64,000 bases of DNA. Source: Streptomyces sp. NBC_01476 (lineage in GTDB: Bacteria; Actinomycetota; Actinomycetes; Streptomycetales; Streptomycetaceae). The stretch is taken from contig NZ_CP109446.1 in assembly GCF_036227265.1 (NCBI RefSeq), positions 1-64,000 of the forward strand. The letters are read 5' to 3'. The notes under the pieces are model-generated. The model ran no database searches. It was not told where the DNA came from and was given only the letters and a program-made list of their open reading frames with translations. Positions 1-64,000 of this stretch are shown one piece after another. The position numbers were made by a program, and so were the translations under genes. Within the stretch, counting starts at the first letter, position 1; the number at the start of each line of letters is the position of its first letter.

Positions 1-637
1 TGGCATAGTCGACCAACAAACCCTTGAGGTCCCCGGTGCGTTCCTCGTCCAGGTCGAACCGGTCGGCCAGCGCCATCAGCGCATCCTCAGCACCGACCAG
101 GGCAGCATCCAGGTCGTCATGGCTGGTGAACACCGCACCCACCGCATCCACGCACGCACGGTCCAGGCCGCCGATGACAGGCTCCCTCTCCCCCAGTGAG
201 GCGGCGAGGGATTCCAGGTGGGTGACGATCCGGTTCAGCGACGCGATCGGGATCTCCCGCACCGTCGCCGTCCCGGCCAGGACCTGCCGGTAGAAGCGCT
301 GGACGTGTCGGCCTGCGGGGCTGGCGGTGTAGCGCCAGTTCCGCGCCAGGATCTCCACATACCGGCGCGCGTTGCTGTGATCCGAACGCGGCGAGACCGC
401 GCCCAGAGCGTGGAGCGCGTTCAGGCGCGTCTCCACCACACGCGTATCCAGGCGAACTCCCGCAGCCGACAGCGCTGCCGTCACCTCAGCTGCCGTCAGG
501 TCGGTCACCGATCCTTCAAGCACATCCATGATCGCGATGTACTCGTCGGACTCGGGACGCACCAGATATCCCACAACCCGCCGCGCATCAGACACCACCT
601 CAGCTCCGGCGAAATCCTGCTCTTCTTGCGTCACCAC
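1..637 (-). CDS. DUF2397-like protein (JetA of a Wadjet-type system), 3' end outside window
   Basis: The frame is open for 212 codons from a GTG at 637 (or GTG at 634) to the window edge with no stop, so the C-terminus is missing. A GGAGGGGG ribosome site lies directly upstream and favours the 634 start. The early segment reads VVGYLVRPESDEYIAIMDVL, followed by a winged-helix-like stretch and RYTASPAGRHVQRFYRQV. This order resembles DUF2397/TIGR02677 from memory. That family is the JetA component in some Wadjet plasmid-restriction systems, which normally also encode JetB, an SMC-like JetC and a Toprim JetD. Those genes would lie left of the window if present. The family call rests on recalled motifs, not a search. 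Confidence 0.6.
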   Translation of the reverse strand, partial: MVTQEEQDFAGAEVVSDARRVVGYLVRPESDEYIAIMDVLEGSVTDLTAAEVTAALSAAGVRLDTRVVETRLNALHALGAVSPRSDHSNARRYVEILARNWRYTASPAGRHVQRFYRQVLAGTATVREIPIASLNRIVTHLESLAASLGEREPVIGGLDRACVDAVGAVFTSHDDLDAALVGAEDALMALADRFDLDEERTGDLKGLLVDYA

Positions 638-1062
638 TCCCCCTCCGTACTGCCACGGGCCACATTCCCGGCCCGTATGTGGAAAGTAGACGCCGCCACT
701 GACAACCGCCCCGAAAACTTAGGAAATCCAGGCTCACCCCTCTTCGTGCGTGACCTGAATTCGTCGGCGGCAGCCACCAGCCAACGGCCGCCATCGGCCC
801 GCACCCTGCTCATCGCGTATGTGGAACAAGTGTCCCCAGCAGGGGCCTTGACCTGCCCGAACTGGTACCCGAACAAGATCTGAGGCCGCCAGGAGCGTTA
901 CGCCTGCGCGGCAACGATCGGTGCCGTACCGCAGACCGCTCATCACGCGAGATCCAGCCAGACTTACACGACAAGCAGCCGGCAGCAGATACGGAAGAAG
1001 CGCGTGCAAGCTTCAACTCCAGCACATTCGATAAAAAGTTCGAATATAGCTTCGCGTGGGAG
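638..1062. other. Intergenic region between DUF2397-like gene and recombinase
   Basis: No convincing gene was seen. The stretch holds the upstream region of the DUF2397-like gene and a short inverted repeat, ATTCGA (1026-1031) and TCGAAT (1040-1045), 17 nt beyond the recombinase stop. The 11-nt word CGTATGTGGAA occurs twice, near 675 and 817. No tRNA-like attachment sequence was recognised, although a recombinase gene sits next to it. Confidence 0.4.
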
Positions 1063-2355
1063 TCACTCTTGGATGTCGCGCAGAGCGGCTGCAATGAGCT
1101 GGTTGGCATGGTGTTGGTGGCCTCGCAACGGCTTGGCGTAGATGCGGTAGAGCACTGTGAGGCTGTGTCCGGCCCGTCGAGCCACTTCGGCCGGGGGAAC
1201 CCCGGCGGTGATCCACAAAGAGATTCCTGCGTGGCGCAGGCCGTAAGGGACCTGGGCGAACGGGGTCCCCACGTCGTCGGGAGGGAGGGCGTGTTGGCGG
1301 GCGACACGCCAGGTGCGGCTGTACTCGTTGGAACTCACGCGACCGCCTCGTACCGCGCGGAAGAGCCGACCGTCCGGTGCAGTGCCGTAGCACTCGATGT
1401 GGGTGCGCAGCAGGCGGACGAGATGAGGCGGGATGGGGACGGTGCGGGTGGCGTTGCGGGCACGTCGTTTGAGTCCCCGAGTGTCGTGGGGGTGACCGTC
1501 GTCGGTCCAGCCGGAGCCTGCTTCGGGATGGCTGCGGGCCAGGACGAGTTCGCCCCAGGCATGCGGACCTTCGCGCGTACTGGGCAGCAGGCAGTCCCGG
1601 TGGGTGAGCGCAGCGGCTTCGGCCGGCCGCACGGCAGCGTAGTAGAGACAGCCGAAGAACGCCTCCAGGTGCGCGCCACGCACCCCTTGCGCCCCTACGG
1701 CACTGATCAGGCCCCGGGCCAGAAGCGGGCCGGGCACGTAGCGGAAGTCGACCTCAATGTCGACCAACGGCAGTTGCCAGTCTGCCTTCGGCAGCGGGTT
1801 GGCCTCGAGCCGGTCGCAAGCGACCGCGTAGACCAGCGCGTTGTTGAAAATCATCCTCCTGCGCCGGACGGTGTTCTCCGCGGCCTCGCTTCCGTCGAGC
1901 TTCCGCGCGAGCGCCTCCAGGGCTCGGTGCAGGTTCTCCTGCCTGGCAACGTCTGCCAGCGGCATCGAGTGGCTCGCGATCCAGTCCAGGCAGCACGCCA
2001 CGTCCCCAGGGGGCTCCTCCGCATCCCTGCGCGGCACCCACACCCCGTCTCCGCCCCGAGTCATGCGGAACGCCCACCCGTACAGCGCCGCGCGCAGGCC
2101 CGCCGGGGCCTGACGCAGTGTGGATGACGCGATGAGGGGGATCGTCACGGTGGCAAGGGCCTCGGCGATGCCCGCCCGGTGCTTGGCCGAGGCGCGCGGC
2201 CACTTCCTCCGTACATGCTCTACAGCGTGTTCGAACCAGGTGATCCTGTTTCTCGCGCGCAGTTCTGTGACCGGCAGCCCCGTGGCTGTGTCGAATTGCT
2301 CGCCCAGCCGTAGCGCCGCCATGAGTTCGGCCCGTCGCCCGTCAGCTTGCGCCTC
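1063..2355 (-). pseudogene. Tyrosine recombinase/integrase, N-terminus lost at an IS3 end
   Basis: About 430 codons of a phage-type tyrosine recombinase remain. Visible catalytic features are the first Arg in YYAAVRPAEAAAL, the YGLRHAG box, the GHS box, and the likely nucleophile Tyr in LYRIYAK near the C-terminus. The catalytic half is therefore complete. The reading frame runs into IS3 DNA at 2356. The 62 codons beyond that point translate IS sequence, so the native start and N-terminal DNA-binding arm are missing. The missing part is not at the other end of either IS copy. This points to deletion or rearrangement after insertion, and loss of function is likely. Confidence 0.8.
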
Positions 2356-2424
2356 TGAGGTTCCCCCGAGATGCGGGGAAGGGTGACAGCAGGTCAGATG
2401 GGTCTCATGAGAGGAGCCCTGACG

Positions 2425-2733
2425 ATGCCTGCCCCGAGGAAGTACCCGCTGGAGTTGCGTGAGCGTGCGGTGCGGATGTACCGGGCGGCCGAGCCGAAGC
2501 CGGTGATCCGCCGCATGGCCGAGGATCTCGGTGTCCACCACGAGGCCCTGCGCAACTGGATCCGCCAGGCCGAGGCCGACGCCGGCGAACGGGAGGACGT
2601 GTTGACCACTGCCGAGCGCGAGGAGTTGGCCGCCCTGCGCAGGGAGAATGCCCAGCTCAAGCGGGCGAACGAGGTCCTGCGGACAGCCTCGGCTTTTTTC
2701 GCGGCCCAGCTCGACCCGACCCGGCCCAGGTGA
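2425..2733 (+). CDS. IS3 transposase OrfA (copy 1)
   Basis: This 102-residue protein from ATG 2425 (MPAPRKYPLELRERAV) has a helix-turn-helix in its first 60 residues, seen around EDLGVHHEALRNWIRQAE. A leucine-zipper-like coiled coil (LAALRRENAQLKRANEVL) follows near the C-terminus. These are the DNA-binding and multimerising parts of IS3 OrfA. GAGAGGAG precedes the start. The frame can be opened 54 bp upstream at 2371, but the typical family start is MPAPRK. It overlaps orfB by 4 nt, and a T TTT TTC slippery heptamer lies 33 nt before its stop. Confidence 0.92.
   Translation: MPAPRKYPLELRERAVRMYRAAEPKPVIRRMAEDLGVHHEALRNWIRQAEADAGEREDVLTTAEREELAALRRENAQLKRANEVLRTASAFFAAQLDPTRPR
2694..2700 (+). 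promoter_or_regulatory. Programmed -1 frameshift slippery site (T TTT TTC)
   Basis: In the OrfA frame the codons are GCT TTT TTC, giving an in-phase slippery heptamer. OrfB lies in the -1 frame, and that frame is open from the heptamer through the OrfB start (F-R-G-P-A-R-P-D-P-A-Q then OrfB). A slip here would make the OrfAB fusion that is the active transposase in IS3 elements. This is inferred from phase and family knowledge. Confidence 0.75.
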
Positions 2734-3650
2734 CCGCGCTCCTCGATGAGCACGCGCACCTGGGGGTCGAGCCCGTACTCCGGGAACTGCACATCCCCTC
2801 GTCCACCTATTACCGCTGGCGCCAGGCAGAAAAGGAGCCGTGTGAACGGCGCCGTCAGGACACGGAGCTGACCGGCCGGATCCGGCAGGTCCATGAGGAA
2901 TCCGGCGGGGTCTACGGCTCGCCCCGTGTCCATGCCGTCTTGAAGCGCGGTGGAGTGCACGTCGGCCGCAAACGGGTCGAGCGCCTCATGCGCGAGGCCG
3001 GTCTCGTCGGCATCAGCCCCCGCCGCGGCAAGGGGTTCACCCGCCGCGATCCGGACGCCGATCTCGCCCCTGACCTCGTGCAACGCGACTTCACCGCGCC
3101 CGCGCCGAACCGGTTGTGGGTCACCGACCTCACCATGATCTCCACCGGGGAGGGGCCTTTGTGGCTGTCGGCGATCCGCGACGTGTTCTCCCGCCGCGTC
3201 GTGGCATGGGAGACCTCCGCCCGCGCGGACGCGGACCTGGTCCTGTCCTCGTTGGAGTATGCCCTGGCCAGCCGTGAGGTCGCCCCGGGCGAACTGGTCC
3301 ACCATGCCGATCACGGCTGTCAATATACGAGTATCAAGCTGACGACGCGGCTGGTCAGAGCGGGTATCCGGGCGTCCATGGGCTCCGTCGGGGACTCCTT
3401 CGACAACGCCCTGGCGGAGAACCTGTGGATGATCATTAAGACCGAGTGCATCCGCGGCCGCGTCTTCGCGACCAGGGCCGAAGCCAATCTGGCGCTCTTC
3501 GAGTACATCGACGGCTTCTACAACCCCCGACGCATCCAAAAACGCCTCGGCTACCTCAGCCCGATCGAGTTCGAGGAGAAGCGCTACGCCGACCAGGCAG
3601 CGGCCGAACCGGTGAACCTGAAACCACGTCAACCCGCCCTGACCAGCTAG
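2730..3650 (+). CDS. IS3 transposase OrfB, DDE catalytic subunit (copy 1)
   Basis: This 306-residue integrase-core protein is read from GTG 2730. HTH-like IS3 OrfB sequence (SSTYYRWR, GSPRVHAVLKRGG) comes first, then the DDE core. The acidic residues are visible in LWVTDLTMIS (first D), HHADHGCQYTS (second D) and AENLWMIIKTE (E), with the usual spacing and the C-terminal YNPRRIQKRLGYLSP block. The length is normal and the protein looks intact. Expression is probably as an OrfAB fusion through the frameshift site at 2694. Confidence 0.93.
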   Translation: MTALLDEHAHLGVEPVLRELHIPSSTYYRWRQAEKEPCERRRQDTELTGRIRQVHEESGGVYGSPRVHAVLKRGGVHVGRKRVERLMREAGLVGISPRRGKGFTRRDPDADLAPDLVQRDFTAPAPNRLWVTDLTMISTGEGPLWLSAIRDVFSRRVVAWETSARADADLVLSSLEYALASREVAPGELVHHADHGCQYTSIKLTTRLVRAGIRASMGSVGDSFDNALAENLWMIIKTECIRGRVFATRAEANLALFEYIDGFYNPRRIQKRLGYLSPIEFEEKRYADQAAAEPVNLKPRQPALTS

Positions 3651-3711
3651 TCAGCCACTCCCGCACAGCGGGGGAACCTCAGGCACCGGCAGGGTCCCGA
3701 TCTGCATGTGT

Positions 3712-6700
3712 TCACTCGGAGTACGGCGCGAGTCGGGACACTCCAGCAACGACGAGTGCGTCAACTACCCGCTGCCAGTCGGTGGTCATGCCTGCGTCGG
3801 CGACAGCCTGGCGAAGTTCGATCAGCCATGACGTGAGCAGGAATGTCCGGTTCGCAACCTGGCTGGGGTGGGCGAGGACAAGGTCCGCCACCCACTGAAG
3901 GCCGACGCGTGCCTGGTCGTCCGCTGGCAGGGGCTTGAGGAAGCCGACGAGCTGGTCCACGCACGTGGCGTGACCCTGGGCGTGGGGCAGCCATTGGGCG
4001 ACGGTGTCCTGCCAGGCGAGCGGCTCCCACCAGACGATGGGCTGGTCGTGGACTTCCCGGTACAGGTAGGCGATTTCGGCGGCGGGGTTGGGCAGGAGCG
4101 CGGCGAGGGCGGAGTTGTACTCGTTCCTGCCGATGAAGGGTGTGTGCCCGGAGGCTTCCAGGGCGATCACATGGGCGATCACGGTGGGCCACATACTCCG
4201 TGCGGTGGCTGCCCTGTCCGCAGACTCCTCGGCAGCTGAGGACAGTGCACTCAGGAAGCTGCCGAGGAGTGTCGGGTGGTCAGCGTAGGCGTCGATGTGC
4301 TGGAAGACGGGTGCGTCCTGGCCTGTGCCTGCCACGGTGAGCACCGCCCGCGCCGCGATCAGGGCATGGGTGCCGCGATGGTCCATGTCGCGCTCCGAGG
4401 CCAGCAGGGCGCGTCGGTGCGTTGCAAGAAGCACGGTGAGGAGTTCGCCAGCCTGGGCGGAGATGCAGATTGATGCCGCCGCGGCTGGGCCGAGGGCCCT
4501 GATCGCCCCATCGAGGCGGTCCACCAAGATGGAGTCAGCAGCGGCCTCAGCGAGTGCGTCGGAGACCGGATCGTCGAGGGTGACGATGGCGCGCCGGCCG
4601 GTCTGCGGGTCCCAGGTGCCGAGGACGCAGTCGCGCATGGTTTCGACCGCCAGTTGGAGGGCTGTTGCGTGATGGCAGGTGCTGTCGCCGGCTGTGCAGG
4701 TTGCCTGCCAGACAGGGTCGAGGCCGCGGGCCAGGTGCACGCGTACCTCGTTGGCTAGGCCCCGCGCCAGCTTGCTCGCTGCGGCGGCGGCCTGACGGTA
4801 TGCGGTGGAGCCGTCGCTGCCGTCGACATGGGCTCGCAGCGTGGCGGCGGCAGGCAGAAGGAGCAGCGGGAGTGCTCGTGCGGCGGTGCGGTCGGCCCCC
4901 TGCTCGTAATAGGCCTCCTCAGAGTCGAAGGGGTGCGGTGAGACCGCTCCCTCCCCGATCCGAAGAAGTGTCTGGGCGGCGAAGCGCAGGTCGTCGGTGG
5001 GCAGGTCAACACCGTTCACGAGGTGTGCTGTGAGTGCCGCCGCGGCGACCGCGGCGGGCGCTTCCCACCGGTCGTCGGAGTCGGAGGACGAGCTGTCGAT
5101 GAGTTCCCGGGCTGCTGCCAGATCGCCGGCCAGGTCGTCAGCACTGAGATCTTCGGCCTTGCCGGTTCTGGGATGGACGTAGTAGCGGACGCTGAGCCGC
5201 AAGGCTTCGTGGACGCGTGCCAGGTCCGTGTTCTTGGCCTGCAGGGCTTCGACGACGTCGTCAGGGGGGTTGACCTGGATCTGCAGGCCCCCTTCCACGT
5301 GCTGCGCCTGGTAAGTGTCGCGGTCCAGGGCACTGGCCCAGGCGCGTACAGGGTGAAGCAGTTCCTGGACCCTTTCCTCACTGGTCTCGCCGAGGTCCCC
5401 CATGGCCAGCCGCCGGGCCGTTGCGACAAGCTCCTGCCCAACCAGCCGCAGCTCCTGCGCGCGCTGGTCGTCAGCACGCAGCACCGTCGCCATGGCCGTT
5501 TCCCGCAGCGACCAGCTCCGGCGCTCAGGAGCGGTCAGATCGTCGGCGGCCGCCCTCAGCCCGCTCGATTCGTGGACCGTGCGTGTGAACTCCAGCTTCC
5601 ACACCATCGGTTCGGCAAAATAGCGGTCCAGCAGACGGTCGTCGTGTTCGAGATGGCGGATGAGCAGGCCGACGACGAAGCCGACCATCGCAAGGTTCTC
5701 GCAGTCCTCGAGCAGGACGGCAACCATGGCGGCCACGGAAATGTCAGCCTCGACCATGCGGTCGCACACCCGCTCCAGCGCTTGGAGTGCGCTCATGCAG
5801 GGATAGGGGCCGACACCGGTTCCGCGGTACCAGAGCCACACGTGCGGGTCTCCGACGTAGGTACGGCGAGCCCCTGCGACGTCGAGTTGTGTCCGGTAGG
5901 CGCTGACGTCGTGATCCGTGGACGGGGCGCCGTACTGGCCGAGGCCTGCCAGGGTGCGGGCGCGCGCCAGCGCGGCGTGGTTGAGCAAGCGGTTCAGCAC
6001 CGCGACGCCGGTGCGGAAGTCCGTCTGGAACAGCGCCATGAACGGGCCGCGGTACCAGGCCGCAAGAGGGGCCACTCCGACCCCGTGAGCGGTGTGATGG
6101 CGGATGCCGTCCTCGTGGAACCCTGACCCGTCTTCGTCGTCGTTGAGGTAGTAGGCCTCGGTCAGCTCGGCCAGGAAACCACGCCGGTAGGTTGCCAGTG
6201 CCCGGCCGGTCAGCACCTCTTCGACGGCGGGGCCGGCCCATGCCGGTGCGTCCCTCGCTACCCGGCGCAGGACCGCCTCGCCGTCCTCACCGAGATCCGG
6301 TCCGAGCAAGGCCAGCAGCTCAACCATGAGTTTGTCGGAGATCTCGCGGGGGATCTCGGCGCGCGCACGACGGCGGGCACGCCGGCGCCCGTTTCCTGTC
6401 AAGCGCAGCAGCGGCTGCCGCGCGAAGTCGTCTTCGCCTTGGGCTTTGCGCGGCGGCCGTGCCGCCTGCTCGTCCTTCAGCTGGCGATCGGCTGCGCCGC
6501 AGGCAGCGAGTAGACGGTCGTGCAGCCTGATCCGCAGCGGATAACCGGCGGGGATATTCGCGAGGATGACCGCGTGGAGCCAGTCGCGCAGGATGCCTTG
6601 AACGTGCTTACCTTCCCGCCAGGGCTCCTCCTCGTCGAGCAGCAGGGCGATGAGCGGTTCGACTGCCACGATCCGCACCAGCCCCGCTTCGTCGTGCAAC

Positions 6701-9093
6701 CGCTGGTCCACCAGACGAATCAGTCGCCGCAGGCCGGCGTCCGGTTCAGCACGCAGCACAGGCCATGCCTCGCGCAGCACCGGGTCGGGCGCTCCGAGCG
6801 TCAGGAGCGCTTCACCGGGCACGTCTCCCCAGCGCTCCCCGTGACCTGCCGCGACCAGATCGTCAAAGGCCTGCTGCAAGCGGGCGAACCTGCCGCGCGC
6901 AGGCGCCCTCTGGCTGTCGGGGGCGGCAAGGCGTGCCTGGCACGCAAGCCGTGCGGCACCCAGCGCCCAGCGCGGCACGCCGGCGTCGACCAATACCGCC
7001 GTGGGGTGGGGAGCCGACAAGAAGAGCCGGGCGATCGCATACCGGCGCACCTCGTCGTGTGCGAACTGCGGGCCGATAGCGAACGGGGCGTCGGTCTCTG
7101 TGCGCAGCAGACCGTCCTGGCGCAGTCCGGCAAGAGCCGTGGGATCGATCGCTCCCACGACATCCAGGGCATCTCCCTTGCCGAGTTCCAGAGCGGCCAG
7201 ACGCAGAAGCGCGACGTTCCGGGCGTCCGGGGTCCCGCGTTCAGGGCGTCCTGGGCGGAGTACCAGTCCCGACCACGCCTGCTGCATGGCGTCGGCGTCG
7301 CTGAGGGGCGTGGCCTTCACGCCCCCTCGTACCAGCAGGTCCACCACGACGGGCCGTCGCAGCAGCTCCCGTGACCGCGGGTCGGCCGCGAGGGCCGACA
7401 ACTCTTCGAAGACCGCGACAGCTTCGGTCACCTGGGCATCGGTCAGCAACGGGACCTCGAAGCCGGCTACCTCCCCGGCACAGCGGTCACTGATGGTGTC
7501 GTGGACGATTTGCTGGGCGTCGTTCGCGGTGATGGCGACGATTTTGACCTCGGCCTGGATGGCGGCGTCGATGAGGTAGAGGAGGGTTTCCAGCCTGCCC
7601 TCAGCGAGCGCGTCCGCCCCGTCGATGACAAGGATCCGCCGAGGGGCGCTCAGCTCCTTGAGGAGCGCTGCCAGCGAGGTACCAAGTACAGACTCCGCTT
7701 CCACGGTGGTGACGGGGAGATGCCGCAGGTTGATACACGCCACCTGCAGGCGGTCGGGGTCTTGTGCAGCGTCGGTGAGCGTACGGACGACCAGGGCGCT
7801 CTTGCCCACGCCGGATTCGCCGTGCACGACGACCGCAGTCGCCTGGGACTCCACCAGCTGAAGCAGCTGGTGTGCCGCATCGCTACGGTCAAGGTGCACC
7901 GTGCGGCTGCGGTCCTCGGTGGTGATCTCGTCGCGCACCCACGTGAGCGCGCGTTCGTGGAGGTGGCCGAGCATCCGCCATCCTCGCCGGTGACGGCGCA
8001 CGGCCGAGTCGAGGACCTGGTGGGCGTCGCGCCGCAGAAGACTCAGGTCGACGGTGGCGGCCTTGGGCGAGTAGTCGTCGGCCAGAGCGACGAGCCGCTC
8101 CCGCAGTCGCGTGGCCCCGTAGAGGTCGGTGCCGCGGGCAACGCGGATGAGTGAGTTCGTTACGGGGGCCCAGTCCAGTTCGTCCGGGGTCTCGAGTCTG
8201 GGCATGAGCACGGTCAGCCGTGACAGCAGCTGCCAGGTGCGCTGCTCAACAAGCTGCGGGCTGGGATCGGTGGCCCCGAGTGCAGCCAGAGCGAGTTCGA
8301 CGAGCTTTTCGATGTGGGTAAGGCGTGCCCGGACGTCAACGTGGAATTTCCGGTGCGTGCGCAGGAGGCCGAAGAAGTTGGGCGCGTCCTTTTGCACGGT
8401 GGCCTCGGCTGCAAGTACTGCCAGTTGCTCCGCGTGCTCCTGCCGGCCTGCGACGACCAGTGCCGCTCGGTGTTCAGGCCCGTCGCTGGGCGCGTCGACG
8501 ACTTCCTGAACAAAGGTGCGGATGAGCTTTCTGCTCAACTCGTTGCTCTGCACGAGGTCGGGTGCGCGGCGCACAGCGACGGCGAGCACCAGGGACGGCT
8601 CCGGCTCATCGGCGCGGGCGGCATGGAGGACAAGGTCGTCGACCGCGTGCTCTGGTGCTTTCTGGAAGGCCACACTGACAACTGACCGGCTGTCGCCCAA
8701 CTCATCGGCGCCGTCGCCAAGAAGCAGATGGGCAAGGTACTGCACAGCGACCTTGCGCTCGAAAGTGACGCCACCGCCGCCGGTCGCGTACGGGCTCATA
8801 CCGGTAGGCGTCGCAGTGTCGGCGGCGCTCGCCCGGGTCTGCTCCAGCCATGTGCGCAGCGTGTCGCTGTCGGTGTTGAGATGCCACTGCTGGGAACGCC
8901 CGACCTGACTCGAGGCGGCGAGCCCGGCCTCTCGGAGCTTGTCCAGCGCCGCCGTTGCCGTGGTCGGGGACACCCCCAGGGCCGTTGCCACCTTCCGGCC
9001 TGACAGGGGCACGGTCGTGGCGGCCAGCGTTTCCAGGGCGCGGTATGCGTTCTCGCCCAGCATGCCCCGCAGCAACTCGACAGTTGAGGTCAC
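3712..9093 (-). CDS. Giant STAND-type P-loop NTPase with winged-helix and nuclease-like N-terminus
   Basis: This 1,793-residue protein starts at GTG 9093. Residues 1-75 form a winged helix (GRKVATALGVSPTTATAALD). Residues 105-230 resemble a restriction-endonuclease-like segment, with GGGGVTFERKVAVQYLAHLL, VDDLVLHA and a later LVLAVAVRR strand. The Walker A is HGESGVGKSAL (424-434) and the Walker B ILVIDGADAL (487-496). The remaining 1,250 residues are helix-rich without a recognised domain, as in the sensor arms of STAND proteins. Effector, NTPase, then long sensor is the arrangement of Avs-type and NACHT-type antiphage proteins. Defence function is inferred; the nuclease assignment is tentative. 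It is the only gene between two inverted IS3 copies, and a palindrome overlaps its promoter region. Confidence 0.75.
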   Translation of the reverse strand: MTSTVELLRGMLGENAYRALETLAATTVPLSGRKVATALGVSPTTATAALDKLREAGLAASSQVGRSQQWHLNTDSDTLRTWLEQTRASAADTATPTGMSPYATGGGGVTFERKVAVQYLAHLLLGDGADELGDSRSVVSVAFQKAPEHAVDDLVLHAARADEPEPSLVLAVAVRRAPDLVQSNELSRKLIRTFVQEVVDAPSDGPEHRAALVVAGRQEHAEQLAVLAAEATVQKDAPNFFGLLRTHRKFHVDVRARLTHIEKLVELALAALGATDPSPQLVEQRTWQLLSRLTVLMPRLETPDELDWAPVTNSLIRVARGTDLYGATRLRERLVALADDYSPKAATVDLSLLRRDAHQVLDSAVRRHRRGWRMLGHLHERALTWVRDEITTEDRSRTVHLDRSDAAHQLLQLVESQATAVVVHGESGVGKSALVVRTLTDAAQDPDRLQVACINLRHLPVTTVEAESVLGTSLAALLKELSAPRRILVIDGADALAEGRLETLLYLIDAAIQAEVKIVAITANDAQQIVHDTISDRCAGEVAGFEVPLLTDAQVTEAVAVFEELSALAADPRSRELLRRPVVVDLLVRGGVKATPLSDADAMQQAWSGLVLRPGRPERGTPDARNVALLRLAALELGKGDALDVVGAIDPTALAGLRQDGLLRTETDAPFAIGPQFAHDEVRRYAIARLFLSAPHPTAVLVDAGVPRWALGAARLACQARLAAPDSQRAPARGRFARLQQAFDDLVAAGHGERWGDVPGEALLTLGAPDPVLREAWPVLRAEPDAGLRRLIRLVDQRLHDEAGLVRIVAVEPLIALLLDEEEPWREGKHVQGILRDWLHAVILANIPAGYPLRIRLHDRLLAACGAADRQLKDEQAARPPRKAQGEDDFARQPLLRLTGNGRRRARRRARAEIPREISDKLMVELLALLGPDLGEDGEAVLRRVARDAPAWAGPAVEEVLTGRALATYRRGFLAELTEAYYLNDDEDGSGFHEDGIRHHTAHGVGVAPLAAWYRGPFMALFQTDFRTGVAVLNRLLNHAALARARTLAGLGQYGAPSTDHDVSAYRTQLDVAGARRTYVGDPHVWLWYRGTGVGPYPCMSALQALERVCDRMVEADISVAAMVAVLLEDCENLAMVGFVVGLLIRHLEHDDRLLDRYFAEPMVWKLEFTRTVHESSGLRAAADDLTAPERRSWSLRETAMATVLRADDQRAQELRLVGQELVATARRLAMGDLGETSEERVQELLHPVRAWASALDRDTYQAQHVEGGLQIQVNPPDDVVEALQAKNTDLARVHEALRLSVRYYVHPRTGKAEDLSADDLAGDLAAARELIDSSSSDSDDRWEAPAAVAAAALTAHLVNGVDLPTDDLRFAAQTLLRIGEGAVSPHPFDSEEAYYEQGADRTAARALPLLLLPAAATLRAHVDGSDGSTAYRQAAAAASKLARGLANEVRVHLARGLDPVWQATCTAGDSTCHHATALQLAVETMRDCVLGTWDPQTGRRAIVTLDDPVSDALAEAAADSILVDRLDGAIRALGPAAAASICISAQAGELLTVLLATHRRALLASERDMDHRGTHALIAARAVLTVAGTGQDAPVFQHIDAYADHPTLLGSFLSALSSAAEESADRAATARSMWPTVIAHVIALEASGHTPFIGRNEYNSALAALLPNPAAEIAYLYREVHDQPIVWWEPLAWQDTVAQWLPHAQGHATCVDQLVGFLKPLPADDQARVGLQWVADLVLAHPSQVANRTFLLTSWLIELRQAVADAGMTTDWQRVVDALVVAGVSRLAPYSE

Positions 9094-9103
9094 GCCACCA
9101 CGC

Positions 9104-9119
9104 TATCAGTGTCCTGATA
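9104..9119. promoter_or_regulatory. Palindrome TATCAG-tgtc-CTGATA upstream of the NTPase
   Basis: A perfect 6-bp inverted repeat with a 4-nt spacer ends 10 nt before the GTG start of the NTPase. There is no clear Shine-Dalgarno sequence between them. It may be an operator, possibly autoregulatory given the protein's own winged helix, or part of the -10 region of a leaderless promoter. Confidence 0.5.
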
Positions 9120-9310
9120 ATCTGGACACGTACATCACTTGCGCGGTCGTGAAGCCCTCGCACGTGAGCCAGACGGCGACACGGACCCAGTACTGGCAGC
9201 GACCATGCAGTCAGAAGGACTGGGCTCCAGAGGGGCCCGGGCCAGCGCCCGGCCCACCGCAGGGCAGTCGGCAGGCTCAACAGTCGGGATCGCGGCGCTT
9301 CTTGTGGGTG

Positions 9311-9457
9311 TCAGGTCAGCGTCGCGGTGAGCGAGACTCTTTCGAAGGGGTCATCGAAGAGCGCGGAGGAGATGAGCCGGGAATCGAGCGGGTTCTTCGA
9401 CCACGCTTGGGCATCGGCGCCATGGGGGGTGTGGCCGAAGTCGGGTTCCTGGAAGAC
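9311..9457 (-). pseudogene. 3' fragment (48 codons) of an unidentified gene cut by IS3 copy 2
   Basis: Reading away from the IS end, the frame is open from the IS border to a TGA at 9311-9313. It encodes VFQEPDFGHTPHGADAQAW then further residues ending FDDPFERVSLTATLT. It has no start of its own. I take it as the C-terminal tail of a gene interrupted by IS copy 2. The family was not recognised, and the supporting evidence is only the open frame up to the IS junction. Confidence 0.4.
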
Positions 9458-9488
9458 TGAGGTTCCCCCGCTGTGCGGGAGTGGCTGA

Positions 9489-10409
9489 CTAGCTGGTCAG
9501 GGCGGGTTGACGTGGTTTCAGGTTCACCGGTTCGGCCGCTGCCTGGTCGGCGTAGCGCTTCTCCTCGAACTCGATCGGGCTGAGGTAGCCGAGGCGTTTT
9601 TGGATGCGTCGGGGGTTGTAGAAGCCGTCGATGTACTCGAAGAGCGCCAGATTGGCTTCGGCCCTGGTCGCGAAGACGCGGCCGCGGATGCACTCGGTCT
9701 TAATGATCATCCACAGGTTCTCCGCCAGGGCGTTGTCGAAGGAGTCCCCGACGGAGCCCATGGACGCCCGGATACCCGCTCTGACCAGCCGCGTCGTCAG
9801 CTTGATACTCGTATATTGACAGCCGTGATCGGCATGGTGGACCAGTTCGCCCGGGGCGACCTCACGGCTGGCCAGGGCATACTCCAACGAGGACAGGACC
9901 AGGTCCGCGTCCGCGCGGGCGGAGGTCTCCCATGCCACGACGCGGCGGGAGAACACGTCGCGGATCGCCGACAGCCACAAAGGCCCCTCCCCGGTGGAGA
10001 TCATGGTGAGGTCGGTGACCCACAACCGGTTCGGCGCGGGCGCGGTGAAGTCGCGTTGCACGAGGTCAGGGGCGAGATCGGCGTCCGGATCGCGGCGGGT
10101 GAACCCCTTGCCGCGGCGGGGGCTGATGCCGACGAGACCGGCCTCGCGCATGAGGCGCTCGACCCGTTTGCGGCCGACGTGCACTCCACCGCGCTTCAAG
10201 ACGGCATGGACACGGGGCGAGCCGTAGACCCCGCCGGATTCCTCATGGACCTGCCGGATCCGGCCGGTCAGCTCCGTGTCCTGACGGCGCCGTTCACACG
10301 GCTCCTTTTCTGCCTGGCGCCAGCGGTAATAGGTGGACGAGGGGATGTGCAGTTCCCGGAGTACGGGCTCGACCCCCAGGTGCGCGTGCTCATCGAGGAG
10401 CGCGGTCAC
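9489..10409 (-). CDS. IS3 transposase OrfB (copy 2)
   Basis: Its 306-residue translation is identical to that of copy 1 at 2730-3650. All three catalytic acidic residues are present (VTDLTMI, HADHGCQYTS, ENLWMIIKTE). It starts at GTG 10409 and overlaps orfA by 4 nt. It can act on both IS copies if expressed. Confidence 0.92.
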   Translation of the reverse strand: MTALLDEHAHLGVEPVLRELHIPSSTYYRWRQAEKEPCERRRQDTELTGRIRQVHEESGGVYGSPRVHAVLKRGGVHVGRKRVERLMREAGLVGISPRRGKGFTRRDPDADLAPDLVQRDFTAPAPNRLWVTDLTMISTGEGPLWLSAIRDVFSRRVVAWETSARADADLVLSSLEYALASREVAPGELVHHADHGCQYTSIKLTTRLVRAGIRASMGSVGDSFDNALAENLWMIIKTECIRGRVFATRAEANLALFEYIDGFYNPRRIQKRLGYLSPIEFEEKRYADQAAAEPVNLKPRQPALTS

Positions 10410-10714
10410 CTGGGCCGGGTCGGGTCGAGCTGGGCCGCGAAAAAAGCCGAGGCTGTCCGCAGGACCTCGTTCGCCCGCTTGAGCTGGGCATTCTCCCTGC
10501 GCAGGGCGGCCAACTCCTCGCGCTCGGCAGTGGTCAACACGTCCTCCCGTTCGCCGGCGTCGGCCTCGGCCTGGCGGATCCAGTTGCGCAGGGCCTCGTG
10601 GTGGACACCGAGATCCTCGGCCATGCGGCGGATCACCGGCTTCGGCTCGGCCGCCCGGTACATCCGCACCGCACGCTCACGCAACTCCAGCGGGTACTTC
10701 CTCGGGGCAGGCAT
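10406..10714 (-). CDS. IS3 transposase OrfA (copy 2)
   Basis: This 102-residue protein is identical to OrfA at 2425-2733, with the helix-turn-helix and the coiled coil. The T TTT TTC slippery heptamer lies at 10445-10439 on this strand, in the same phase as in copy 1, so OrfAB can also be made from this copy. Confidence 0.9.
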   Translation of the reverse strand: MPAPRKYPLELRERAVRMYRAAEPKPVIRRMAEDLGVHHEALRNWIRQAEADAGEREDVLTTAEREELAALRRENAQLKRANEVLRTASAFFAAQLDPTRPR

Positions 10715-10784
10715 CGTCAGGGCTCCTCTCATGAGACCCATCTGACCTGCTGTCACCCTTCCCCGCATCTCGGGGGAACCTCAG

Positions 10785-10958
10785 GGCAACGTCAACCGCT
10801 GGGCAACCAGCGACCCTGTAACCGACGAGCAACTACGGATCTGGTACGTAGCCCTCACCCGCGCACGCCGCCTCGCTGCCCTGGCCGTACCCGAAGACGA
10901 GGCAGAGCCCCTCGTCCAGCTCCTCACCGCCCACCACGTGCCCGCCACGATCATCTGA
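10785..10958 (+). pseudogene. 3' fragment of a UvrD/Rep-like helicase
   Basis: Immediately right of IS copy 2 the + strand is open for 57 codons to a TGA at 10956. It contains RIWYVALTRARRLAALAVP, which matches helicase motif VI of the UvrD/Rep superfamily (VALTRAR). The tail QLLTAHHVPATII follows. Only the extreme C-terminus survives and the rest of the gene is not in the window. UvrD-like helicases occur in several defence systems, so this may be the wreck of another defence gene, but the fragment is too short to say which. Confidence 0.7.
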
Positions 10959-11195
10959 GACCAAGCGCACTCGACCATCACCTCAGTGCAGCCACTACCC
11001 CCAGCCGAGAGTCGGGCGAAGCCGGCACGCCCTACGGGCAAGCCGCGAACCGCCGCCGGCCGGTGCGGGCCGTGCAGTTTGTCGGCTTGTGGCTACACAC
11101 GCAGGCCAGGGCACTCCACCGATCAAGATCATTTACCCGAGACTCAGCGCCGATCTAAGCGCCACCTCAACGAGATTGAGTCCAAGGTCTCACAA

Positions 11196-11303
11196 TTAGA
11201 CTCCTCGCAGGTCAGACGTCATACCTACCCCAAGACAGCCCGCATCGCCGGAGGTCGGCACTCAATCTCAATATTTGAGTCCTCGCAGGTCAGAGACTCA
11301 TAC
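11196..11303. repeat. Two ~29-bp direct repeats, 78 bp apart
   Basis: The units at 11196-11224 and 11274-11303 share the core TCCTCGCAGGTCAGA followed by a variant of GACTCATAC. The word GATTGAGTCC upstream (11173) is related to the start of the second unit. This could be a decayed duplication, a regulator or replication-protein site pair, or recombination core remnants. No function is assigned. Confidence 0.55.
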
Positions 11304-11643
11304 ATGGCATGATCCGCACCATCCCAACTGAGACGACATAACCGAAGACGGTGGAGAAAGCCGTCGAAGGTACGCCGGACGCGCAGTGGCCAGCGGCGTG
11401 CCGCGCGGGCACGATCTGCGCGGGCCTGCTCGGCGGCCAGGTGCTGCCCGGTGACGGGGATGGGCGTTTCATCGCCGAGCGCCTGCAGTGAGCAGCCGTC
11501 GTAGATGCAGCTTGGAGCGCAGCCCTCCAAGCGGCGGTCAAGGGTGCCGGTGGTCAGTGATACAAATGCGCGCCGGTGTCAGCGATTCCTCCCGGCGCGG
11601 TCGTCATGGCCACGAACTGGGTCAGCTGCGCGGCTGCGGCGTT

Positions 11644-11675
11644 CGCAAGGAGAACACGAAGACGTTCTCCTTGCG
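11644..11675. other. Perfect 12-bp hairpin
   Basis: CGCAAGGAGAAC (11644-11655) and GTTCTCCTTGCG (11664-11675) are exact inverse complements around an 8-nt loop. The arm contains AAGGAGAA, which looks like a ribosome-binding sequence. It lies 31 nt before the zinc-ribbon ORF, so it could mask translation signals or be a palindromic binding site. Confidence 0.5.
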
Positions 11676-11706
11676 ACGCAGAGGGTGGTCATTGGGCAGG
11701 CCGGTG

Positions 11707-11961
11707 ATGTACGCGGCCGCCCCGTGGCCGATCGCCGTACCCGCAGAATGCCCCGCGTGCGGACACACTGGTTTCGCAAGCGGCCGGGACAAGACGGGGG
11801 AATACGGGGAGGTCTGGTTCCTCCCCCGGCACTTCGGGTGCCGCCTGTGCGGTCTCACACTCACGATGTGGGAACTCGACCTCGCGGGAATCAAGGGCCA
11901 GATACCCAACGACGACGAAGAGCCCGACCCGGACTGGGAACCCGACTTCGAGATGTACTGA
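11707..11961 (+). CDS. Small putative zinc-ribbon protein, perhaps a gene remnant
   Basis: This 84-residue frame from ATG 11707 has two cysteine pairs, ECPACGHTG near residue 15 and GCRLCGLT near residue 46. That spacing suits a zinc ribbon. The tail is very acidic (NDDEEPDPDWEPDFEMY). No good ribosome site is visible, and the frame is open upstream without motif content. It may therefore be the 3' part of a longer gene whose beginning was lost. No function can be assigned beyond probable metal binding. Confidence 0.45.
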   Translation: MYAAAPWPIAVPAECPACGHTGFASGRDKTGEYGEVWFLPRHFGCRLCGLTLTMWELDLAGIKGQIPNDDEEPDPDWEPDFEMY

Positions 11962-11965
11962 GGGC

Positions 11966-12415
11966 TCAGGCGGACGTCCTTCCGCCGCCCGTGCCCCATC
12001 GACCGAGGAACTCGGACAACGCGCGGCGCTGCTGTTCCTCGCGGGCGATCTGCTGCGCGGGGACGTCGCGGTCGATGTACGGGTCGACGGCGGCGAGGAC
12101 CAGGCGCTGGAGTTCGTCCGCCTCCAGCGCCTCCACCTCCCGTGCACCGGGCACTCAATGTCGAAGCCGTAGGCGGGCGAAGGGCGGCCACCTCGGGCCG
12201 CCGCGCTTGCCCTCGGTCGCCAGGAGCCCGTACGCGCGCATCTGCTCATAGGTGAGCAGCACCCGGGTCACCGAGCTCCAGCAGCCGGTGCGCTCCACCC
12301 GGTCCCGCTCGATGTCCTCGCCCGAGCAGTCGAAGTCGCCGACCGCCAGGAGCACGGCGTCGCGGGGGTCGGCGGTGACTCGGTCGCGGACGACGTCGGC
12401 GTAGGATTGGGAGCC
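11966..12415 (-). pseudogene. Toprim-like protein pseudogene with two frameshifts
   Basis: Three frames must be joined to give one coherent protein. The first has AVLLAVGDFDCSGEDIERD through GGPRWPPFAR. The second has AYGFDIECPVH. The third has REVEALEADELQRLVLAAVD to the end at 11966. The switches lie near 12185 and 12145. GDFDCSGEDI resembles the DxDxxG acidic motif of Toprim domains in topoisomerase VI A/Spo11-like proteins. I recall similar uncharacterised proteins in Streptomyces mobile elements. The 5' end is not clear and may also be lost. Confidence 0.6.
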
Positions 12416-12611
12416 GAAACCCACAACACACCAGGCCAGCCGGCACCCCACACACCAACAAGCCCCCTCGAGCGTCACCCGCGGTCTGTCGGCTCCCGCC
12501 CGTACTACCTCCCGAGTCGCCGTGTGTCCCGAGCCGCCCGAACCCTAGGGTGGCGGCCCCCGCGGCATGGCAGGCTGCTGAGCCGCGGGCTCAAGGGGAG
12601 GGAGATCGGGC

Positions 12612-15600
12612 ATGGCGGCGCGGCGGTTGATCGGGTACGGGGACGCGGTGGTGCTGCTGGGAGGCGACCCCGCGGGGCTGGCCGCGCTGGACGAGGCGCT
12701 CGGCAGTGCGCTGGGGCTGGCCACGGGCGGGGCGAGCGAGACCGTACTGAACCTGGCGGGGGCGCGGGGCCGGATCCTGCGGCTCGGCCGGGATATGGTT
12801 GGAAGCCTGCGCGAGCGGCTGGGAACGGCCGACCGGACGAGCCGCAGCGAACGTCTCGCGGCCGCCCACGCGGTGCTGGTGGTGACCGCGTACTTCGAGG
12901 AACTCGCGGTGACCGAGCTGCCCTTCGACTGGGCGGAGGTGCGGCTGACCCGCCGCGAACAGCTCGCCTTGGCGGGCGCGGCCGAGTCGACCGCGCGCGA
13001 CTTCGTCCATGCCCTCACGGCCGCCGCCCCGCCGATGCCGGCGCCCCACATCCCGTACGAGCGGGTCCTCGATACCCTCGCGAGCTGGTATGGGGACCTG
13101 GGCGCGCGGCTGGAAAACTTCCTGTGCGGCCTCGCCCTGTGGGACCGCCTGAACGAGAACGGGCGGCGCGCGACCCGTGAACAGATCAGGGGAGCCGCGG
13201 GCGGAGCCCTGCGCCGCTACGAGGAGCTGTACACCCGCCTGGCTGGCGAGATCCCCGAATTCGCCTTCTGGACACACCAGATGGAGCACCAGACCACCCG
13301 CGCGACCGTACGCGAAGCCCTGGCCGGCGTGGCGTCGCTCCTCGCCGGGCTGTCGGCGGGTGCGCCCCCGGTGGACGTGGCCGCGGCCCTGTCCACCGCC
13401 GCCCGGGCCGCGCTCAGCCGCCCGATCCTCGCCGATGGCGACGTGCCGACCGGCGTGGGCCTGCCAACGGTCGCCGCCGGCTACCTCGACCCGCGCTTCC
13501 GGGTGCGGGCGGTGGGCGGCGACGGCGGCGGCCCGGCCGACGAGGCGTGGTGGACCCGCGCCGACGAGCGCGAGGACCTGAGCGAGTACCTGGCGGGCGC
13601 GTTAACCAGCCCAGGCGCCACGGCCGCGCCCTTGGTCGTCCTCGGCCAGCCCGGTGCCGGCAAGTCACTGCTGACGAAGGTCCTCGCTGCCCGCCTGCCC
13701 GCCGCGGGCTTCCTGCCGGTCCGTGTCGTACTGCGCGAGGTGCCCGCCGAGGCAGACGTCCAAGACCAGATCGAGTACGCGATCCGGTCAGGGACAGGCG
13801 AGCGCGCGACCTGGCCGGATCTCGTACGGGCGGCCCCCGGCCTGGTCCCGGTCATCCTCTTCGACGGCTTCGACGAACTCCTCCAGGCCACCGGCGTCAG
13901 CCAGTCCGACTTCTTGGAGCGGGCCGCCGCCTTCCAGCAGCGCGAGGCCGATCAGGGCCGGCCGGTCATCGCGCTGGTCACCACCAGGACCGCCGTCGCC
14001 GACCGGGCCCGCTTCCCCGAGGGCTCGGTCGCCTTACGCCTGGAACCCTTCAGCGACGAGCAGATCCGCACCTGGGTCGCGCTGTGGAACCGCACCAACG
14101 AGCGCTACTTCGCCGCGAACGGCCTCAGCCCCCTGCCCGCCTCCCTCGTCGAACAGCACCGCGACCTCGCCGGCCAGCCCCTGCTGCTGCTGATGCTCGC
14201 CCTCTATGACGCGACTGACAACGCCCTCCGGCGCAACGACGGCGTCCCGCTGGACGAAGCCGACCTGTACGAGGACCTGCTCACCGCCTTCGCCGCCCGC
14301 GAGGTCGGCAAGTCCGCCGTGGCCCCCCGGCCTGGCGAGGTGGCCGACCGGGTCCAGCAGGAGCTGGAACGCCTCTCCCTCGTCGCCTTCGCCATGCTCA
14401 ACCGCCGCCGCCAGTGGGTCACCGCGGACGAACTCACGGCCGATCTCACCGCCCTCCTCGACCCCGGCCACCGCCCCGAATCCGGCTTCCGCGCCCCGCT
14501 CGACCAGGCCGAGATCGCCCTCGGCCGATTCTTCTTCGTCCAGCGCGCCCAAGCCGTCCGCGACGCGCGCCGCCTGGCCACGTACGAGTTCCTGCACGCC
14601 ACCTTCGGCGAATACCTCGCAGTGCGCCTCGCCGTGAACCTCCTGTACGGCCTGCTCGACAGCCGCCCTGCCCTGCTCGTCTCCGGCCCCGCCCCGGTCG
14701 CCGACGACCTCCTCTACGCCCTGCTCTCGTACGTCCCCCTGTCCTCGCGTCAGATGCTCCGCTTCGTCCGCGCCCGTGTCGCCCACCTACCCGAGGCGGA
14801 CCGCGAGGCGCTGGCGGACCTCGTCGTCCGGGTCATCGCCGCCAACGCGGTCCGCACCCGGCACGACCACGCCGACTACCGTCCCGCTCCGCAGAGCCCG
14901 ACCTCCTCCCGGCACGGGCGGTACGAGGCAAATCTCATGCTGCTGATGCTCGCGCTGACCGGAGGTTTCACGGCGCGCCGCGTCTTTCCCGAGTCCGTCG
15001 ACCCGCCGGGCACCTGGCACCGCCGCGCCCTGCTGTGGCGGTCGTCTCTCGACGAGGACGAATGGGCGGCCTTCGCGTTCTCGCTACACCTCAAGCACAC
15101 CTGGGCGGGGACGCAACGGGAACTGGAGGTAGTGCCCGCGAGGGATCCGGCGGACGACCCGGAGCCTGTCGACCCGAACTGGCTGTACGGGAACCGGCCG
15201 GAGCGCGACGCGCCTGAACGGATGAGCTGGCGCAGGACCTACTGGAACGAACTGCCTCGGAAGATGGACGTCTCGGGCGGCACCAACGACTCCGTGGTCA
15301 GGCACGCCCTGGAGCCCGTGGTCGACCGCCTCGGGCCGGAGCTGATGACCTTCACCGCCCGCGCTGACGGCCGGGCGTCCTCGATCGCCCACGACGTGCT
15401 GCGGGTGCTGCTCGCCGGGCGGACGCGGTCGTCGGCGCGGCGGCTCGCTGACGCCTACCGGCTGTGTGCCGTCTGGCTGACGGACCCGTGGGCCGCCGGG
15501 GTGCGTCCGATGGTGCTCGGCCTGCTGGCCGACGACGCGGGCCGACTCCCCGCAGACCTGGTGGTGTCGCTGCTGCGGCCTTTGGACTCGGAAATCCTGC

Positions 15601-15920
15601 TCGAAGCCGCGGACACGGCGGAACTCGTACTGGTGGCAGCGGTGGCCGCCCTCGTCTCAGAGCCGCACCCCGCGGCCCGGGTCTCCCTGCTGGGCATCGC
15701 TCGCGACATCGTCTCGCTCCGTCAGACACATGACGTACGCGGGTGGCAAGCCTGGGTGACGGTCCACGATCACGGCTTGTCGGGCGCAGTCTTCGGTGGC
15801 CAAGCCTCCCAGTGGCTGCGCGGCCATGCGCTGGACGACCTGCCGCCCGCCCTTCGCCACCGGATCCACCGGATCGCCGCCGTCGACTACCCCGACGTCA
15901 GCTTCCCGTCTCCCTCGTAG
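12612..15920 (+). CDS. NACHT-domain NTPase with N-terminal helical domain
   Basis: This 1,102-residue protein starts at ATG 12612 with GGGAGG about 8 nt upstream. Residues 1-300 are helical and begin RRLIGYGDAVVLLGGD, like the NACHT N-terminal helical domains of actinobacterial proteins. Walker A is LGQPGAGKSLL (344-354) and Walker B is VILFDGFDEL (414-423), with the extended acidic pattern of NACHT ATPases. The FLHATFGEYLAVRLA block (about residues 660-675) is typical of the region after the NTPase module. The last 400 residues are an unassigned helical sensor region. NACHT proteins of this type include antiphage defence genes; that role is inferred here. It is monocistronic, with an IS481 element downstream in the opposite direction. 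Confidence 0.85.
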   Translation: MAARRLIGYGDAVVLLGGDPAGLAALDEALGSALGLATGGASETVLNLAGARGRILRLGRDMVGSLRERLGTADRTSRSERLAAAHAVLVVTAYFEELAVTELPFDWAEVRLTRREQLALAGAAESTARDFVHALTAAAPPMPAPHIPYERVLDTLASWYGDLGARLENFLCGLALWDRLNENGRRATREQIRGAAGGALRRYEELYTRLAGEIPEFAFWTHQMEHQTTRATVREALAGVASLLAGLSAGAPPVDVAAALSTAARAALSRPILADGDVPTGVGLPTVAAGYLDPRFRVRAVGGDGGGPADEAWWTRADEREDLSEYLAGALTSPGATAAPLVVLGQPGAGKSLLTKVLAARLPAAGFLPVRVVLREVPAEADVQDQIEYAIRSGTGERATWPDLVRAAPGLVPVILFDGFDELLQATGVSQSDFLERAAAFQQREADQGRPVIALVTTRTAVADRARFPEGSVALRLEPFSDEQIRTWVALWNRTNERYFAANGLSPLPASLVEQHRDLAGQPLLLLMLALYDATDNALRRNDGVPLDEADLYEDLLTAFAAREVGKSAVAPRPGEVADRVQQELERLSLVAFAMLNRRRQWVTADELTADLTALLDPGHRPESGFRAPLDQAEIALGRFFFVQRAQAVRDARRLATYEFLHATFGEYLAVRLAVNLLYGLLDSRPALLVSGPAPVADDLLYALLSYVPLSSRQMLRFVRARVAHLPEADREALADLVVRVIAANAVRTRHDHADYRPAPQSPTSSRHGRYEANLMLLMLALTGGFTARRVFPESVDPPGTWHRRALLWRSSLDEDEWAAFAFSLHLKHTWAGTQRELEVVPARDPADDPEPVDPNWLYGNRPERDAPERMSWRRTYWNELPRKMDVSGGTNDSVVRHALEPVVDRLGPELMTFTARADGRASSIAHDVLRVLLAGRTRSSARRLADAYRLCAVWLTDPWAAGVRPMVLGLLADDAGRLPADLVVSLLRPLDSEILLEAADTAELVLVAAVAALVSEPHPAARVSLLGIARDIVSLRQTHDVRGWQAWVTVHDHGLSGAVFGGQASQWLRGHALDDLPPALRHRIHRIAAVDYPDVSFPSPS

Positions 15921-16959
15921 CCCTGTCCCTTTGTCCTAAAAAAGCCATAGCAAACCGCACGAACAGTGACCACGGAAACGCTGAATGTGATGTGCTGGCC
16001 TGCGGCTGGGTGTATTGCCCGGTGAGGTTGGGGACGCGGGTGGCGGGTGGTTGGCCGCCCAGGGCGGTGTGTCCGCGGTGGTGGTTGTAGGTGTGGAGCC
16101 ATCGTGGGAACGCCGCTCGGCGTTCGTCCTGTGAGCGGTAGGGCTGGGCGTAGGCCCGTTCGTCGAGGAGGGTGCGGTTGAGGCGTTCGACTTTGCCGTT
16201 GGTCTGGGGCCGGTAGGGCCGGGTTCGTTTGTGGGTGATCCCGGCCGCGGTGAGGGTGTCGCGCCAGAGCCGGGATTTGTAGCAGGATCCGTTGTCGGTC
16301 AGGACGCGTTCGACGGTGATGCCGACCGAGGCGAAGTAGGCCTGGGCGCGGGTCCAGAAGGCGGTGGCGGTCTCCTGCTTCTCGTCGGGGTGGATCTCGC
16401 TGTAGGCCAGGCGGGAGTGGTCGTCGACGGCGGTGTGGATGAAGCTGTAGCCGGCGCCGGAGCGGTTCTTGCGGCCGGCCTGGCGGCCGAGGACCTTGTG
16501 GCCGCCGCCGTCGGGGATGTTGCCGAGTTTCTTGATGCCGACGTGCACGAGTTCGCCGGGCCGGTCGCGTTCGTAGCGGCGTATGACGCGGCCGGTGGCG
16601 CGGTCCAGGCGGGCCAGGCGGGCCAGGCCGTAGCGGGTCAGGACCCGGTGGACGGTGGACGGGTTCAGCCCGAGCAGGTGCGCGATGCGGGCCGGGCCCC
16701 ATCGGCGCGGGATGCGGACCTTGATGATGCGGCGTTCGGTGCGGGCCGGTGTCCGCCGCGGGCTGCGGTGCGGGCGGCTGGAGCGGTCGGTCATGCCGGC
16801 CTCGCCCGTGGTCCGGTAGCGGCTCGCCCACCGCTGGGCCGTGGTCGGTGAGACCTGGAAGCGCTCCGCGGCCCGTCGCAGCGGCCAGCCGTCGTCCACG
16901 ACGCAGCGCGCCAGACGCAGACGACCGGTCTCGGTCAGGGGTGCATTACGGTGGGGCAT
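15898..16959 (-). CDS. IS481-family transposase with C-terminal readthrough
   Basis: From ATG 16959 (MPHRNAPLTETGRLRLARCV) this 353-residue protein has an HTH (AAERFQVSPTTAQRWASRY) and a DDE core seen in HTAVDDHSRL, LTDNGSCYKS and NGKVERLNRTL. IS481 proteins usually end close to the terminal repeat. Here the frame passes through the repeat (RVPNLTGQYT) and adds about 36 residues from outside the element before stopping at 15898. That stop lies inside the last codons of the NACHT gene on the other strand. The enzyme itself looks intact. Confidence 0.85.
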   Translation of the reverse strand: MPHRNAPLTETGRLRLARCVVDDGWPLRRAAERFQVSPTTAQRWASRYRTTGEAGMTDRSSRPHRSPRRTPARTERRIIKVRIPRRWGPARIAHLLGLNPSTVHRVLTRYGLARLARLDRATGRVIRRYERDRPGELVHVGIKKLGNIPDGGGHKVLGRQAGRKNRSGAGYSFIHTAVDDHSRLAYSEIHPDEKQETATAFWTRAQAYFASVGITVERVLTDNGSCYKSRLWRDTLTAAGITHKRTRPYRPQTNGKVERLNRTLLDERAYAQPYRSQDERRAAFPRWLHTYNHHRGHTALGGQPPATRVPNLTGQYTQPQASTSHSAFPWSLFVRFAMAFLGQRDRATRETGS

Positions 16960-17072
16960 GAGGGCCTTTCGCTCCGGTGGGACGTCGCAATCCACACCGA
17001 ACCCGCAAGGCCCTCACCCGTTCAAGATCACCCGGCAGTGATCATCACCACTGTCCACAACCTCCCCGGACA
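16016..17072 (-). mobile_element. IS481-family insertion sequence
   Basis: The 1,057-bp element is bounded by TGCCCGGTGAGGTTGGGGAC at 16016 and the complement of TGTCCGGGGAGGTTGTGGAC ending at 17072. The two ends differ at three of twenty positions. The transposase fills the element. No target duplication is evident in the flanks (tgtat and gaaca). Confidence 0.75.
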
Positions 17073-17110
17073 GAACAGCTGAGGCGTCGACGGCCCCGGC
17101 ACCGGGCACG

Positions 17111-20100
17111 TCAGCCCGCAGGGCTTCCAGGGTGGTGGGGCGGTGAGGTGACGTGGAGGGTCACCGCGGTTGGCGGAAGGGTGTACGGGGTGTCCGTGCC
17201 GAAGGTGAGGCGGGCCTCGTAGTTACCCGGGGCGGGCATCCGGGGGGTGTGCGCGTCCAGGGTCACCGTCAGCGTGGTGCTCGCCCCCGGCCGCAGGGTG
17301 AGCCGCTGGGTGCTCTCCCCCAGCCACGGCACGTCGGAAGCCGGGTCGACCGCGAAGCCCGGCAGATTCTCCACCGCCGAGGTCACGGCCAGCCCGCCGG
17401 TCCCGCCGCCGACCTTGTAGAACCCGAGCGCACCGCCACCGCGGTACGTGGCCGTGGCTGCGTTGGGCAGCGCGCTCCACGTATCCCTGTCCGGGTCGAA
17501 GGCAAAGCTCTGGTTGCTCAGGACGTCGCCGTCGACACCGCCGGCGACCACCAGCAGGCCGTTGGCCGCCGCGTACGCCGAGCCCCACAACGGCACCGGC
17601 ATGTCCGCGAGCCGCGACCACGTCCCCAGCGCCGGGTCGTAGGCGTAAGTGTGGGCAATGTTCCCCGCGTTGGTGGCGCCGCCGGCGCAGTAGAGCTTCC
17701 CGGCGCTGGACGCGCAGGACGCCCAGGAAACCGGCTCCGGGTAGTCGGCGGCCCGGCTCCAGGTGTCGGTCACCGGGTCGTAGACATTGACGTCGGCCAC
17801 GCCGCAGTCCACGTCGCAGCCCCCGACCAGGTACAGCTCGCCGCCGAGTACGGCCGAACCGGAACCCGCGTGCGGGCGCGGGTCGGGGGCACCCGTGGAC
17901 CACGTACCGGAAACGGTGTCATACACCTCCAGCTTCGGGTCCGGGTTCTCCTCCGGGCCGCCCCAGCCGCCCGCGACATACAGCTTGTCCCCGATGAAGC
18001 CGTGCCCCGGCGCCTCACGGGCGTCGGCCGCGCCCGCGAGCTGCTTCCAGGTACCCAAATCCGGATCGAGGACGTAGAGGTCGTTGCTGTCACCTTCGCC
18101 GTTGACGGAGAACCCGGGGTCACCGAAGCCGGAGTAGACCTTCCCCTGGTGGCTGTCGGCAATGTTGTCCATCACAGCCGACGGCAGGCCGGGGGCACCC
18201 TGCCAGGCATTGACCGGGACCGGTGCCGTATGCCCGGCCGGCGAGGCACCGGCGGAGGCGGCGGGGACCCGGCCGAGGGGGTAGGTGCCCTTGACGCGCT
18301 GCAGGGGGGCTCCCTGCGCCGCGCCGGGGAGCATCGCGCCGGGCTGCTCCCCGAGCGTCAGCGTCGCGGTCGCCGTACCGGTGTTGGAAACCCTCAGCCG
18401 CCGCGTGACCTTGCTGCCGCGAGGCACGGTGGCGTCGATGCTGCCGGGTGTCACGGCGAGCCGGCCGGCTTTCAGGGAGTACGAGACCGCGGTGGTGCGG
18501 TCGGCCCGAACCGTCAACACCTCCGGGCGGTCGGTGTAGTTGCTCTTGACCGCGGTGAGAGTGTGCCTGCCGGGGCCGGGGACGAACAGCGAAAAGTACC
18601 CGTCATCGAGGGACAGGTCCTCGGGGGTGGCCATCGTCTGGGTGTGCACGGCCGCATCGCTGCCGTCACTGACCATCACACCCGCGGCCGCCAGACCGGT
18701 GTTGGCGTCCTTCGCGGTGCCCACGACCAGACCGCCGGGGGTGGGGGTGAAATCACGCTGCCCGACGAAGACGTCGTCAACGCCCCAGTACCACACGCCC
18801 GTTGCCGCGTAATGGAACCGCAGGCGCACGGCCTTGGCATTCGCGTAAGCGGTGAGCGGCACGACGACCGGTGTGGGTCCGGCGTAGTACACGTTGTCGT
18901 CAGGAGACCAGACCGCCGTCCAGGTGGCCCCTCCGTCGTCGGACGCCTCAACGCCGAAGTTCATCCGCGACGGGTTGTAGGTGTACATCGTGTCAAAGGC
19001 CAGTTCGGGGGTGTCCTGCCCGGTGAAGTCGTAGACAGGGCTGACCAGTTCGGAGTCCTGACGGGCATCCCAGCCGTAGTAGGTGCTGTCCACGATGGCG
19101 AAGGATCCCTGCCCGCCGGTGCTGTTGCCCTCGCCGGCCGGGTCGTCGAACTCCCAACCGCCCACGGCCCCAGCGGCGTTGGTGACCGTCCAGTCGTGCG
19201 GCGGGGCGGTGGACGAGTCGAACGTCTCGGTCCTGCCGGTCAGGTGGACGGCATAACCCGGAGCGGTGGCAACCCACGGGTCGGCGGTCGGCGAGAAGTC
19301 GGCGGTGAGTGGCTTCATACCGACGTGGATCCGCCGGGTGAGGGCCTGGTAACCGGGCGCGACCGCGGCCACGTCGAGCGTGAAGTCGGCGTTGCGCGGC
19401 AGGGTCACCTTGTAGACGCCGGTGACGGGGTCTGTCCAGATGGCCTCGGGATCACCGGCGACACCGATCCTGGCGCAGAGCGGCCAGCCGTGGCCCGAAC
19501 CGTCGGTGACCTTGCCCGTGACCGTCGCACTGGGCACCGGGGTGACCGTGATGTTCCGGGTGACGGAGGCGCCGTCGGCGACCGGGACGTCCTTCAGGGT
19601 CCGGGTGGCGTACCCGAAAGCAGCCGCCGTGACCTCATGGCTGCCGGCCGGCAGCACCAGGGCGTAGTGCCCCGTGGCGTCGGTGTGGGCGGCATCCGTC
19701 CCGGAGGAGACCACGGCGCCGACGACGGGCTTGCCCGTAGTGCTGTCGAGAAGCGTTCCGGACAGCCGGCCGTGCGGCCCGGTGCGGAAGGACTGCAGGC
19801 CGTTCGGAGTGCCCAGGCCGGTGGGACCGTCGTAGCCCGCGGCGGCGCGGCACAAGTAGGCCGGGTCGCAGCCGCCGTTGCTCCCCGTGGTGACGTCGTT
19901 GAGCCCTTCACGGTCGGCATACGGGTAGGCGTTGGGGTACGTGCCCGGGACCGGGGTGGCCGCGTCCGCGTACACCGACGCGATGATCGGCGACGACACG
20001 CTGGTGCCACCGAAAACCGCCCAGCCGGTGCCGCCGTAGGTCTGGTAGACCGCGACACCCGTAGCCGGGTCGGCGACCGCGGAGACGTCCGCCACCGCGC

Positions 20101-21058
20101 GGTTGGCACATCCGGTGTCCTGCTGGAAGGCAGGCTTCGGCTCGTACAGGGAGCACCCGGAACCCGCCCGCCCCCAGGCCGCTTCGGACCAGCCCCGGGC
20201 GCTGTTCCCGTCACGGGCCAGCGAGGTGCCACCCACGGAAGTGACGAACTGTGAAGCCGCCGGATAGGCGACGCCGTAGGCGTAATCACCGGAGGAGGCC
20301 ACGACGGCAACGCCCGGATGGTTGTAGTGGGCGTCGAGCGCGGTGGTCTCCGACGGGTCCTCGCCGCTGCCCGGGCCCGCCCGGTAGTCCGTACCGTAGG
20401 AATTGGACACGTACTTGGCGCCGAGCGCCACCGCGGTGTCAACGGCCGCGCCGAGGCTGTCGCCGCTCGGATCGTCCCCCTCCACCAGCAGGATGCGCGC
20501 GTTGGGCGCTATCGCCGAGACCATGTCGAGGTCGAGGGATATCTCCCCCGCCCAACCCGGATCCGGCTGCGGGTAGGAACTGCCCCCGCGCTGGTCGACC
20601 TTGGTGAAGCAGCCGCCGGCCGCAGTGCACGCCGGCAGCCCGAACTGCTCACGGTAGGCGGCGAGATCCGCTTCCGCCGCCGGGTCGTCGTACGCGTCGA
20701 CGATCGCGACGGTCTGGCCGGCGCCGCCGTCAGACGGAAGGTTGTAGGCGCTGAGCAGGTCACCGGGGCCGTACCCGGCGGGCGCGGCGGCCCCAGGGGC
20801 CGCGGCAGGTCCGCGCAGGTTACGCGCCGCGGACACGTCCGTGCGGCGCAGCGCGAAGCAGGCGAACCGGCCTGGCTCCGGCGTGCCACACACCGGCTTG
20901 TAGGACCCCGCGGCGCCGCCGCCACCCGCCGGCGCCGGACGCGCGGACGCCGCCGGCGCCTGCAACCCCCAAACAGCCACCGCGACCGCGCCGAGCAGTG
21001 CGAGTACGCCCGGCACCCTCCGTCCCCTCAAGGGGGCCGGCCTTCCTTCTCTACGCAC
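17111..21058 (-). CDS. Secreted S53 (sedolisin) peptidase with regulatory-like and Kelch-like domains
   Basis: I chose the GTG at 21058 because GGGAG lies 6 nt upstream; a TTG at 21061 is the alternative. The roughly 1,315-residue protein has a signal peptide (RRVPGVLALLGAVAVAVWGL). The subtilisin-fold S53 catalytic region has Glu/Asp in WAGEISLDLDMVSA and the nucleophile Ser in GGTSVSSPIIA, plus the C-terminal calcium-loop area near GTPNG. After about residue 400 come two carboxypeptidase-regulatory-like beta domains, a MAM-like stretch (WEFDD, YYGWDARQDSELVSP), a repeat of the regulatory domain, and Kelch-like repeats (KLYVAGG, ELYLVGG, KLYCAGG, LLVVAGG). It is probably an acid-active or serine-carboxyl extracellular protease that hydrolyses proteins. 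Confidence 0.88.
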   Translation of the reverse strand: MRREGRPAPLRGRRVPGVLALLGAVAVAVWGLQAPAASARPAPAGGGGAAGSYKPVCGTPEPGRFACFALRRTDVSAARNLRGPAAAPGAAAPAGYGPGDLLSAYNLPSDGGAGQTVAIVDAYDDPAAEADLAAYREQFGLPACTAAGGCFTKVDQRGGSSYPQPDPGWAGEISLDLDMVSAIAPNARILLVEGDDPSGDSLGAAVDTAVALGAKYVSNSYGTDYRAGPGSGEDPSETTALDAHYNHPGVAVVASSGDYAYGVAYPAASQFVTSVGGTSLARDGNSARGWSEAAWGRAGSGCSLYEPKPAFQQDTGCANRAVADVSAVADPATGVAVYQTYGGTGWAVFGGTSVSSPIIASVYADAATPVPGTYPNAYPYADREGLNDVTTGSNGGCDPAYLCRAAAGYDGPTGLGTPNGLQSFRTGPHGRLSGTLLDSTTGKPVVGAVVSSGTDAAHTDATGHYALVLPAGSHEVTAAAFGYATRTLKDVPVADGASVTRNITVTPVPSATVTGKVTDGSGHGWPLCARIGVAGDPEAIWTDPVTGVYKVTLPRNADFTLDVAAVAPGYQALTRRIHVGMKPLTADFSPTADPWVATAPGYAVHLTGRTETFDSSTAPPHDWTVTNAAGAVGGWEFDDPAGEGNSTGGQGSFAIVDSTYYGWDARQDSELVSPVYDFTGQDTPELAFDTMYTYNPSRMNFGVEASDDGGATWTAVWSPDDNVYYAGPTPVVVPLTAYANAKAVRLRFHYAATGVWYWGVDDVFVGQRDFTPTPGGLVVGTAKDANTGLAAAGVMVSDGSDAAVHTQTMATPEDLSLDDGYFSLFVPGPGRHTLTAVKSNYTDRPEVLTVRADRTTAVSYSLKAGRLAVTPGSIDATVPRGSKVTRRLRVSNTGTATATLTLGEQPGAMLPGAAQGAPLQRVKGTYPLGRVPAASAGASPAGHTAPVPVNAWQGAPGLPSAVMDNIADSHQGKVYSGFGDPGFSVNGEGDSNDLYVLDPDLGTWKQLAGAADAREAPGHGFIGDKLYVAGGWGGPEENPDPKLEVYDTVSGTWSTGAPDPRPHAGSGSAVLGGELYLVGGCDVDCGVADVNVYDPVTDTWSRAADYPEPVSWASCASSAGKLYCAGGATNAGNIAHTYAYDPALGTWSRLADMPVPLWGSAYAAANGLLVVAGGVDGDVLSNQSFAFDPDRDTWSALPNAATATYRGGGALGFYKVGGGTGGLAVTSAVENLPGFAVDPASDVPWLGESTQRLTLRPGASTTLTVTLDAHTPRMPAPGNYEARLTFGTDTPYTLPPTAVTLHVTSPPHHPGSPAG

Positions 21059-21339
21059 CAACCACTCCCACGGGGATTCGTCACAGAACGCCCCTCGCGC
21101 AACACGGGATCACAAGGAGCACTGAGGGCACACAGTGGAACCAGTGGACTAGACATGTCAATGGGGCCTGAGGGGGTGCCCGATCACGACGGTGCGGGAG
21201 CGTTGCCCGGGGCCGGGGGCGGGCAACTCGGCATCGTTCGCGGTACGTTCGGCTCGGCTGGGGTGCTGGGGGACGCGAAGGAAGCGGGGCATGGCGTGCG
21301 ACGGGGGGCTGGGACGTGTCGCTGACCGCCGGGCCTGCT

Positions 21340-21580
21340 GTGGGAGATCTACGACGAGTCGTGGGCGCGCATCGAGCCGTTGCTGCCGGTCGTTCCGCGC
21401 AAGCCGCAGCGTTTCCGGGTCGCGAGCGTCCGGATCACCGCAAGGTGCTGGGTCGGGTCCTGTTCGTGTTGCACACCGGGATTCGCGGGGAGTTGCTGCC
21501 CCAGGAGCTGGGCTTCGGCTCGGGGGATGACCTGCGGGCGTCGGCTGCGCGCCGCACTTTGGCGGGAGTCGGAAGCGAGG
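21340..21580 (+). pseudogene. IS5-family transposase, N-terminal remnant
   Basis: Split over frames, this stretch encodes LWEIYDESWARIEPLLPVVP, then HRKVLGRVLFVLHTGIRGEL and LPQELGFGSGMTC. That is the conserved start of actinobacterial IS5-family transposases. At least two frameshifts are needed and the catalytic region is absent. It is decayed and non-functional. The C-terminal half of a transposase of the same family occurs at 23429-23970. Confidence 0.75.
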
Positions 21581-21654
21581 GCAGGCGATGCACCTCAGGA
21601 GCCGGCCCGCTCGACGTGCCGGAACGCACTGAGCAGCGGCGGGCCTGCACGGGC

Positions 21655-22414
21655 TCACATCCGGGATCTCAGCACGCCGACCTCACAGCCCGCCGCGAAC
21701 GGGTCGAAGCCGTGCTCGACCAGCCAGCGAACCCCCAGCAGGCTTCGCAACGACCACCACGCGCGAATCACGTCGAGGTCGACGTCAGTGCCATAGCCGG
21801 CGATAACGTCACCGAGGTGCTCCTCCTGTCCGAGCGTCAGGGTGGCGAGGTCGAACAGGGCATCGCCCGGGCCCGCCTCGGACCAGTCGATGATGCCGGT
21901 GATCTCGTCGCCGTCGATGAAGACGTGATCGATCTGAAGGTCGCCGTGCGTGAACATCGGAGTCCACGGCCGGAGCGCGGCCTCGGCGACCTGGCGGTTG
22001 CGGGTGACCAGGTCGGCGGGCAGGACGCCGTTCGCCACAAGCAATTCACACTCGCCGTCGAGTTCTGCCGCAAACTCGTCGCGACCTTGGCGACGCCGGC
22101 CGGGCCAGGGTGGCAACGGCGCGTCGTGCAACTTCCGGACGGCGGCACCCGCCGCGGCCCACGCCGCCGGGGACGCGGTCGACGGCTCGCCGAGGCGCCC
22201 GAGCGCAGTCCCCGGGACCGCGGGCGATCACGAGCACGGGCGGCTTACGCCACAGAACCTCCGGGGTCGGGATCGGAGCCAGGGCCATCGCCTCGACCTC
22301 GACCTCGACCTCGACCTCGAGGCGCTCCTGATCGGCGTCCACCTTCAGGAACACAGCGCCAACGCGAAGGGTCGCGCGCTCGGAATGGGCGACGACGACT
22401 TTGACCCCATCCAT
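21655..22414 (-). pseudogene. APH-type phosphotransferase pseudogene (single-base frameshift)
   Basis: From ATG 22414 (MDGVKVVVAHSERATLRVG) the protein runs to about 22225, where one extra base in the GGG at 22222-22224 shifts the frame. The second frame continues VPGTALGRLGEPSTASPAA through the kinase motifs THGDLQIDHVFID (catalytic loop) and GIIDWSEAGPGDALFDLA (metal-binding Asp) to a stop at 21655. Joined, it is a complete aminoglycoside/macrolide phosphotransferase-like protein of about 250 residues. Its real substrate is unknown. A hexanucleotide repeat expands a VE stretch near residue 35. As read, the gene is inactive unless the shift is a sequencing error. Confidence 0.8.
22291..22320. 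repeat. Hexanucleotide microsatellite CCTCGA x5
   Basis: Five perfect tandem copies of CCTCGA lie inside the phosphotransferase pseudogene and encode alternating Val-Glu on the minus strand. Each unit adds two codons, so changes in copy number preserve frame. It may be a slippage product in a decaying gene. Confidence 0.85.
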
Positions 22415-22485
22415 GGGCGCCCAGTATCCCGGGCATGACCGTCTCCGTCGTCGGGTTTGTCGCGTGCGAGGGCGCGCCTGACCGC

Positions 22486-22623
22486 GTTCTCGTTGGCGGC
22501 CGGGGGTATTGCCGGTCCGGGACCGGAACAAGGACACACCTTGAACATCAACCTCCGGCCTTCTTGGGCAACTCGGCTGCCGCAATCAGGAAGTTGGGCA
22601 GGTACGTGTAGCTTTCGATGCCG
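22486..22623. repeat. 138-bp diverged direct repeat, copy A
   Basis: This stretch includes the last 25 codons of the methyltransferase and its downstream flank. It aligns without gaps in length to 25687-25824, with scattered substitutions. It marks a segmental duplication. Confidence 0.8.
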
Positions 22624-23306
22624 GGTGTCTCGTGCTTGGCGTCCTGTGCGGTGGCGGGGTCGAGGCCGGGCTCGGCGAGTTCCCGTAGTCGGCATCCCAG
22701 GTCGGCGAGTTCGTTGAGGTAGACGGAGAGCGGTCGGTGGAAGTCGGAGGCGTAGGTCTGGGCGATCTCGTATTCTTGCAGGTAGCTCCGCACGCGGTAC
22801 TCGCCGTGTTCGCGCCATGTCTTCCACAGTTGCTCGAAAGCAGGGTGGTTGACCGAGAAGACGAACAACCCTCCGGGTCGCACTGCCTGCACGCACGCAT
22901 TCATAGCGGGCTTCCAGTCGGGGATGGCCGAGAGCACCATGCTGCAGACCACGGCGTCGAAGGGGCCACCCAGGTCCGGCAGGCCGCCGGTCAGGTCCGC
23001 CTGGACGTAGCGGATCCCCTGCCGTCGTTCACGCTCCTTCTCCTGGGCGTAGGAGAACATCGCGTCCGTGGGCTCGATGCCCACGACCTCCGCCCCGCGT
23101 TCGGCGAGCATCCGGCTGAAGTACCCCTGCCCGCAGCCGGCGTCCAGCACGCGCCGACCGGGCAGGTCACCCAGCATCCGCAGCAGCACCGGGTTGATCA
23201 AGTGGCGTTTGGCGAAGTCCCCGTCCGGCTGCATTGCCTCGATCACCGAACGTGGCATGGCATTCCACTGCCGAATCGCGGTCTCATTCGTCCAGTTCGT
23301 GGTCAT
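22548..23306 (-). CDS. Class I SAM-dependent methyltransferase
   Basis: This 252-residue protein from ATG 23306 (MTTNWTNETAIRQWN) shows motif I as RVLDAGCGQGYFSRMLAERG and the following acidic residue in VVGIEPTDAM. Motif II is seen around FDAVVCSMVLSAIPDW and motif III near VRPGGLFVFSVNHP. It is probably a soluble small-molecule methyltransferase of the UbiE/Methyltransf_11 type; the substrate is unknown. No strong ribosome site was seen, and an upstream in-frame extension to 23366 is possible. Its 3' end was duplicated to 25.7 kb. The gene sits between two halves of decayed IS5 transposase sequence. Confidence 0.82.
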   Translation of the reverse strand: MTTNWTNETAIRQWNAMPRSVIEAMQPDGDFAKRHLINPVLLRMLGDLPGRRVLDAGCGQGYFSRMLAERGAEVVGIEPTDAMFSYAQEKERERRQGIRYVQADLTGGLPDLGGPFDAVVCSMVLSAIPDWKPAMNACVQAVRPGGLFVFSVNHPAFEQLWKTWREHGEYRVRSYLQEYEIAQTYASDFHRPLSVYLNELADLGCRLRELAEPGLDPATAQDAKHETPGIESYTYLPNFLIAAAELPKKAGG

Positions 23307-23428
23307 CCGCGAGAGGGTAGTCCAGGGGCGACCACTGCTCTCGAACGTGATCTCCTTCGCGGGCATTCGCCTGACCCGAAGGCGGCCCTCCCGGCTGATC
23401 CTTTGCTTCGGCCAAGAAGCGCACGATC

Positions 23429-23970
23429 ACCGTGGAGGGAGGGAGGAGTCTGCTGGAGATGGACGACTGCGCGATCGACGGCTCCCACGTCCGGGCCCTC
23501 AAAGCGGGGACCACGTCGGGCCCTCACCCGTCGACCGCGGCCGCCCCGGCTCCAAGCACCATGTGATCGTCGACCGGCACGGCACCCCGATCGCCATCTC
23601 GGTGACCGGCGGCAACCGGCACGACGTCACCCAGCTCATACCTCTCCTGGACGCCGCCCCGCCGATACGAGAAATGCGGGGACGACCCCGCAGCAGACCG
23701 AAACGGCTGTTCGCCGACCGCGGCTACGACTACGACAAGTACCAATGCCTGCTGTGGAAACGCGGCATCAAACCCCTCATCGCCCGGCGCGGCGTCGCCC
23801 ACTGCTCCGGCCTGGGCAAAACCCGCTGGGTCGTCGAGCGCACACTCGCCTGGCTCCACCAGTTCAAACGACTCCGCACCCGCTGCGAACGCCGGGCCGA
23901 CCTCCACCAGGCCCTGCTGGAGCCGGCATGCTGCATCATCTGCCTGCGCCGCATGCTCAAACAGCTGCCT
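23429..23970 (+). pseudogene. IS5-family transposase, C-terminal remnant
   Basis: The stretch encodes EMDDCAIDGSHVRALKAG, then after a one-base deletion near 23508 VGPSPVDRGRPGSKHHVIVD, RLFADRGYDYDKYQCLLWKR and GLGKTRWVVERTLAWLHQF. These carry the three acidic residues of the IS5 DDE core. The N-terminal part is missing here and the frame is broken, so it is inactive. It could be the other half of the remnant at 21340, separated by inserted genes, or a second decayed copy. Confidence 0.8.
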
Positions 23971-23971
23971 G

Positions 23972-24370
23972 TTACGACAGCAGCTTCCCCTGCGAGACGT
24001 CGAAGCAGACCAGCCCCATGGACGTCGCGACCTGCACCGCAAACTCCGTGACTTCCTCGGCCATGTTCCACCGCACACCGATGCAGAGCAGCGGCCCTAC
24101 CTCATTGCCGACCAGTCCGTCTTCCCATACCGGGTGGTCATCCTCCTCCCCGGTCGGATTGGGCCACCGCTCCAACAGTGCCGCCGAATACGCCGCTATG
24201 CGCCCGGTCGGAGGCTCGTACTGGCAGAGGTCCTTGAGTGGGCCGCCGTCCCAGACGAAGCGGCTGTAGAGCTCCTTGTAGGTCCGCCCAGCAGCAAGGT
24301 CACTGGGCGGGCGGTCGCCTTCCCAGACGGCCAGGCAGTGAGCGAGGTATTTCCGAGTGTCGTTGTTCAC
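23972..24370 (-). CDS. Hypothetical protein (CLAVWEGDRP family)
   Basis: The likely start is GTG 24370 (VNNDTRKYLAHCLAVWEGDR), as family members known to me begin near the AVWEGDRP block. An ATG at 24433 would extend it by 21 residues. It is about 132 residues long. Characteristic parts are PPTGRIAAYSAALLERWP, GPLLCIGVRWNMAEEV and MGLVCFDVSQGKL. This is a recurrent Streptomyces hypothetical family, small and soluble, with no known activity. Its stop falls in the tail of the IS5 remnant, so the last few residues may not be native. Confidence 0.55.
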   Translation of the reverse strand: MNNDTRKYLAHCLAVWEGDRPPSDLAAGRTYKELYSRFVWDGGPLKDLCQYEPPTGRIAAYSAALLERWPNPTGEEDDHPVWEDGLVGNEVGPLLCIGVRWNMAEEVTEFAVQVATSMGLVCFDVSQGKLLS

Positions 24371-24433
24371 GGCGGAACAGTGCCACACGGCCCTCCAAGG
24401 CGGCGATGCACCCAGGTAGGCGAGAGACCGCAC

Positions 24434-24825
24434 GCGGAGCCGAGGCGGATCGATCTCATTCTGAAACGATCAGTTAACCAGCTGAAGCGCTTCCCGCTGG
24501 CCCGGCCGCAGTTCGGGACCGCCGAGAATCAGCGGGTCCGGCGGGGTCGACGGGGTCAGCCAACTGGGGAGCGTGCTTGAAGTGATGGCCGTGCCTGCAG
24601 TTGAGCGGCCGGGTACGCGCGCAGCAGGTGCCAGCTGCGGCGCGCCGCAAGGCACCCGCCGCGCTATCCCTGGCAGATCAGGGACAGCGCCGTACGACTG
24701 CCCCAGAAGAACCCGGCACCGGCTGGCCTTCCCGGCTCACGCGGCCACTGTGACCGGCGAGTACCATCTGCCCCTGGCCGTCGGCCCGTACGAAGAACAC
24801 GCCTGGCGTTCCCGCCCGGCCGGGC
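24434..24825. other. Intergenic region, no gene seen
   Basis: The frames here lack recognisable motifs and none has a convincing start. It separates the hypothetical gene from the membrane-protein stop, both on the minus strand. No terminator-quality hairpin stood out. Confidence 0.4.
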
Positions 24826-25425
24826 TCAGTTGTCGCCGAAGCGCCTGGCCAGTTCGTACGCGGCGAGCGCAGCGAACCACAAAGCGATCAGCCGCTTCAC
24901 GTCGAAGTCGTGCTTCCACGCCTTCCACAGGCTGCCCCAGTGGTGGAAGACGATATCGGTGACCGGGAGGCTGCCGCCGAGCTTGGAGGCCATGTGACTT
25001 TCGATCAGCGCGGTGCCGAACAGATCACCGAAGATCACCGCGAAGACCGTGAGCAGCGAGGCCGCGATGGGGAGGATGATGTTGCGTCCGCCGGCCTTTC
25101 CGACGGTGATGCCCACCAGCGCGCCCACCGCGAGCGGGCCGTAGCCCAACTCGGTCGTGCTGCCGTTGTCATGGACCAGTACCCGCAGCAACCCGGCGTA
25201 GGCGAGTGCCGCCACGATCGCCACGAGCACGCCCACCAGCAGGCCGGGGACGGGGTTGTTCCGGAACTGGGCGACCGGCGGCGGTGCGAAGGAGGCCGGA
25301 GCCGCCGGACCGCTGAAGCCGGAGGCGTCGTTCGGAACCCCGTGCGGTGGTCTGGGCGTGCCGCCGGGCTGTGGGCCGAACGAGTTCTGGCCGCCGGCCT
25401 GCGACGGCGGATGGTTGGCGCTCAT
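24826..25425 (-). CDS. Four-helix integral membrane protein with Pro/Gly-rich N-terminus
   Basis: This 199-residue protein is read from ATG 25425 (MSANHPPSQAGGQNSFGPQP). The first 60 residues are disordered and rich in Pro, Gly and Ala. Predicted helices are VPGLLVGVLVAIVAALAYAG, LAVGALVGITVGKAGG, IILPIAASLLTVFAVIFGDL and a C-terminal LIALWFAALAAYELARRFG. A low-complexity cytoplasmic tail followed by a small membrane bundle is common among Streptomyces membrane proteins of unknown role. No enzymatic motif is visible. Confidence 0.65.
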   Translation of the reverse strand: MSANHPPSQAGGQNSFGPQPGGTPRPPHGVPNDASGFSGPAAPASFAPPPVAQFRNNPVPGLLVGVLVAIVAALAYAGLLRVLVHDNGSTTELGYGPLAVGALVGITVGKAGGRNIILPIAASLLTVFAVIFGDLFGTALIESHMASKLGGSLPVTDIVFHHWGSLWKAWKHDFDVKRLIALWFAALAAYELARRFGDN

Positions 25426-25686
25426 GAAAATGCCCCCCGGACGGTACGAAGTGCGGGCGCCGCATCGTGCCCGCGATGTAAGGATCAACGACGAAGAGCG
25501 GCGCCGGAATCCAGCAGGAGGACTGTATGGCAATCGGAACCGCGGCTCGGTCTGACCGGTGGCCGGGAGTCCTTGATGGTGGAGATGCGCGTCGGCAGCA
25601 GCCGGCTCCTGGAGAGTTCGGTACGTCCGCGTGCAGCGCGGGCTGACGCCACATTTTCCGGCCGGCACTCACGGCCTGTCCCCGCT

Positions 25687-25824
25687 GTTCTCGTTGGCGG
25701 CCGGGGGTATTGCTGGTCCGGGACCGGAACAAGCACAAACCTTGAACGTCAACCTCCGGCCTTCTCGGGCAACTCGGCCGCCGCAATAGGGAAGTTGGGC
25801 AGGTACGCGTAGCTTTCGATGCCG
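25687..25824. repeat. 138-bp diverged direct repeat, copy B
   Basis: This matches 22486-22623 in order and length with scattered substitutions. It includes a broken methyltransferase tail on the minus strand (25749-25824, GIESYAYLPNFPIAAAELPE then KAGG and stop). Nothing upstream of that tail belongs to the gene, so this is a remnant of duplication. Confidence 0.8.
25749..25824 (-). pseudogene. Methyltransferase 3' tail remnant
   Basis: Twenty-four codons match the C-terminus of the methyltransferase at 22548 (GIESYTYLPNFLIAAAELPK) with a few substitutions and the same stop. The rest of the gene is absent. It arises from the 138-bp duplicated segment. Confidence 0.75.
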
Positions 25825-25913
25825 ACTGCGGGCGGCGACCGGCTCGGAAGCTCGAGGTGGCGGGTGCAGGGTGCCCCCTGGGGGGCTGGTCCCGGGGCGG
25901 GGGGCGGGTGGGG

Positions 25914-26294
25914 TCAGATTCGCCAGGTGCGGATGCGGTCGGCGGCGTCGAAGATGTCTGCCTTGTGGGACTGGATGGCGCGGACCAGTTCGACGAGGGC
26001 TCCGTACGGGGGGTCGATGCCCTCGCCGGAGGCGTGCATGTAGGCGGCGGCGACCTGGCAGGCGTAGAGGGAGTTGCGGTACGGCAGGGGCTCCAGGCGC
26101 ACCAGGGTGTGCAGCAGGGCAGCCGCTCGCCAGGCCGGATCCGGGGCGGGGGTGTCGTGCCGGGGGATCTTCGTCTTGTGCCGGGCGACAGCGGCGACCA
26201 GCGCGGAGTAGTCGGCCACCGACACGTCCTCGGGCAGGGTCTGCTCCTGGATGTCGAGCAGCCAGGCCACGTCGAGGTAGAGCACCGGCGGCAT
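25914..26294 (-). CDS. Doc/Fic-like toxin component
   Basis: This 126-residue protein resembles the short Fic/Doc-type toxins annotated in Streptomyces TA pairs: YLDVAWLLDIQEQTLPEDV at the start, AWRAAALLHTLVRLEPLP in the middle and DAADRIRTWRI at the end. Its ATG shares one base with the antitoxin TGA (TGATG), so translation is coupled. The classical Fic motif HxFx(D/E)GN is not readable; the equivalent place reads LEPLPYRNSLYACQVA. It may be a degenerate or divergent enzyme. Toxin identity is inferred from gene arrangement and recalled family members. Confidence 0.65.
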   Translation of the reverse strand: MPPVLYLDVAWLLDIQEQTLPEDVSVADYSALVAAVARHKTKIPRHDTPAPDPAWRAAALLHTLVRLEPLPYRNSLYACQVAAAYMHASGEGIDPPYGALVELVRAIQSHKADIFDAADRIRTWRI

Positions 26295-26530
26295 CAGGCG
26301 GCTTCGGCCCCGGGAGCGGCAACCGGCGGGACCTCGTCCGGGAACGCCTCGTCGAACTCGCTCCGGTGCTGCTCGCCGAAGGCCGCGGCGTAACGGACGA
26401 ACACGGCCCGCTGCCGCTCGCGCAGCGGCAGGTCGTGCACGTACTGCTTCAGGCTCTTGCCCTCGGCGGAGGCCGCGGCTCGCACCGCCTCGAGCTCGTC
26501 TTCGGTGAAGGTGATGTTCAAAGCTGGCAT
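26294..26530 (-). CDS. Antitoxin, probable ribbon-helix-helix protein
   Basis: This 78-residue protein starts with a beta-strand-helix pattern (MPALNITFTEDELEAVRAAA, then EGKSLKQYVHDL), as in ribbon-helix-helix antitoxins. The acidic C-terminal tail probably binds the toxin. It is directly upstream of and overlaps the toxin by one base. A perfect 9-bp inverted repeat lies 6 nt upstream of the start codon, well placed for autorepression by the antitoxin or the complex. Confidence 0.7.
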   Translation of the reverse strand: MPALNITFTEDELEAVRAAASAEGKSLKQYVHDLPLRERQRAVFVRYAAAFGEQHRSEFDEAFPDEVPPVAAPGAEAA

Positions 26531-26535
26531 AGCTT

Positions 26536-26558
26536 GAAGGTACCAGATAGGTACCTTC
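26536..26558. promoter_or_regulatory. Palindromic TA operator GAAGGTACC-N5-GGTACCTTC
   Basis: A perfect 9-bp inverted repeat with spacer agata begins 6 nt upstream of the antitoxin ATG. Ribbon-helix-helix antitoxins bind such palindromes. The assignment is by position and symmetry. Confidence 0.7.
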
Positions 26559-26845
26559 TCAAGGAACCGTACGCCCGCCCCTGCCGTGGGCAGATCTGAT
26601 TCCGGGTTCCCGCAGGCCCGGCGCTGGAATGCCTGGCCGGATTGGCGCCGCCTGGGCCCGCCCCGGGGATTCGCCCATCTGCGGGGCGGGGTGCCGCGGC
26701 GCAGCGGGAGGGTGCACGTGCGCGGCCCGCGTCGGACAATGGTGGGACAGCCGTCGGCGTCTCCGTCTACGAGCCGGCCCGTAGGGCTACGCGGTCCGCG
26801 TGGCAGGCGGCGTCATCCACGACCGGAAGCCCAAGGAGGTCCGCT

Positions 26846-27121
26846 ATGCACGTGCTGAGCCACCATGGAGCGGTACAGGCGGGTACGGCGCCTGCCGGCA
26901 CCGGGCCCCCGGGCAGGGCGTCGCTCAGACTGCCGCTCGCCACGGCGGCCTTCTTCTTCGCCGTCACGGGGCTGCTCTGCTGGGGTGCGTCGGCGACACG
27001 GCCCGGAGACACCAGAAATGTGGTCATCGTGCTGGCGGTGGCCTCCTTCCTCTCCGTCCTCGCGGCCCTGGCGAGCGCGGTACGGTCCGCGCGGCGCGGT
27101 CGGCGTTCGGGGCGGATGTAG
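26846..27121 (+). CDS. Small two-helix membrane protein
   Basis: The start at ATG 26846 is supported by a perfect AAGGAGGT at 26832-26839. The 91-residue product has two hydrophobic segments, LPLATAAFFFAVTGLLCWGA and VVIVLAVASFLSVLAALASA, with a basic C-terminus (RSARRGRRSGRM). The topology suggests an alpha-hairpin in the cytoplasmic membrane. The family is not recognised. Confidence 0.65.
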   Translation: MHVLSHHGAVQAGTAPAGTGPPGRASLRLPLATAAFFFAVTGLLCWGASATRPGDTRNVVIVLAVASFLSVLAALASAVRSARRGRRSGRM

Positions 27122-27378
27122 GACCCGACCGGTACATGTCGCAGCGCGGCAGCGCGTGTGCCGGGGAGAGCGGGCCCCGACCTCTGGCGCACATCCGGGC
27201 GGTACGTTGGACGCGGGCGGTGGGGCAGCTGCGGCCGCCTCTGCCGCTTCGGGCAACGCAGACCGGATCGTCCGCCGCGCAGGGCCCAGCGTCCGCGGTC
27301 GGTGTGCTGCTGGGCCGGAGCGGCAGTACGCGCAGCTGGGGCGGCTCCGCCACGGGCTGGCGCGCCGGCGTCAAACGG

Positions 27379-28080
27379 CTCCGGCCACGGCGTGGCGAGG
27401 TTCTCCAGTTCGGCGGGGCTGTAGTAGCAGAGGCTGCCGCCGGTGGTGTCGCGGGCGAAGAGCGCGGGGAGGCCGTCGATCAGTGCGCTGGTGAGGGTCC
27501 AGCCGGTCCAGTCGCCGGTGCCGGCGGGGTTGGTGCCGGACAGCGGCAGAGCTGCGTCCGCTCCGGTGAACCCGCCGGGGGTGGGCACGGCCGGCTCGTC
27601 GAGGAGGGTTCCGCCGAGGACCAGGAGCAGGTCGGGGAAGCCGTTGACGGTGTTGTAGAGGTCGCCGCCGCTGGCGACGGAGGTGGCGGTCTGACCGGAC
27701 AGGCTGTCCTGGAAGACGGGCGAGGGGAGGTTGATCTGGTGGCCGCTGGTGGGCGACAGGGCCGTGCCGGTGCCATCACCGAACGGGATCGTGCCGGTGG
27801 CGGTGGCGGGGTTGTAGTCCAGGACGTCGTTGAAGCCGCCGCCCGTGGCGAAATGGCCGGTGACGGCCTGGGTGCCGTCCCAGGCGGCGGGCGAGCCGGG
27901 GGTATTGACACCCGTGCCCAGCTCCCCGATGTCGGTGGCGGCCGTGTCGATCCGGTTGACGGCCAGGCCAGGCGCCAGCCACAGGCCTGAGGGGAGACCG
28001 GCCTGCGCTCCGACCACCACCACGTCGGGGTGACTGTCGCCGGCCATGTCGCCGTCGGTGCTGGTAATGGCGGGAGCGTC
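27379..28080 (-). pseudogene. FG-GAP/VCBS-type repeat protein fragment
   Basis: About 230 codons in one frame encode extracellular repeat sequence: ITSTDGDMAGDSHPDVVVVG, GGFNDVLDYNPATATGTIPF, GGDLYNTVNGFPDLLLVLGG and GWTLTSALIDGLPALFARDT. These are the (D/N)GxxDL-like turns of FG-GAP/VCBS propellers in secreted Streptomyces proteins. There is no signal peptide, and the sequence on either side in the same frame is not protein-like. I therefore read it as an internal or C-terminal piece of a lost larger gene. Confidence 0.6.
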
Positions 28081-28252
28081 GTCGGCTGACGCCGTCTGTG
28101 CCGCGCACGGGCCGCGCGGGCGGCAGCCGTTCGCGGTCGGAGCCGGGGCTCCGCGCTGTGGCGGTGGCTTGGGGATGGGGCGGAGGGAAAACGCGTTGGA
28201 CGGGACGTTGGCGGGCTGCGACGATGCCCCCTGGTTCCTGGGGGGATGACGC

Positions 28253-29362
28253 GTGTTCGTTTTCGTGTGTGCGGGGTGCGGCGCCACGCTGACGGCCCGG
28301 CTGTCCCAGGTCGCGCTGCCGGTCCACGCCCACCAGAAGTACGGGAACGGGGTTCAGCTTCCGGTGCTCATGGAACCGGGCACCTTCGCCGTGGACCCGG
28401 AACCCTGGGGGCCACCGCGGCGGACGTGGGAAGAGCTCGGTCCCGGTGAGGCGGCCGCCCGCGGCATCCACGCACCGGTCAGCGCCGTGTCCGACGGCGC
28501 GGCCGGCGCGATCGTCACCGCGCCCGGAGACACTCGCGGCACCCTCCTGATCCCCGGGAAAGCCGACGGCTACTGCTGCGGCCTCGACGGCGCCAGCGGC
28601 CCCAACATGGCGTGTGAGAGATGCGGTCTGCCCGTGGCGAGCCGGATCGACGACTGCTCCCTCTGGCAGGCAGTCCGGCTCGCCCCGGACGCCGTGCGCC
28701 GCATCCCCGCCGGCCACACCGCCGCACCGCTGTCCTGGGAAGAACTGACAGCGCAGGCAGGGACGGAGGGGAAGAGCACACCCCCATTCGAACCGATCAC
28801 CCCACGGGCACGGTCCGGATCGGACTCCTGGTGGTCGTGGAGCCCGCAGTGGGAAGCCGCAGCCGGCCAGGCCCTCGCCCACCTGCTCGTAGCCTCACAG
28901 GGTCGGCCCGTCACCGTCCCGGACGGCCTGACCGTAAAAATGTTCCAACGCGCCTTCGACGCGCTCCTGCCCGCAGGCCCGACCCCACGGCACGCACTCC
29001 TGGCCGGACCTGGTCTCCCCGCTCCCGCTCCGCATACGGACATCCTTCTCGTGCCGGTCCACCCCCGGACAGGGGAAACCTGGGCTCCGGCCCACCCGGA
29101 TCGCCCGGCGTACTGCGTGCCGCTGCCGTACGGAATATGGCGCTGGCTGGCCTTCCCCGACCCGTACCCGCCCGTCCCCGCGTCCGGCCGCATGCCCGAC
29201 GGCGTCCTCCGCGACGACCCGTTCCCGCCCCATCCCCACCCGTTCCGGATCGACCAGGATACGTTCGAGCACACCCTCGTCCGGCTGCCGGCCGCCCGCA
29301 GCCCATGGCTGCGCGAAATCCTCGGCAACCTCACTCAGCAGACCCGTACCCGCATCTTCTGA
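28253..29362 (+). CDS. Hypothetical protein with paired CxxC motifs
   Basis: This 369-residue protein starts at GTG 28253, just after GGGGGA. The N-terminus MFVFVCAGCGATLTARLSQV has a CxxC knuckle. A second cluster, GYCCGLDG and MACERCGL, lies near residues 108-123. Together these suggest a zinc-binding fold. The rest is soluble and rich in Pro and Trp (DSWWSWSPQWE). I recall similar Streptomyces proteins of about this size without assigned function. A possible role in nucleic-acid or protein binding is speculation. Confidence 0.7.
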   Translation: MFVFVCAGCGATLTARLSQVALPVHAHQKYGNGVQLPVLMEPGTFAVDPEPWGPPRRTWEELGPGEAAARGIHAPVSAVSDGAAGAIVTAPGDTRGTLLIPGKADGYCCGLDGASGPNMACERCGLPVASRIDDCSLWQAVRLAPDAVRRIPAGHTAAPLSWEELTAQAGTEGKSTPPFEPITPRARSGSDSWWSWSPQWEAAAGQALAHLLVASQGRPVTVPDGLTVKMFQRAFDALLPAGPTPRHALLAGPGLPAPAPHTDILLVPVHPRTGETWAPAHPDRPAYCVPLPYGIWRWLAFPDPYPPVPASGRMPDGVLRDDPFPPHPHPFRIDQDTFEHTLVRLPAARSPWLREILGNLTQQTRTRIF

Positions 29363-29484
29363 CCGCCCGGCGTCCACACCAGCGCCACCCCCGGGGCACG
29401 GGCGCCCGCGGCTCCGCCCCCAGGGCACGGAACAGCCCGCCGCCGGGGAGAGCGTCGGGCCGCCCTCACGGCCAGGACCGTCCG

Positions 29485-30342
29485 TCAGCTTCTGCCGCTG
29501 AGCGCGGTGAGGATGTGCGGCCAGGCAGCCGCCCCCAGGAGTGCGTCGGCCTCGGGCGTACCTCCGTACAGGAAGTGCGGGGAAGCCGGCGCCGGGGTCT
29601 CGCCCGGGAGGCGCGGGCGGTGGCCGGCGTCATCACGGGCGATCAGCCGCACGGTGGCCCCGGCGGAGCGGCGGCGTTCCGCGAGGTGGTCGGCGAAGGG
29701 CAGGGAGGGCCACATCGCGTCGTCGCCGCCAGCGACGAGCAGCAGATCCGCCCGGGCTTTCTCCACGGGTATCTCCGCCGCGGGAACCAGATGGCTGAAG
29801 GTCTTCTCGCTCCGTTCGTAGCGCCCGCGGATGGCGACGGGGGCGCTCGACGGCTGTGCGGCCGTCCAGGAATCGTCCATCGGCACGAAAGGAACCGGCT
29901 GCCCCTGCCAGGTCCAGGACGACCGATACGGCCGCTGTGCACCGTCCAGGCCGGGTCCGGCGTTGCACCAGACCCGCGACGTCGGCGACAGTGCGATGAC
30001 CACGTCCACGCGGGGGTCGTGCACCGCGGTGAGCAGAGCCGCTTCAGCCCCCTTGGAGAGGCCGAGGACACCAACCCGGCGCGCGCCCTCGGCGCGGAGA
30101 AGACCGACGGCGTCGAGGAAGGTCTCCAGGGGGATCTCACAGATTCCCGGGGACTGTCCAGGGCCGCCGAACCAGCGGACCGCCAGCGCCATGATGCCCT
30201 GCCGGGCAAGAAGGCGTGCCCTCTCCCGCTCGATACGCCCGCTGGAACCGCCCAGGACCAGAACACCGGCCTCGGTACCGGTCGCAGGAGCGACCAGGAC
30301 GCCCTCCCACGGATCGGACAGCTCACGCTCCGTCAGTTCCAC
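29485..30342 (-). CDS. Alpha/beta hydrolase, acyl-CoA thioesterase BAAT C-terminal type
   Basis: This 285-residue protein from GTG 30342 is preceded by GGGGAGG. The nucleophile elbow is GLSKGAEAALL (about residues 94-104). Serine is the likely nucleophile. An acid is likely in LLLVAGGDDAMWPSLPFAD, and the His in RDDAGHRPRLPG. This pattern matches the BAAT C-terminal domain of acyl-CoA thioesterases/acyltransferases. Family members hydrolyse or transfer acyl groups; here the substrate is unknown. The protein lacks the N-terminal Ig-like domain of the two-domain eukaryotic enzymes. Confidence 0.8.
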   Translation of the reverse strand: MELTERELSDPWEGVLVAPATGTEAGVLVLGGSSGRIERERARLLARQGIMALAVRWFGGPGQSPGICEIPLETFLDAVGLLRAEGARRVGVLGLSKGAEAALLTAVHDPRVDVVIALSPTSRVWCNAGPGLDGAQRPYRSSWTWQGQPVPFVPMDDSWTAAQPSSAPVAIRGRYERSEKTFSHLVPAAEIPVEKARADLLLVAGGDDAMWPSLPFADHLAERRRSAGATVRLIARDDAGHRPRLPGETPAPASPHFLYGGTPEADALLGAAAWPHILTALSGRS

Positions 30343-30502
30343 ACGTCCTCCCCCGCGGTTTGCCCGTCAGCTGCGGTGCGCACGGGCAGCCTATGCGGCC
30401 CCGATCCCCGCACAGGCGGCGGACGATGACCCGCCGGGCGAGGCTGCCGGGGCGGGACAGGCGTCCGGCGCCGTCCCGGTCTGCGGTGTGCTGCCCGCGC
30501 AG

Positions 30503-30538
30503 GGCCCGGCCTCCGCCCCGGGGGGCGGAGGCCGGGCC
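30503..30538. terminator. Strong hairpin, likely intrinsic terminator
   Basis: GGCCCGGCCTCCGCC (30503-30517) and GGCGGAGGCCGGGCC (30524-30538) form a perfect 15-bp stem with a 6-nt loop. It lies 47 nt beyond the stop of the choice-of-anchor gene on the minus strand. No U-tract follows, as is common in actinobacteria. Confidence 0.7.
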
Positions 30539-30584
30539 TCGGGATGAGCCGCCAGGCAAGCGGATCAGGCGGCGGGCGGGCGGA

Positions 30585-32384
30585 TCAGGCGGCGGGGCAG
30601 GTGTCGGTGGTCGTGAGCAGGGCCGCGGTGCTCTGGGCGATGGTGACGTGGACTCCGGTGAGGAGGGTCAGTGAGAGTGCCGTGACCCTGATGCCCTTGC
30701 CCGCGGCGACGGGGGTCTGCTGGTTGACGACCAGTGAGCCGACCAGCGGCAGGGCGATGGTGGTGTTCGGTGCGCTGTTCGCGGAGACGGCGACCCCGGC
30801 GACGCGGAGGTTGGTCAGGGTGGTCGCGCCGGTCAGGGTGATCGCACCCGGCCCGGTGCCGGTGAGCGGCTGCCGCGCCTGGGCGGAGGTGCCGACGAGG
30901 TCGGCGGTGATCAGGCCGCCGAGCAGGTTGACCCCGGTTGTCCGGGCGTGGGCCGCGGCGGTGCGGGTACCGTCGGTGCCGACGGTACCGGAGGCGTCGG
31001 TGGTCAGTACGCCGAGGCCGCCGAGGGTGCCGAGCCCGGCGCTGAGCACGGAGTGGGTGTCGTCGCCCGGCAGCGGCGTGCAGGAGTGCGCGGACGCTGG
31101 CAGCGGGCCGACGTGGAGCAGCGGCGAGGTGAGCTGCACGCCGTGGGAGCGTGCGTCGAAGACCGGTGCGGTGAAGGTCACCGAGGTGCAGCCGGGCAGG
31201 TCGACGCCGGCCGCGTCGGTGACCGCCGAACCGCACACCTGATACGTACCCCCGGTGGTGGAGGTGAGCCGGACGGTCGCGGTGCAGTCCTGCTGCCCCG
31301 CGGCCAGATCGCCGTGCACGGTCACCGTGCCGTGCGCGGCGTCCGCGGTGGCCGTGCCGGAGCCGCAGCTGGTGGCGGCGCTGTTGCCGTCGAGTCGCAG
31401 GCCGGCGGGCAGTTGCTCGGTGAGGGACCAGCCGTCCTTGGCGGCCAGTTCGCTGGTGTTGGTGATGGTGAAGGTCAGCGTGGTGGGCGCGCCCACGGGC
31501 AGCTGGGCCGGCGCGAAGCCCTGGTCGAGCTGCGGGGTGGCGTCCAGCAGGCGGATGTTGTCGATCGCGCCGTCGTTGCCGTTGCCGCTTGCCTGTTCGT
31601 TGACCAGCCGGATGCCGGCCGAGTCGCCGGTGAACAGGACCGAGCCGTTGCTGGCGTAGGTGCCGACCGAGGTGCCGCCGATGACGCTGCCGGGATTCTG
31701 GCAGGGGTCGATGGGAGAGCTGAACGCGGCGCGGGCGGTGTCGCCGTCGAGCAGGTAGAAGGCGAGCAACGGGTGGGTGGTGAAGCAGTTCTGGGCCGCG
31801 GCGTCCACCGAGAAGGTGAGGAACCGGCTGTCCGCGCTCAGCGGGATCGGCTTCACGGTCTGCAGTTCGGTGCGCCCCGGGCCCGGGTCGCTCTGGGTGT
31901 AGGCGGTGAGGGAATGGTTGACGGACGCGTCGCCACCTGCCCAGGTGCCCAGTGCGGCGGCCATCTGCTTGTTCGCCTCCCAGAAACCGCCGCAGTTGAC
32001 TCCGGGCGGAGCAGAGGCCGGGGCCTGCTCGGACACCAGCAGGCCGTTGCAGGACGTCAGCCACGCCGGGTCCGCCGCGTACGTCTCGGCGAGCGGCGCG
32101 GCACCGGTGTAGCCGGTCAGTGTCGTCACCGCCGCGCCCTGGCCGTGCTCGAAGCCCTCGGTGAACACCGTGGTCGGGGCGCTCGGTGTGCCGGGGTGGC
32201 CGGGCGTGTTCGCCCCGGCCGGGCCGATCCCGGACACCGAACCGGCTGCCAGCACCGCGGCGCCCAGCAGCGCGGTGGCCGCCCGGCGCCGCCATCTCCC
32301 GCCCGGGTGTCCGCCGGCCTTCTTCCGTTCTGACGTCACGTCAGCTTTCCCCACATCGGTACCTCCGAGGCCGAAGCCGTTCAT
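30585..32384 (-). CDS. Secreted choice-of-anchor P family surface protein
   Basis: I prefer ATG 32384 (MNGFGLGGTDVGKADVTSER), with AAGGGGG about 6 nt upstream; an upstream start at 32408 is possible. The roughly 599-residue protein has a signal peptide with an Arg-rich n-region (RWRRRAATALLGAAVLAAGS). A lectin-like region with FEHGQGAAV and DNIRLLDATPQ comes next, then a DUF11-like beta domain (TLTFTITNTSE). The last 180 residues match the pattern of choice-of-anchor P proteins (GVQLTSPLLHVGPLP, NLLGGLITADLV). It is probably exported and wall-associated; the ligand is unknown. Confidence 0.75.
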   Translation of the reverse strand: MNGFGLGGTDVGKADVTSERKKAGGHPGGRWRRRAATALLGAAVLAAGSVSGIGPAGANTPGHPGTPSAPTTVFTEGFEHGQGAAVTTLTGYTGAAPLAETYAADPAWLTSCNGLLVSEQAPASAPPGVNCGGFWEANKQMAAALGTWAGGDASVNHSLTAYTQSDPGPGRTELQTVKPIPLSADSRFLTFSVDAAAQNCFTTHPLLAFYLLDGDTARAAFSSPIDPCQNPGSVIGGTSVGTYASNGSVLFTGDSAGIRLVNEQASGNGNDGAIDNIRLLDATPQLDQGFAPAQLPVGAPTTLTFTITNTSELAAKDGWSLTEQLPAGLRLDGNSAATSCGSGTATADAAHGTVTVHGDLAAGQQDCTATVRLTSTTGGTYQVCGSAVTDAAGVDLPGCTSVTFTAPVFDARSHGVQLTSPLLHVGPLPASAHSCTPLPGDDTHSVLSAGLGTLGGLGVLTTDASGTVGTDGTRTAAAHARTTGVNLLGGLITADLVGTSAQARQPLTGTGPGAITLTGATTLTNLRVAGVAVSANSAPNTTIALPLVGSLVVNQQTPVAAGKGIRVTALSLTLLTGVHVTIAQSTAALLTTTDTCPAA

Positions 32385-32408
32385 CCAGAACCCCCTTCGT
32401 GCGGGCAT

Positions 32409-32843
32409 GCCGGTATGCCGTCCGATCGCTCGTTACGGGCACGCCGTGCCGACGCGAGGACGTCTGCGGCCACCTTCCGGCACCGACGGTGCTGCGCACA
32501 CCGGCGTGTGGCTTCCCGGTTGGTGCACAGACGCGTACGTGCGCCGCGCAAGCCGGGGTGTACTGCCTCAAGCCCCCCGCCAAGGTGCCCGGACGGGCGT
32601 GCGGAGGGGTTCTCACGCAGGTCCTCATCGAACAGAACTGCGCCATCCGGCTCGCTGAGCGAGGTCGCACAAGGGGTGGGGAGTTCACCTGAGCGGGTTC
32701 GGCCGCTCCGGGAGTTCGGGATGGGAAGAGGTCGGTTCCACCCTTCCGGCCCCCGCGAAGCCTTCCGCCATGTCCGCCCGGGACCCGCGGTCGGCAGGCC
32801 GGCCGTCGGGCGTGTTCCGGGTCGATCGCTGCCGCTGTCTCCT
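32409..32843. other. Intergenic region, no gene seen
   Basis: This contains the promoter region of the choice-of-anchor gene and the downstream flank of the GyrB-like gene. Two short palindromes occur close to the first gene: GGCAT-N6-ATGCC near 32405 and GGCACGCCGTGCC near 32439. No convincing coding frame was found. Confidence 0.4.
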
Positions 32844-34031
32844 TTACCGCGAGGGGCGGTTGCCGCTCGGCTGCTGCTGGGGTCCTCCGATGATCCGGTC
32901 GGTGACGGCCGCGGCCTGCTCCAGGTGCTCTTCCAGCCATCTGCCGAGGTGTTCCCGGACCGTCTCCTCGACGCAGGGGCGCACTGCGGGGTTGCCGAGC
33001 GCGCCGTGGGTGGCGCCCTCGAACTCAGGGTGGTCCAGCTTCACCGACACGACTGCCGTCAGGCCCTCGCCGATGCGGTCGGCGCCGAGGCCGGGGTCGG
33101 ACGCCGTCAGCAGACGGTGCTCGCATGCGTACGCGTTGACCGCGGCCACCAGCCCGTCGCGGAAGCCCGCCGCGTGGGTGCCGCCGACGGGGGTGGGCCG
33201 GCTGTTGGCGAAGCTGCGGATCCGCTCCTCGCGGGAGGTGCTCCACCGCAGGGCCAGTTCGGCCCTTCCCGCCATCCGCGGGTCCTCCCATGCGACGGCG
33301 ATGACGTCCGGGTGAACGGGGGTCCCCGTCGGCGCGTCGAGGAAGGCGACGAAGTCCCGTACTCCGCCCGGGAATCGGAACCGTACCGACCGGGGCGCGT
33401 CCGGGGAGCGCGCCTCGGTCAGTGAGATGTCCAGGTCCGGGTTCAGGAAGGCCAGTTCCCTGAAGCGCCCTGCCAGTACGGCGAAGGAGCACTCCACGGT
33501 GTGGAAGATGCCGGGGTCGGGCCGGAAGGTGATGGTGGTCCCGCTGCCGGACGCCGGCCCCTCGGCGGTGGGCGGGGCGACAGCGAGGCCGCGCGTATAC
33601 TCCTGGACCCAGCGGGTCCCATCGCGTCGCACTTCGGCCGTCAGGCGGCTGGATAGGGCGTTCGTGACACAGGGCCCGATTCCGGGCAGGGACAGGGCCT
33701 TCGTGGTGCGCCGGCCGGGCCTCGCCCTGGGGTGCATGTGGGTCAGCAGAGCTTCGAGGCCGGGACCGTCCTCGTCCCCGGCAGCCTCGACGGGGACGCC
33801 CGGCCCGTCGTCGGCGACGCTCACGCAGCCCGGGGTGAGGGTGACGTCGACGGAACCGGCACGGCTGGCCAGGACCTCGTTCACCGCCCGGCCCACGACC
33901 TCGAACACAGCTTGGTGCAGGCCGGGTTCACGGGTCGAGCCGACGTACATGCCGGGCCGCTTCCGTATGGCTTCCCGCCCCTGCAGCACCGTGATGTGAG
34001 TGACGTCGTATCCGTTGGCGTCCCCGCTCAC
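32844..34031 (-). CDS. GyrB/ParE-like ATPase-transducer paralogue without TOPRIM
   Basis: This 395-residue protein is read from GTG 34031 with GGAGGGGG upstream. It begins VTHITVLQGREAIRKRPGMY, the GyrB start signature, and has SVADDGPGVPV (the Asp-containing ATP box) and a transducer-like region. It ends before the TOPRIM and C-terminal parts of a normal ~650-residue GyrB. The N-box Asn-containing VVDNxxDE is VVGRAVNEVL here, so the Mg-binding Asn is replaced. The glycine-rich lid reads LSLPGIG. ATP hydrolysis may be weak or lost. It is probably a gyrase-related regulator or decoy; resistance roles are known for some GyrB paralogues, but nothing here proves that. Confidence 0.8.
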   Translation of the reverse strand: MSGDANGYDVTHITVLQGREAIRKRPGMYVGSTREPGLHQAVFEVVGRAVNEVLASRAGSVDVTLTPGCVSVADDGPGVPVEAAGDEDGPGLEALLTHMHPRARPGRRTTKALSLPGIGPCVTNALSSRLTAEVRRDGTRWVQEYTRGLAVAPPTAEGPASGSGTTITFRPDPGIFHTVECSFAVLAGRFRELAFLNPDLDISLTEARSPDAPRSVRFRFPGGVRDFVAFLDAPTGTPVHPDVIAVAWEDPRMAGRAELALRWSTSREERIRSFANSRPTPVGGTHAAGFRDGLVAAVNAYACEHRLLTASDPGLGADRIGEGLTAVVSVKLDHPEFEGATHGALGNPAVRPCVEETVREHLGRWLEEHLEQAAAVTDRIIGGPQQQPSGNRPSR

Positions 34032-34365
34032 GTCATCCCCCTCCGGCCGGGTCCAGCAGAGCTGCCCAGCCTAGGCGAATTCCCGGGAGCCACCAGGTCA
34101 GTGGCGGTTCGGCGAGGGCATGGGCCGGCGATTGAGCGCCTGCCGGGAGGCAGGCGGCCCTGGAAGTCGCGGGACACGGTCGAAATGCAGCCAGGCACCG
34201 GCCAAGTCGCCTACGGGCCCCTTCCCGGGGCCCCCGGGAGTCCCCGATTTCAGGGGCTGTTTCAGGGGGCAGACCCGTATGGACCGCCACCTCGGTCGGG
34301 GGCCGCCGCCGCATCGGGGTGCTTCGGCCGCGGCCGACCGCGCGCTCCGGGCGGCGCCGGAGGGG
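34032..34365. other. Intergenic region with GC hairpin
   Basis: No gene was seen between the GyrB-like start and the TetR stop, both on the minus strand. It contains GGGCCCC (34215-34221) and GGGGCCC (34227-34233) around TTCCC, a possible weak terminator for the TetR gene. It also contains the ribosome site of the GyrB-like gene. Confidence 0.4.
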
Positions 34366-34968
34366 TCACGTCAGGTTGTCCACCAGTGAACGTGCCCAGG
34401 CGGCGGATCCGGGCGCTTCGCTGAACACGGCCCGGTAGTACAGGGGAGCCAGCAGGATGTCGGCCGCGTGCTCGATGTCGATGGCCGCGCCCCCGCGTTC
34501 CTGCTCGCGGTTCACCATGGCCGCTAGCTGGTCCATGCGGTCGCCCCGGCACAGGCAGCCGCCCTCCTCTCCGGCACCGATGGTGGCTCTCATCAGCGTC
34601 AGGACGTCGGGGTCGGCGAGGTCGGTGGCCACGCTCGCCGCCCACTGCCGCAGATCGTCGCGGAGGTTGCCGGTGTCGGGCACGACGATCGCCCGGTCGG
34701 GGCCGCCGAACCGGCTGGAGGCCACGTCGCCCAGCAGTTCCGCGACCGACCCCCACCTGCGGTACAGCGTCGTCGGGTGCACTCCGGCCCGGGCGGCCAC
34801 CGCGGGGAGAGTCAGGGCCTCGATGCTCTGCTCCGTCAGCAGCTCGTGGACGGCGGCGTGGACGGCGGCACGCACCCGTGCCGACCTGCCCCCCGGCCGG
34901 CTGCCGGTGGCGCCCTTCGGGCCTGAGGCGCTTCCGACCTCGTCGGCGACGCCTGATGGACTCGACAT
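34366..34968 (-). CDS. TetR/AcrR-family transcriptional regulator
   Basis: This 200-residue protein has a disordered N-terminus of about 28 residues. The TetR HTH follows: IEALTLPAVAARAGVHPTTL then YRRWGSVAELLGDV. The C-terminal ligand domain (DIEHAADILLAPLYYRAVF) is of the TetR_C_11-like type. It is divergent from an MFS exporter gene 117 bp away. The intergenic region has two copies of TAAYGCA-N8-TGCRTTA, the likely binding sites, so it probably represses itself and the exporter. The inducer is unknown. Confidence 0.88.
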   Translation of the reverse strand: MSSPSGVADEVGSASGPKGATGSRPGGRSARVRAAVHAAVHELLTEQSIEALTLPAVAARAGVHPTTLYRRWGSVAELLGDVASSRFGGPDRAIVVPDTGNLRDDLRQWAASVATDLADPDVLTLMRATIGAGEEGGCLCRGDRMDQLAAMVNREQERGGAAIDIEHAADILLAPLYYRAVFSEAPGSAAWARSLVDNLT

Positions 34969-35001
34969 GGTCCCACTATCGCACGGATGACTGCGGCAAG
35001 C

Positions 35002-35059
35002 TAATGCAATGGATGATGCGTTAGGGTACGGTGCGCGTAACGCAGTGAGTGCTGCATTA
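35002..35059. promoter_or_regulatory. Two matching TetR-type operators, TAAYGCA-N8-TGCRTTA
   Basis: Site 1 at 35002-35023 reads TAATGCA-N8-TGCGTTA. Site 2 at 35038-35059 reads TAACGCA-N8-TGCATTA. Both are 22-bp near-palindromes with identical consensus, starting 36 bp apart, between the divergent TetR and MFS starts. Length and symmetry suit two TetR dimers. Confidence 0.8.
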
Positions 35060-35084
35060 ATCGAACCCGGGAGACCGACCGACG

Positions 35085-36359
35085 ATGACCACCGCCCAGC
35101 CGGAGCCCGCTTACACCCGACGGCACAGCACGTTCTTCGGTGTCACCGCGGCCCTGGTCACGCTCTTCATGGCGACCTCCAGCGCCCCATCGCCGCTCTA
35201 CGTCGTCTACCAGCGCATGTGGGGCTTCTCGCCCACCGTCCTGACGGTGATCTTCGCGATCTACGTCCTGGGCCTGCTCGCCGCCCTGCTGGTGGTGGGG
35301 CGCCTGTCCGACCACGTCGGCCGCCGCCCGGTGCTGACCGGGGCGATCGCCCTGGAGGCCGTGTCGCTGGTGGTGTTCCTGCTCGCCGACAGCACGGCCG
35401 TCCTGTGTGCCGCCCGGCTGCTGCAGGGCGTCGCCACCGGAGCGGCGATCTCCGTCCTGGGCGCCGCGCTCGTCGATCTCGCGCACCCGCAGGCGAAGCA
35501 CCGCGCCGGGGCGGTCAACTCGGTCGCGCCGACCGCCGGCCTCGCCCTGGGAGCGCTGGGCTGCGGCGCCCTCGTGCAGTACGGCCCCGCCCCGACCCAC
35601 CTCGTCTACGCGGTACTGCTGGCCGGCATGGTCCTCGCCGGAGTGGTGGTCACGGCCATGCCCGAGACCGTCGTCCGCCGCCCCGGAGCCGTCAGGAGCC
35701 TGAGGCCCAACGCCGCCATCCCGCGTCATCTGCGCGCCCGTATCGTCCCCGTCATCCCGGTCCTGATCGCCGGATGGGCCCTCGGCGGCCTCTACTTCTC
35801 CCTCGGTCCGTCCGTCGCCGTCGGCGTCTTCGGCCTCGGCAGCCACTTGATCGGCGGCATCGTCATCGCACTGCTCTGCGCGGTGGCGGCGCTCTCCTCC
35901 TTCCTCGTGCGTCCTGTTCCCGCCGGCCGTCTTCTGCTGCCCGCCGCCGCGGCCCTCGGCCTGGGTACGGTCCTGCTGCTCATCGGCCTTCACGGTGGCC
36001 ACGTCTCCTTCGCCGTCGCCGGTACGGTCGTCGCCGGCGCGGGCTTCGGCGCGGTCGCCATGGCTGCGTTCGGCACGGTCGCGGGCAATGCCAGGTCCCA
36101 CGAGCGCGGCGCCCTCATCGCCGCGGTGTACGTCATCTCCTACCTGGCCTTCAGCGTCCCCGCCGTCGCGGCCGGCCTCGCCGACACCCACATCGGTCTC
36201 CGCCCCACTGCCGAGACCTACACCCTCGTCGTCCTCGGCCTCATCGTCCTCGCCCTCGTCCTGCACCTCCTCCTCGACCACTCGGAACCCGCCGCCGAGC
36301 ACGTACGGCAGGCGCCGCAGGCGCAGCGGGACGCGACGACGACCACGACGACCCGCTGA
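35085..36359 (+). CDS. MFS transporter (DHA-type efflux)
   Basis: This 424-residue protein is read from ATG 35085. Twelve hydrophobic segments can be counted. The MFS signature after TM2 reads GRLSDHVGRRPVL, and a motif-C-like glycine-rich segment (GAISVLGAALVD to LGALGCGALV) occurs around TM5. The carboxy tail is hydrophilic (TTTTTTR). It probably exports a small toxic compound using proton gradient. It is controlled by the adjacent TetR regulator through the two shared operators. Confidence 0.88.
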   Translation: MTTAQPEPAYTRRHSTFFGVTAALVTLFMATSSAPSPLYVVYQRMWGFSPTVLTVIFAIYVLGLLAALLVVGRLSDHVGRRPVLTGAIALEAVSLVVFLLADSTAVLCAARLLQGVATGAAISVLGAALVDLAHPQAKHRAGAVNSVAPTAGLALGALGCGALVQYGPAPTHLVYAVLLAGMVLAGVVVTAMPETVVRRPGAVRSLRPNAAIPRHLRARIVPVIPVLIAGWALGGLYFSLGPSVAVGVFGLGSHLIGGIVIALLCAVAALSSFLVRPVPAGRLLLPAAAALGLGTVLLLIGLHGGHVSFAVAGTVVAGAGFGAVAMAAFGTVAGNARSHERGALIAAVYVISYLAFSVPAVAAGLADTHIGLRPTAETYTLVVLGLIVLALVLHLLLDHSEPAAEHVRQAPQAQRDATTTTTTR

Positions 36360-36494
36360 GGCTGCGGGGTTCACGCCGCGAGGGGTCGCACGCCGTGCCG
36401 ACGGAGCCGGCCGAGCGCCCGCCCGGGGATCACCGGGGCACGCGGACCGATGGTTGACGGCGCGTGCGGTCCGTTCGTGTGGTGGGTGGCTCCT

Positions 36495-37811
36495 TCACCA
36501 CGGGCGAGTGATGGTGTCGGTGTCCAGGATGACGGAGCCGTCGATGGCCAGGACCTGGCCGTCGACCGTCGCGCCGGTGGTCACGGTGATCGTGGTCTGG
36601 GCCAGCACCCTTCCCGCGAAGTCGCTGTCCGTGCCCAGGGTGGCCGACGTCGCGATCGCCCAGATGACGTTCCTGGCGGTCGCGCCGTTGATGAGGAGCA
36701 CGTTGCTCGCGGTTGCCGTCGTCAGGGCCGATCCGATCTGGAAGACCCATTCGGCGTTGCGGTCGCCCTGGGCGTCCAGCGTGAGGGTGCCGGTGATCCC
36801 GATGGCAGCGGCAGAGTTGTAGACGCCAGGGAGCAGCGTGAGGCCGCCGAGGTCTCCGGCGATGCCGGTGTCCGGGGTCTGGGCGACCGCGGCGTTGTAC
36901 GTCGCGACCAGGTCCGCCTGCCCGTCGGCGGCGGCAGCATCCGCGATGTGGACGGTTCCGTTGACCGTGCCGGGCGGGAATCCGTCGATGGACGCTCCCG
37001 GGCTGATTCCGAGATCCCCGGTGACGATCGACGGACCGGTGTTGGTGACCGACGCCCCGCCCAGGACCGCGAAGAGTCCCAGATAGGTGTAGGCGTCCGT
37101 GGCGGTGGTGGTGCCGCCGAGGGTGGTGACGGAGACATCGGCCGGCCCGAGCGCGCCGGCCGGCACCACGGCGTCGATCTCGGTGTCGGAGGCGACCCGG
37201 AAGGAGATGGCGGGTGCGCCGTCGAAGGTGACGGCGGTGGCGTAGGAGAGCGCGGTCCCGGTGATGACGACGAGATTGCCGCCGTCCACCGGCCCCGAGT
37301 CGAGGGTGACGACCGTGACGGCGGGCGGGTCGAGATACGTGTAGGTGACCCCGCTGGCGACACCGCCCCGGGTGGTCACGGTGACCGCGACCGGGCCCGC
37401 GGAGGCCGCGGCCGGGACGGTCACGGTGAGTTGGCCGTCCGAGTCGACGGTGAACGCGGCGGTCTCCGTGCCGAAACTGACCTCGCTCGTGGTGAAGAGG
37501 CCGAGACCGGTGAAGATCAGCGTGTTGCCGCCTCCCAGGGGGCCGGCGGGCGGCGGTTCGATGCGGAAGGACGGCGGCGGCAGATAGAAGAACGTGCCGA
37601 TGATCCCCGTGCCGCCGGCGGTTGTCACGGAGACCGGGACGGCGCCGTGCCCTGAAGGGGTGATGGAGTTGCTCGTGGTGTCGCTGACGACCACGAAGCT
37701 CGTCGCCGGGCGGGAGCCGTAGCGCACGGCGGTGGTGCCGGTGAAGTGGCTCCCGGTGAGGGTCACCGCGTCGCCTCCGCCGGTGGATCCCTGATTCGGT
37801 GCGACCGGCAT
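36495..37811 (-). CDS. IPT/TIG-repeat protein with ice-binding-like (DUF3494) domain
   Basis: This 438-residue protein starts at ATG 37811 (MPVAPNQGSTGGGDAVTLTG), with GGGAGGG 4-5 nt upstream. Three IPT/TIG beta domains of about 80 residues each occupy the first 245 residues. The repeating sign is GG(G/N)xxxxTG, as in GGGNTLIFTGLGLF and GGNLVVITGTALS. The remaining 190 residues look like the ice-binding DUF3494 fold: FAVLGGASVTNTGPSIVTGD, GVYNSAAAIGITGTLTLDA and AEWVFQIGSALTTATASNVL. No signal peptide is visible. Such domains often serve adhesion or surface binding in mesophiles, so antifreeze activity should not be assumed. Confidence 0.85.
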   Translation of the reverse strand: MPVAPNQGSTGGGDAVTLTGSHFTGTTAVRYGSRPATSFVVVSDTTSNSITPSGHGAVPVSVTTAGGTGIIGTFFYLPPPSFRIEPPPAGPLGGGNTLIFTGLGLFTTSEVSFGTETAAFTVDSDGQLTVTVPAAASAGPVAVTVTTRGGVASGVTYTYLDPPAVTVVTLDSGPVDGGNLVVITGTALSYATAVTFDGAPAISFRVASDTEIDAVVPAGALGPADVSVTTLGGTTTATDAYTYLGLFAVLGGASVTNTGPSIVTGDLGISPGASIDGFPPGTVNGTVHIADAAAADGQADLVATYNAAVAQTPDTGIAGDLGGLTLLPGVYNSAAAIGITGTLTLDAQGDRNAEWVFQIGSALTTATASNVLLINGATARNVIWAIATSATLGTDSDFAGRVLAQTTITVTTGATVDGQVLAIDGSVILDTDTITRPW

Positions 37812-38056
37812 AAGGCCCTCCCTTGGACGATCGCCGACGGAGGGGGCGCCCCTCGAAGCAGCCTCTCCTCCACGGCCGTGACAGTTCAACTACCCTAAGT
37901 AGCCCACTCGTCGCATTCGGTGTCAATAGCCAGGGGCCTCATGCCCGCCGCTTCGGGGATCGTCTCCCCACCGGGTGGCTGATAGTGCCACCATGAGGGC
38001 GAGGCACCGCACAGCAGCCGGGCCCGGATCTCGCACCGCGGGAGAGGAAGGACGCG

Positions 38057-38347
38057 ATGAGCGCACAGCCCGTCCACCAAGCTGCCGGCTCGGTGGCCGC
38101 TATTCCCAAGACCATCGACGCCATCGCGGTGGCCCTCAGCGGCGCCAAGCGGATGGCGTTCTACGCCCAGGTCGGCCAGACCGACGCGGCCGACCTGGAG
38201 GGCGTGATCGAGCGGTGGTGGACCGATGCCCTGCTGGACCAGGTCCCCGGCCGTGAGGACCAGGTGTCAGCCGCGCTGGACGGCCGGGGCCTGGTAGGAC
38301 TGGGCGACCTGGCAGGCCGGCTGGGTGTTCCCCTGGCTGCCGAGTGA
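38057..38347 (+). CDS. Small soluble protein, first of an overlapping gene pair
   Basis: This 96-residue protein is read from ATG 38057 with GGGAGAGGAAGGA upstream. It includes AIPKTIDAIAVALSGAKRMA, AADLEGVIERWWTDALLDQV and LAGRLGVPLAAE. It is helical and acidic. Its stop overlaps the next start (GTGA), so the two are translationally coupled. The size and arrangement fit a toxin-antitoxin module with this as antitoxin, but no DNA-binding motif is certain. Confidence 0.55.
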   Translation: MSAQPVHQAAGSVAAIPKTIDAIAVALSGAKRMAFYAQVGQTDAADLEGVIERWWTDALLDQVPGREDQVSAALDGRGLVGLGDLAGRLGVPLAAE

Positions 38348-38631
38348 CTCAGCCCCGCCGCGGCTGGACACTGGCCGTCGGAGCGCATCCGGCCGCCGCC
38401 GTCGAGGCGATGCCGAAGGAACTGCAGAGGGCGGTGCTGAATTTCCTGTCGGCGCTGGCCCTTGAGGCCGGGAGCGCGATCGACGCGGGCAAGCCCCCGC
38501 CCGGTCAGCGCCTCGACGAGGTCGGGCTGCGGTACAGCATCGTGGTCCAGGGCGAGCCGGTCATCGTGGAGTACCTGGCGCTCCGTGCGGCGCGCGAACT
38601 GCGGGCGGCAGCCTTGGTGTGGCTGCACTGA
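38344..38631 (+). CDS. Small protein, possibly RelE/ParE-like, second of pair
   Basis: This 95-residue protein is read from GTG 38344, overlapping the previous gene by 4 nt. It has helix-rich ALNFLSALALEAGSAI-type sequence (AVLNFLSALALEAGSAIDAG). A C-terminal beta pattern follows: GLRYSIVVQGEPVIVEYLAL then RELRAAALVWLH. That pattern vaguely resembles RelE/ParE toxins, which end in beta strands with basic residues. The resemblance is weak and function is not established. Confidence 0.5.
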   Translation: MTQPRRGWTLAVGAHPAAAVEAMPKELQRAVLNFLSALALEAGSAIDAGKPPPGQRLDEVGLRYSIVVQGEPVIVEYLALRAARELRAAALVWLH

Positions 38632-38741
38632 CCCGGGACGCGAACCGGGCTCCGGCCCTCACCGGGACTTCCTCCTGGCGGACCGCGTGTTCCTGCCGGG
38701 GTGACGGCGCGCCGGCTCCTGCGTTGGCAACGGCCGCGTGA

Positions 38742-38783
38742 GACGGGGCGGGGCGGGGGTCCGGTGTCCGTTCCCGCCCCGTC
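38742..38783. terminator. Bidirectional terminator hairpin
   Basis: GACGGGGCGGG (38742-38752) and CCCGCCCCGTC (38773-38783) form a perfect 11-bp stem. It lies between the + strand small-protein pair and the convergent beta-helix gene, ending 11 nt before the latter's stop. Confidence 0.6.
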
Positions 38784-38793
38784 CGTCCTGCTG

Positions 38794-41592
38794 CTACTTG
38801 CCGTCGAGCCCGTAGACGCCCAGCTCACTGACCGCCATCTGGCCACCGGTCTGACCGCCCTGGTCGGGCCGGTCGACGATCAGACGGAGGTAGCGCGCCG
38901 TCACCGGCCTGTCGAGCTGTACGCCGGTGAGGCCCCCGGCGCTGCCGGTGTGCCGCGCCACCGTGTACCAGGTCGAGTCGTCGCCGGAGACGTCGATGTG
39001 GAAGTCGGTGGCGAACTTGTCGTCCGGCTGAAGGAGCGTGACCAAGGCGATCGACCGCGGCTTGCCCAGGTCGATCTGCTGTATCCAGCGGTACTGCCCG
39101 GTGGCCTGCGACCAGGTGGCGGGGTCGCCGTCGGTGGCGTAGGACGGCAGGGAGTCCGGCTGCATATCCGCCTGGGTGCGGTCGGTGAACAGCGCCTGGG
39201 CGGGCGCCTGGAGCGCCAGGTTGGTCCTGCCCTTCGTGGGAGCGTAGGCGCCGACCTCGCTGATGGCCATCTGGTCACCGCGCTGTCCCCAGTCGTCAGG
39301 TTTGTCGGCGACGACGCGCAGGTACCGTGCCGCGGCCGGCGAGGCGAACACGACCGGCACGGTTCCCGCGTTGGCGTCGTGGACGGCGCCGGCCGTCGTC
39401 CACGCGACGCCGTCCGTGGAGATGTCCACATGGAAGTCCGTGGCGAAGTGCGGCCCGGGCATCCCGACGGTCACGGAGCCGAGGATGTCCGTCTTCTTCA
39501 GGTCGACCACCAGTTGCCACCGGAACTGGCCGCTCGCCTGCACCCAGGTGTTCGGGTCGCCGTCGGTGGCGCTGGACAGCCGCGTGCCCGGCTGGAGGGA
39601 GGCGGTGCTGCCGTCGATGAACTGCGCCTGCGCGGGCTTGCCCAGGGCGAGGTTCTTCGGGGTGGTGCCCGCGGGCGCCGACGCGAGGTGTGCGTACCGC
39701 GGTTCGAGCCCGGCGGCGGCGATGAGGGACGCCGGCACACCGGTGCCGTCGGAGGCGACCTGGGTGTTGTCCAGCGTGAGGTTGTCCGGATCGCCGCAGC
39801 CCCAGTCGGGTGCGGTGTCCTCGACGTAGTTGCCGGTGAAGGAGAAGTTCCCGTACGGCAGGTCGCCTTCCTTGCAGCCGCCCATCGAGAACGTCCCGTT
39901 GCCGAACACCGCGTTGCCGGTGAGGGTGACGTACTCGCTGCCGCCGTCGGTGTAGATGCCGTGGCCGCCCTGGACGCCGTTGCGTACGACATTCCCGCTG
40001 ACCAGCAGGCCGTCGGCGAGCGAGTCGCCTTCCGGACCGAGGACGTAGATGCCTCCTCCGTCGAACCGCAGTTGCATGGCGTCGAAGACCAGGTTGTCGA
40101 GGATCTTGTTCCCCCTGGTCTTGGTGGGGGTGCGGCCCCAGCCCCAGTTGGAGCTGATACCGCTGTACGGGACGTCGTTGACCTGGTTGTGCTCGATCAC
40201 GTCGTCGCGCGTGTAGCTCTGGAAGATGCCGACACCGCCGGTGTACTCCACCGCGACGTTGTGCACCCAGTTGTCCGCGACGGTGTTACGGGCCGGCAGG
40301 AGCGTGACGTCCGCCGGATCGGCGTCGGCGCCGTTGCCGATCTCGACGCCGTTCCCGGAGATGTCGGTGAACTCGTTGCCCTGGAGCGTGGAGTCGTCGA
40401 CGCTGCGGCCGAGTTGCAGACCGACCGCGCCCAGGTGCTCGAACGTGCTGCCCGTGATGGCCAGTCCCCGGGTGTGGTCGAAGACGACGTTGCCGGGCGT
40501 CATCGTCCAGTTCCCGTAGGGGCAGGTGCCGGGGTCGGTCGAGGAGTACCGGTCGCAGGAGCCCTGCTTCTCCCAGGCACCGTTGCCCGTCAGCCGCATG
40601 TTGGCCTGCACCTCGGAGAAGCCGTCGGGGCCGTTGGGCTCCGTCCAGCCGCCGTACGCAAAGGAGATGCCGTTGAACGACAGGCCGGTCAGAGGACGGG
40701 ACTTGGTGCCGGTTCCGGACACCAGGGTCTGCAGCCGCGGTATCTCGACGTCCGCGGCCCTGAGGTTCTGTCCCGCACGGGGCTTGTAGTAGAGGGTGTG
40801 CGCCGGCTTGTCGAGATACCACTCCCCCGGGTCGTCGAGCAGCTCCCTGGCGTTCTCGACGTAGTCGGGAAGGTTGGCGTTGACGCCGTAGGGCTTCTTG
40901 GTCGAGTTGTCGAAGCAGGGCTGGTCCATGGTGACCGTGGTTCCGGAGACGGCGGCCACACCGCAGGACATCTCGGTCCAGCCGACGGTGTAGCCGAACT
41001 GGACGTCGGAGATATTCTGCCAGCTGTCCAGGGTGGTGTCGGAGGTGGTGTAGCCGGTGGCGGTCCGGGTGAATCCGGTCGGGTCGGCGCCCCGGGCGCG
41101 TATCGCGCGTACGCCGTCGACGTACAGCTGGCGCGTGTCCGTGCCGGGCGGCACCGTGGCCTGCCAGACGCCGTCGGCGCCCTGCTTCCAGCCCTGGACC
41201 TGCTCGCCGCCGCTGAGGACGGGGTGCGCGCCGGGTGCGGCCTCGTAGGTGACGCCGTGTCCTGACTGCCCGCCGTCGCCCTTCGCGGCGTCGAGGGCGA
41301 AGGTCCGGTCGAGGCGGTAGGTGCCGCCGGCCAGGACGACATCGATGTCGGCGTGTGCGCTGCGGCTCGCGGCGCGCACCCTGGCCTGGGCGGTGGTCAG
41401 CGAACAGGGGTCGTGCGGCGAGCAGGCCGAGCCGTGCCCGTCGGGGGCGACGGAGAAGGTGACGGCCGGCGGTGCCGAGCGTGCCGGGGCGGACGCGGAG
41501 GCCCAGCCGCTGGACAGGAAACCGGCGAGCAGGGCGACGGCGGCGCCCGCGCTCACGGTGAGACTGCGGCGGCGCAGTCCGGGTTTCTTCAT
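38794..41592 (-). CDS. Secreted right-handed beta-helix protein with two discoidin-like C-terminal domains
   Basis: This 932-residue protein starts at ATG 41592, preceded by GGGAG. A signal peptide (RRRSLTVSAGAAVALLAGFL) leads to a parallel beta-helix: VTYEAAPGAHPVLSGG, FNGISFAYGGWTEPNG, GNEFTDISGNGVEIGNGADA, DNWVHNVAVEYTGGVG and NPxNLV-like turns through HGIYTDGGSEYVTLTGNAVF. Two F5/8-type C (discoidin) domains follow, seen as NLALGKPAQAQFIDG and NLALQAPAQALFTDR with repeated ATDGDPNTW/ATDGDPATW. Beta-helix enzymes of this layout include glycoside hydrolases such as GH141- and GH110-like proteins. The exact activity is not decidable here. It follows the FadR/GntR gene on the same strand. Confidence 0.82.
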   Translation of the reverse strand: MKKPGLRRRSLTVSAGAAVALLAGFLSSGWASASAPARSAPPAVTFSVAPDGHGSACSPHDPCSLTTAQARVRAASRSAHADIDVVLAGGTYRLDRTFALDAAKGDGGQSGHGVTYEAAPGAHPVLSGGEQVQGWKQGADGVWQATVPPGTDTRQLYVDGVRAIRARGADPTGFTRTATGYTTSDTTLDSWQNISDVQFGYTVGWTEMSCGVAAVSGTTVTMDQPCFDNSTKKPYGVNANLPDYVENARELLDDPGEWYLDKPAHTLYYKPRAGQNLRAADVEIPRLQTLVSGTGTKSRPLTGLSFNGISFAYGGWTEPNGPDGFSEVQANMRLTGNGAWEKQGSCDRYSSTDPGTCPYGNWTMTPGNVVFDHTRGLAITGSTFEHLGAVGLQLGRSVDDSTLQGNEFTDISGNGVEIGNGADADPADVTLLPARNTVADNWVHNVAVEYTGGVGIFQSYTRDDVIEHNQVNDVPYSGISSNWGWGRTPTKTRGNKILDNLVFDAMQLRFDGGGIYVLGPEGDSLADGLLVSGNVVRNGVQGGHGIYTDGGSEYVTLTGNAVFGNGTFSMGGCKEGDLPYGNFSFTGNYVEDTAPDWGCGDPDNLTLDNTQVASDGTGVPASLIAAAGLEPRYAHLASAPAGTTPKNLALGKPAQAQFIDGSTASLQPGTRLSSATDGDPNTWVQASGQFRWQLVVDLKKTDILGSVTVGMPGPHFATDFHVDISTDGVAWTTAGAVHDANAGTVPVVFASPAAARYLRVVADKPDDWGQRGDQMAISEVGAYAPTKGRTNLALQAPAQALFTDRTQADMQPDSLPSYATDGDPATWSQATGQYRWIQQIDLGKPRSIALVTLLQPDDKFATDFHIDVSGDDSTWYTVARHTGSAGGLTGVQLDRPVTARYLRLIVDRPDQGGQTGGQMAVSELGVYGLDGK

Positions 41593-41710
41593 GCGTGTCA
41601 CTCCCGAGGCTTCGTTGATTCGAGGGGTGTGGAGGTGGGGGGCGGGATGTGGAGGTGTGCGGTGGCGTGGGGCGGGGGTGGCACGGCGCGGCCCCGGGCG
41701 GCGCCGGCCG

Positions 41711-41843
41711 GGGTGGCGGCGGCCGTTCGAATGCGTCGGCGGCCGGGGTGCCGCGGCGCCCGCGGCTCGCTCCGGCGCGGGGCTCTTCTGTCACGACGGG
41801 TGGCGGCGGCCGTTGGAGTGCGTCGGCGGCCGGCGTGCCTGCG
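41711..41843. repeat. Pair of ~45-bp direct repeats between GntR and beta-helix genes
   Basis: The units at 41711-41755 and 41798-41843 both read GGGTGGCGGCGGCCGTT then GTCGGCGGCCGG and GTGCC with few substitutions. They lie in the 294-bp intergenic stretch. No other gene was found in this region. They may be a local duplication or regulatory structure in the leader of the beta-helix mRNA. Confidence 0.6.
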
Positions 41844-41886
41844 GCCGGTCGTGCCGGTGGACCGCGGCGGGCGGGGCGAGGCAGGC

Positions 41887-42726
41887 TTACGGGGCTGAGG
41901 TCTGCGGGGAGCCGCCGTGCCCTTTCTGCGGTGGCCTGCGTAGTCCGCGGGCCGCACCGACCGGCGCGGTGAGGTTGAAGAGCCGGTCGCGGATCTTGCG
42001 TTCGACCTGGTGACGAGTCGTGTCGATGTGTTCCCGCATCAGCTCGGCGGCCTTCTCCGCGCTGCCCGACGCGATGGCCTCCGCGATGGCGAGGTGCTGC
42101 CTGGCCGCCACGTCCAGGGACCCCGGTATGTCGCCGTGGAAGAGGAGGATGTCGGTCTGGGACATCAGCCGGCGGATGGTGGTGACACTCGACCGGAGGA
42201 ACACGTTGTGCGCGGCCGCTCCTACCGAGTCGTGGAACCGCTCGTCCGCGTCGGCGAACGCCGGGATGTCGTCGGCGAGGGCTGCGACGAGGGAGACTTC
42301 GGCACTCTTGCCGATGGCCCGCACCTCAAGGGGCGTGGCGAGTGCGGCGGCCTTGTGCGCGGTGTCGGACTCGATGAGCTGCCGGTAGTCGATCAGCATC
42401 ATCACGTGTTCTTTGCGCGTCGGCTGGAAGTGCGCGAGACGGTCGTCGTTCAGCGCCCCGGGTGAGGCCGCCACGAAGATGCCCGCTCCCTTGCGCACGG
42501 TGAGCCGGCCGATCCCGGCCAGTACCTTGATCGCCTCCCGCGTGACGTTGCGGGTGGTTCCCAGCAACTGCGCGAGTCCCTGCTCGGTGGGCAGGCGGTC
42601 CCCGGGCATCAGGTTCTGCTCGGCGACGTAGGTGAGCAGTTGCTCTGCGACGACCTCGTAGCCCGGGCGGTACGGGACGGCTGCCGTCTCGGCTCCCCCG
42701 GGCGGGACGTCACGTTCGCCGGACAC
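41887..42726 (-). CDS. FadR-subfamily GntR transcriptional regulator
   Basis: This 279-residue protein has an N-terminal winged helix (GDRLPTEQGLAQLLGTTRNV then REAIKVLAGIGRLTVRKGAG), the GntR consensus. The all-helical FCD-type effector domain follows (FADADERFHDSVGAAAHNVF, RQHLAIAEAIASGSAEKAAE). Metal/ligand His and Asp residues are present. The N-terminal 20 residues are probably disordered. A 17-bp palindrome lies 22-38 nt upstream, and a second with the same consensus lies 155 nt further on. It probably responds to a carbohydrate-derived acid or sugar and controls the beta-helix gene downstream. Confidence 0.87.
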   Translation of the reverse strand: MSGERDVPPGGAETAAVPYRPGYEVVAEQLLTYVAEQNLMPGDRLPTEQGLAQLLGTTRNVTREAIKVLAGIGRLTVRKGAGIFVAASPGALNDDRLAHFQPTRKEHVMMLIDYRQLIESDTAHKAAALATPLEVRAIGKSAEVSLVAALADDIPAFADADERFHDSVGAAAHNVFLRSSVTTIRRLMSQTDILLFHGDIPGSLDVAARQHLAIAEAIASGSAEKAAELMREHIDTTRHQVERKIRDRLFNLTAPVGAARGLRRPPQKGHGGSPQTSAP

Positions 42727-42747
42727 AGGGCAACTCCCTCGCAGCGC

Positions 42748-42935
42748 AATGAGTTTGATTCATTTGCGCCGTCACTATGGCATCCGCACTCCGGGGAAGG
42801 AAGAGTCTGGTCAATTTTCGTTCGAGCCGCTTCGGGGGTGTTGGAGAGTGCCTGGTCGTAGCGGATGGGAGCTGCCCGGGGCGCGGGTCTACCGCTACGC
42901 TCGGCGCGCTTGCAGCCCAATGAAGCAGATTCATT
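42748..42935. promoter_or_regulatory. Two palindromes AATGANNNNGATTCATT, likely GntR sites
   Basis: AATGAGTTTGATTCATT is at 42748-42764 and AATGAAGCAGATTCATT at 42919-42935. They share all arm bases and the GAT in the spacer. They flank the region between the GntR start (42726, minus) and the DUF4241 start (43033, plus), so both genes could be controlled. This region otherwise holds no coding sequence that I can support. Confidence 0.7.
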
Positions 42936-43032
42936 GACCAGGGCGAGGGATCAGGGTGTGAGCCGTGGTTGGGGACGGGTGCAGGTCTGGTGCACGCCGG
43001 CGGCTGTCGGCGGGTGATGGTTGGCTTGCCCC

Positions 43033-43605
43033 ATGCCGTTGCCACCGCCGGACCTCAACCGGCTTCTCGTCCGCGGCGCCCGGGTCACCACCGGGTGCGG
43101 GCCCGGCACGGGCGTCGAGCCGCTGGGTGCCGAACTGTCCCTGCCCTCAGGCGAGGTGGTCGCCTCGGGCCGACGCTGGGAGCCGGTCGGGTTCACCGAA
43201 ACCGCGCCGCCAGGTCGCTATCCGGTGCCGCGGGCGGTGAAACTGGTCATCCGCGATGCCCCGGTCGCGTCCTGGACCATGTCGCTGCTGCCCGGCCAGG
43301 ACCCCTCCGGGCTGGACGAACGGAACTTCTGCGGCTTTCCGGTGGACGGCGGCGAGGCGAGCCTGATCGACGCGCGGTATCTTCGCGAGCTCAACGAGGC
43401 CGGCACGTTCCTTGATTTCCGCGAGGACGCCAACGCCGATCTGGACTTCGGCGGTCCGCTGGAGCCGTTCGAAGACGAGGACGGCCGGGATGCGGTGGTG
43501 TTCAGGACCGGCGACGGCACCTACCCGACCAGGATCGGCCACACCGCCGACGGCGAACTCGCCTGCTACGTAATCACTTTCGGGATCTCCGACGAGCGGG
43601 ATTAG
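43033..43605 (+). CDS. DUF4241-family protein
   Basis: This 190-residue protein is read from ATG 43033. Family features are ELSLPSGEVVASG, ETAPPGRYPV and, near the C-terminus, VFRTGDGTYPTRIGHTADGE then CYVITF. DUF4241 proteins are small beta-rich soluble proteins without known activity, often in contact-dependent or immunity-like settings. I do not infer that role here. It is divergent from the GntR gene; a GntR-type palindrome lies about 100 nt upstream. Confidence 0.75.
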   Translation: MPLPPPDLNRLLVRGARVTTGCGPGTGVEPLGAELSLPSGEVVASGRRWEPVGFTETAPPGRYPVPRAVKLVIRDAPVASWTMSLLPGQDPSGLDERNFCGFPVDGGEASLIDARYLRELNEAGTFLDFREDANADLDFGGPLEPFEDEDGRDAVVFRTGDGTYPTRIGHTADGELACYVITFGISDERD

Positions 43606-43738
43606 CTGCCTGGTCTGTGCGGGTGGGCCGTCGGAGCCCCTCGCCCGTGGGTCTCGCGGTGCCGCGGGATCCGCGGGTCGTCCGCGTTACCGAAGACGGT
43701 CGTGCGGGTCCCGTGCGCGCACGCGGTTGCCCGTTGGG

Positions 43739-44491
43739 TCAGGCGAATTCGGTCAACGGTGTGGTGACCGCCTCTTGCCATCGGGCTCGGTGGCCGTCAG
43801 CTTGCAGGCGGTAGTAAAGGGTCTCCCGACGCTCGTCACCGGCGGAGCCGGTGTGGTCGCCGATGTTGTGCGCGAGCAGGTAGTGAGCGAAGAGCACGCT
43901 CCCGGCCGGGCCGACCGCCTGCACCGGATCGCCGAGTTCGATCTTCGGATACGGTCCGGGCGCCATGTCCGCGACGCGCGTGAGCGCATCGGCTCCACGC
44001 TCGGCGAGGTACTGACCGAACTTGAGATGAGTACCGGGCCACAGCCACAGGTTGCCCCGCCCCGGTGTTGTGTGATCGGTGAGCCACGTACCTGCGAGCA
44101 GGGTGAACGTGCCCGGGCGGCCGTCGGGTTCCGTCGGAGTCAGGCCATCGACGTGCGGCCCCCCTGGCGGGTACGGCCAGGGAGGGATCGTGGTGGCCAG
44201 CTGTACGCCTTCCGGCCGCTGGATTCCGAGCCCGTCGCGGAGCAACTGCCCAGCCAACTCCCCGATCCTTGTGCGGAAGAAGAAGTCGAGCAGGGGGTGC
44301 CCCTGGTCGCCGAAGTGCCGGAAGACGAAGTGCGGACCCACATGTCCCTCGGCCGGCGGCTGCTTCGCCAGCATCGCTGCGACCACCTGGCGTCCGGCGT
44401 CGATCTGCGAAGGAGTCAGCACGTCCGGAACGATGAGATATCCCTCGCGGCGGAACGTCGTCCTCATGTCGTCAGTGATCTCAGCGGCCAC
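43739..44491 (-). CDS. Phytanoyl-CoA dioxygenase (PhyH) family oxygenase
   Basis: This 250-residue protein is read from GTG 44491. The iron ligands appear as H-x-D in GGPHVDGLTPTEP (about residues 112-116) and the distal His in AHYLLAHNIGDHTG (about 207). An Arg for 2-oxoglutarate follows in ERRETLYYRLQ. It therefore looks like an active non-haem Fe(II)/2-oxoglutarate dioxygenase of the PhyH family. These hydroxylate acyl chains or natural-product intermediates; the substrate here is unknown. No obvious partner gene is adjacent. Confidence 0.82.
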   Translation of the reverse strand: MAAEITDDMRTTFRREGYLIVPDVLTPSQIDAGRQVVAAMLAKQPPAEGHVGPHFVFRHFGDQGHPLLDFFFRTRIGELAGQLLRDGLGIQRPEGVQLATTIPPWPYPPGGPHVDGLTPTEPDGRPGTFTLLAGTWLTDHTTPGRGNLWLWPGTHLKFGQYLAERGADALTRVADMAPGPYPKIELGDPVQAVGPAGSVLFAHYLLAHNIGDHTGSAGDERRETLYYRLQADGHRARWQEAVTTPLTEFA

Positions 44492-44666
44492 CGCACCAGT
44501 CCATCAACCGCCGCTCCTGGTCGGCAAGCGAATTACGTGTGGTCACGACGGAGTTGTAGCAGCCGGCGGCCGAACCTGGGCCAGCAAGCTGACCGACCGG
44601 ATAGGCGCCGCCACCGCTGTTCTGGATCCGTACGGCGAGCTGGACACGCACGAGTGCCGGCTCGGG

Positions 44667-45083
44667 TCAGCGCAGGCGCCCGCCGCGTCGGCGTTCCGCT
44701 TCGGACTCGGTCCGGTTCTGCATGACCTCGGCCTGGTGCTCCCGGACCCAGTGGACGACGCCGTCCACGGCGTCGCTGAGCGACCGGCCCAGCGGGGTCA
44801 GGGCGTACTCGACGCGGGGTGGGACTTCCGCGTACGCCGTCCTCGTCACCAGACCGTCCCTGGTCAGGAGCCGCAAGGTCTGGCTGAGCATCCTCTGGGA
44901 GACGCCTGCCACTTGGTCGTGCAGGGCGGTGAAGCGCAGCGGCCCCGGGGCGAGCGCGGTGGTCACCAGGACGGTCCGTTTGTCTCCCACGCGGGCGAGC
45001 ACGTCCCGCACGAGGTCGATGGTCTCGATGCATTCCGGGGCGACTCCCCTGGCCGCGAGATCGGAACGGAGCGCGGCGTCCAT
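44667..45083 (-). CDS. HxlR-family transcriptional regulator
   Basis: This 138-residue winged-helix protein is read from ATG 45083. HxlR consensus elements are TLVTTALAPGPLRFTALHDQ-like sequence (VLVTTALAPGPLRFTALHDQ), VSQRMLSQTLRLLTRDGLV and PPRVEYALTPLGRSL. It lacks the usual conserved N-terminal Cys. It is divergent from an SRPBCC gene 118 bp away, a frequent pairing, and probably represses it. A possible inverted repeat site lies between them. Confidence 0.86.
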   Translation of the reverse strand: MDAALRSDLAARGVAPECIETIDLVRDVLARVGDKRTVLVTTALAPGPLRFTALHDQVAGVSQRMLSQTLRLLTRDGLVTRTAYAEVPPRVEYALTPLGRSLSDAVDGVVHWVREHQAEVMQNRTESEAERRRGGRLR

Positions 45084-45104
45084 ACGATTGTTCCTCCCGC
45101 GTGA

Positions 45105-45182
45105 GCAAGTGACGTCAAAGTGGGTGATCCCGCGCCGGACTAATCCACCAGGTCGTGCCGTTTCTTACTGATCGTAACTTGC
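45105..45182. promoter_or_regulatory. HxlR/SRPBCC intergenic inverted repeats
   Basis: GCAAGTGACG (45105-45114) and CGTAACTTGC (45173-45182) are inverted copies with one mismatch. Within the region are the palindromes TGACGTCA (45110-45117) and TTAC-TGATC-GTAA (45165-45177). Any may be the HxlR operator. The SRPBCC ribosome site AGGAGG follows at 45188-45193. Confidence 0.5.
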
Positions 45183-45200
45183 CTACAGGAGGACACCGTC

Positions 45201-45797
45201 ATGACCGAGGACCGGGACCGCGCACCGCAGCAGGCCCACGGCACGCCACCCGAGCTGCCACCCGAGCAGGCTCACGATGGTGTCCGGCACGATACGTTCA
45301 CGGTGACGCTGCGCCTCTCCGTGCCCCCCGCCGAGGTGTTCCGCGCGTTCGCGGACCCCGGGCTCCGGCGGCGGTGGTTCAAGCTCCCCGGCACCGGAGC
45401 GACGTACGAGCACGACTTCCGCGTCGGCGGTGGTGAGACCGCGTTCAGCACCTTCGCGACTCCCGATGCGCCCCCTCAGCGGCTCGCGTACTGGTCGCGG
45501 TACATCGACATCACCCCGGACGTCCGGATCGTGTACGTCTACGCGTCACAGGTGGACGGGGTGGTGCGGTGGGCGTCCCTCGCCACCGTCGAGCTGCACG
45601 CCGGGTCGGCGGGGACCGAACTCTCCTGGACGGAGCAGGTCACCTTCGTCACCCCGACCGGCGACGGACGCGACGACCTGCCGCACGTCCGCGGCGGAAC
45701 GCGCCTGCGGCTGAACGGCCTCGCAGCGGCTCTCGCGTCACCCGAGACACCGAGGACGACAACCCCGCACCCGGGCGGACGCAACCAGCTCCCGTGA
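45201..45797 (+). CDS. SRPBCC/AHSA1-family protein
   Basis: This 198-residue protein is read from ATG 45201 with AGGAGG 7 nt upstream. After a 30-residue disordered start it shows the AHSA1-type pattern TLRLSVPPAEVFRAFADPGL, RRRWFKLPG and EHDFRVGGGETAF, then WTEQVTFV. These are START/Bet v1-like helix-grip proteins that bind lipophilic ligands or act in toxin or stress responses. An HxlR regulator is divergent and probably controls it. The ligand is unknown. Confidence 0.82.
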   Translation: MTEDRDRAPQQAHGTPPELPPEQAHDGVRHDTFTVTLRLSVPPAEVFRAFADPGLRRRWFKLPGTGATYEHDFRVGGGETAFSTFATPDAPPQRLAYWSRYIDITPDVRIVYVYASQVDGVVRWASLATVELHAGSAGTELSWTEQVTFVTPTGDGRDDLPHVRGGTRLRLNGLAAALASPETPRTTTPHPGGRNQLP

Positions 45798-45872
45798 GCA
45801 CCGGGACCGTCTCGGCGACGGTTTGACTCCGCTGAGCGCCCGTCACCTCCGGGCCGGTCACGGAACGCATCA

Positions 45873-45900
45873 CCTGTGCCCCCGTGGAGCGGGGCACAGG
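45873..45900. terminator. Bidirectional terminator hairpin
   Basis: CCTGTGCCCC (45873-45882) and GGGGCACAGG (45891-45900) form a perfect 10-bp stem with an 8-nt loop. It sits between the convergent SRPBCC (+) and GH92 (-) stops, 20 nt from the latter. Confidence 0.7.
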
Positions 45901-45919
45901 TCGCGCCGCGTGCTGCGGG

Positions 45920-48280
45920 TCAGGGCCGGCGGGGAGCCGGCGGGACCGGGTGGGTGCTCGACGGGGGTGCCTGGCGCGAATCGCTGGCCCACTTCTTGTC
46001 GGGCTCGGGGCCCATCACCAGGCTCAGCCGGCCGCCTTCCACGATCTCCTGGTGAGTGAGCCACGCCCGTTCCAGCGGGCGGCCGTTGAGGCGGGCGGAC
46101 CTGATGTACGGGTTGGCCGCGGAGTTGTTCCGCGCCTGCACGGTGAACCGCGTGCCGCGGCTTGTGGTGATCACGGCCTCGTCGAACAGCGGGCTGCCCA
46201 GCGCGTAGATCCCGCTCGCCGGGGCCACGGGGTAGAAGCCGGTCGCGGCCAGCACGTACCAGGCGGACATCTGGCCGCAGTCGTCGTTGCCCGCGAGGCC
46301 GGCCGGGCCCGTTGCGTAGGCGTATTCGCACACGTACCGCGACCACTTCTGGGTCAGCCACGGCGCACCCGCGTAGACGAACATGAACGCCATCTGGTGG
46401 ACGGGCTCGTTGGAGTGGTTGTACGCGTCGTTCCACTTCATCATCAGCTCGGGCGGCGTCCGCTCGAACATGCCGTTGAGGCGCTCGGTGAAGGCTTCCC
46501 TGCCGCCCAGCAGGCTGATCAGCCCCGGCACGTCGTGCGGCACGAACCAGCCCTGCTGGTCCGGGTTCGACTCGATGCAGCCGTCCTGGTCGCCCATCCA
46601 GGAGCCGTCGGCGTTCCGGCCGCGGAACCAGCCGGCCTCCTGGCTGAAGACGTTGCGGTAGTTGCGCGCGGTGCCGTCGAGCCGCCGGGCGTCGGCGTGC
46701 CGGCCCAGTGCGTCGGCGAACCGGGCGAGCGCGTAGTCGGAGTAGCTGTTCTCCAGCGTCTTGGACAAGCTGGTGTCCACACACCAGCCCAGGGTGGTCC
46801 AGTTCTGGAAGTCGTTGCGGTTGGACTTCTCGGCCGGCCCCAGTGCCACGTCGCGGCAGTAGGCGTAGGCCTTGTCCACGTCGAAACCGCGCACGCCTTT
46901 GACATACGCCTCGGAGATGATGTTCACCGCCGGGTCGCCGACCATCGTGTCGGTGTCCGTGCCCAGCAGTTCCCAGCGGGCCAGACCCTTCACCGCACCG
47001 GAGTCCGTCAGGGCCAGCAGCGTGTTGATCTGGTCGGCGACCGTCTGTTCGTCGATGAGCGTCAGCAGTGGGAACTCGCCGCGGAAGACGTCCCAGCCGC
47101 TGAAGACGGTCCGCTGGGTGAACGGGTCGTGCCGGACCGGCCCTTCGCCGAAGCGGGAGGCGCCGTCGGCGTCGCTGGAGATCCGCGGGTCGATCATGGT
47201 GTGGTAGAGCGACGAGTAGAAGATCTCCCGCTGGGTGTCGGTGCCTCCCTTGACCGAGATCCGGCCGAGCGCCTCGGACCAGGCGTCGCGGGCCCGGCGC
47301 TCGGTACGGTCGAAGTCCCAGCCAGGCAGGGAGGAGTCGAGGTTCCCGCGGGCTCCGGCGACGCTCACGAACGACACCCCGGCCTTGAGCCGCACCCGCT
47401 GCCCGGCCCGCACCGGGAACTCCACGAAGAACCCGGCGCTGTCGCTCGCGCTGGACTGCTCGGTGGCGGAACGGGAGACGGTCTCCCCGTCCCAGGTGCC
47501 GAAGGCGGTCACCGGGTCCTGGAACCTGAGGCAGAAGTACACGGTGTACGCAGGCCCGTTGCCGCAGATCCAGCCGCCGCCCGAGCGGTCGGCCCGCATC
47601 GAGCCCTCGACGGTGTGCGCGTCCACCAGCCGCAGTTCCTGTGCGACGGTGTGGGAGCCGTCGAATCCGATCCGCCGGGCGAGGTCGACCTTGATCCGTC
47701 CGCTGCCCGCCTCGGCGAAGGTGAAACGGATCATGCCCGCCCGCCGGGCCGCGGTGAGTTCGGCGCGCACCGCGTACCGGTCGAGGTCCACCGCGTAGTA
47801 GCCGGCCCGCGCGATCTCGGTCTCCTTGCGGTACGGGCTCTTCGCCGCGTCGCGGCCGGTGACCAGTTCCCCGGTCTGCGGCATCACCTGGAGGTTGCCC
47901 AGGTCGCCGTAGCAGCCGACGCCGCCGAGGTGGAGGAAGCTGAAGCCCTCGATGGTCGTCATGTCGGCCGAGTAGCCGCTGCCGTTGTCGCCGCCGCTGA
48001 TCGTGTCCGGGCTCAACTGCACCATGCCGAACGGGGTGTCGGCGCCGGGGAAGGTCTTGCCGCAGGCGGTGTCGGGCGAGGTGGTGAGCGCCCCCAGCAG
48101 CGGGTCGACCAGGTCCACGGGGGTGACGGCCCGCCGGACGGTGTCGGCGGCCTGGACCGCTGTGTGGGCAGCCGCCGGGGCCGCAGCCGCGGCCGGCACC
48201 GCGCCGGCGGCGCCGAGGGCGGCGATGCCGGTACCGGCCAGAAATGTGCGCCTGGTGAGCGGATGGCGGGACTCACTCAT
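45920..48280 (-). CDS. Tat-exported GH92 glycosidase (alpha-mannosidase type)
   Basis: The 786-residue protein is read from ATG 48280 (MSESRHPLTRRTFLAGTGIA), with GGGAGA upstream. The RRTFL motif indicates Tat export. GH92 features include GKTFPGADTPFGMVQLSPDT, SFLHLGGVGCYGDLGN, TVFSGWDVFRGEFPLLTLID, GDPAVNIISEAYVKG and YNHSNEPVHQMAFMFVYAGA with the probable general-acid Glu. GH92 enzymes are calcium-dependent exo-alpha-mannosidases that trim glycans, and this protein is probably secreted or wall-bound. The open frame extends upstream to 50908, but that part is antisense to the GH27 gene and not coding. Confidence 0.9.
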   Translation of the reverse strand: MSESRHPLTRRTFLAGTGIAALGAAGAVPAAAAAPAAAHTAVQAADTVRRAVTPVDLVDPLLGALTTSPDTACGKTFPGADTPFGMVQLSPDTISGGDNGSGYSADMTTIEGFSFLHLGGVGCYGDLGNLQVMPQTGELVTGRDAAKSPYRKETEIARAGYYAVDLDRYAVRAELTAARRAGMIRFTFAEAGSGRIKVDLARRIGFDGSHTVAQELRLVDAHTVEGSMRADRSGGGWICGNGPAYTVYFCLRFQDPVTAFGTWDGETVSRSATEQSSASDSAGFFVEFPVRAGQRVRLKAGVSFVSVAGARGNLDSSLPGWDFDRTERRARDAWSEALGRISVKGGTDTQREIFYSSLYHTMIDPRISSDADGASRFGEGPVRHDPFTQRTVFSGWDVFRGEFPLLTLIDEQTVADQINTLLALTDSGAVKGLARWELLGTDTDTMVGDPAVNIISEAYVKGVRGFDVDKAYAYCRDVALGPAEKSNRNDFQNWTTLGWCVDTSLSKTLENSYSDYALARFADALGRHADARRLDGTARNYRNVFSQEAGWFRGRNADGSWMGDQDGCIESNPDQQGWFVPHDVPGLISLLGGREAFTERLNGMFERTPPELMMKWNDAYNHSNEPVHQMAFMFVYAGAPWLTQKWSRYVCEYAYATGPAGLAGNDDCGQMSAWYVLAATGFYPVAPASGIYALGSPLFDEAVITTSRGTRFTVQARNNSAANPYIRSARLNGRPLERAWLTHQEIVEGGRLSLVMGPEPDKKWASDSRQAPPSSTHPVPPAPRRP

Positions 48281-49060
48281 GGATGTCTCCCGAGGCAGGG
48301 GTGGAGCGGGCGAAGAAATGGGGAGCTGGTCTGCGGGGTGGGGCGGACGGTGGCCGCCCCCGCACGGTGCGGCGCGTGGTCGATGCCGGCGACGGACGGT
48401 GCCGGAAAGGTCCGATGCCTGTACGGGAGGAGCCCGGATCGGCGACCGATCACCTTGGCGCCCTCCTGAGGATCGACGAGGTGCGCCCGTCCGGTGGAGA
48501 CCGAACCAGCGCAGAACCAGCGGGAAGCGGCCAGGCAGGAGCCGCGTCCGAGGAACGGCAGTAACGTAAAACTCGTAAATAACGAAATACAAGAGGCGCG
48601 CACTCATCTTGTGCGCGCGACGATAGATCCGATGTCCGGCCCGTCCGGGTCGGTCACCCCCCGGGCACGGCGGCCGGCCCCCCGCACCGACAGCCGTGGA
48701 CCCGCACGTCCGGGCCGGTCCGACCCGCCGGGACCCATGAGTCCGGCCGTTTCCCCGGCGGCGTGACGGGCGCGTGGGGTCGGAGGTGTGGTCCGGGCGA
48801 GTGGGAACCGAGTTGGGCATGAGGCTTGACATGAGCTGGTGGCGTGGGGCTATCTGATGGAAGACGTTTGATTGTGTTCGCTCGACGCCCCGGCCCGCTG
48901 GGGTGTTGAGCGCTTTCTGTTGCATCAGGTGCATCAGGTGGTGTTCCGCGCGGCGGACCGTTCCCTGCCGGCGCAGGACGTCCGCCGGCGGTGGCCGTCG
49001 CGCGAGCCGTCCACCACCGGCTGTCGCGCTGTCAGGGCGCTGCGATGGAGGAAGAAACTC
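48281..49060. promoter_or_regulatory. Divergent promoter region between GH92 and GH27
   Basis: No gene was found in this 780-bp region. It holds an AT-rich island at 48560-48592 with repeated CGTAAA-type words, likely the GH92 promoter side. GCGCGCAC (48596-48603) and GTGCGCGC (48611-48618) are a perfect inverted repeat. TTGACA at 48826 with TATCTG at 48851 (19-nt spacing) is a possible + strand promoter. Just after it GACGTTTGATTGTG shares GTTTGATT with the GntR site at 42748, which may be chance. Confidence 0.45.
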
Positions 49061-51322
49061 ATGAGGAGACCGATCCGCGGGTGGCTGGCCGCGTTCACCG
49101 GAGCGCTGCTGCTCTCCACGGGCATCACCGTGGCGAGCGGACCGGCCGCGCACGCCGAGGGCGACGGCGCCGCGGCCAAACCGGCGCTGGGATGGAGCAG
49201 TTGGAGCTTCATCCGTCGCAACCCGACCGCGCAGAACATCGAGGCGCAGGCCAAGGCGCTCAAGGACAGCGGGCTGGCGAAGAACGGGTTCGTCTACGCC
49301 AACGTCGACGACTTCTGGTACGAGTGCCCGGGAAGTCAGGGGCCGAACGTCGACGAGTACGGCCGCTGGGTCACCGACCCGGCGAAGTTCCCGCCCAAGG
49401 GCGGGAAGAACGGTGTTCAGGTCGTGGCGGACTATGTGCACTCGCTCGGGCTGAAGTTCGGCCTGTACGTCACGCCCGGCATCTCCCAGCAGGCCGTGGC
49501 GCAGAACACCGCCATCAAGGGCACTGCCTACCACGCAGCCGACATCGCCACTACGGCCACCGAGGCGAACTACAACTGCGGCGGCATGGTGGGGATCGAC
49601 TACGCCAAGCCCGGCGCCCAGCAGTTCGTGAACTCCTGGGCCGACCAGTTCGCGGGCTGGGGCATCGACTACCTGAAGATCGACGGCGTCGGCACGCCCG
49701 ACATCGCCGACGTCCAGGCGTGGTCGAAGGCGCTGCGGCAGACCGGTCGCCACGTCCACCTGGAGCTCTCCAACAGCCTGGACATCAACAACGCCGCCGC
49801 CTGGAAGCAGTTGTCCGACGGCTGGCGCACCGGCGGTGACATCGAGTGCTACTGCGGGCCGGACGGCAGCAGTTACCCGCTGACCACCTGGTCGTCGCTC
49901 ACCTCGCGCTTCGACCAGGTCGCGGCCTGGGCACCGTACGGGGGTCCCGGCGGCTACAACGACTACGACTCCCTGGAGATCGGGAACGGCGCGGACGACG
50001 GCCTCACCCCCGACGAGCGCAGGACGCAGATGAGCCTGTGGTCGCTGGCCGCGTCGCCGCTCTTCCTCGGCACCGACCTGACCCACCTGGATCCGGCCGA
50101 CCTCGGCATGCTCAAGAACACCGACGTCCTCGCGGTCGACCAGGACGGCATCGACGCCACGCGGATCTCCTCGGACGCCGACTCCCAGGTGTTCGCCAAG
50201 ACCGAGCCGAACGGCGACGCGATCGTCGGCCTGTTCAACACCGGCTCCGCGCCCCGGGAGGTCGCCACCACCGCGACGGCGCTGGGCCTGCCCGCGGCTC
50301 GCGACTACGCGCTGCAGGACCTGTGGACCCACCGGCGAACCGAGTCGGCGGGCCGGATCGCCGCAGACGTCCCGCCGCACGGTGTGGCCCTGTACCGCGT
50401 CCACGCCGCCCGCCACGTGGTGAACGCGGCGCCCGACGTCTCGTTCGCGCTCAACTGGGCCCCGGCGGCGAGCGACAGCACGACGCGTACCGTCACCGCG
50501 GTCCTGTCGGACAACGGGTCCCGGCCGGTCACCGACGCCGGCCTCACGCTCACCGGGCCGGCCGGTACGAAGATCACCACCGGTTCCACCACGCGGGCGA
50601 GGACGATCAAGGGCGGCAGCGCCCTGCGGGCCACCTTCACCGTCACCCTGGAGCCGTCGGCCGAACTCTTCGCCTCCAGCGCGTTCCAGGGCACGGCGGA
50701 CTACCGCTACCGCTCCGGGACCAACCGGCTGACGGCGGGTGACACCCTCACCGTCAACCACCCGGTGACCGCCCCTTACCGGACCTACTCCTCCACCACG
50801 GCGGTCTTCAGCCAGTCCGGCACCCAGCTCGGCATCCGCGCCCAGGGCGCCGACCTGTACAACGCCATCAACGAGTACGGCGCGATCTACCTCCCCGGCG
50901 CCGAGCACGACGGCTCCACGACCACGGTGAAGATCAACTCCCAGGCGGACACGGACGTCTGGGCCAAGGCCGGGATCATGGTCCGCAACGACATCACCGA
51001 GTCCGACACCTCACCCGGCTATCTCGCCCTTGTCGCGACCCCCGGCAACGGCTATCTCCTGGACTGGGACAGCGACGGCGACGGACACCTCGACTCCCAG
51101 GACTCCGCCGGCACCGCGGCCTACCCCTCCTGGCTGAAGCTCGTCCGCACCGGCACCACGTACAGCGGCTACTACTCGAAGGACAACTCCACCTGGAAGC
51201 TGGTCGGCACGATCGACCTCCCCACGGCCGCGCCCACCCAGGACGTCGGCCTCACCAACACCTCCCACGCGTCGGGCACCACCAACGAGACCGACTTCGA
51301 CGCCTTCAGCACCACCCCCTGA
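49061..51322 (+). CDS. Secreted GH27 glycosidase (alpha-galactosidase or beta-L-arabinopyranosidase type)
   Basis: I chose ATG 49061 (MRRPIRGWLAAFTGALLLST), preceded by GGAGGAAG; it has a signal peptide ending near HAEG. The 753-residue enzyme shows GH27 motifs LGWSSWSFI, YANVDDFWYEC, IDYLKIDGVG with the nucleophile Asp208, and SDGWRTGGDIE with the acid/base Asp260. After the catalytic barrel a beta domain at about 380-450 follows, then an NEW3-like domain (VTDAGLTLTGPAG). The C-terminal domain is LamG/DUF1349-like (VWAKAGIMVRNDITESDTSP). GH27 includes alpha-galactosidase, alpha-N-acetylgalactosaminidase and beta-L-arabinopyranosidase, so the sugar cannot be fixed. It is divergent from GH92. 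Confidence 0.85.
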   Translation: MRRPIRGWLAAFTGALLLSTGITVASGPAAHAEGDGAAAKPALGWSSWSFIRRNPTAQNIEAQAKALKDSGLAKNGFVYANVDDFWYECPGSQGPNVDEYGRWVTDPAKFPPKGGKNGVQVVADYVHSLGLKFGLYVTPGISQQAVAQNTAIKGTAYHAADIATTATEANYNCGGMVGIDYAKPGAQQFVNSWADQFAGWGIDYLKIDGVGTPDIADVQAWSKALRQTGRHVHLELSNSLDINNAAAWKQLSDGWRTGGDIECYCGPDGSSYPLTTWSSLTSRFDQVAAWAPYGGPGGYNDYDSLEIGNGADDGLTPDERRTQMSLWSLAASPLFLGTDLTHLDPADLGMLKNTDVLAVDQDGIDATRISSDADSQVFAKTEPNGDAIVGLFNTGSAPREVATTATALGLPAARDYALQDLWTHRRTESAGRIAADVPPHGVALYRVHAARHVVNAAPDVSFALNWAPAASDSTTRTVTAVLSDNGSRPVTDAGLTLTGPAGTKITTGSTTRARTIKGGSALRATFTVTLEPSAELFASSAFQGTADYRYRSGTNRLTAGDTLTVNHPVTAPYRTYSSTTAVFSQSGTQLGIRAQGADLYNAINEYGAIYLPGAEHDGSTTTVKINSQADTDVWAKAGIMVRNDITESDTSPGYLALVATPGNGYLLDWDSDGDGHLDSQDSAGTAAYPSWLKLVRTGTTYSGYYSKDNSTWKLVGTIDLPTAAPTQDVGLTNTSHASGTTNETDFDAFSTTP

Positions 51323-51343
51323 CTCCACCCCATGGCCAACCCC

Positions 51344-51386
51344 GGGCGTCCGGTGCGCAGTTCACAGACCTGCGTGCCGGACGCCC
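51344..51386. terminator. Terminator hairpin after GH27
   Basis: GGGCGTCCGGTGCGCAG (51344-51360) pairs with CTGCGTGCCGGACGCCC (51370-51386) except for two positions, with a 9-nt loop. It begins 22 nt after the GH27 stop. The remaining bases up to 51635 hold nothing else recognised. Confidence 0.65.
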
Positions 51387-51635
51387 GTGCCGTCACCCGC
51401 TGCTCCACCCCGGGAGAAAGCGGGGGCGAGAGAGGCGATCCGGGTGGCCGCGGCAGCCGGCTCCACCCGGGACGTGGACGTGGTCACGACCCAGCCGCAC
51501 GGCAGCGGCACAGTACGGTCCCGGCCGCGCGCCCGCGGAGGCACCCTGCCGGGAGCGCGTCACCACCGCTAGCCTGGGGGCAGTTGGGGCACCGCAAACT
51601 GCTTGAGGCTCACCGTCGCACCGGGGAGACGCCGC

Positions 51636-52325
51636 ATGGAACCGGGCACCGCCGCTCCGCCACCGTGGCTCGACCACGTCGCCGACGTCCTGTTCCCCGA
51701 AGCGGGCCTCCGCGCGGGATGGACGGACCGGGTGGAACGCGAACTCGTGCGCCACCAGGGGCAGTTGCCGATGGCCGCCGTGCACGCCTGGCAGTGCGCG
51801 GGCGACCCGCTGCTCACCGGGCCCGAGCACCGCGCGGTCGGGGCCCTGCACCGCCGGACGCTGACAGGACGGCCGAGCCCCGAGCCCGTCTGGCGCGCCG
51901 CCCTGGAGCCCGCGCTCCGCGACCTGTTCACCCGCGCCTACCCCTACCGGGACGCGTACGCGGAGGCCGCGGCGGCCGCGGGCGCCTACGCGCGGGCCAA
52001 CGGCTACGCCGAGGGCGACGCGCGGCAGTACGGCGAGGTCTACGCGCGGCAGAACACCGACACCAACCGCCTCGCCCACGTGGAGGCGAACACGGTCGCG
52101 GGCGCCGCGGCGCTGGCCGCCGCGTACGCCGCCGGGCAGCCGGACGGCTACGCGGCGACCTTCCCGCACGCCCGGGTCGGCGCCGTCGTCACCGCGTACG
52201 CCGACGGTGATCCCGGACGTGCCCGGCGGGCCCGTGAGCGTATCGCCGCGGGGCTGCTGCACGCCCTGGCCGGCCCTGTCGGAGCCGACGGCACCGACGG
52301 CACCGACGGCTCTGTCAGCCCTTGA
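51636..52325 (+). CDS. Uncharacterised Ala/Tyr-rich helical protein beside the NRPS-PKS operon
   Basis: This 229-residue protein is read from ATG 51636 with GGGGAG 8 nt upstream. It shows AWQCAGDPLLTGPEHRAVGA, then a repetitive central section with AYAEAAAAAGAYARANGYAE, YGEVYARQNTDTNR and AAALAAAYAAGQPDGYAA. It looks fully helical. I recall somewhat similar proteins in actinobacterial biosynthetic clusters, without a proven role. Its last 11 nt overlap the 3' end of the convergent dioxygenase. It may mark the cluster border or be a cluster accessory protein. Confidence 0.6.
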   Translation: MEPGTAAPPPWLDHVADVLFPEAGLRAGWTDRVERELVRHQGQLPMAAVHAWQCAGDPLLTGPEHRAVGALHRRTLTGRPSPEPVWRAALEPALRDLFTRAYPYRDAYAEAAAAAGAYARANGYAEGDARQYGEVYARQNTDTNRLAHVEANTVAGAAALAAAYAAGQPDGYAATFPHARVGAVVTAYADGDPGRARRARERIAAGLLHALAGPVGADGTDGTDGSVSP

Positions 52326-53187
52326 GCGGACCGCCGTTGAGCGCGACCCGGCGCCCGTAGCGGGTGAGCGGGTAGTAGTCGTACAGCGCGTGGTGCTGGG
52401 TGCAGCGGTTGTCCCAGAACACCAGGGTGCCCGGCGCCCACCGGATGCGGCAGGTCAGCATCGGGCGGCGGGCGGGCACCTCGCACAGGAAGCGCAGCAG
52501 TGCGTCGCTCTCGTCCGGTGCCAGTTGCGGGATCCGGGCGGTGTAGGCGCCGTTGACGTACAGCACCGGCCGGTCGGTCTCGGGATGCCATACCACCAGC
52601 GGGTGTTCGCTCACCGGGATCACATAGTCGGCCGGCGGGGTGTATCCCTTGAGCGCCAGGCCGCCGTCGTGCACCGCTGTCAGCCCGTCCAGCAGGGTCC
52701 GCAGCGCCGGTGACAGCATCTCGTACGCCAGGTGCATGTTGGCGAACAGTGTGTCGCCGCCGCTGTTGCCCTCCGGGATGCGCGAGATGTACAGCATCGA
52801 GCCGAGCGACGGCTCCTCGTCGGCCGTGCCGTCGGCGTGCCAGCCGTTGCCGGCGACGTTCGCGGCGGCGGGGTCGGTGCTGATCTCCAGGATGTACGGA
52901 TCTCCCTCGGGCGGCGCCGGGTTGACCGGGCGCAGCTCGCCGAAGTGGGCCGCGAAGCGCTTGTGGTCCTCGTCGGAGATGTGCTGGTCACGGAGGACCA
53001 GTACGTGGTGGCGGAGGAACGCGGCCTTCACTTCCGCCAGTTGCTCCGCCGGAAGCTCCTGGGCGAGGTCGACGCCGGTGACTTCGGCACCGATGACGGG
53101 GGTGACCGGTGCGACACCGATCGTGCGGTACTCGGCGGCGGGCCGGGTGGTGACGGCCGCGACGGCCGCCAACTCGTAGCTCTCCAT
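52315..53187 (-). CDS. TauD/TfdA-type Fe(II)/2-oxoglutarate dioxygenase
   Basis: This 290-residue protein is read from ATG 53187 with GAGGAGGAG upstream. A longer frame to 53337 is a low-complexity NAPNAP-type extension and is unlikely. Iron ligands are His117 and Asp119 in NGWHADGTADEEP and distal His265 in RCTQHHALYDYYPL. The 2-oxoglutarate Arg is near 280 (YGRRVALNG). The sequence resembles taurine/2,4-D dioxygenases, and close family members hydroxylate amino acids or tailoring intermediates in NRPS clusters. It is the last same-strand gene after the NRPS-PKS, GSCFA and SGNH genes. It may make a hydroxylated building block or tailor the product. Confidence 0.87.
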   Translation of the reverse strand: MESYELAAVAAVTTRPAAEYRTIGVAPVTPVIGAEVTGVDLAQELPAEQLAEVKAAFLRHHVLVLRDQHISDEDHKRFAAHFGELRPVNPAPPEGDPYILEISTDPAAANVAGNGWHADGTADEEPSLGSMLYISRIPEGNSGGDTLFANMHLAYEMLSPALRTLLDGLTAVHDGGLALKGYTPPADYVIPVSEHPLVVWHPETDRPVLYVNGAYTARIPQLAPDESDALLRFLCEVPARRPMLTCRIRWAPGTLVFWDNRCTQHHALYDYYPLTRYGRRVALNGGPLKG

Positions 53188-53364
53188 GGGCTCCTCCTCG
53201 ATACGGTGCCGGTGCGGTGCTGGTGCTGTACTGGGTGCGGACGGTGCATTCGGTGCATTCGGTGCGTTCAGTGCGGCCGGTGGACTCGGTGCGGTGGTGC
53301 GGTCGCTGCGGTGGTGGCTGCGGAACGCTCCCGTCACGCACGGGAGTTGGCGGCTCTCGGCATC

Positions 53365-54069
53365 TCACAGCCCTCGGGCGAGCAGATCGGACAGGATGAG
53401 CCGGCCGAACGCGAGGTTGCCGTGGATCGCGTCGTCCGCCTCGCAGAACTCCGGTCGCTGCAGGCCGTCCGGGCCGGTGGAGCGGGCCCGCAGGTCCACC
53501 ATCTCCACGCCGACGCGGACCAGTTCGGTCCTGATGCTCTCCTGTGCGGCGGCGAAGACGAGCGGGTCGCAGTGGTCGGGGACGCGTTGCGGCGGCATCA
53601 CCGCGAGGACCCGCAGGCCGAGTCCGAGGGCGTGCCGGTAGAAGTCCACCGCGCCGCCGACCATGGCCAGCACGATCGCGTCGAACAGGGCGCTGCCCAG
53701 GAATCCGGGGGCGAACGGGCCCGCCGGCAGCCGGTGGATCCGCCAGTTCGCGGCGGTGGCGACGAAGTGCGCGCACAGGCCGAACGTCGACACCAGGGGG
53801 ACGGTGAGCGCGCCGAGCGCCGGCGTGTCCAGGGCGGCGAGGAAGCCGCGGTAGTACGCGTCCGACTCCTGCTTGCGGAAGACCACGTCTTTTACGGCGA
53901 CGGTGAAGAAGTCCCCGGTGAACTCCCGTCCGGCGCCCAGCGGGCCGCCCTGGAAGGCGATGCCCGCCGCGTGAGCGGCGCGTCCGACGGGTCCGGCGTG
54001 GGAGTCGCCCAGCAGCAGGAATCTAGCGGGGGCCGTAGTAGTCGAGGACGGCGTCGTCACAGATGTCAC
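53365..54069 (-). CDS. SGNH-like hydrolase/acyltransferase
   Basis: This 234-residue protein is read from ATG 54069; a GTG at 54060 is possible. A GDSH block (ARFLLLGDSHAGPVGR, residues 15-30) has the nucleophile Ser of SGNH enzymes. The catalytic Asp-x-x-His could be DDAIHGNLAFG (near 213-216). The usual block II and III glycine and asparagine are less clear. Such proteins esterify or hydrolyse acyl groups. It overlaps the upstream GSCFA gene by 47 nt, which implies coupled expression in the biosynthetic operon. Confidence 0.7.
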   Translation of the reverse strand: MTSVTTPSSTTTAPARFLLLGDSHAGPVGRAAHAAGIAFQGGPLGAGREFTGDFFTVAVKDVVFRKQESDAYYRGFLAALDTPALGALTVPLVSTFGLCAHFVATAANWRIHRLPAGPFAPGFLGSALFDAIVLAMVGGAVDFYRHALGLGLRVLAVMPPQRVPDHCDPLVFAAAQESIRTELVRVGVEMVDLRARSTGPDGLQRPEFCEADDAIHGNLAFGRLILSDLLARGL

Positions 54070-55120
54070 CTCCCGACAGCGTGCGGTGCGGCAGCGTACC
54101 GGCCGCGTCGCCGACCGCGTCGCCGGTCGGGGCTTCGGGCCGCGGCCGGTCGCCGGGGTGTCCGGCGCGGGCGAGGCCCGCCATGAAGTGCCGCATGACG
54201 AAGGCGACGCCGTCCGGTGTGACGGACCGCAGGTTCGGCCCGTAGAACACCCCGCGGAAGGGTGCGCAGGAGATGAGCTCGTAGGACGGGAAGTAGTCGG
54301 TCCCTTCGGTGCCGTTGACCAGTTCGCCGGCCGCGGTCCGCAGGACCGACTTCGACAAGGTGTTGGCCACCAGTGCGTGGCCGCCGGTCGCGGTGGCGGT
54401 GAGCGGCACCGGTGAGACCGTGAGCAGCAGCCGCAGGTCCGGGTTGATCACGCGGGCCAGCGCCACGGCCGCGGCGAGGTCGCGGTGCACCTCCCCCACG
54501 GTGGCGTTGCTGAAGGCGTGCCGCCGCGGGTCGAAGGTGCCGCGTACGGTTCCGGGGCAGGAGGCGTACACGCTTCCGTCGCTCCGGTCCCGCCACGCCT
54601 CGGTGAGCCCCAGGGTGAAGACCAGGCAGCTCGCGGCGGTCAGCCCCCGGCGGATCGCCTCCAGCGTCGTCTCGCGTGCCGCGAGCATCTCGGCGACGGA
54701 GGCGTGCCCGGCGGGTTCGACGCTCGGCCGGAACGGGTCGTACACCCTGCCGTCCTGCGGCCACGCGGTGTCCGGCGGCCGGGTGCGGCCGGCCGCCCAG
54801 GACAGCCACTGGCGGAGCATCGCGGCGGTGTAGACGGTGCCGGTCCGGAAGGAGAACTCCCCGTAGTGCCGGGCTTGTTGCTCCTCCCGGTCGAGGCCGG
54901 GCGGTGGCGGTTCCGCGTCGTACCAGTTGAGGCCGGCGGCCAGGAGTGCGGGGCCGAGGCGGGCGGCGAAGCAGGAGCCGGCGGTCAGGACCGGGTCGTC
55001 GGGGCCGAGGGGGAAGGCGGGCGTCCACACTTCGTCGATGCCGAGCATGCCGGGTTCTGCGACCGCGGGCCGCCAGAAGGAGCGGGCGGGCAGGGAGCGG
55101 TAGGGGTTGCCGGTGGTCAC
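54023..55120 (-). CDS. GSCFA-domain protein (SGNH-related), NRPS-PKS operon
   Basis: I chose GTG 55120 because GAGGAA lies 6 nt before it; GTG 55126 overlaps the NRPS stop and is the alternative. The 365-residue protein has LTAGSCFAARLG (GSC 48-50), the defining GSCFA motif. ARHYGEFSFRTGTVYTA, LVFTLGLTEAW, AFSNATVGEVHRDL and LLLTVSPVPLTATATGGHAL follow, all family blocks. GSCFA proteins are SGNH-fold relatives with an unproven acyl-transfer or hydrolase role. It sits 2 nt after the NRPS-PKS stop, and its end overlaps the SGNH gene, so the pair probably acts on the NRPS-PKS product or a carrier-bound precursor. Confidence 0.82.
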   Translation of the reverse strand: MTTGNPYRSLPARSFWRPAVAEPGMLGIDEVWTPAFPLGPDDPVLTAGSCFAARLGPALLAAGLNWYDAEPPPPGLDREEQQARHYGEFSFRTGTVYTAAMLRQWLSWAAGRTRPPDTAWPQDGRVYDPFRPSVEPAGHASVAEMLAARETTLEAIRRGLTAASCLVFTLGLTEAWRDRSDGSVYASCPGTVRGTFDPRRHAFSNATVGEVHRDLAAAVALARVINPDLRLLLTVSPVPLTATATGGHALVANTLSKSVLRTAAGELVNGTEGTDYFPSYELISCAPFRGVFYGPNLRSVTPDGVAFVMRHFMAGLARAGHPGDRPRPEAPTGDAVGDAAGTLPHRTLSGGDICDDAVLDYYGPR

Positions 55121-55122
55121 GG

Positions 55123-58100
55123 TCACTTCCTCGGTCCGGGGGCCGGCTCGCCGGCCGCGGAGGTGCGCGGGAGGTCGTCGGCGTGGGCGGGGCCGTACGC
55201 GGTGGGCGCCGCGCCGGACTCGCCGAGGTCGCCGTTGATCGCGGCGGCCACGGTCCGCGCGTGCGGGGCCGCCACGACGCCGTAGTGCGTGGTGTCCAGC
55301 AGGTGCCAGGATCCGGTACGGCCGACGTACGGCAGCCACGGTTCCGGCCGTGCGGCCGGCGCGTCGGCGGGCGGCAGATCCGGCTCGGGGCGGGTGGCGA
55401 GCCAGATGCGCACCGGTGTGGTGGTGAGGCCGGGCATCCGGTACGTGGTCATGCTCCGCAGGTTCGCCCGGCAGCAGCGGGCCAGGCGTTCCGCGTAGTC
55501 CGTGTGAGCGGCCGGGCCGCCGTCCGCTGCCTGCCCGTCCGGGTGTCCCTGGCCGAGTTCGCGGGTGAACACCGCCCGCAGTTCGGCCTCGTCGTACCGG
55601 GCGAGCCGCGGACCGGAACCGGGCGGCGGCGGGTCCAGCAGGTAGAGGTTTCGCACCGGGCGGTGCTCCTGTTCGGCCTGGGCCGCCATCTCGATCGCGA
55701 CCCAGCCGCCGAACGACCAGCCCGCGAGCCTGACGCGGTGCGCGGCGGCCGGGAACCGGGTCTCCAGCGCCTGCCGGTACCGGGCCGCCCGTTCGGGGAG
55801 GGTCCAGGCGGGGGCGGCCGGGTCCCGCAGGGCGGGGTCGGCGATCAGACACACCGTCAGCCGGGGGTCGAGCGCGGACACCAGGGGACGGTAGGACTGG
55901 ATGTCGCCGCCGACGGGATGCACCAGGCAGAGCACGTCCGGGCCTGCCCCTTCCTGCCAGACCTCCAGCGGTACGTCCTGCGACGCCGCCTGCGGTGCGG
56001 CGGGTCCGCCCGGCATCTCCTCCCGGAGGAGGGCGAGGATCCCGGCGAGGCCCACCCGGTGGCCGAGCCGGGCGAGTTCGAGTTCCACCCCGAAGTGCCG
56101 TTTGATCTCGTCGATCAGGTCGAGCATCGTCAGCGAGTCGGCGCCGAGGTCGTACAAGGACGCCCGCGGGTCGAGGTCGTCCACGCCCAGCCAGGTGCGC
56201 AGCAGGTCCCCGAGGACGGTCTCGGCCGGCTCCGTGTCCCCCGTGACCGCTGTCCCCGCCGTGCCCGCGCCGGGAAGGACGGCGGGACGGTCCCGGGCGT
56301 AGAAGGTCCGGGATTCCGCCAGGTCGGTCACCGACACCAGCACCTGCGGGAAGCCACTGCCGATCGCCCGGGACAGCACCCGTCCGGCCTCCGCGACGGT
56401 CAGGCCGACGGCCAGATGGGCGCGGTGCCGGGCGTCCGCGCCCGGGGCGTCCACCGCCATGCCCGTCTCGCGCCACACGTCCCAGTCGACGGTGATCCGT
56501 ACGGTGCTCTCGTCCGCTGTCGAGCGGTGGTGCGCGAAGGCGTCCAGCAGCCCGGCCGCGGCGGCGTAGTCGAGCTGGCCGACCCCGCCGAGCAGTGCCG
56601 ACATCGACGAGCAGTACACGACGACAGCCGGGTCGTGACGGCGGATCAGCTCCTCGGTGACGAGCGCGGCGTTCGCCTTGGCGGCGGTCACCGGGCGGGC
56701 GGTCGTGGCCTGCCGCAGGGCGATCAGGCCGCCGCCCGCCACACCGACGGCGTGCACGACGCCGTCCAGCCGCGAGGTGTGCGCCGCGACGAGGTCGGCG
56801 ATCCCGTTCGGGGTGCCCCCCGTCAGGTCCGCGGCGATGAGCCCCACACGGTCGGCGTAGGGCGCGAGTTCGGCGGGGAGGTGGGGGCGGCGGGCCAGCA
56901 GGAGCACCTGTCGCGCGCCGCCTTCCAGCAGCCACCGGGCGACGGTCCTGCCGATGCCGCCGGTGCCGCCGAGAATCAGGTGCGTGCCGCCCGGCGGGAG
57001 CGGCGACGCGGAGTCGGCGGGGTCCGGCAGCGGCGAGGTGTCCGGTGCCCACCAGAAGCCCCGGCGCAGTGCCAGCCGCCGGGGCGGCCGGCCGGTCCCG
57101 GCGACGAGACCGGCCACGGCTCCCGCCCAGGCGGCCGGGCCGGGGCCGGGCAGGTCGAGCCAGTGGGCGTCCACCAGGCCCTCCTGCGGGCCCACTTCGC
57201 CGATCCCCGCGAGCAGTCCCGCCTCGGGCCGGGTGACCGTGCCGTCGGCCGGCATCGCGCCGGACGACAGCCACCACACGCGCAGGTCCGGCCTGCCGCC
57301 GGCCGCCTGGGCCAGGGCGGCGGGGGTGTCCAGGCAGGCCCACCGGGCGTGTTCGAGGGTGGTGGCGGTCACCGGGCCGTCCGCCGCCAGCGGCAGGGTG
57401 TGCAGCCAGTCCACGCTTTCGGCGCCTTCGGGTGCCTCGTGCTTGAGGGTGTCGAGGATGCGGCGGAGTGCCGCGGGGTCCGCCGGGTCCGCGGTGAAGG
57501 TGTCAGGAGCGGTCCGGGCGTAGCCGCTGCCTGCGGTCACGTGCACCACGCGGGCGTGGGTCTTCGCCAGCGCGGTCGCCACGGTGGGCCCCAAGGTGCC
57601 CGCGGTGAGCAGGACCGCCGTCCTGGGGCGGCGGGCCGGTGGGGTGGTGGCGGCGCGGTGGCTGCGTGCCCAGTGCTGCTGGTGCAGCCACCGCTCCTCG
57701 GGAAGCCGGCGCGGCCCGTCCCCTTCCGTTTCTGCTGTCGGTTCGGCTGCGTCGGGGGGCACGGTCCCGGGGAGGGTGTCCCGGTAGTGGTAGTCGGCGA
57801 GCTCGAACGCGGGCGGCGGGAAGTCCCAGGGCGCGGGGGCGGGTCCGCCTGCCCAGGCGATCTCCTCCCCGCGCAGCCATGCCGCGGCGAGTTCCGGGGC
57901 GGTGCGCCCGCCCACCGGTACGGGACCCCCTGCTGCGGCCACGGGCCCGGCGGTCCGTCCCTGACCGCCCTCCACGGCAACCGTCTGCGGAGCCGCTGCC
58001 GAAACGCTCCCGCGCGGCGGGTTCACCGTGTCTTCCCGCGCGACCCCGCCCGGTGAGGCGGCCCCGCGGCCCGGCCGGCCCTCGGCGGCGTCTCCCGGTG

Positions 58101-61100
58101 GCTGCTCCTCGCCCAGTGAACGCAGCCAGCGGATCGCGCTCGCCGGGTCGGAGCAGGGGGCCGCCGCGCGCCAGCGGGACGGCGGGCGGCCGGACTGGAG
58201 GTGGCGCAGGACCTGCGGGTAGCGGCCCGGGTGGGCGGCGAGGTACGCGGCGGTGCGGGCCGCGTCCTCGATGAGCGCGGGGCGGCTCGGGGCCGAGAGG
58301 ATCAGGCACGGCGGCGGTGCGGGCGGATCGGCCGGGGCCGGCGCGGCCACGGCTTCGAGGACGACGTGGGCGTTCGTGCCGCCGACGCCGAAGCTGCTGA
58401 CGGCGGCCACCCGGGGGCGTCCTTTGGGCCAGGGCTCGGCGCGCACGGGGATGCGGAAGGGGCCGAGGTCGGTGCCGATCGCCGGGTTGAGGGAACGGAA
58501 GTCCACATTGGGCGGGATCACCCCGTGGTGCACCGCGAGCACCGCGCGGACCAGGCCGACCACGCCTGCCGCCGCCCCGAGGTGGCCGAGCTGGCTCTTG
58601 ACGGAGGCGAGCGCGCAGTCCCCGGTGCCGAACGCCTGGCGCAGCGCCTCCACTTCGACCGGGTCGCCGAGCCGGGTGCCCGTGCCGTGCGCCTCGACGT
58701 AGCCGACGTCGGCGCCGGTCCGGCCGCTGCGCCGCAGGGCCGTACGGATCACCGCGCGCTGCCCGGCGACCGAGGGGGCGCTGTAACTCATCTTGGCCGC
58801 GCCGTCGTTGGTGAGTGCCGAACCGGTGATGACCGCGTAGACGGTGTCGCCGTCGGCCAGGGCCCGTCGCAGCGGCTTGAGCACCACGACGCCGACGCCG
58901 CTGGCGCCGACCGTGCCGGTGGCGTCGTCGCTGAAGGGCCGGCAGTGGCCGTCGGCGGAGAAGATGTGCTGGGGCTGGTAGCGGTAGCCGTCGCCGAGTC
59001 CGGTGTCGACCAGGACTCCCCCGGCGAGCATCACGTCGGCGTCGTCCTGCCGGAGCAGGCCGGCCGCGACGTGCACGGCGACGAGGGAACTGGAGCACGC
59101 CGCCTGGGTGGAGAAGGCCGGTCCGGTCAGACCCAGGTGGTAGGCGGCCTTGGTGGTGAGGAAGTCCTTGTCGTGGTGGAGGGCGAGCTGGAAGGGGTCG
59201 GGGAGCCGGTCGGGGCCGGTCTCGCGCAGCATGGCCTGGAAGTAGGTGTTCTCGCCCGCCCCGGCGACCAGGCCGACCCGCAGCGCCTGCGGGTCGGCGA
59301 TGCCGGCGTGGGCGAGGGCCTGGACGCAGGCCATCAGCAGATGCCGCTGCTGCGGGTCCATCAGGCGGGCTTCCTGCCTGCTGATGCCGAACCGGTCGGG
59401 GTCGAAGGCGAGCAGCCCGTCCATCTGGCTGCGGGCACCGACGAGGCCGTCGGGCGCGGGGAAGTGCTCGATACCGCGGGCGCCGGTCTCGACCATCCGC
59501 CAGAAGGCGGCGAGGTCGGGGGCGCCGGGCAGCCGTACGGCCATGCCGACGACCGCGATCGGTTCGTCGGCGCGCGGCGGCTGCGGGGCGCCGGCCGTGC
59601 GGGCGCGGTCCGTGTCTCCCTTCCCGGCGTTGCCCGTACGCGCGCTGTCCGTGTCCCGCTTCCCGCCGCCGGCCGTACGCCCGGTGCCGGTCTCCGGCTT
59701 TCCGCCGCCGGCGAGGAACCGGGCCAGCCGCCGGACCGTCACGTGCTCGAACAGGTCGGCGACGGTGAAGCGCAGCCCCAGCTCGGTGGTGCAGCGCAGA
59801 TGGAACCGCATCAGGGCCAGGCTGGACGCGCCGGCTTCGAAGAAGGTCTGCTCAGGGCCGATCTCCCCGCCGGTGACCGCCTCGAAGGCCGCTGCCAGCC
59901 GGGCCTCGTCCGCCGACCAGCCGGGCTCGGCCCGCTCCCCCGCGCGCAGTTCCGTGCCCGGCGCGTGCAGCGCGGCCCGGCGGTCCAGCTTGCCGCTGGG
60001 GGTACGCGGGAGGGTGTCCAGCAGGCGGTAGCGGCGAATGCGGACGTGAGCAGGAAGGAGTCCGCCGAGGTGGGCGGTGAGGTCTTCCGGGCTCGGCGCG
60101 CGGTCCCCACACCGCAGGCAGGCGACCAGTCCCTGCCCGTCGTAGGCCACGACGGCGCCGGTGACCTGGGGGTGGCGCAGGAGTGCGGCCTCCACCTGGG
60201 CGGGTTCCAGCCGGTGTCCGCTGAGCTTGATCTGGTCGTCGGCGCGGCCGAGGCAGTGCAGCAGGCCGTGCTCGTCGAAGCGCGCCCGGTCGCCCGTCCG
60301 GTAGAACAGGCCCAGGCCGGGGAGGTCCGTGAAGCGGGTGGGGTCGGCGGCGGCGTCTCCGGTGTAGCAGCGGAGAGCCATCGGTCCGCCGATGAACAGC
60401 TCGCCGGGCCGGCCCGGGGGCAGCGGCTCGCCGGCCTCGTCGGCCACCCGCAGCAGCGCGCCCGCGACGGGCCTGCCGATGGACGGGCGTTCGGGCCAGC
60501 GTGCCGGGTCGCCCGACAGGCACAGGCTGCTGACGACGTGGGTCTCGGTGGGCCCGTAGTGGTTGAACAGGCGTGCGCCGGGCAGGCCCGCGAACCATTG
60601 CCGCAGGACGTCGGTGCACACCAGCTGTTCGCCGGCGACGACCACCTCGCGCAGCCGGGACGGGTAGCGGCCGGAGCGGACGCCGTACTCGGTGAGCAGG
60701 TGCAGGGCGACGCACGGCATGAAGATCCGTTCGACACCGGCCGTCTCCAGCTGGTCCAGCAGGGCGGGGGCGTCCTGCCGCCAGCCGGGGCGGACCAGGT
60801 GCAGCCGGCCGCCGGTGCACAGGGTGCCGAAGATCTCCTGGAAGGAGACGTCGAAGGAGAGCATCGAGAACTGCTGGGTGACGGCGGGTGCGCCGAGGCC
60901 GCCGTCCCGGGCCTGCCACTGGACGAGGTTGGCCAGCGTGCGGTCCGGCACCTGGACGCCCTTGGGGGTGCCGGTCGATCCGGAGGTGAACAGCGTGTAG
61001 AGCGGGCGCGTCCCGTCGTGCGGGGGAAGCGGCGGCGCGTCGTCGGCGGTGAGGGTGATCTCGTGCCGGGGCAGCCCACCGGGGGCCACTTCGTCGAGTC

Positions 61101-64000
61101 CGGTCGCGCCGCCGGGCGGTACGAGGACGCACAACGGCGCGGCCTGGCGCAGCACATCGCGCAGCAGGGCGGGCGGGTAGCCGGGATCCAGCGGTACCGC
61201 CGTCCAGTTGAGCCGGGCGAGGGCGAGCAGGGCCACCACGTGCTCCACGGACGGCTCGGCGTACAGGGCCGCGCAGCGCGGGCCCGCGTCGTCAGGACCG
61301 GGGTGCGCTCGGAGCAGCCGGACCGCCAACGCGTTGGCGTACGCGTCGAGTTCGGCGTACGTCAGCGAGCGGTCGCCGCTGACGAGGGCGACGGCGGCGG
61401 GTGTGCGGTCCACCTGCCGGGCGAAGCCCTCGGCCATGGTGGTCCAGGCGAGTTCCTGCGGGGCGCCGCGGCCGGGGTCGGGAAGGGCCCGGCGGTAGGG
61501 GGCGACGAGGTCCACGGGGGTGGCCGGTCCGGCGGAGGAGAGCAGGTCGATGCCGCGGGCGAACAGCGCGGCCAGGTCGGCGGCCTGCTGCTCGGTGAAG
61601 TGGCCGTCGGCGTACTCCCACAGGCATTCCAGCCCGTCGCCGAGCTCGATCACGCTGAGCGTCATCGGGCATTTGGCGCCGGTGGGTGCCGGCCACAGCG
61701 GGCGGGTGGTGCAGCCCGCGAGGTCCAGGGCGGCGAAGTCGGTGTTCTCCAGAACGAACAGGAAGTCGAACGGCCCCTGCCCTGCGGCGGGTTGGGTGTC
61801 CGGGAGGACGTCGGCGAGTGCCACGTCCTGCCGGTCGAGCAGGGCGCGGGTGTCGGCGGCCAGGCGTCGCGCCTGGTCGCGCAGCGGCTCGCCGGGGGTG
61901 ACGGTGAGCGGGAGCAGCACGGTGTTGGCGAACATGCCGACGCTGTCGGCGAATCCTCCCACCGGGCGGCCCGTGACGGGCGCGGCCGTCCGGGGCCGCA
62001 GTCGGCCGGTCACCCCGTAGACGCTCCAGGTGAACAGGCCGAGCAGCAACTCGAAGCGGGTCAGGCCCAGTTCGGTGCAGAGCCGGTCGACGGCGGCGCG
62101 GCGTACGGGGTCGAGCGTGGTGTGCAGCAGGTGGGCGGTGCCGGGGACGGGGCCGGTCGGTGCCAGGGGCTCGGTGTCCTGGCCGGCCGCCGCGTGCAGG
62201 GTGCGCAGTTCGTCGCGGAGTGCGTGGTAGGCGGGGTGGGCGAACCACTCGCGCTGCCAGGCGGCGTGGTCCAGCGGGGTCGGCGCGCCCGCCTGTCCGC
62301 CGGGGGTGGCCGCGCCTTCGCGCGCCGCGCGGTAGCCGGCCGACAGGTCGCGGAAGAGGACACCGAGGGACCAGCCGTCCACGGCGATGTGGTGCAGGTG
62401 CAGCAGGAGCGTGCCGCCGCCGTCGTCCGGCAGCCAGCAGGCCCGCAGCATCCGCGGGCGGGCCAGGTCGAAGGTCTCGGCGAAGAAGCGCTCGGCGAAG
62501 GCGCGCGGTTCCTCGCCGGCGCTTTCGGTGCCGCTCTCCGTGTCCTGTGCGGGGCCGGGCGCCTCGTGCCAGGGGTCGTACGGTTCGCCCACGGTCTGCT
62601 GCACGCCCTCGGCCGTGGCGTGGAAGCCGGTGCGCAGGGCCGCGTGCCGTACGACCAGGGCGGCCAGGGCGCTGCGCAGCGCCGCGGGGTCCACCTCGCC
62701 GTCCAGCCGGAAGGCCAGCGGCACACCATAGGCGCGGGAGGACGGGGAGCGCTGCTGGAGGAGCCACAGGCGTTGCTGTTCTGAGGTGGCCGGTGCGGTC
62801 CGGGCCCCTGCCGGGGCGGGCAGTTGGGGGTAGGGCGCAGCCACGGGCTCCCGGTCGCGGCCGACCGCGTCGGCGACAGCGGCGAGGTCGCCCCCGGTGA
62901 TCAGTGACTGCGGGAGGTCGCGGCCCCAGCGCCGCCGCACCTCGAACCGCAGGCGCAGCGCCTTGAGGGAGTCGCCGCCCACGGCGGTCCACCGGTCGCC
63001 GAGGCGCAGGCCGGGGGTACCGAGGACGGCGGCTGCCAGGTCCAGCACCTCGCGCTGCCGGGCGGTGACGGGTGTGTCGTCCGTCGCGGGGCGCCACTGC
63101 GGCAGGTCCGCGGCCAGCAGGGCGGCCTGGTCGATCTTGCCGTTGGCGTTGCGCGGCAGTGCGTCGACGCGGTGGATCCGGTGCGGGCGCATGTAGGCGG
63201 GCAGGCCGGCGGCGAGGTGGGCGTCGAGGTCCTCGAACGTCGTCTCGCCGCCGAGGACCACCCAGGCCAGCAGTTCGCCGGTGCCGTCGGCGTCCCGCCG
63301 TGCGCACACGTATGCCTGGCGGACGGCGCGGTGGCGGGCGATGTGCCGTTCCACCTCGCCGGGTTCGATCCGGAAGCCGCGGACCTTGACCTGGCGGTCG
63401 GCGCGCCCGACGTACTCCACGAGGCCGTCGGCGCCCGCGCGCACCAGGTCGCCGGTGCGGTAGAAGCGGGTGCTGCCGCCGTCGTACCAGGGCAGGGTGA
63501 CGAAGCGGCGGGCGGTCTCCGCGGGCAGGCCGCGGTAGCCGGCCGCGACGCCCGCACCGGAGAGGTACAGCTCGGCCAGTTCGCCGGGGGCCGCCTCACG
63601 CCCCCCGCCGGGCACGGCCAGGACCGCGCCGGTACGGGGCAGGGGCCGCCCGATCGGGACCACGTCGGCGGCGAAGTCGCGGGGAACGGGGTGGTACAGG
63701 GCGAAGGTCGTCGTCTCGGTGGGGCCGTAGATGTTGTGCAGCCGGGTGGGTGCGCCGGGGTTGTGGCGGTACCAGTCGCGGAGCGTCCGGGCGTTGAGCT
63801 GTTCACCGCCGACCAGCACCTGGCGGGCGCCCGCGAAGCAGTCGGGCACCTCGGCGACCACGGCGTTGAAGAGGGCGACGGTGACGAAGGCGGTGTCGAT
63901 ACGTTCGCGCAGCAGGGCGGCGGCGAGTGCGCGGGGCGTGCGGACGGTCTCGTCGGCGAGGATCACACAGCGGCCTCCGGTGAGCAGCGGCACCCACACC
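55123..64000 (-). CDS. Hybrid NRPS-PKS, (A)-T-C-A-T-KS-KR-ACP-TE, 5' end outside window
   Basis: There are 2,958 codons in the window. Adenylation domain 1 is partial, to about 295 (NIYGPTETT, YRTGDLV, NANGKID). T1 Ser is 344. A condensation domain follows at 400-830 (HHIAVDG at 536). A2 is at 850-1345 (LFTSGSTGTPKG, NHYGPTETH, TPSGKLD). T2 Ser is near 1393. KS is at 1477-1890 with Cys1635 (AACSSS), His1771 and His1806. No AT follows. A linker leads to a KR at 2337-2510 (GGTGGIG at 2344, YCSSM, QLDYAA Tyr2478; the following Asn position is Ala). ACP Ser is 2622. The terminal TE has Ser2762 (GWSFGG) and His2905. The product is a peptide extended by one reduced ketide and released by the TE. 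Substrates cannot be deduced. Confidence 0.93.
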   Translation of the reverse strand, partial: VWVPLLTGGRCVILADETVRTPRALAAALLRERIDTAFVTVALFNAVVAEVPDCFAGARQVLVGGEQLNARTLRDWYRHNPGAPTRLHNIYGPTETTTFALYHPVPRDFAADVVPIGRPLPRTGAVLAVPGGGREAAPGELAELYLSGAGVAAGYRGLPAETARRFVTLPWYDGGSTRFYRTGDLVRAGADGLVEYVGRADRQVKVRGFRIEPGEVERHIARHRAVRQAYVCARRDADGTGELLAWVVLGGETTFEDLDAHLAAGLPAYMRPHRIHRVDALPRNANGKIDQAALLAADLPQWRPATDDTPVTARQREVLDLAAAVLGTPGLRLGDRWTAVGGDSLKALRLRFEVRRRWGRDLPQSLITGGDLAAVADAVGRDREPVAAPYPQLPAPAGARTAPATSEQQRLWLLQQRSPSSRAYGVPLAFRLDGEVDPAALRSALAALVVRHAALRTGFHATAEGVQQTVGEPYDPWHEAPGPAQDTESGTESAGEEPRAFAERFFAETFDLARPRMLRACWLPDDGGGTLLLHLHHIAVDGWSLGVLFRDLSAGYRAAREGAATPGGQAGAPTPLDHAAWQREWFAHPAYHALRDELRTLHAAAGQDTEPLAPTGPVPGTAHLLHTTLDPVRRAAVDRLCTELGLTRFELLLGLFTWSVYGVTGRLRPRTAAPVTGRPVGGFADSVGMFANTVLLPLTVTPGEPLRDQARRLAADTRALLDRQDVALADVLPDTQPAAGQGPFDFLFVLENTDFAALDLAGCTTRPLWPAPTGAKCPMTLSVIELGDGLECLWEYADGHFTEQQAADLAALFARGIDLLSSAGPATPVDLVAPYRRALPDPGRGAPQELAWTTMAEGFARQVDRTPAAVALVSGDRSLTYAELDAYANALAVRLLRAHPGPDDAGPRCAALYAEPSVEHVVALLALARLNWTAVPLDPGYPPALLRDVLRQAAPLCVLVPPGGATGLDEVAPGGLPRHEITLTADDAPPLPPHDGTRPLYTLFTSGSTGTPKGVQVPDRTLANLVQWQARDGGLGAPAVTQQFSMLSFDVSFQEIFGTLCTGGRLHLVRPGWRQDAPALLDQLETAGVERIFMPCVALHLLTEYGVRSGRYPSRLREVVVAGEQLVCTDVLRQWFAGLPGARLFNHYGPTETHVVSSLCLSGDPARWPERPSIGRPVAGALLRVADEAGEPLPPGRPGELFIGGPMALRCYTGDAAADPTRFTDLPGLGLFYRTGDRARFDEHGLLHCLGRADDQIKLSGHRLEPAQVEAALLRHPQVTGAVVAYDGQGLVACLRCGDRAPSPEDLTAHLGGLLPAHVRIRRYRLLDTLPRTPSGKLDRRAALHAPGTELRAGERAEPGWSADEARLAAAFEAVTGGEIGPEQTFFEAGASSLALMRFHLRCTTELGLRFTVADLFEHVTVRRLARFLAGGGKPETGTGRTAGGGKRDTDSARTGNAGKGDTDRARTAGAPQPPRADEPIAVVGMAVRLPGAPDLAAFWRMVETGARGIEHFPAPDGLVGARSQMDGLLAFDPDRFGISRQEARLMDPQQRHLLMACVQALAHAGIADPQALRVGLVAGAGENTYFQAMLRETGPDRLPDPFQLALHHDKDFLTTKAAYHLGLTGPAFSTQAACSSSLVAVHVAAGLLRQDDADVMLAGGVLVDTGLGDGYRYQPQHIFSADGHCRPFSDDATGTVGASGVGVVVLKPLRRALADGDTVYAVITGSALTNDGAAKMSYSAPSVAGQRAVIRTALRRSGRTGADVGYVEAHGTGTRLGDPVEVEALRQAFGTGDCALASVKSQLGHLGAAAGVVGLVRAVLAVHHGVIPPNVDFRSLNPAIGTDLGPFRIPVRAEPWPKGRPRVAAVSSFGVGGTNAHVVLEAVAAPAPADPPAPPPCLILSAPSRPALIEDAARTAAYLAAHPGRYPQVLRHLQSGRPPSRWRAAAPCSDPASAIRWLRSLGEEQPPGDAAEGRPGRGAASPGGVAREDTVNPPRGSVSAAAPQTVAVEGGQGRTAGPVAAAGGPVPVGGRTAPELAAAWLRGEEIAWAGGPAPAPWDFPPPAFELADYHYRDTLPGTVPPDAAEPTAETEGDGPRRLPEERWLHQQHWARSHRAATTPPARRPRTAVLLTAGTLGPTVATALAKTHARVVHVTAGSGYARTAPDTFTADPADPAALRRILDTLKHEAPEGAESVDWLHTLPLAADGPVTATTLEHARWACLDTPAALAQAAGGRPDLRVWWLSSGAMPADGTVTRPEAGLLAGIGEVGPQEGLVDAHWLDLPGPGPAAWAGAVAGLVAGTGRPPRRLALRRGFWWAPDTSPLPDPADSASPLPPGGTHLILGGTGGIGRTVARWLLEGGARQVLLLARRPHLPAELAPYADRVGLIAADLTGGTPNGIADLVAAHTSRLDGVVHAVGVAGGGLIALRQATTARPVTAAKANAALVTEELIRRHDPAVVVYCSSMSALLGGVGQLDYAAAAGLLDAFAHHRSTADESTVRITVDWDVWRETGMAVDAPGADARHRAHLAVGLTVAEAGRVLSRAIGSGFPQVLVSVTDLAESRTFYARDRPAVLPGAGTAGTAVTGDTEPAETVLGDLLRTWLGVDDLDPRASLYDLGADSLTMLDLIDEIKRHFGVELELARLGHRVGLAGILALLREEMPGGPAAPQAASQDVPLEVWQEGAGPDVLCLVHPVGGDIQSYRPLVSALDPRLTVCLIADPALRDPAAPAWTLPERAARYRQALETRFPAAAHRVRLAGWSFGGWVAIEMAAQAEQEHRPVRNLYLLDPPPPGSGPRLARYDEAELRAVFTRELGQGHPDGQAADGGPAAHTDYAERLARCCRANLRSMTTYRMPGLTTTPVRIWLATRPEPDLPPADAPAARPEPWLPYVGRTGSWHLLDTTHYGVVAAPHARTVAAAINGDLGESGAAPTAYGPAHADDLPRTSAAGEPAPGPRK

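What the first reader, a model, noticed from the sequence alone, without database searches (positions are those of the whole stretch)
55123..64000. NRPS-PKS assembly line ends with an AT-less ketide module and TE
Seen: KS, linker, KR, ACP, TE with no AT between KS and KR, though the linker after the KS has a region like that normally following an AT (AWLRGEEIAWAGGP). The extender unit must come from a separate AT or an unusual loading route. The KR also has Ala where the catalytic Asn is expected. With the order A-T-C-A-T-KS the product is a short peptide plus one ketide, with no match I know of.
Basis: partly seen in the sequence, partly recalled or inferred. Interest (0 to 1): 0.8.

Follow-up and report, generated by a model that had tools for sequence, protein, structure and literature searches.

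The report
Detoxin/rimosamide-type cluster with AT-less module
The gene is the core enzyme of a detoxin/rimosamide-type natural-product cluster, a known family whose ketide module lacks its own loading domain and is thought to borrow one from fatty-acid synthesis, so the find is a new member of a known kind.

Summary
The gene (minus strand, 55123-64764, starting 764 bases beyond the window) encodes A-T-C-A-T-KS-KR-ACP-TE; Pfam finds no AT, a structure model shows none, and the KR's catalytic Asn is Ala. 'No match I know of' does not hold. With its neighbours (upstream C-A-T-TE NRPS, GSCFA protein, SGNH-like protein, TauD dioxygenase, PipD-like ORF) it forms a detoxin/rimosamide-like (DRL) cluster. 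The same set surrounds the gene in 15 of 15 Streptomycetaceae relatives, as far as the fetched DNA reaches. A missing AT is published for all known DRL enzymes, and housekeeping FabD was shown in 2025 to load the ACP of one, PipC of Pseudomonas entomophila (PMC12828459). Here the only discrete AT found in the genome is FabD. A-domain codes read as Ile-like and Pro-like, which fits the detoxinine core. The KR Asn is variable in the family (Asn in 32 of 49 modules; at least five changes on a tree), so Ala is weak evidence for a dead KR. What stays open is small: whether the KR reduces normally in the window's all-Ala clade, where three of five members have Arg for the catalytic Lys too.

The parts
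55123..64000 (-). NRPS-PKS gene A-T-C-A-T-KS-KR-ACP-TE (full gene 55123-64764, start outside the window)
   Evidence: Pfam; start codons
63136..64000 (-). First A domain (cut by the window edge; runs to about 64569); code DAFFLGITF, Ile-like
   Evidence: Pfam; code read from alignment; meaning of the code recalled
61555..62802 (-). Condensation domain
   Evidence: Pfam
60364..61425 (-). Second A domain; code DVQFVAHVV, Pro-like
   Evidence: Pfam; code; meaning recalled
59713..59895 (-). Carrier domain before the KS
   Evidence: Pfam
58498..59565 (-). Ketosynthase, Cys and both His present
   Evidence: Pfam; residues 49 of 49
58252..58488 (-). Post-KS linker domain (KAsynt_C_assoc)
   Evidence: Pfam; model
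57778..57894 (-). Post-AT linker without an AT before it
   Evidence: conserved in 15 of 15 aligned sequences
56467..56988 (-). Ketoreductase; Lys, Ser, Tyr present, Asn site (56554-56556) is Ala
   Evidence: Pfam; residues
56134..56136 (-). Serine codon of the ACP
   Evidence: alignment
55549..55932 (-). Thioesterase domain (matched part)
   Evidence: Pfam; Ser 49 of 49
54023..55126 (-). GSCFA-family protein, PipG-like
   Evidence: Pfam PF08885; start and synteny; Cys conserved in 72 of 72 rows
53365..54069 (-). SGNH-like protein, PipF-like
   Evidence: no Pfam or NCBIfam match; Ser 74 of 74 and His 71 of 74 rows; synteny
52315..53187 (-). TauD-family dioxygenase, PipE/RmoL-like
   Evidence: Pfam PF02668; metal-site WHxD 71 of 71 rows
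51603..52325 (+). ORF convergent with TauD, PipD candidate (listed start TTG; true start may lie further in)
   Evidence: no NCBIfam match; conserved beside TauD; in Pseudomonas relatives it lies between the NRPS-PKS and TauD, where pipD stands

Best explanation
This is a detoxin/rimosamide-like (DRL) biosynthetic cluster, about 51.6-68.8 kb of the contig. The NRPS-PKS loads Ile (or Val), couples it to Pro, and its KS extends the dipeptide by one malonate, giving the detoxinine skeleton. The malonate is put on the ACP in trans, most likely by housekeeping FabD, since the module keeps only the linkers that flank an AT. The KR makes the beta-hydroxyl. The upstream C-A-T-TE enzyme makes an acyl-amino acid and its TE esterifies it onto that hydroxyl; the last TE releases the depsipeptide. 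TauD hydroxylates the proline ring, and the GSCFA, SGNH-like and PipD-like proteins O-acetylate it. Shown here: domains, no AT, catalytic residues, gene set, conservation, FabD as the only discrete AT found. Inferred from published relatives: all chemistry, its timing, and FabD loading.
For: Same domain series as RmoI and same C-A-T-TE partner as RmoH. GSCFA, SGNH-like, TauD and the small ORF beside it, matching PipG, PipF, PipE and PipD. The set recurs in 15 of 15 Streptomycetaceae relatives as far as the DNA reaches and in Pseudomonas. S. rimosus, the rimosamide species, has the GSCFA, SGNH-like, TauD and small-ORF genes on one contig (L049) and the KR-ACP-TE part at 56% identity on another. 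A codes Ile-like and Pro-like. Only discrete AT found: FabD, beside FabH and ACP genes. PipC of P. entomophila is loaded by FabD in vitro, and PipC homologues of known DRL clusters lack an AT.
Against: No product or expression data. KR Asn is Ala. The PipG His51 site is Arg here, though 61 of 72 rows have His. The small ORF is the weakest match (35-51% in actinobacterial relatives, not found in 10 of 58 named loci). The code of the upstream A domain could not be assigned. The A codes were compared with recalled tables only. No protein of a characterised DRL producer strain was compared directly; the S. rimosus strain here is NRRL WC-3904, not the published producer.
Confidence: 0.94

Rival explanations
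1. Same DRL cluster, but the ACP is loaded by an AT inside another PKS of the genome, or self-acylates, rather than by FabD.
For: Three more AT matches exist in ORFs of 2065-2772 aa. PipC ACP self-acylated at 25 uM or more in the published assay.
Against: Those ATs sit inside large multidomain frames. FabD of two species loads PipC ACP, and pipC alone made its product in E. coli.
Confidence: 0.12
2. Same DRL cluster, but the KR does not reduce: the product keeps a beta-ketone and the acyl-amino acid is attached elsewhere, for instance at the proline hydroxyl.
For: Asn of the catalytic tetrad is Ala in the window and in all five members of its clade (support 95), and Lys is Arg in three of them.
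Against: Lys, Ser, Tyr and the nucleotide motif are intact in the window. Asn is replaced in 17 of 49 modules. In Pseudomonas 20 of 22 genomes with the module have Ser, and a Pseudomonas product is reduced and esterified at this carbon, though the residue in that strain was not read. The ester-making NRPS is intact in the window and in L026 and L031.
Confidence: 0.08
3. A diverged AT hides between KS and KR.
For: The span from KS His to KR Tyr is 672 residues, near the top of the family range of 542-674.
Against: No AT match by Pfam. The extra residues fall in stretches with pLDDT under 50 (489-542, 590-649). The model aligns over about 590 residues to KS-plus-linker structures of about that length, while in KS-AT structures the same parts span about 870-890 residues.
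Confidence: 0.01

Closest known systems
Rimosamide and detoxin clusters of Streptomyces (RmoH, RmoI, RmoL)
   Same: C-A-T-TE partner; one NRPS-PKS protein specific for Ile and Pro; TauD gene (as described in PMC9503745)
   Different: Sequences of the published producers were not compared; S. rimosus WC-3904 has Asn at the KR site, the window Ala; the upstream A code is unassigned
Miramide cluster of Streptomyces mirabilis (mirA-mirG)
   Same: Same domain series, no AT, dioxygenase and hypothetical genes
   Different: MirF and MirE split the enzyme between KS and KR; here it is one protein
Pseudotetraivprolide cluster of Pseudomonas entomophila (pipA-H)
   Same: AT-less PipC, dioxygenase PipE, acetylation set PipD, PipF, PipG
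   Different: Longer NRPS part (PipA, PipB) and N-acetyltransferase PipH there; gene order and strands differ in the Pseudomonas relatives seen
Trans-AT PKS modules (bacillaene, oxazolomycin type)
   Same: KS, linker domain and post-AT linker without an AT
   Different: Those lines are recalled to have dedicated trans-AT genes; none was found here

Membership tests
Detoxin/rimosamide-like (DRL) clusters | Hybrid NRPS-PKS A-T-C-A-T-KS-KR-T-TE without AT | tested here: met
Detoxin/rimosamide-like (DRL) clusters | TauD-like dioxygenase gene | tested here: met
   PF02668; conserved site
Detoxin/rimosamide-like (DRL) clusters | Separate NRPS ending in T-TE (C-A-T-TE in Streptomyces) | tested here: met
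Detoxin/rimosamide-like (DRL) clusters | GSCFA (PipG) and SGNH-like (PipF) pair | tested here: met
Detoxin/rimosamide-like (DRL) clusters | PipD | tested here: inconclusive
   Conserved small ORF in the right place; not compared with PipD itself
Detoxin/rimosamide-like (DRL) clusters | A domains for Val/Ile and Pro | tested here: inconclusive
   Codes DAFFLGITF and DVQFVAHVV fit recalled Ile and Pro codes; no code table was searched
Detoxin/rimosamide-like (DRL) clusters | Detoxinine-containing depsipeptide product | not testable with these tools
   needs LC-MS
Trans-AT PKS module | KS with AT-flanking linkers, no AT domain | tested here: met
   supportive only
Trans-AT PKS module | Dedicated trans-AT gene | tested here: not met
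   PF00698 gives 4 places in the genome: 3 inside large ORFs and FabD; none in the cluster
Active PKS ketoreductase | Lys, Ser, Tyr, Asn tetrad | tested here: not met
   Asn site is Ala, other three present; the Asn is variable in this family

The most novel reading that the evidence does not exclude
A clade of detoxin-like clusters (window, L026, L042, L047, L053) has an eroding KR tetrad: Ala for Asn in all five and Arg for Lys in three. If these KRs no longer reduce, the clade makes beta-keto detoxinine analogues joined to their acyl-amino acid by a different bond; if they do reduce, they work with Ser and Tyr but without Asn and, in three, without Lys. Either would be a new branch of chemistry or enzymology in this anti-antibiotic family.
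Probability: 0.1. Interest if true: 0.4.

Novelty: new member of a known kind. Interest (0 to 1): 0.18.

Why it matters
It settles the AT-less puzzle for this locus: the layout is the rule in a known family, and the missing step most likely comes from primary metabolism. It adds a producer candidate in a genus where the 34 other genomes searched lack the SGNH-like marker. It also shows that the KR Asn has been replaced repeatedly in a family whose ester bond needs the hydroxyl this KR makes, which can be tested directly.

Tried and rejected
An AT hidden in the linker: not borne out. A dedicated trans-AT gene: none found with PF00698 in the genome. FabH and ACP beside FabD were recognised by eye from translations, not by a family search. 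One search used two queries in a wrong frame (NRPS1 and GSCFA); its numbers for these are void and were redone. Paper searches without result: detoxinine with ketosynthase, a five-term search on trans-AT and FabD, detoxin with B-1347, ketoreductase with catalytic asparagine; one on C2-type ketoreductases gave one paper, not opened. The original rimosamide paper is not held.

Rows dropped before the 49-module count: of 66 relatives' rows, 7 duplicates, 8 incomplete modules and 3 without the module. The residue counts keep duplicates (some genomes appear both as unnamed and named loci). In one search, L121 and L122 are pieces of one genome, so 23 rows are 22 genomes. The tree is a quick one and warns that the window sits on a long branch. 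Of the 10 named loci without the NRPS-PKS in the fetched DNA, only 3 genomes were searched for it elsewhere (3 of 3 found).

Full report
What is there. The window is bases 1-64000 of an 8.40 Mb single contig. The gene in the finding runs on the minus strand from 55123 to ATG 64764 or 64761, past the window edge, and overlaps the stop of the gene before it. Pfam reads A, T, C, A, T, KS, KAsynt_C_assoc, KR, ACP and TE and lists no acyltransferase. The gene before it (64761-68816, outside the window; start) is C-A-T-TE. After it on the same strand come a GSCFA-family protein (54023-55126), an SGNH-like protein without Pfam match (53365-54069) and a TauD dioxygenase (52315-53187). A small ORF (51603-52325) runs towards TauD from the other side.

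AT absence. The AT model PF00698 finds four places in the genome, none in this cluster: three in ORFs of 2065-2772 aa and one in a FabD-sized ORF. The latter is followed by what read as FabH and ACP genes (by eye). A structure model of KS plus linker from 28 sequences has mean pLDDT 67 and pTM 0.72. It shows the KS, a small linker domain (about 421-484), disordered stretches (489-542, 590-649) and the post-AT linker between them. Its best matches are KS-plus-linker and KS-AT structures. Trans-AT KS chains such as OzmN KS2 and the bacillaene KS align over about 585 residues of their own, KS-AT chains over ranges of about 870-890. The top row, ClbI, is a KS-AT enzyme.

Relatives. The SGNH-like protein served as marker. 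It occurs in 1 of 35 genomes of the genus (the window's own) and in 16 of 394 sampled genomes of the family, own included. Around it, in 15 of 15 relatives, lie the same genes: NRPS, NRPS-PKS, GSCFA, SGNH-like, TauD and small ORF. Two of them are cut: L035 lacks the upstream part at a contig end, and L031 lacks the end of TauD and the small ORF because the fetched stretch stops there. Among 58 named loci GSCFA is found in 56, TauD in 55, the small ORF in 48 and a piece of the NRPS-PKS in 48; part of the absences are at contig ends. Hosts include Streptomyces (S. rimosus among them), Kitasatospora, Nocardia, Micromonospora, Amycolatopsis and seven Pseudomonas. Of the ten loci without the NRPS-PKS, three genomes were searched and all three have it elsewhere, S. 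rimosus at 56% identity over the KR-ACP-TE part.

What it is. This gene set is the published detoxin/rimosamide-like family. In PMC9503745 (parts 1, 3 and 4 of 5 read) RmoH is C-A-T-TE, RmoI is a single NRPS-PKS specific for Ile and Pro, RmoL is the TauD homologue, and the miramide enzymes lack an AT. In PMC12828459 (parts 1-3 of 5 read) an AT is said to be absent from all PipC homologues of known DRL clusters. FabD of E. coli and of P. entomophila malonylates the PipC ACP in vitro, with some self-acylation at 25 uM or more. The PipB TE makes the ester, PipE hydroxylates proline, and PipD, PipF and PipG are needed for the acetylation. Passages of PMC8302735 and PMC12911931 agree on the core genes and on antidote activity against blasticidin S. 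Residues named for PipF (Ser, His) and PipG (Cys) have counterparts here, conserved in 74 of 74, 71 of 74 and 72 of 72 rows, duplicates included; the PipG His51 site is Arg in the window. A-domain codes, compared with recalled tables, are Ile-like and Pro-like and vary little among 15 sequences. The upstream code DAHFLGGLY is shared by 10 of 14 relatives, with a one-letter variant in another, and could not be assigned.

The ketoreductase. Across 49 distinct modules, window included, the site is Asn in 32, Ser in 8, Ala in 5 and Gly in 4; Ser and Tyr are invariant and Lys is Arg in 6. On a tree made without the Lys and Asn columns the fewest changes between Asn and not-Asn are five. The window falls in a five-member clade that is all Ala (support 95, quick method, window on a long branch). 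Three of the five, L042, L047 and L053, also have Arg for Lys. S. rimosus has Asn. In Pseudomonas 22 of 298 genomes have the module, 20 with Ser and 2 with Asn. A Pseudomonas product carries the reduced, esterified centre, but the residue in that strain was not read. Asn loss is thus probably tolerated in the family and is weak evidence for a dead KR.

Verdict. Still open: FabD loading in this strain, the acyl-amino acid partner, and the KR of the Ala clade.

Noticed in passing
L042, L047, L053 (Streptomyces), KR of the homologous enzyme: Both the catalytic Lys (Arg) and Asn (Ala) of the KR are replaced while Ser and Tyr stay.
   Followed up: partly
L060, L063, L066 (Micromonospora), KR of the homologous enzyme: Arg in place of the catalytic Lys, with Asn kept.
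   Followed up: no
L069, L079, L082, L084, L085, L087, L088 (Pseudomonas): NRPS-PKS and TauD lie on the strand opposite to GSCFA and SGNH-like genes, unlike the actinobacterial order.
   Followed up: no
L121, L122 (one Pseudomonas genome): The homologous NRPS-PKS frame is split in two, so the match comes as two pieces.
   Followed up: no
window 3712-9093 (-): 1793-aa ORF with an AAA/NACHT-type ATPase domain.
   Followed up: no
window 38794-41601 (-) and 48872-51322 (+): Likely secreted carbohydrate-active proteins: beta-helix with two F5/8 type C domains, and an alpha-galactosidase.
   Followed up: no
window 43739-44491 (-) and 45201-45797 (+): PhyH-type dioxygenase and an AHSA1-type protein.
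   Followed up: no
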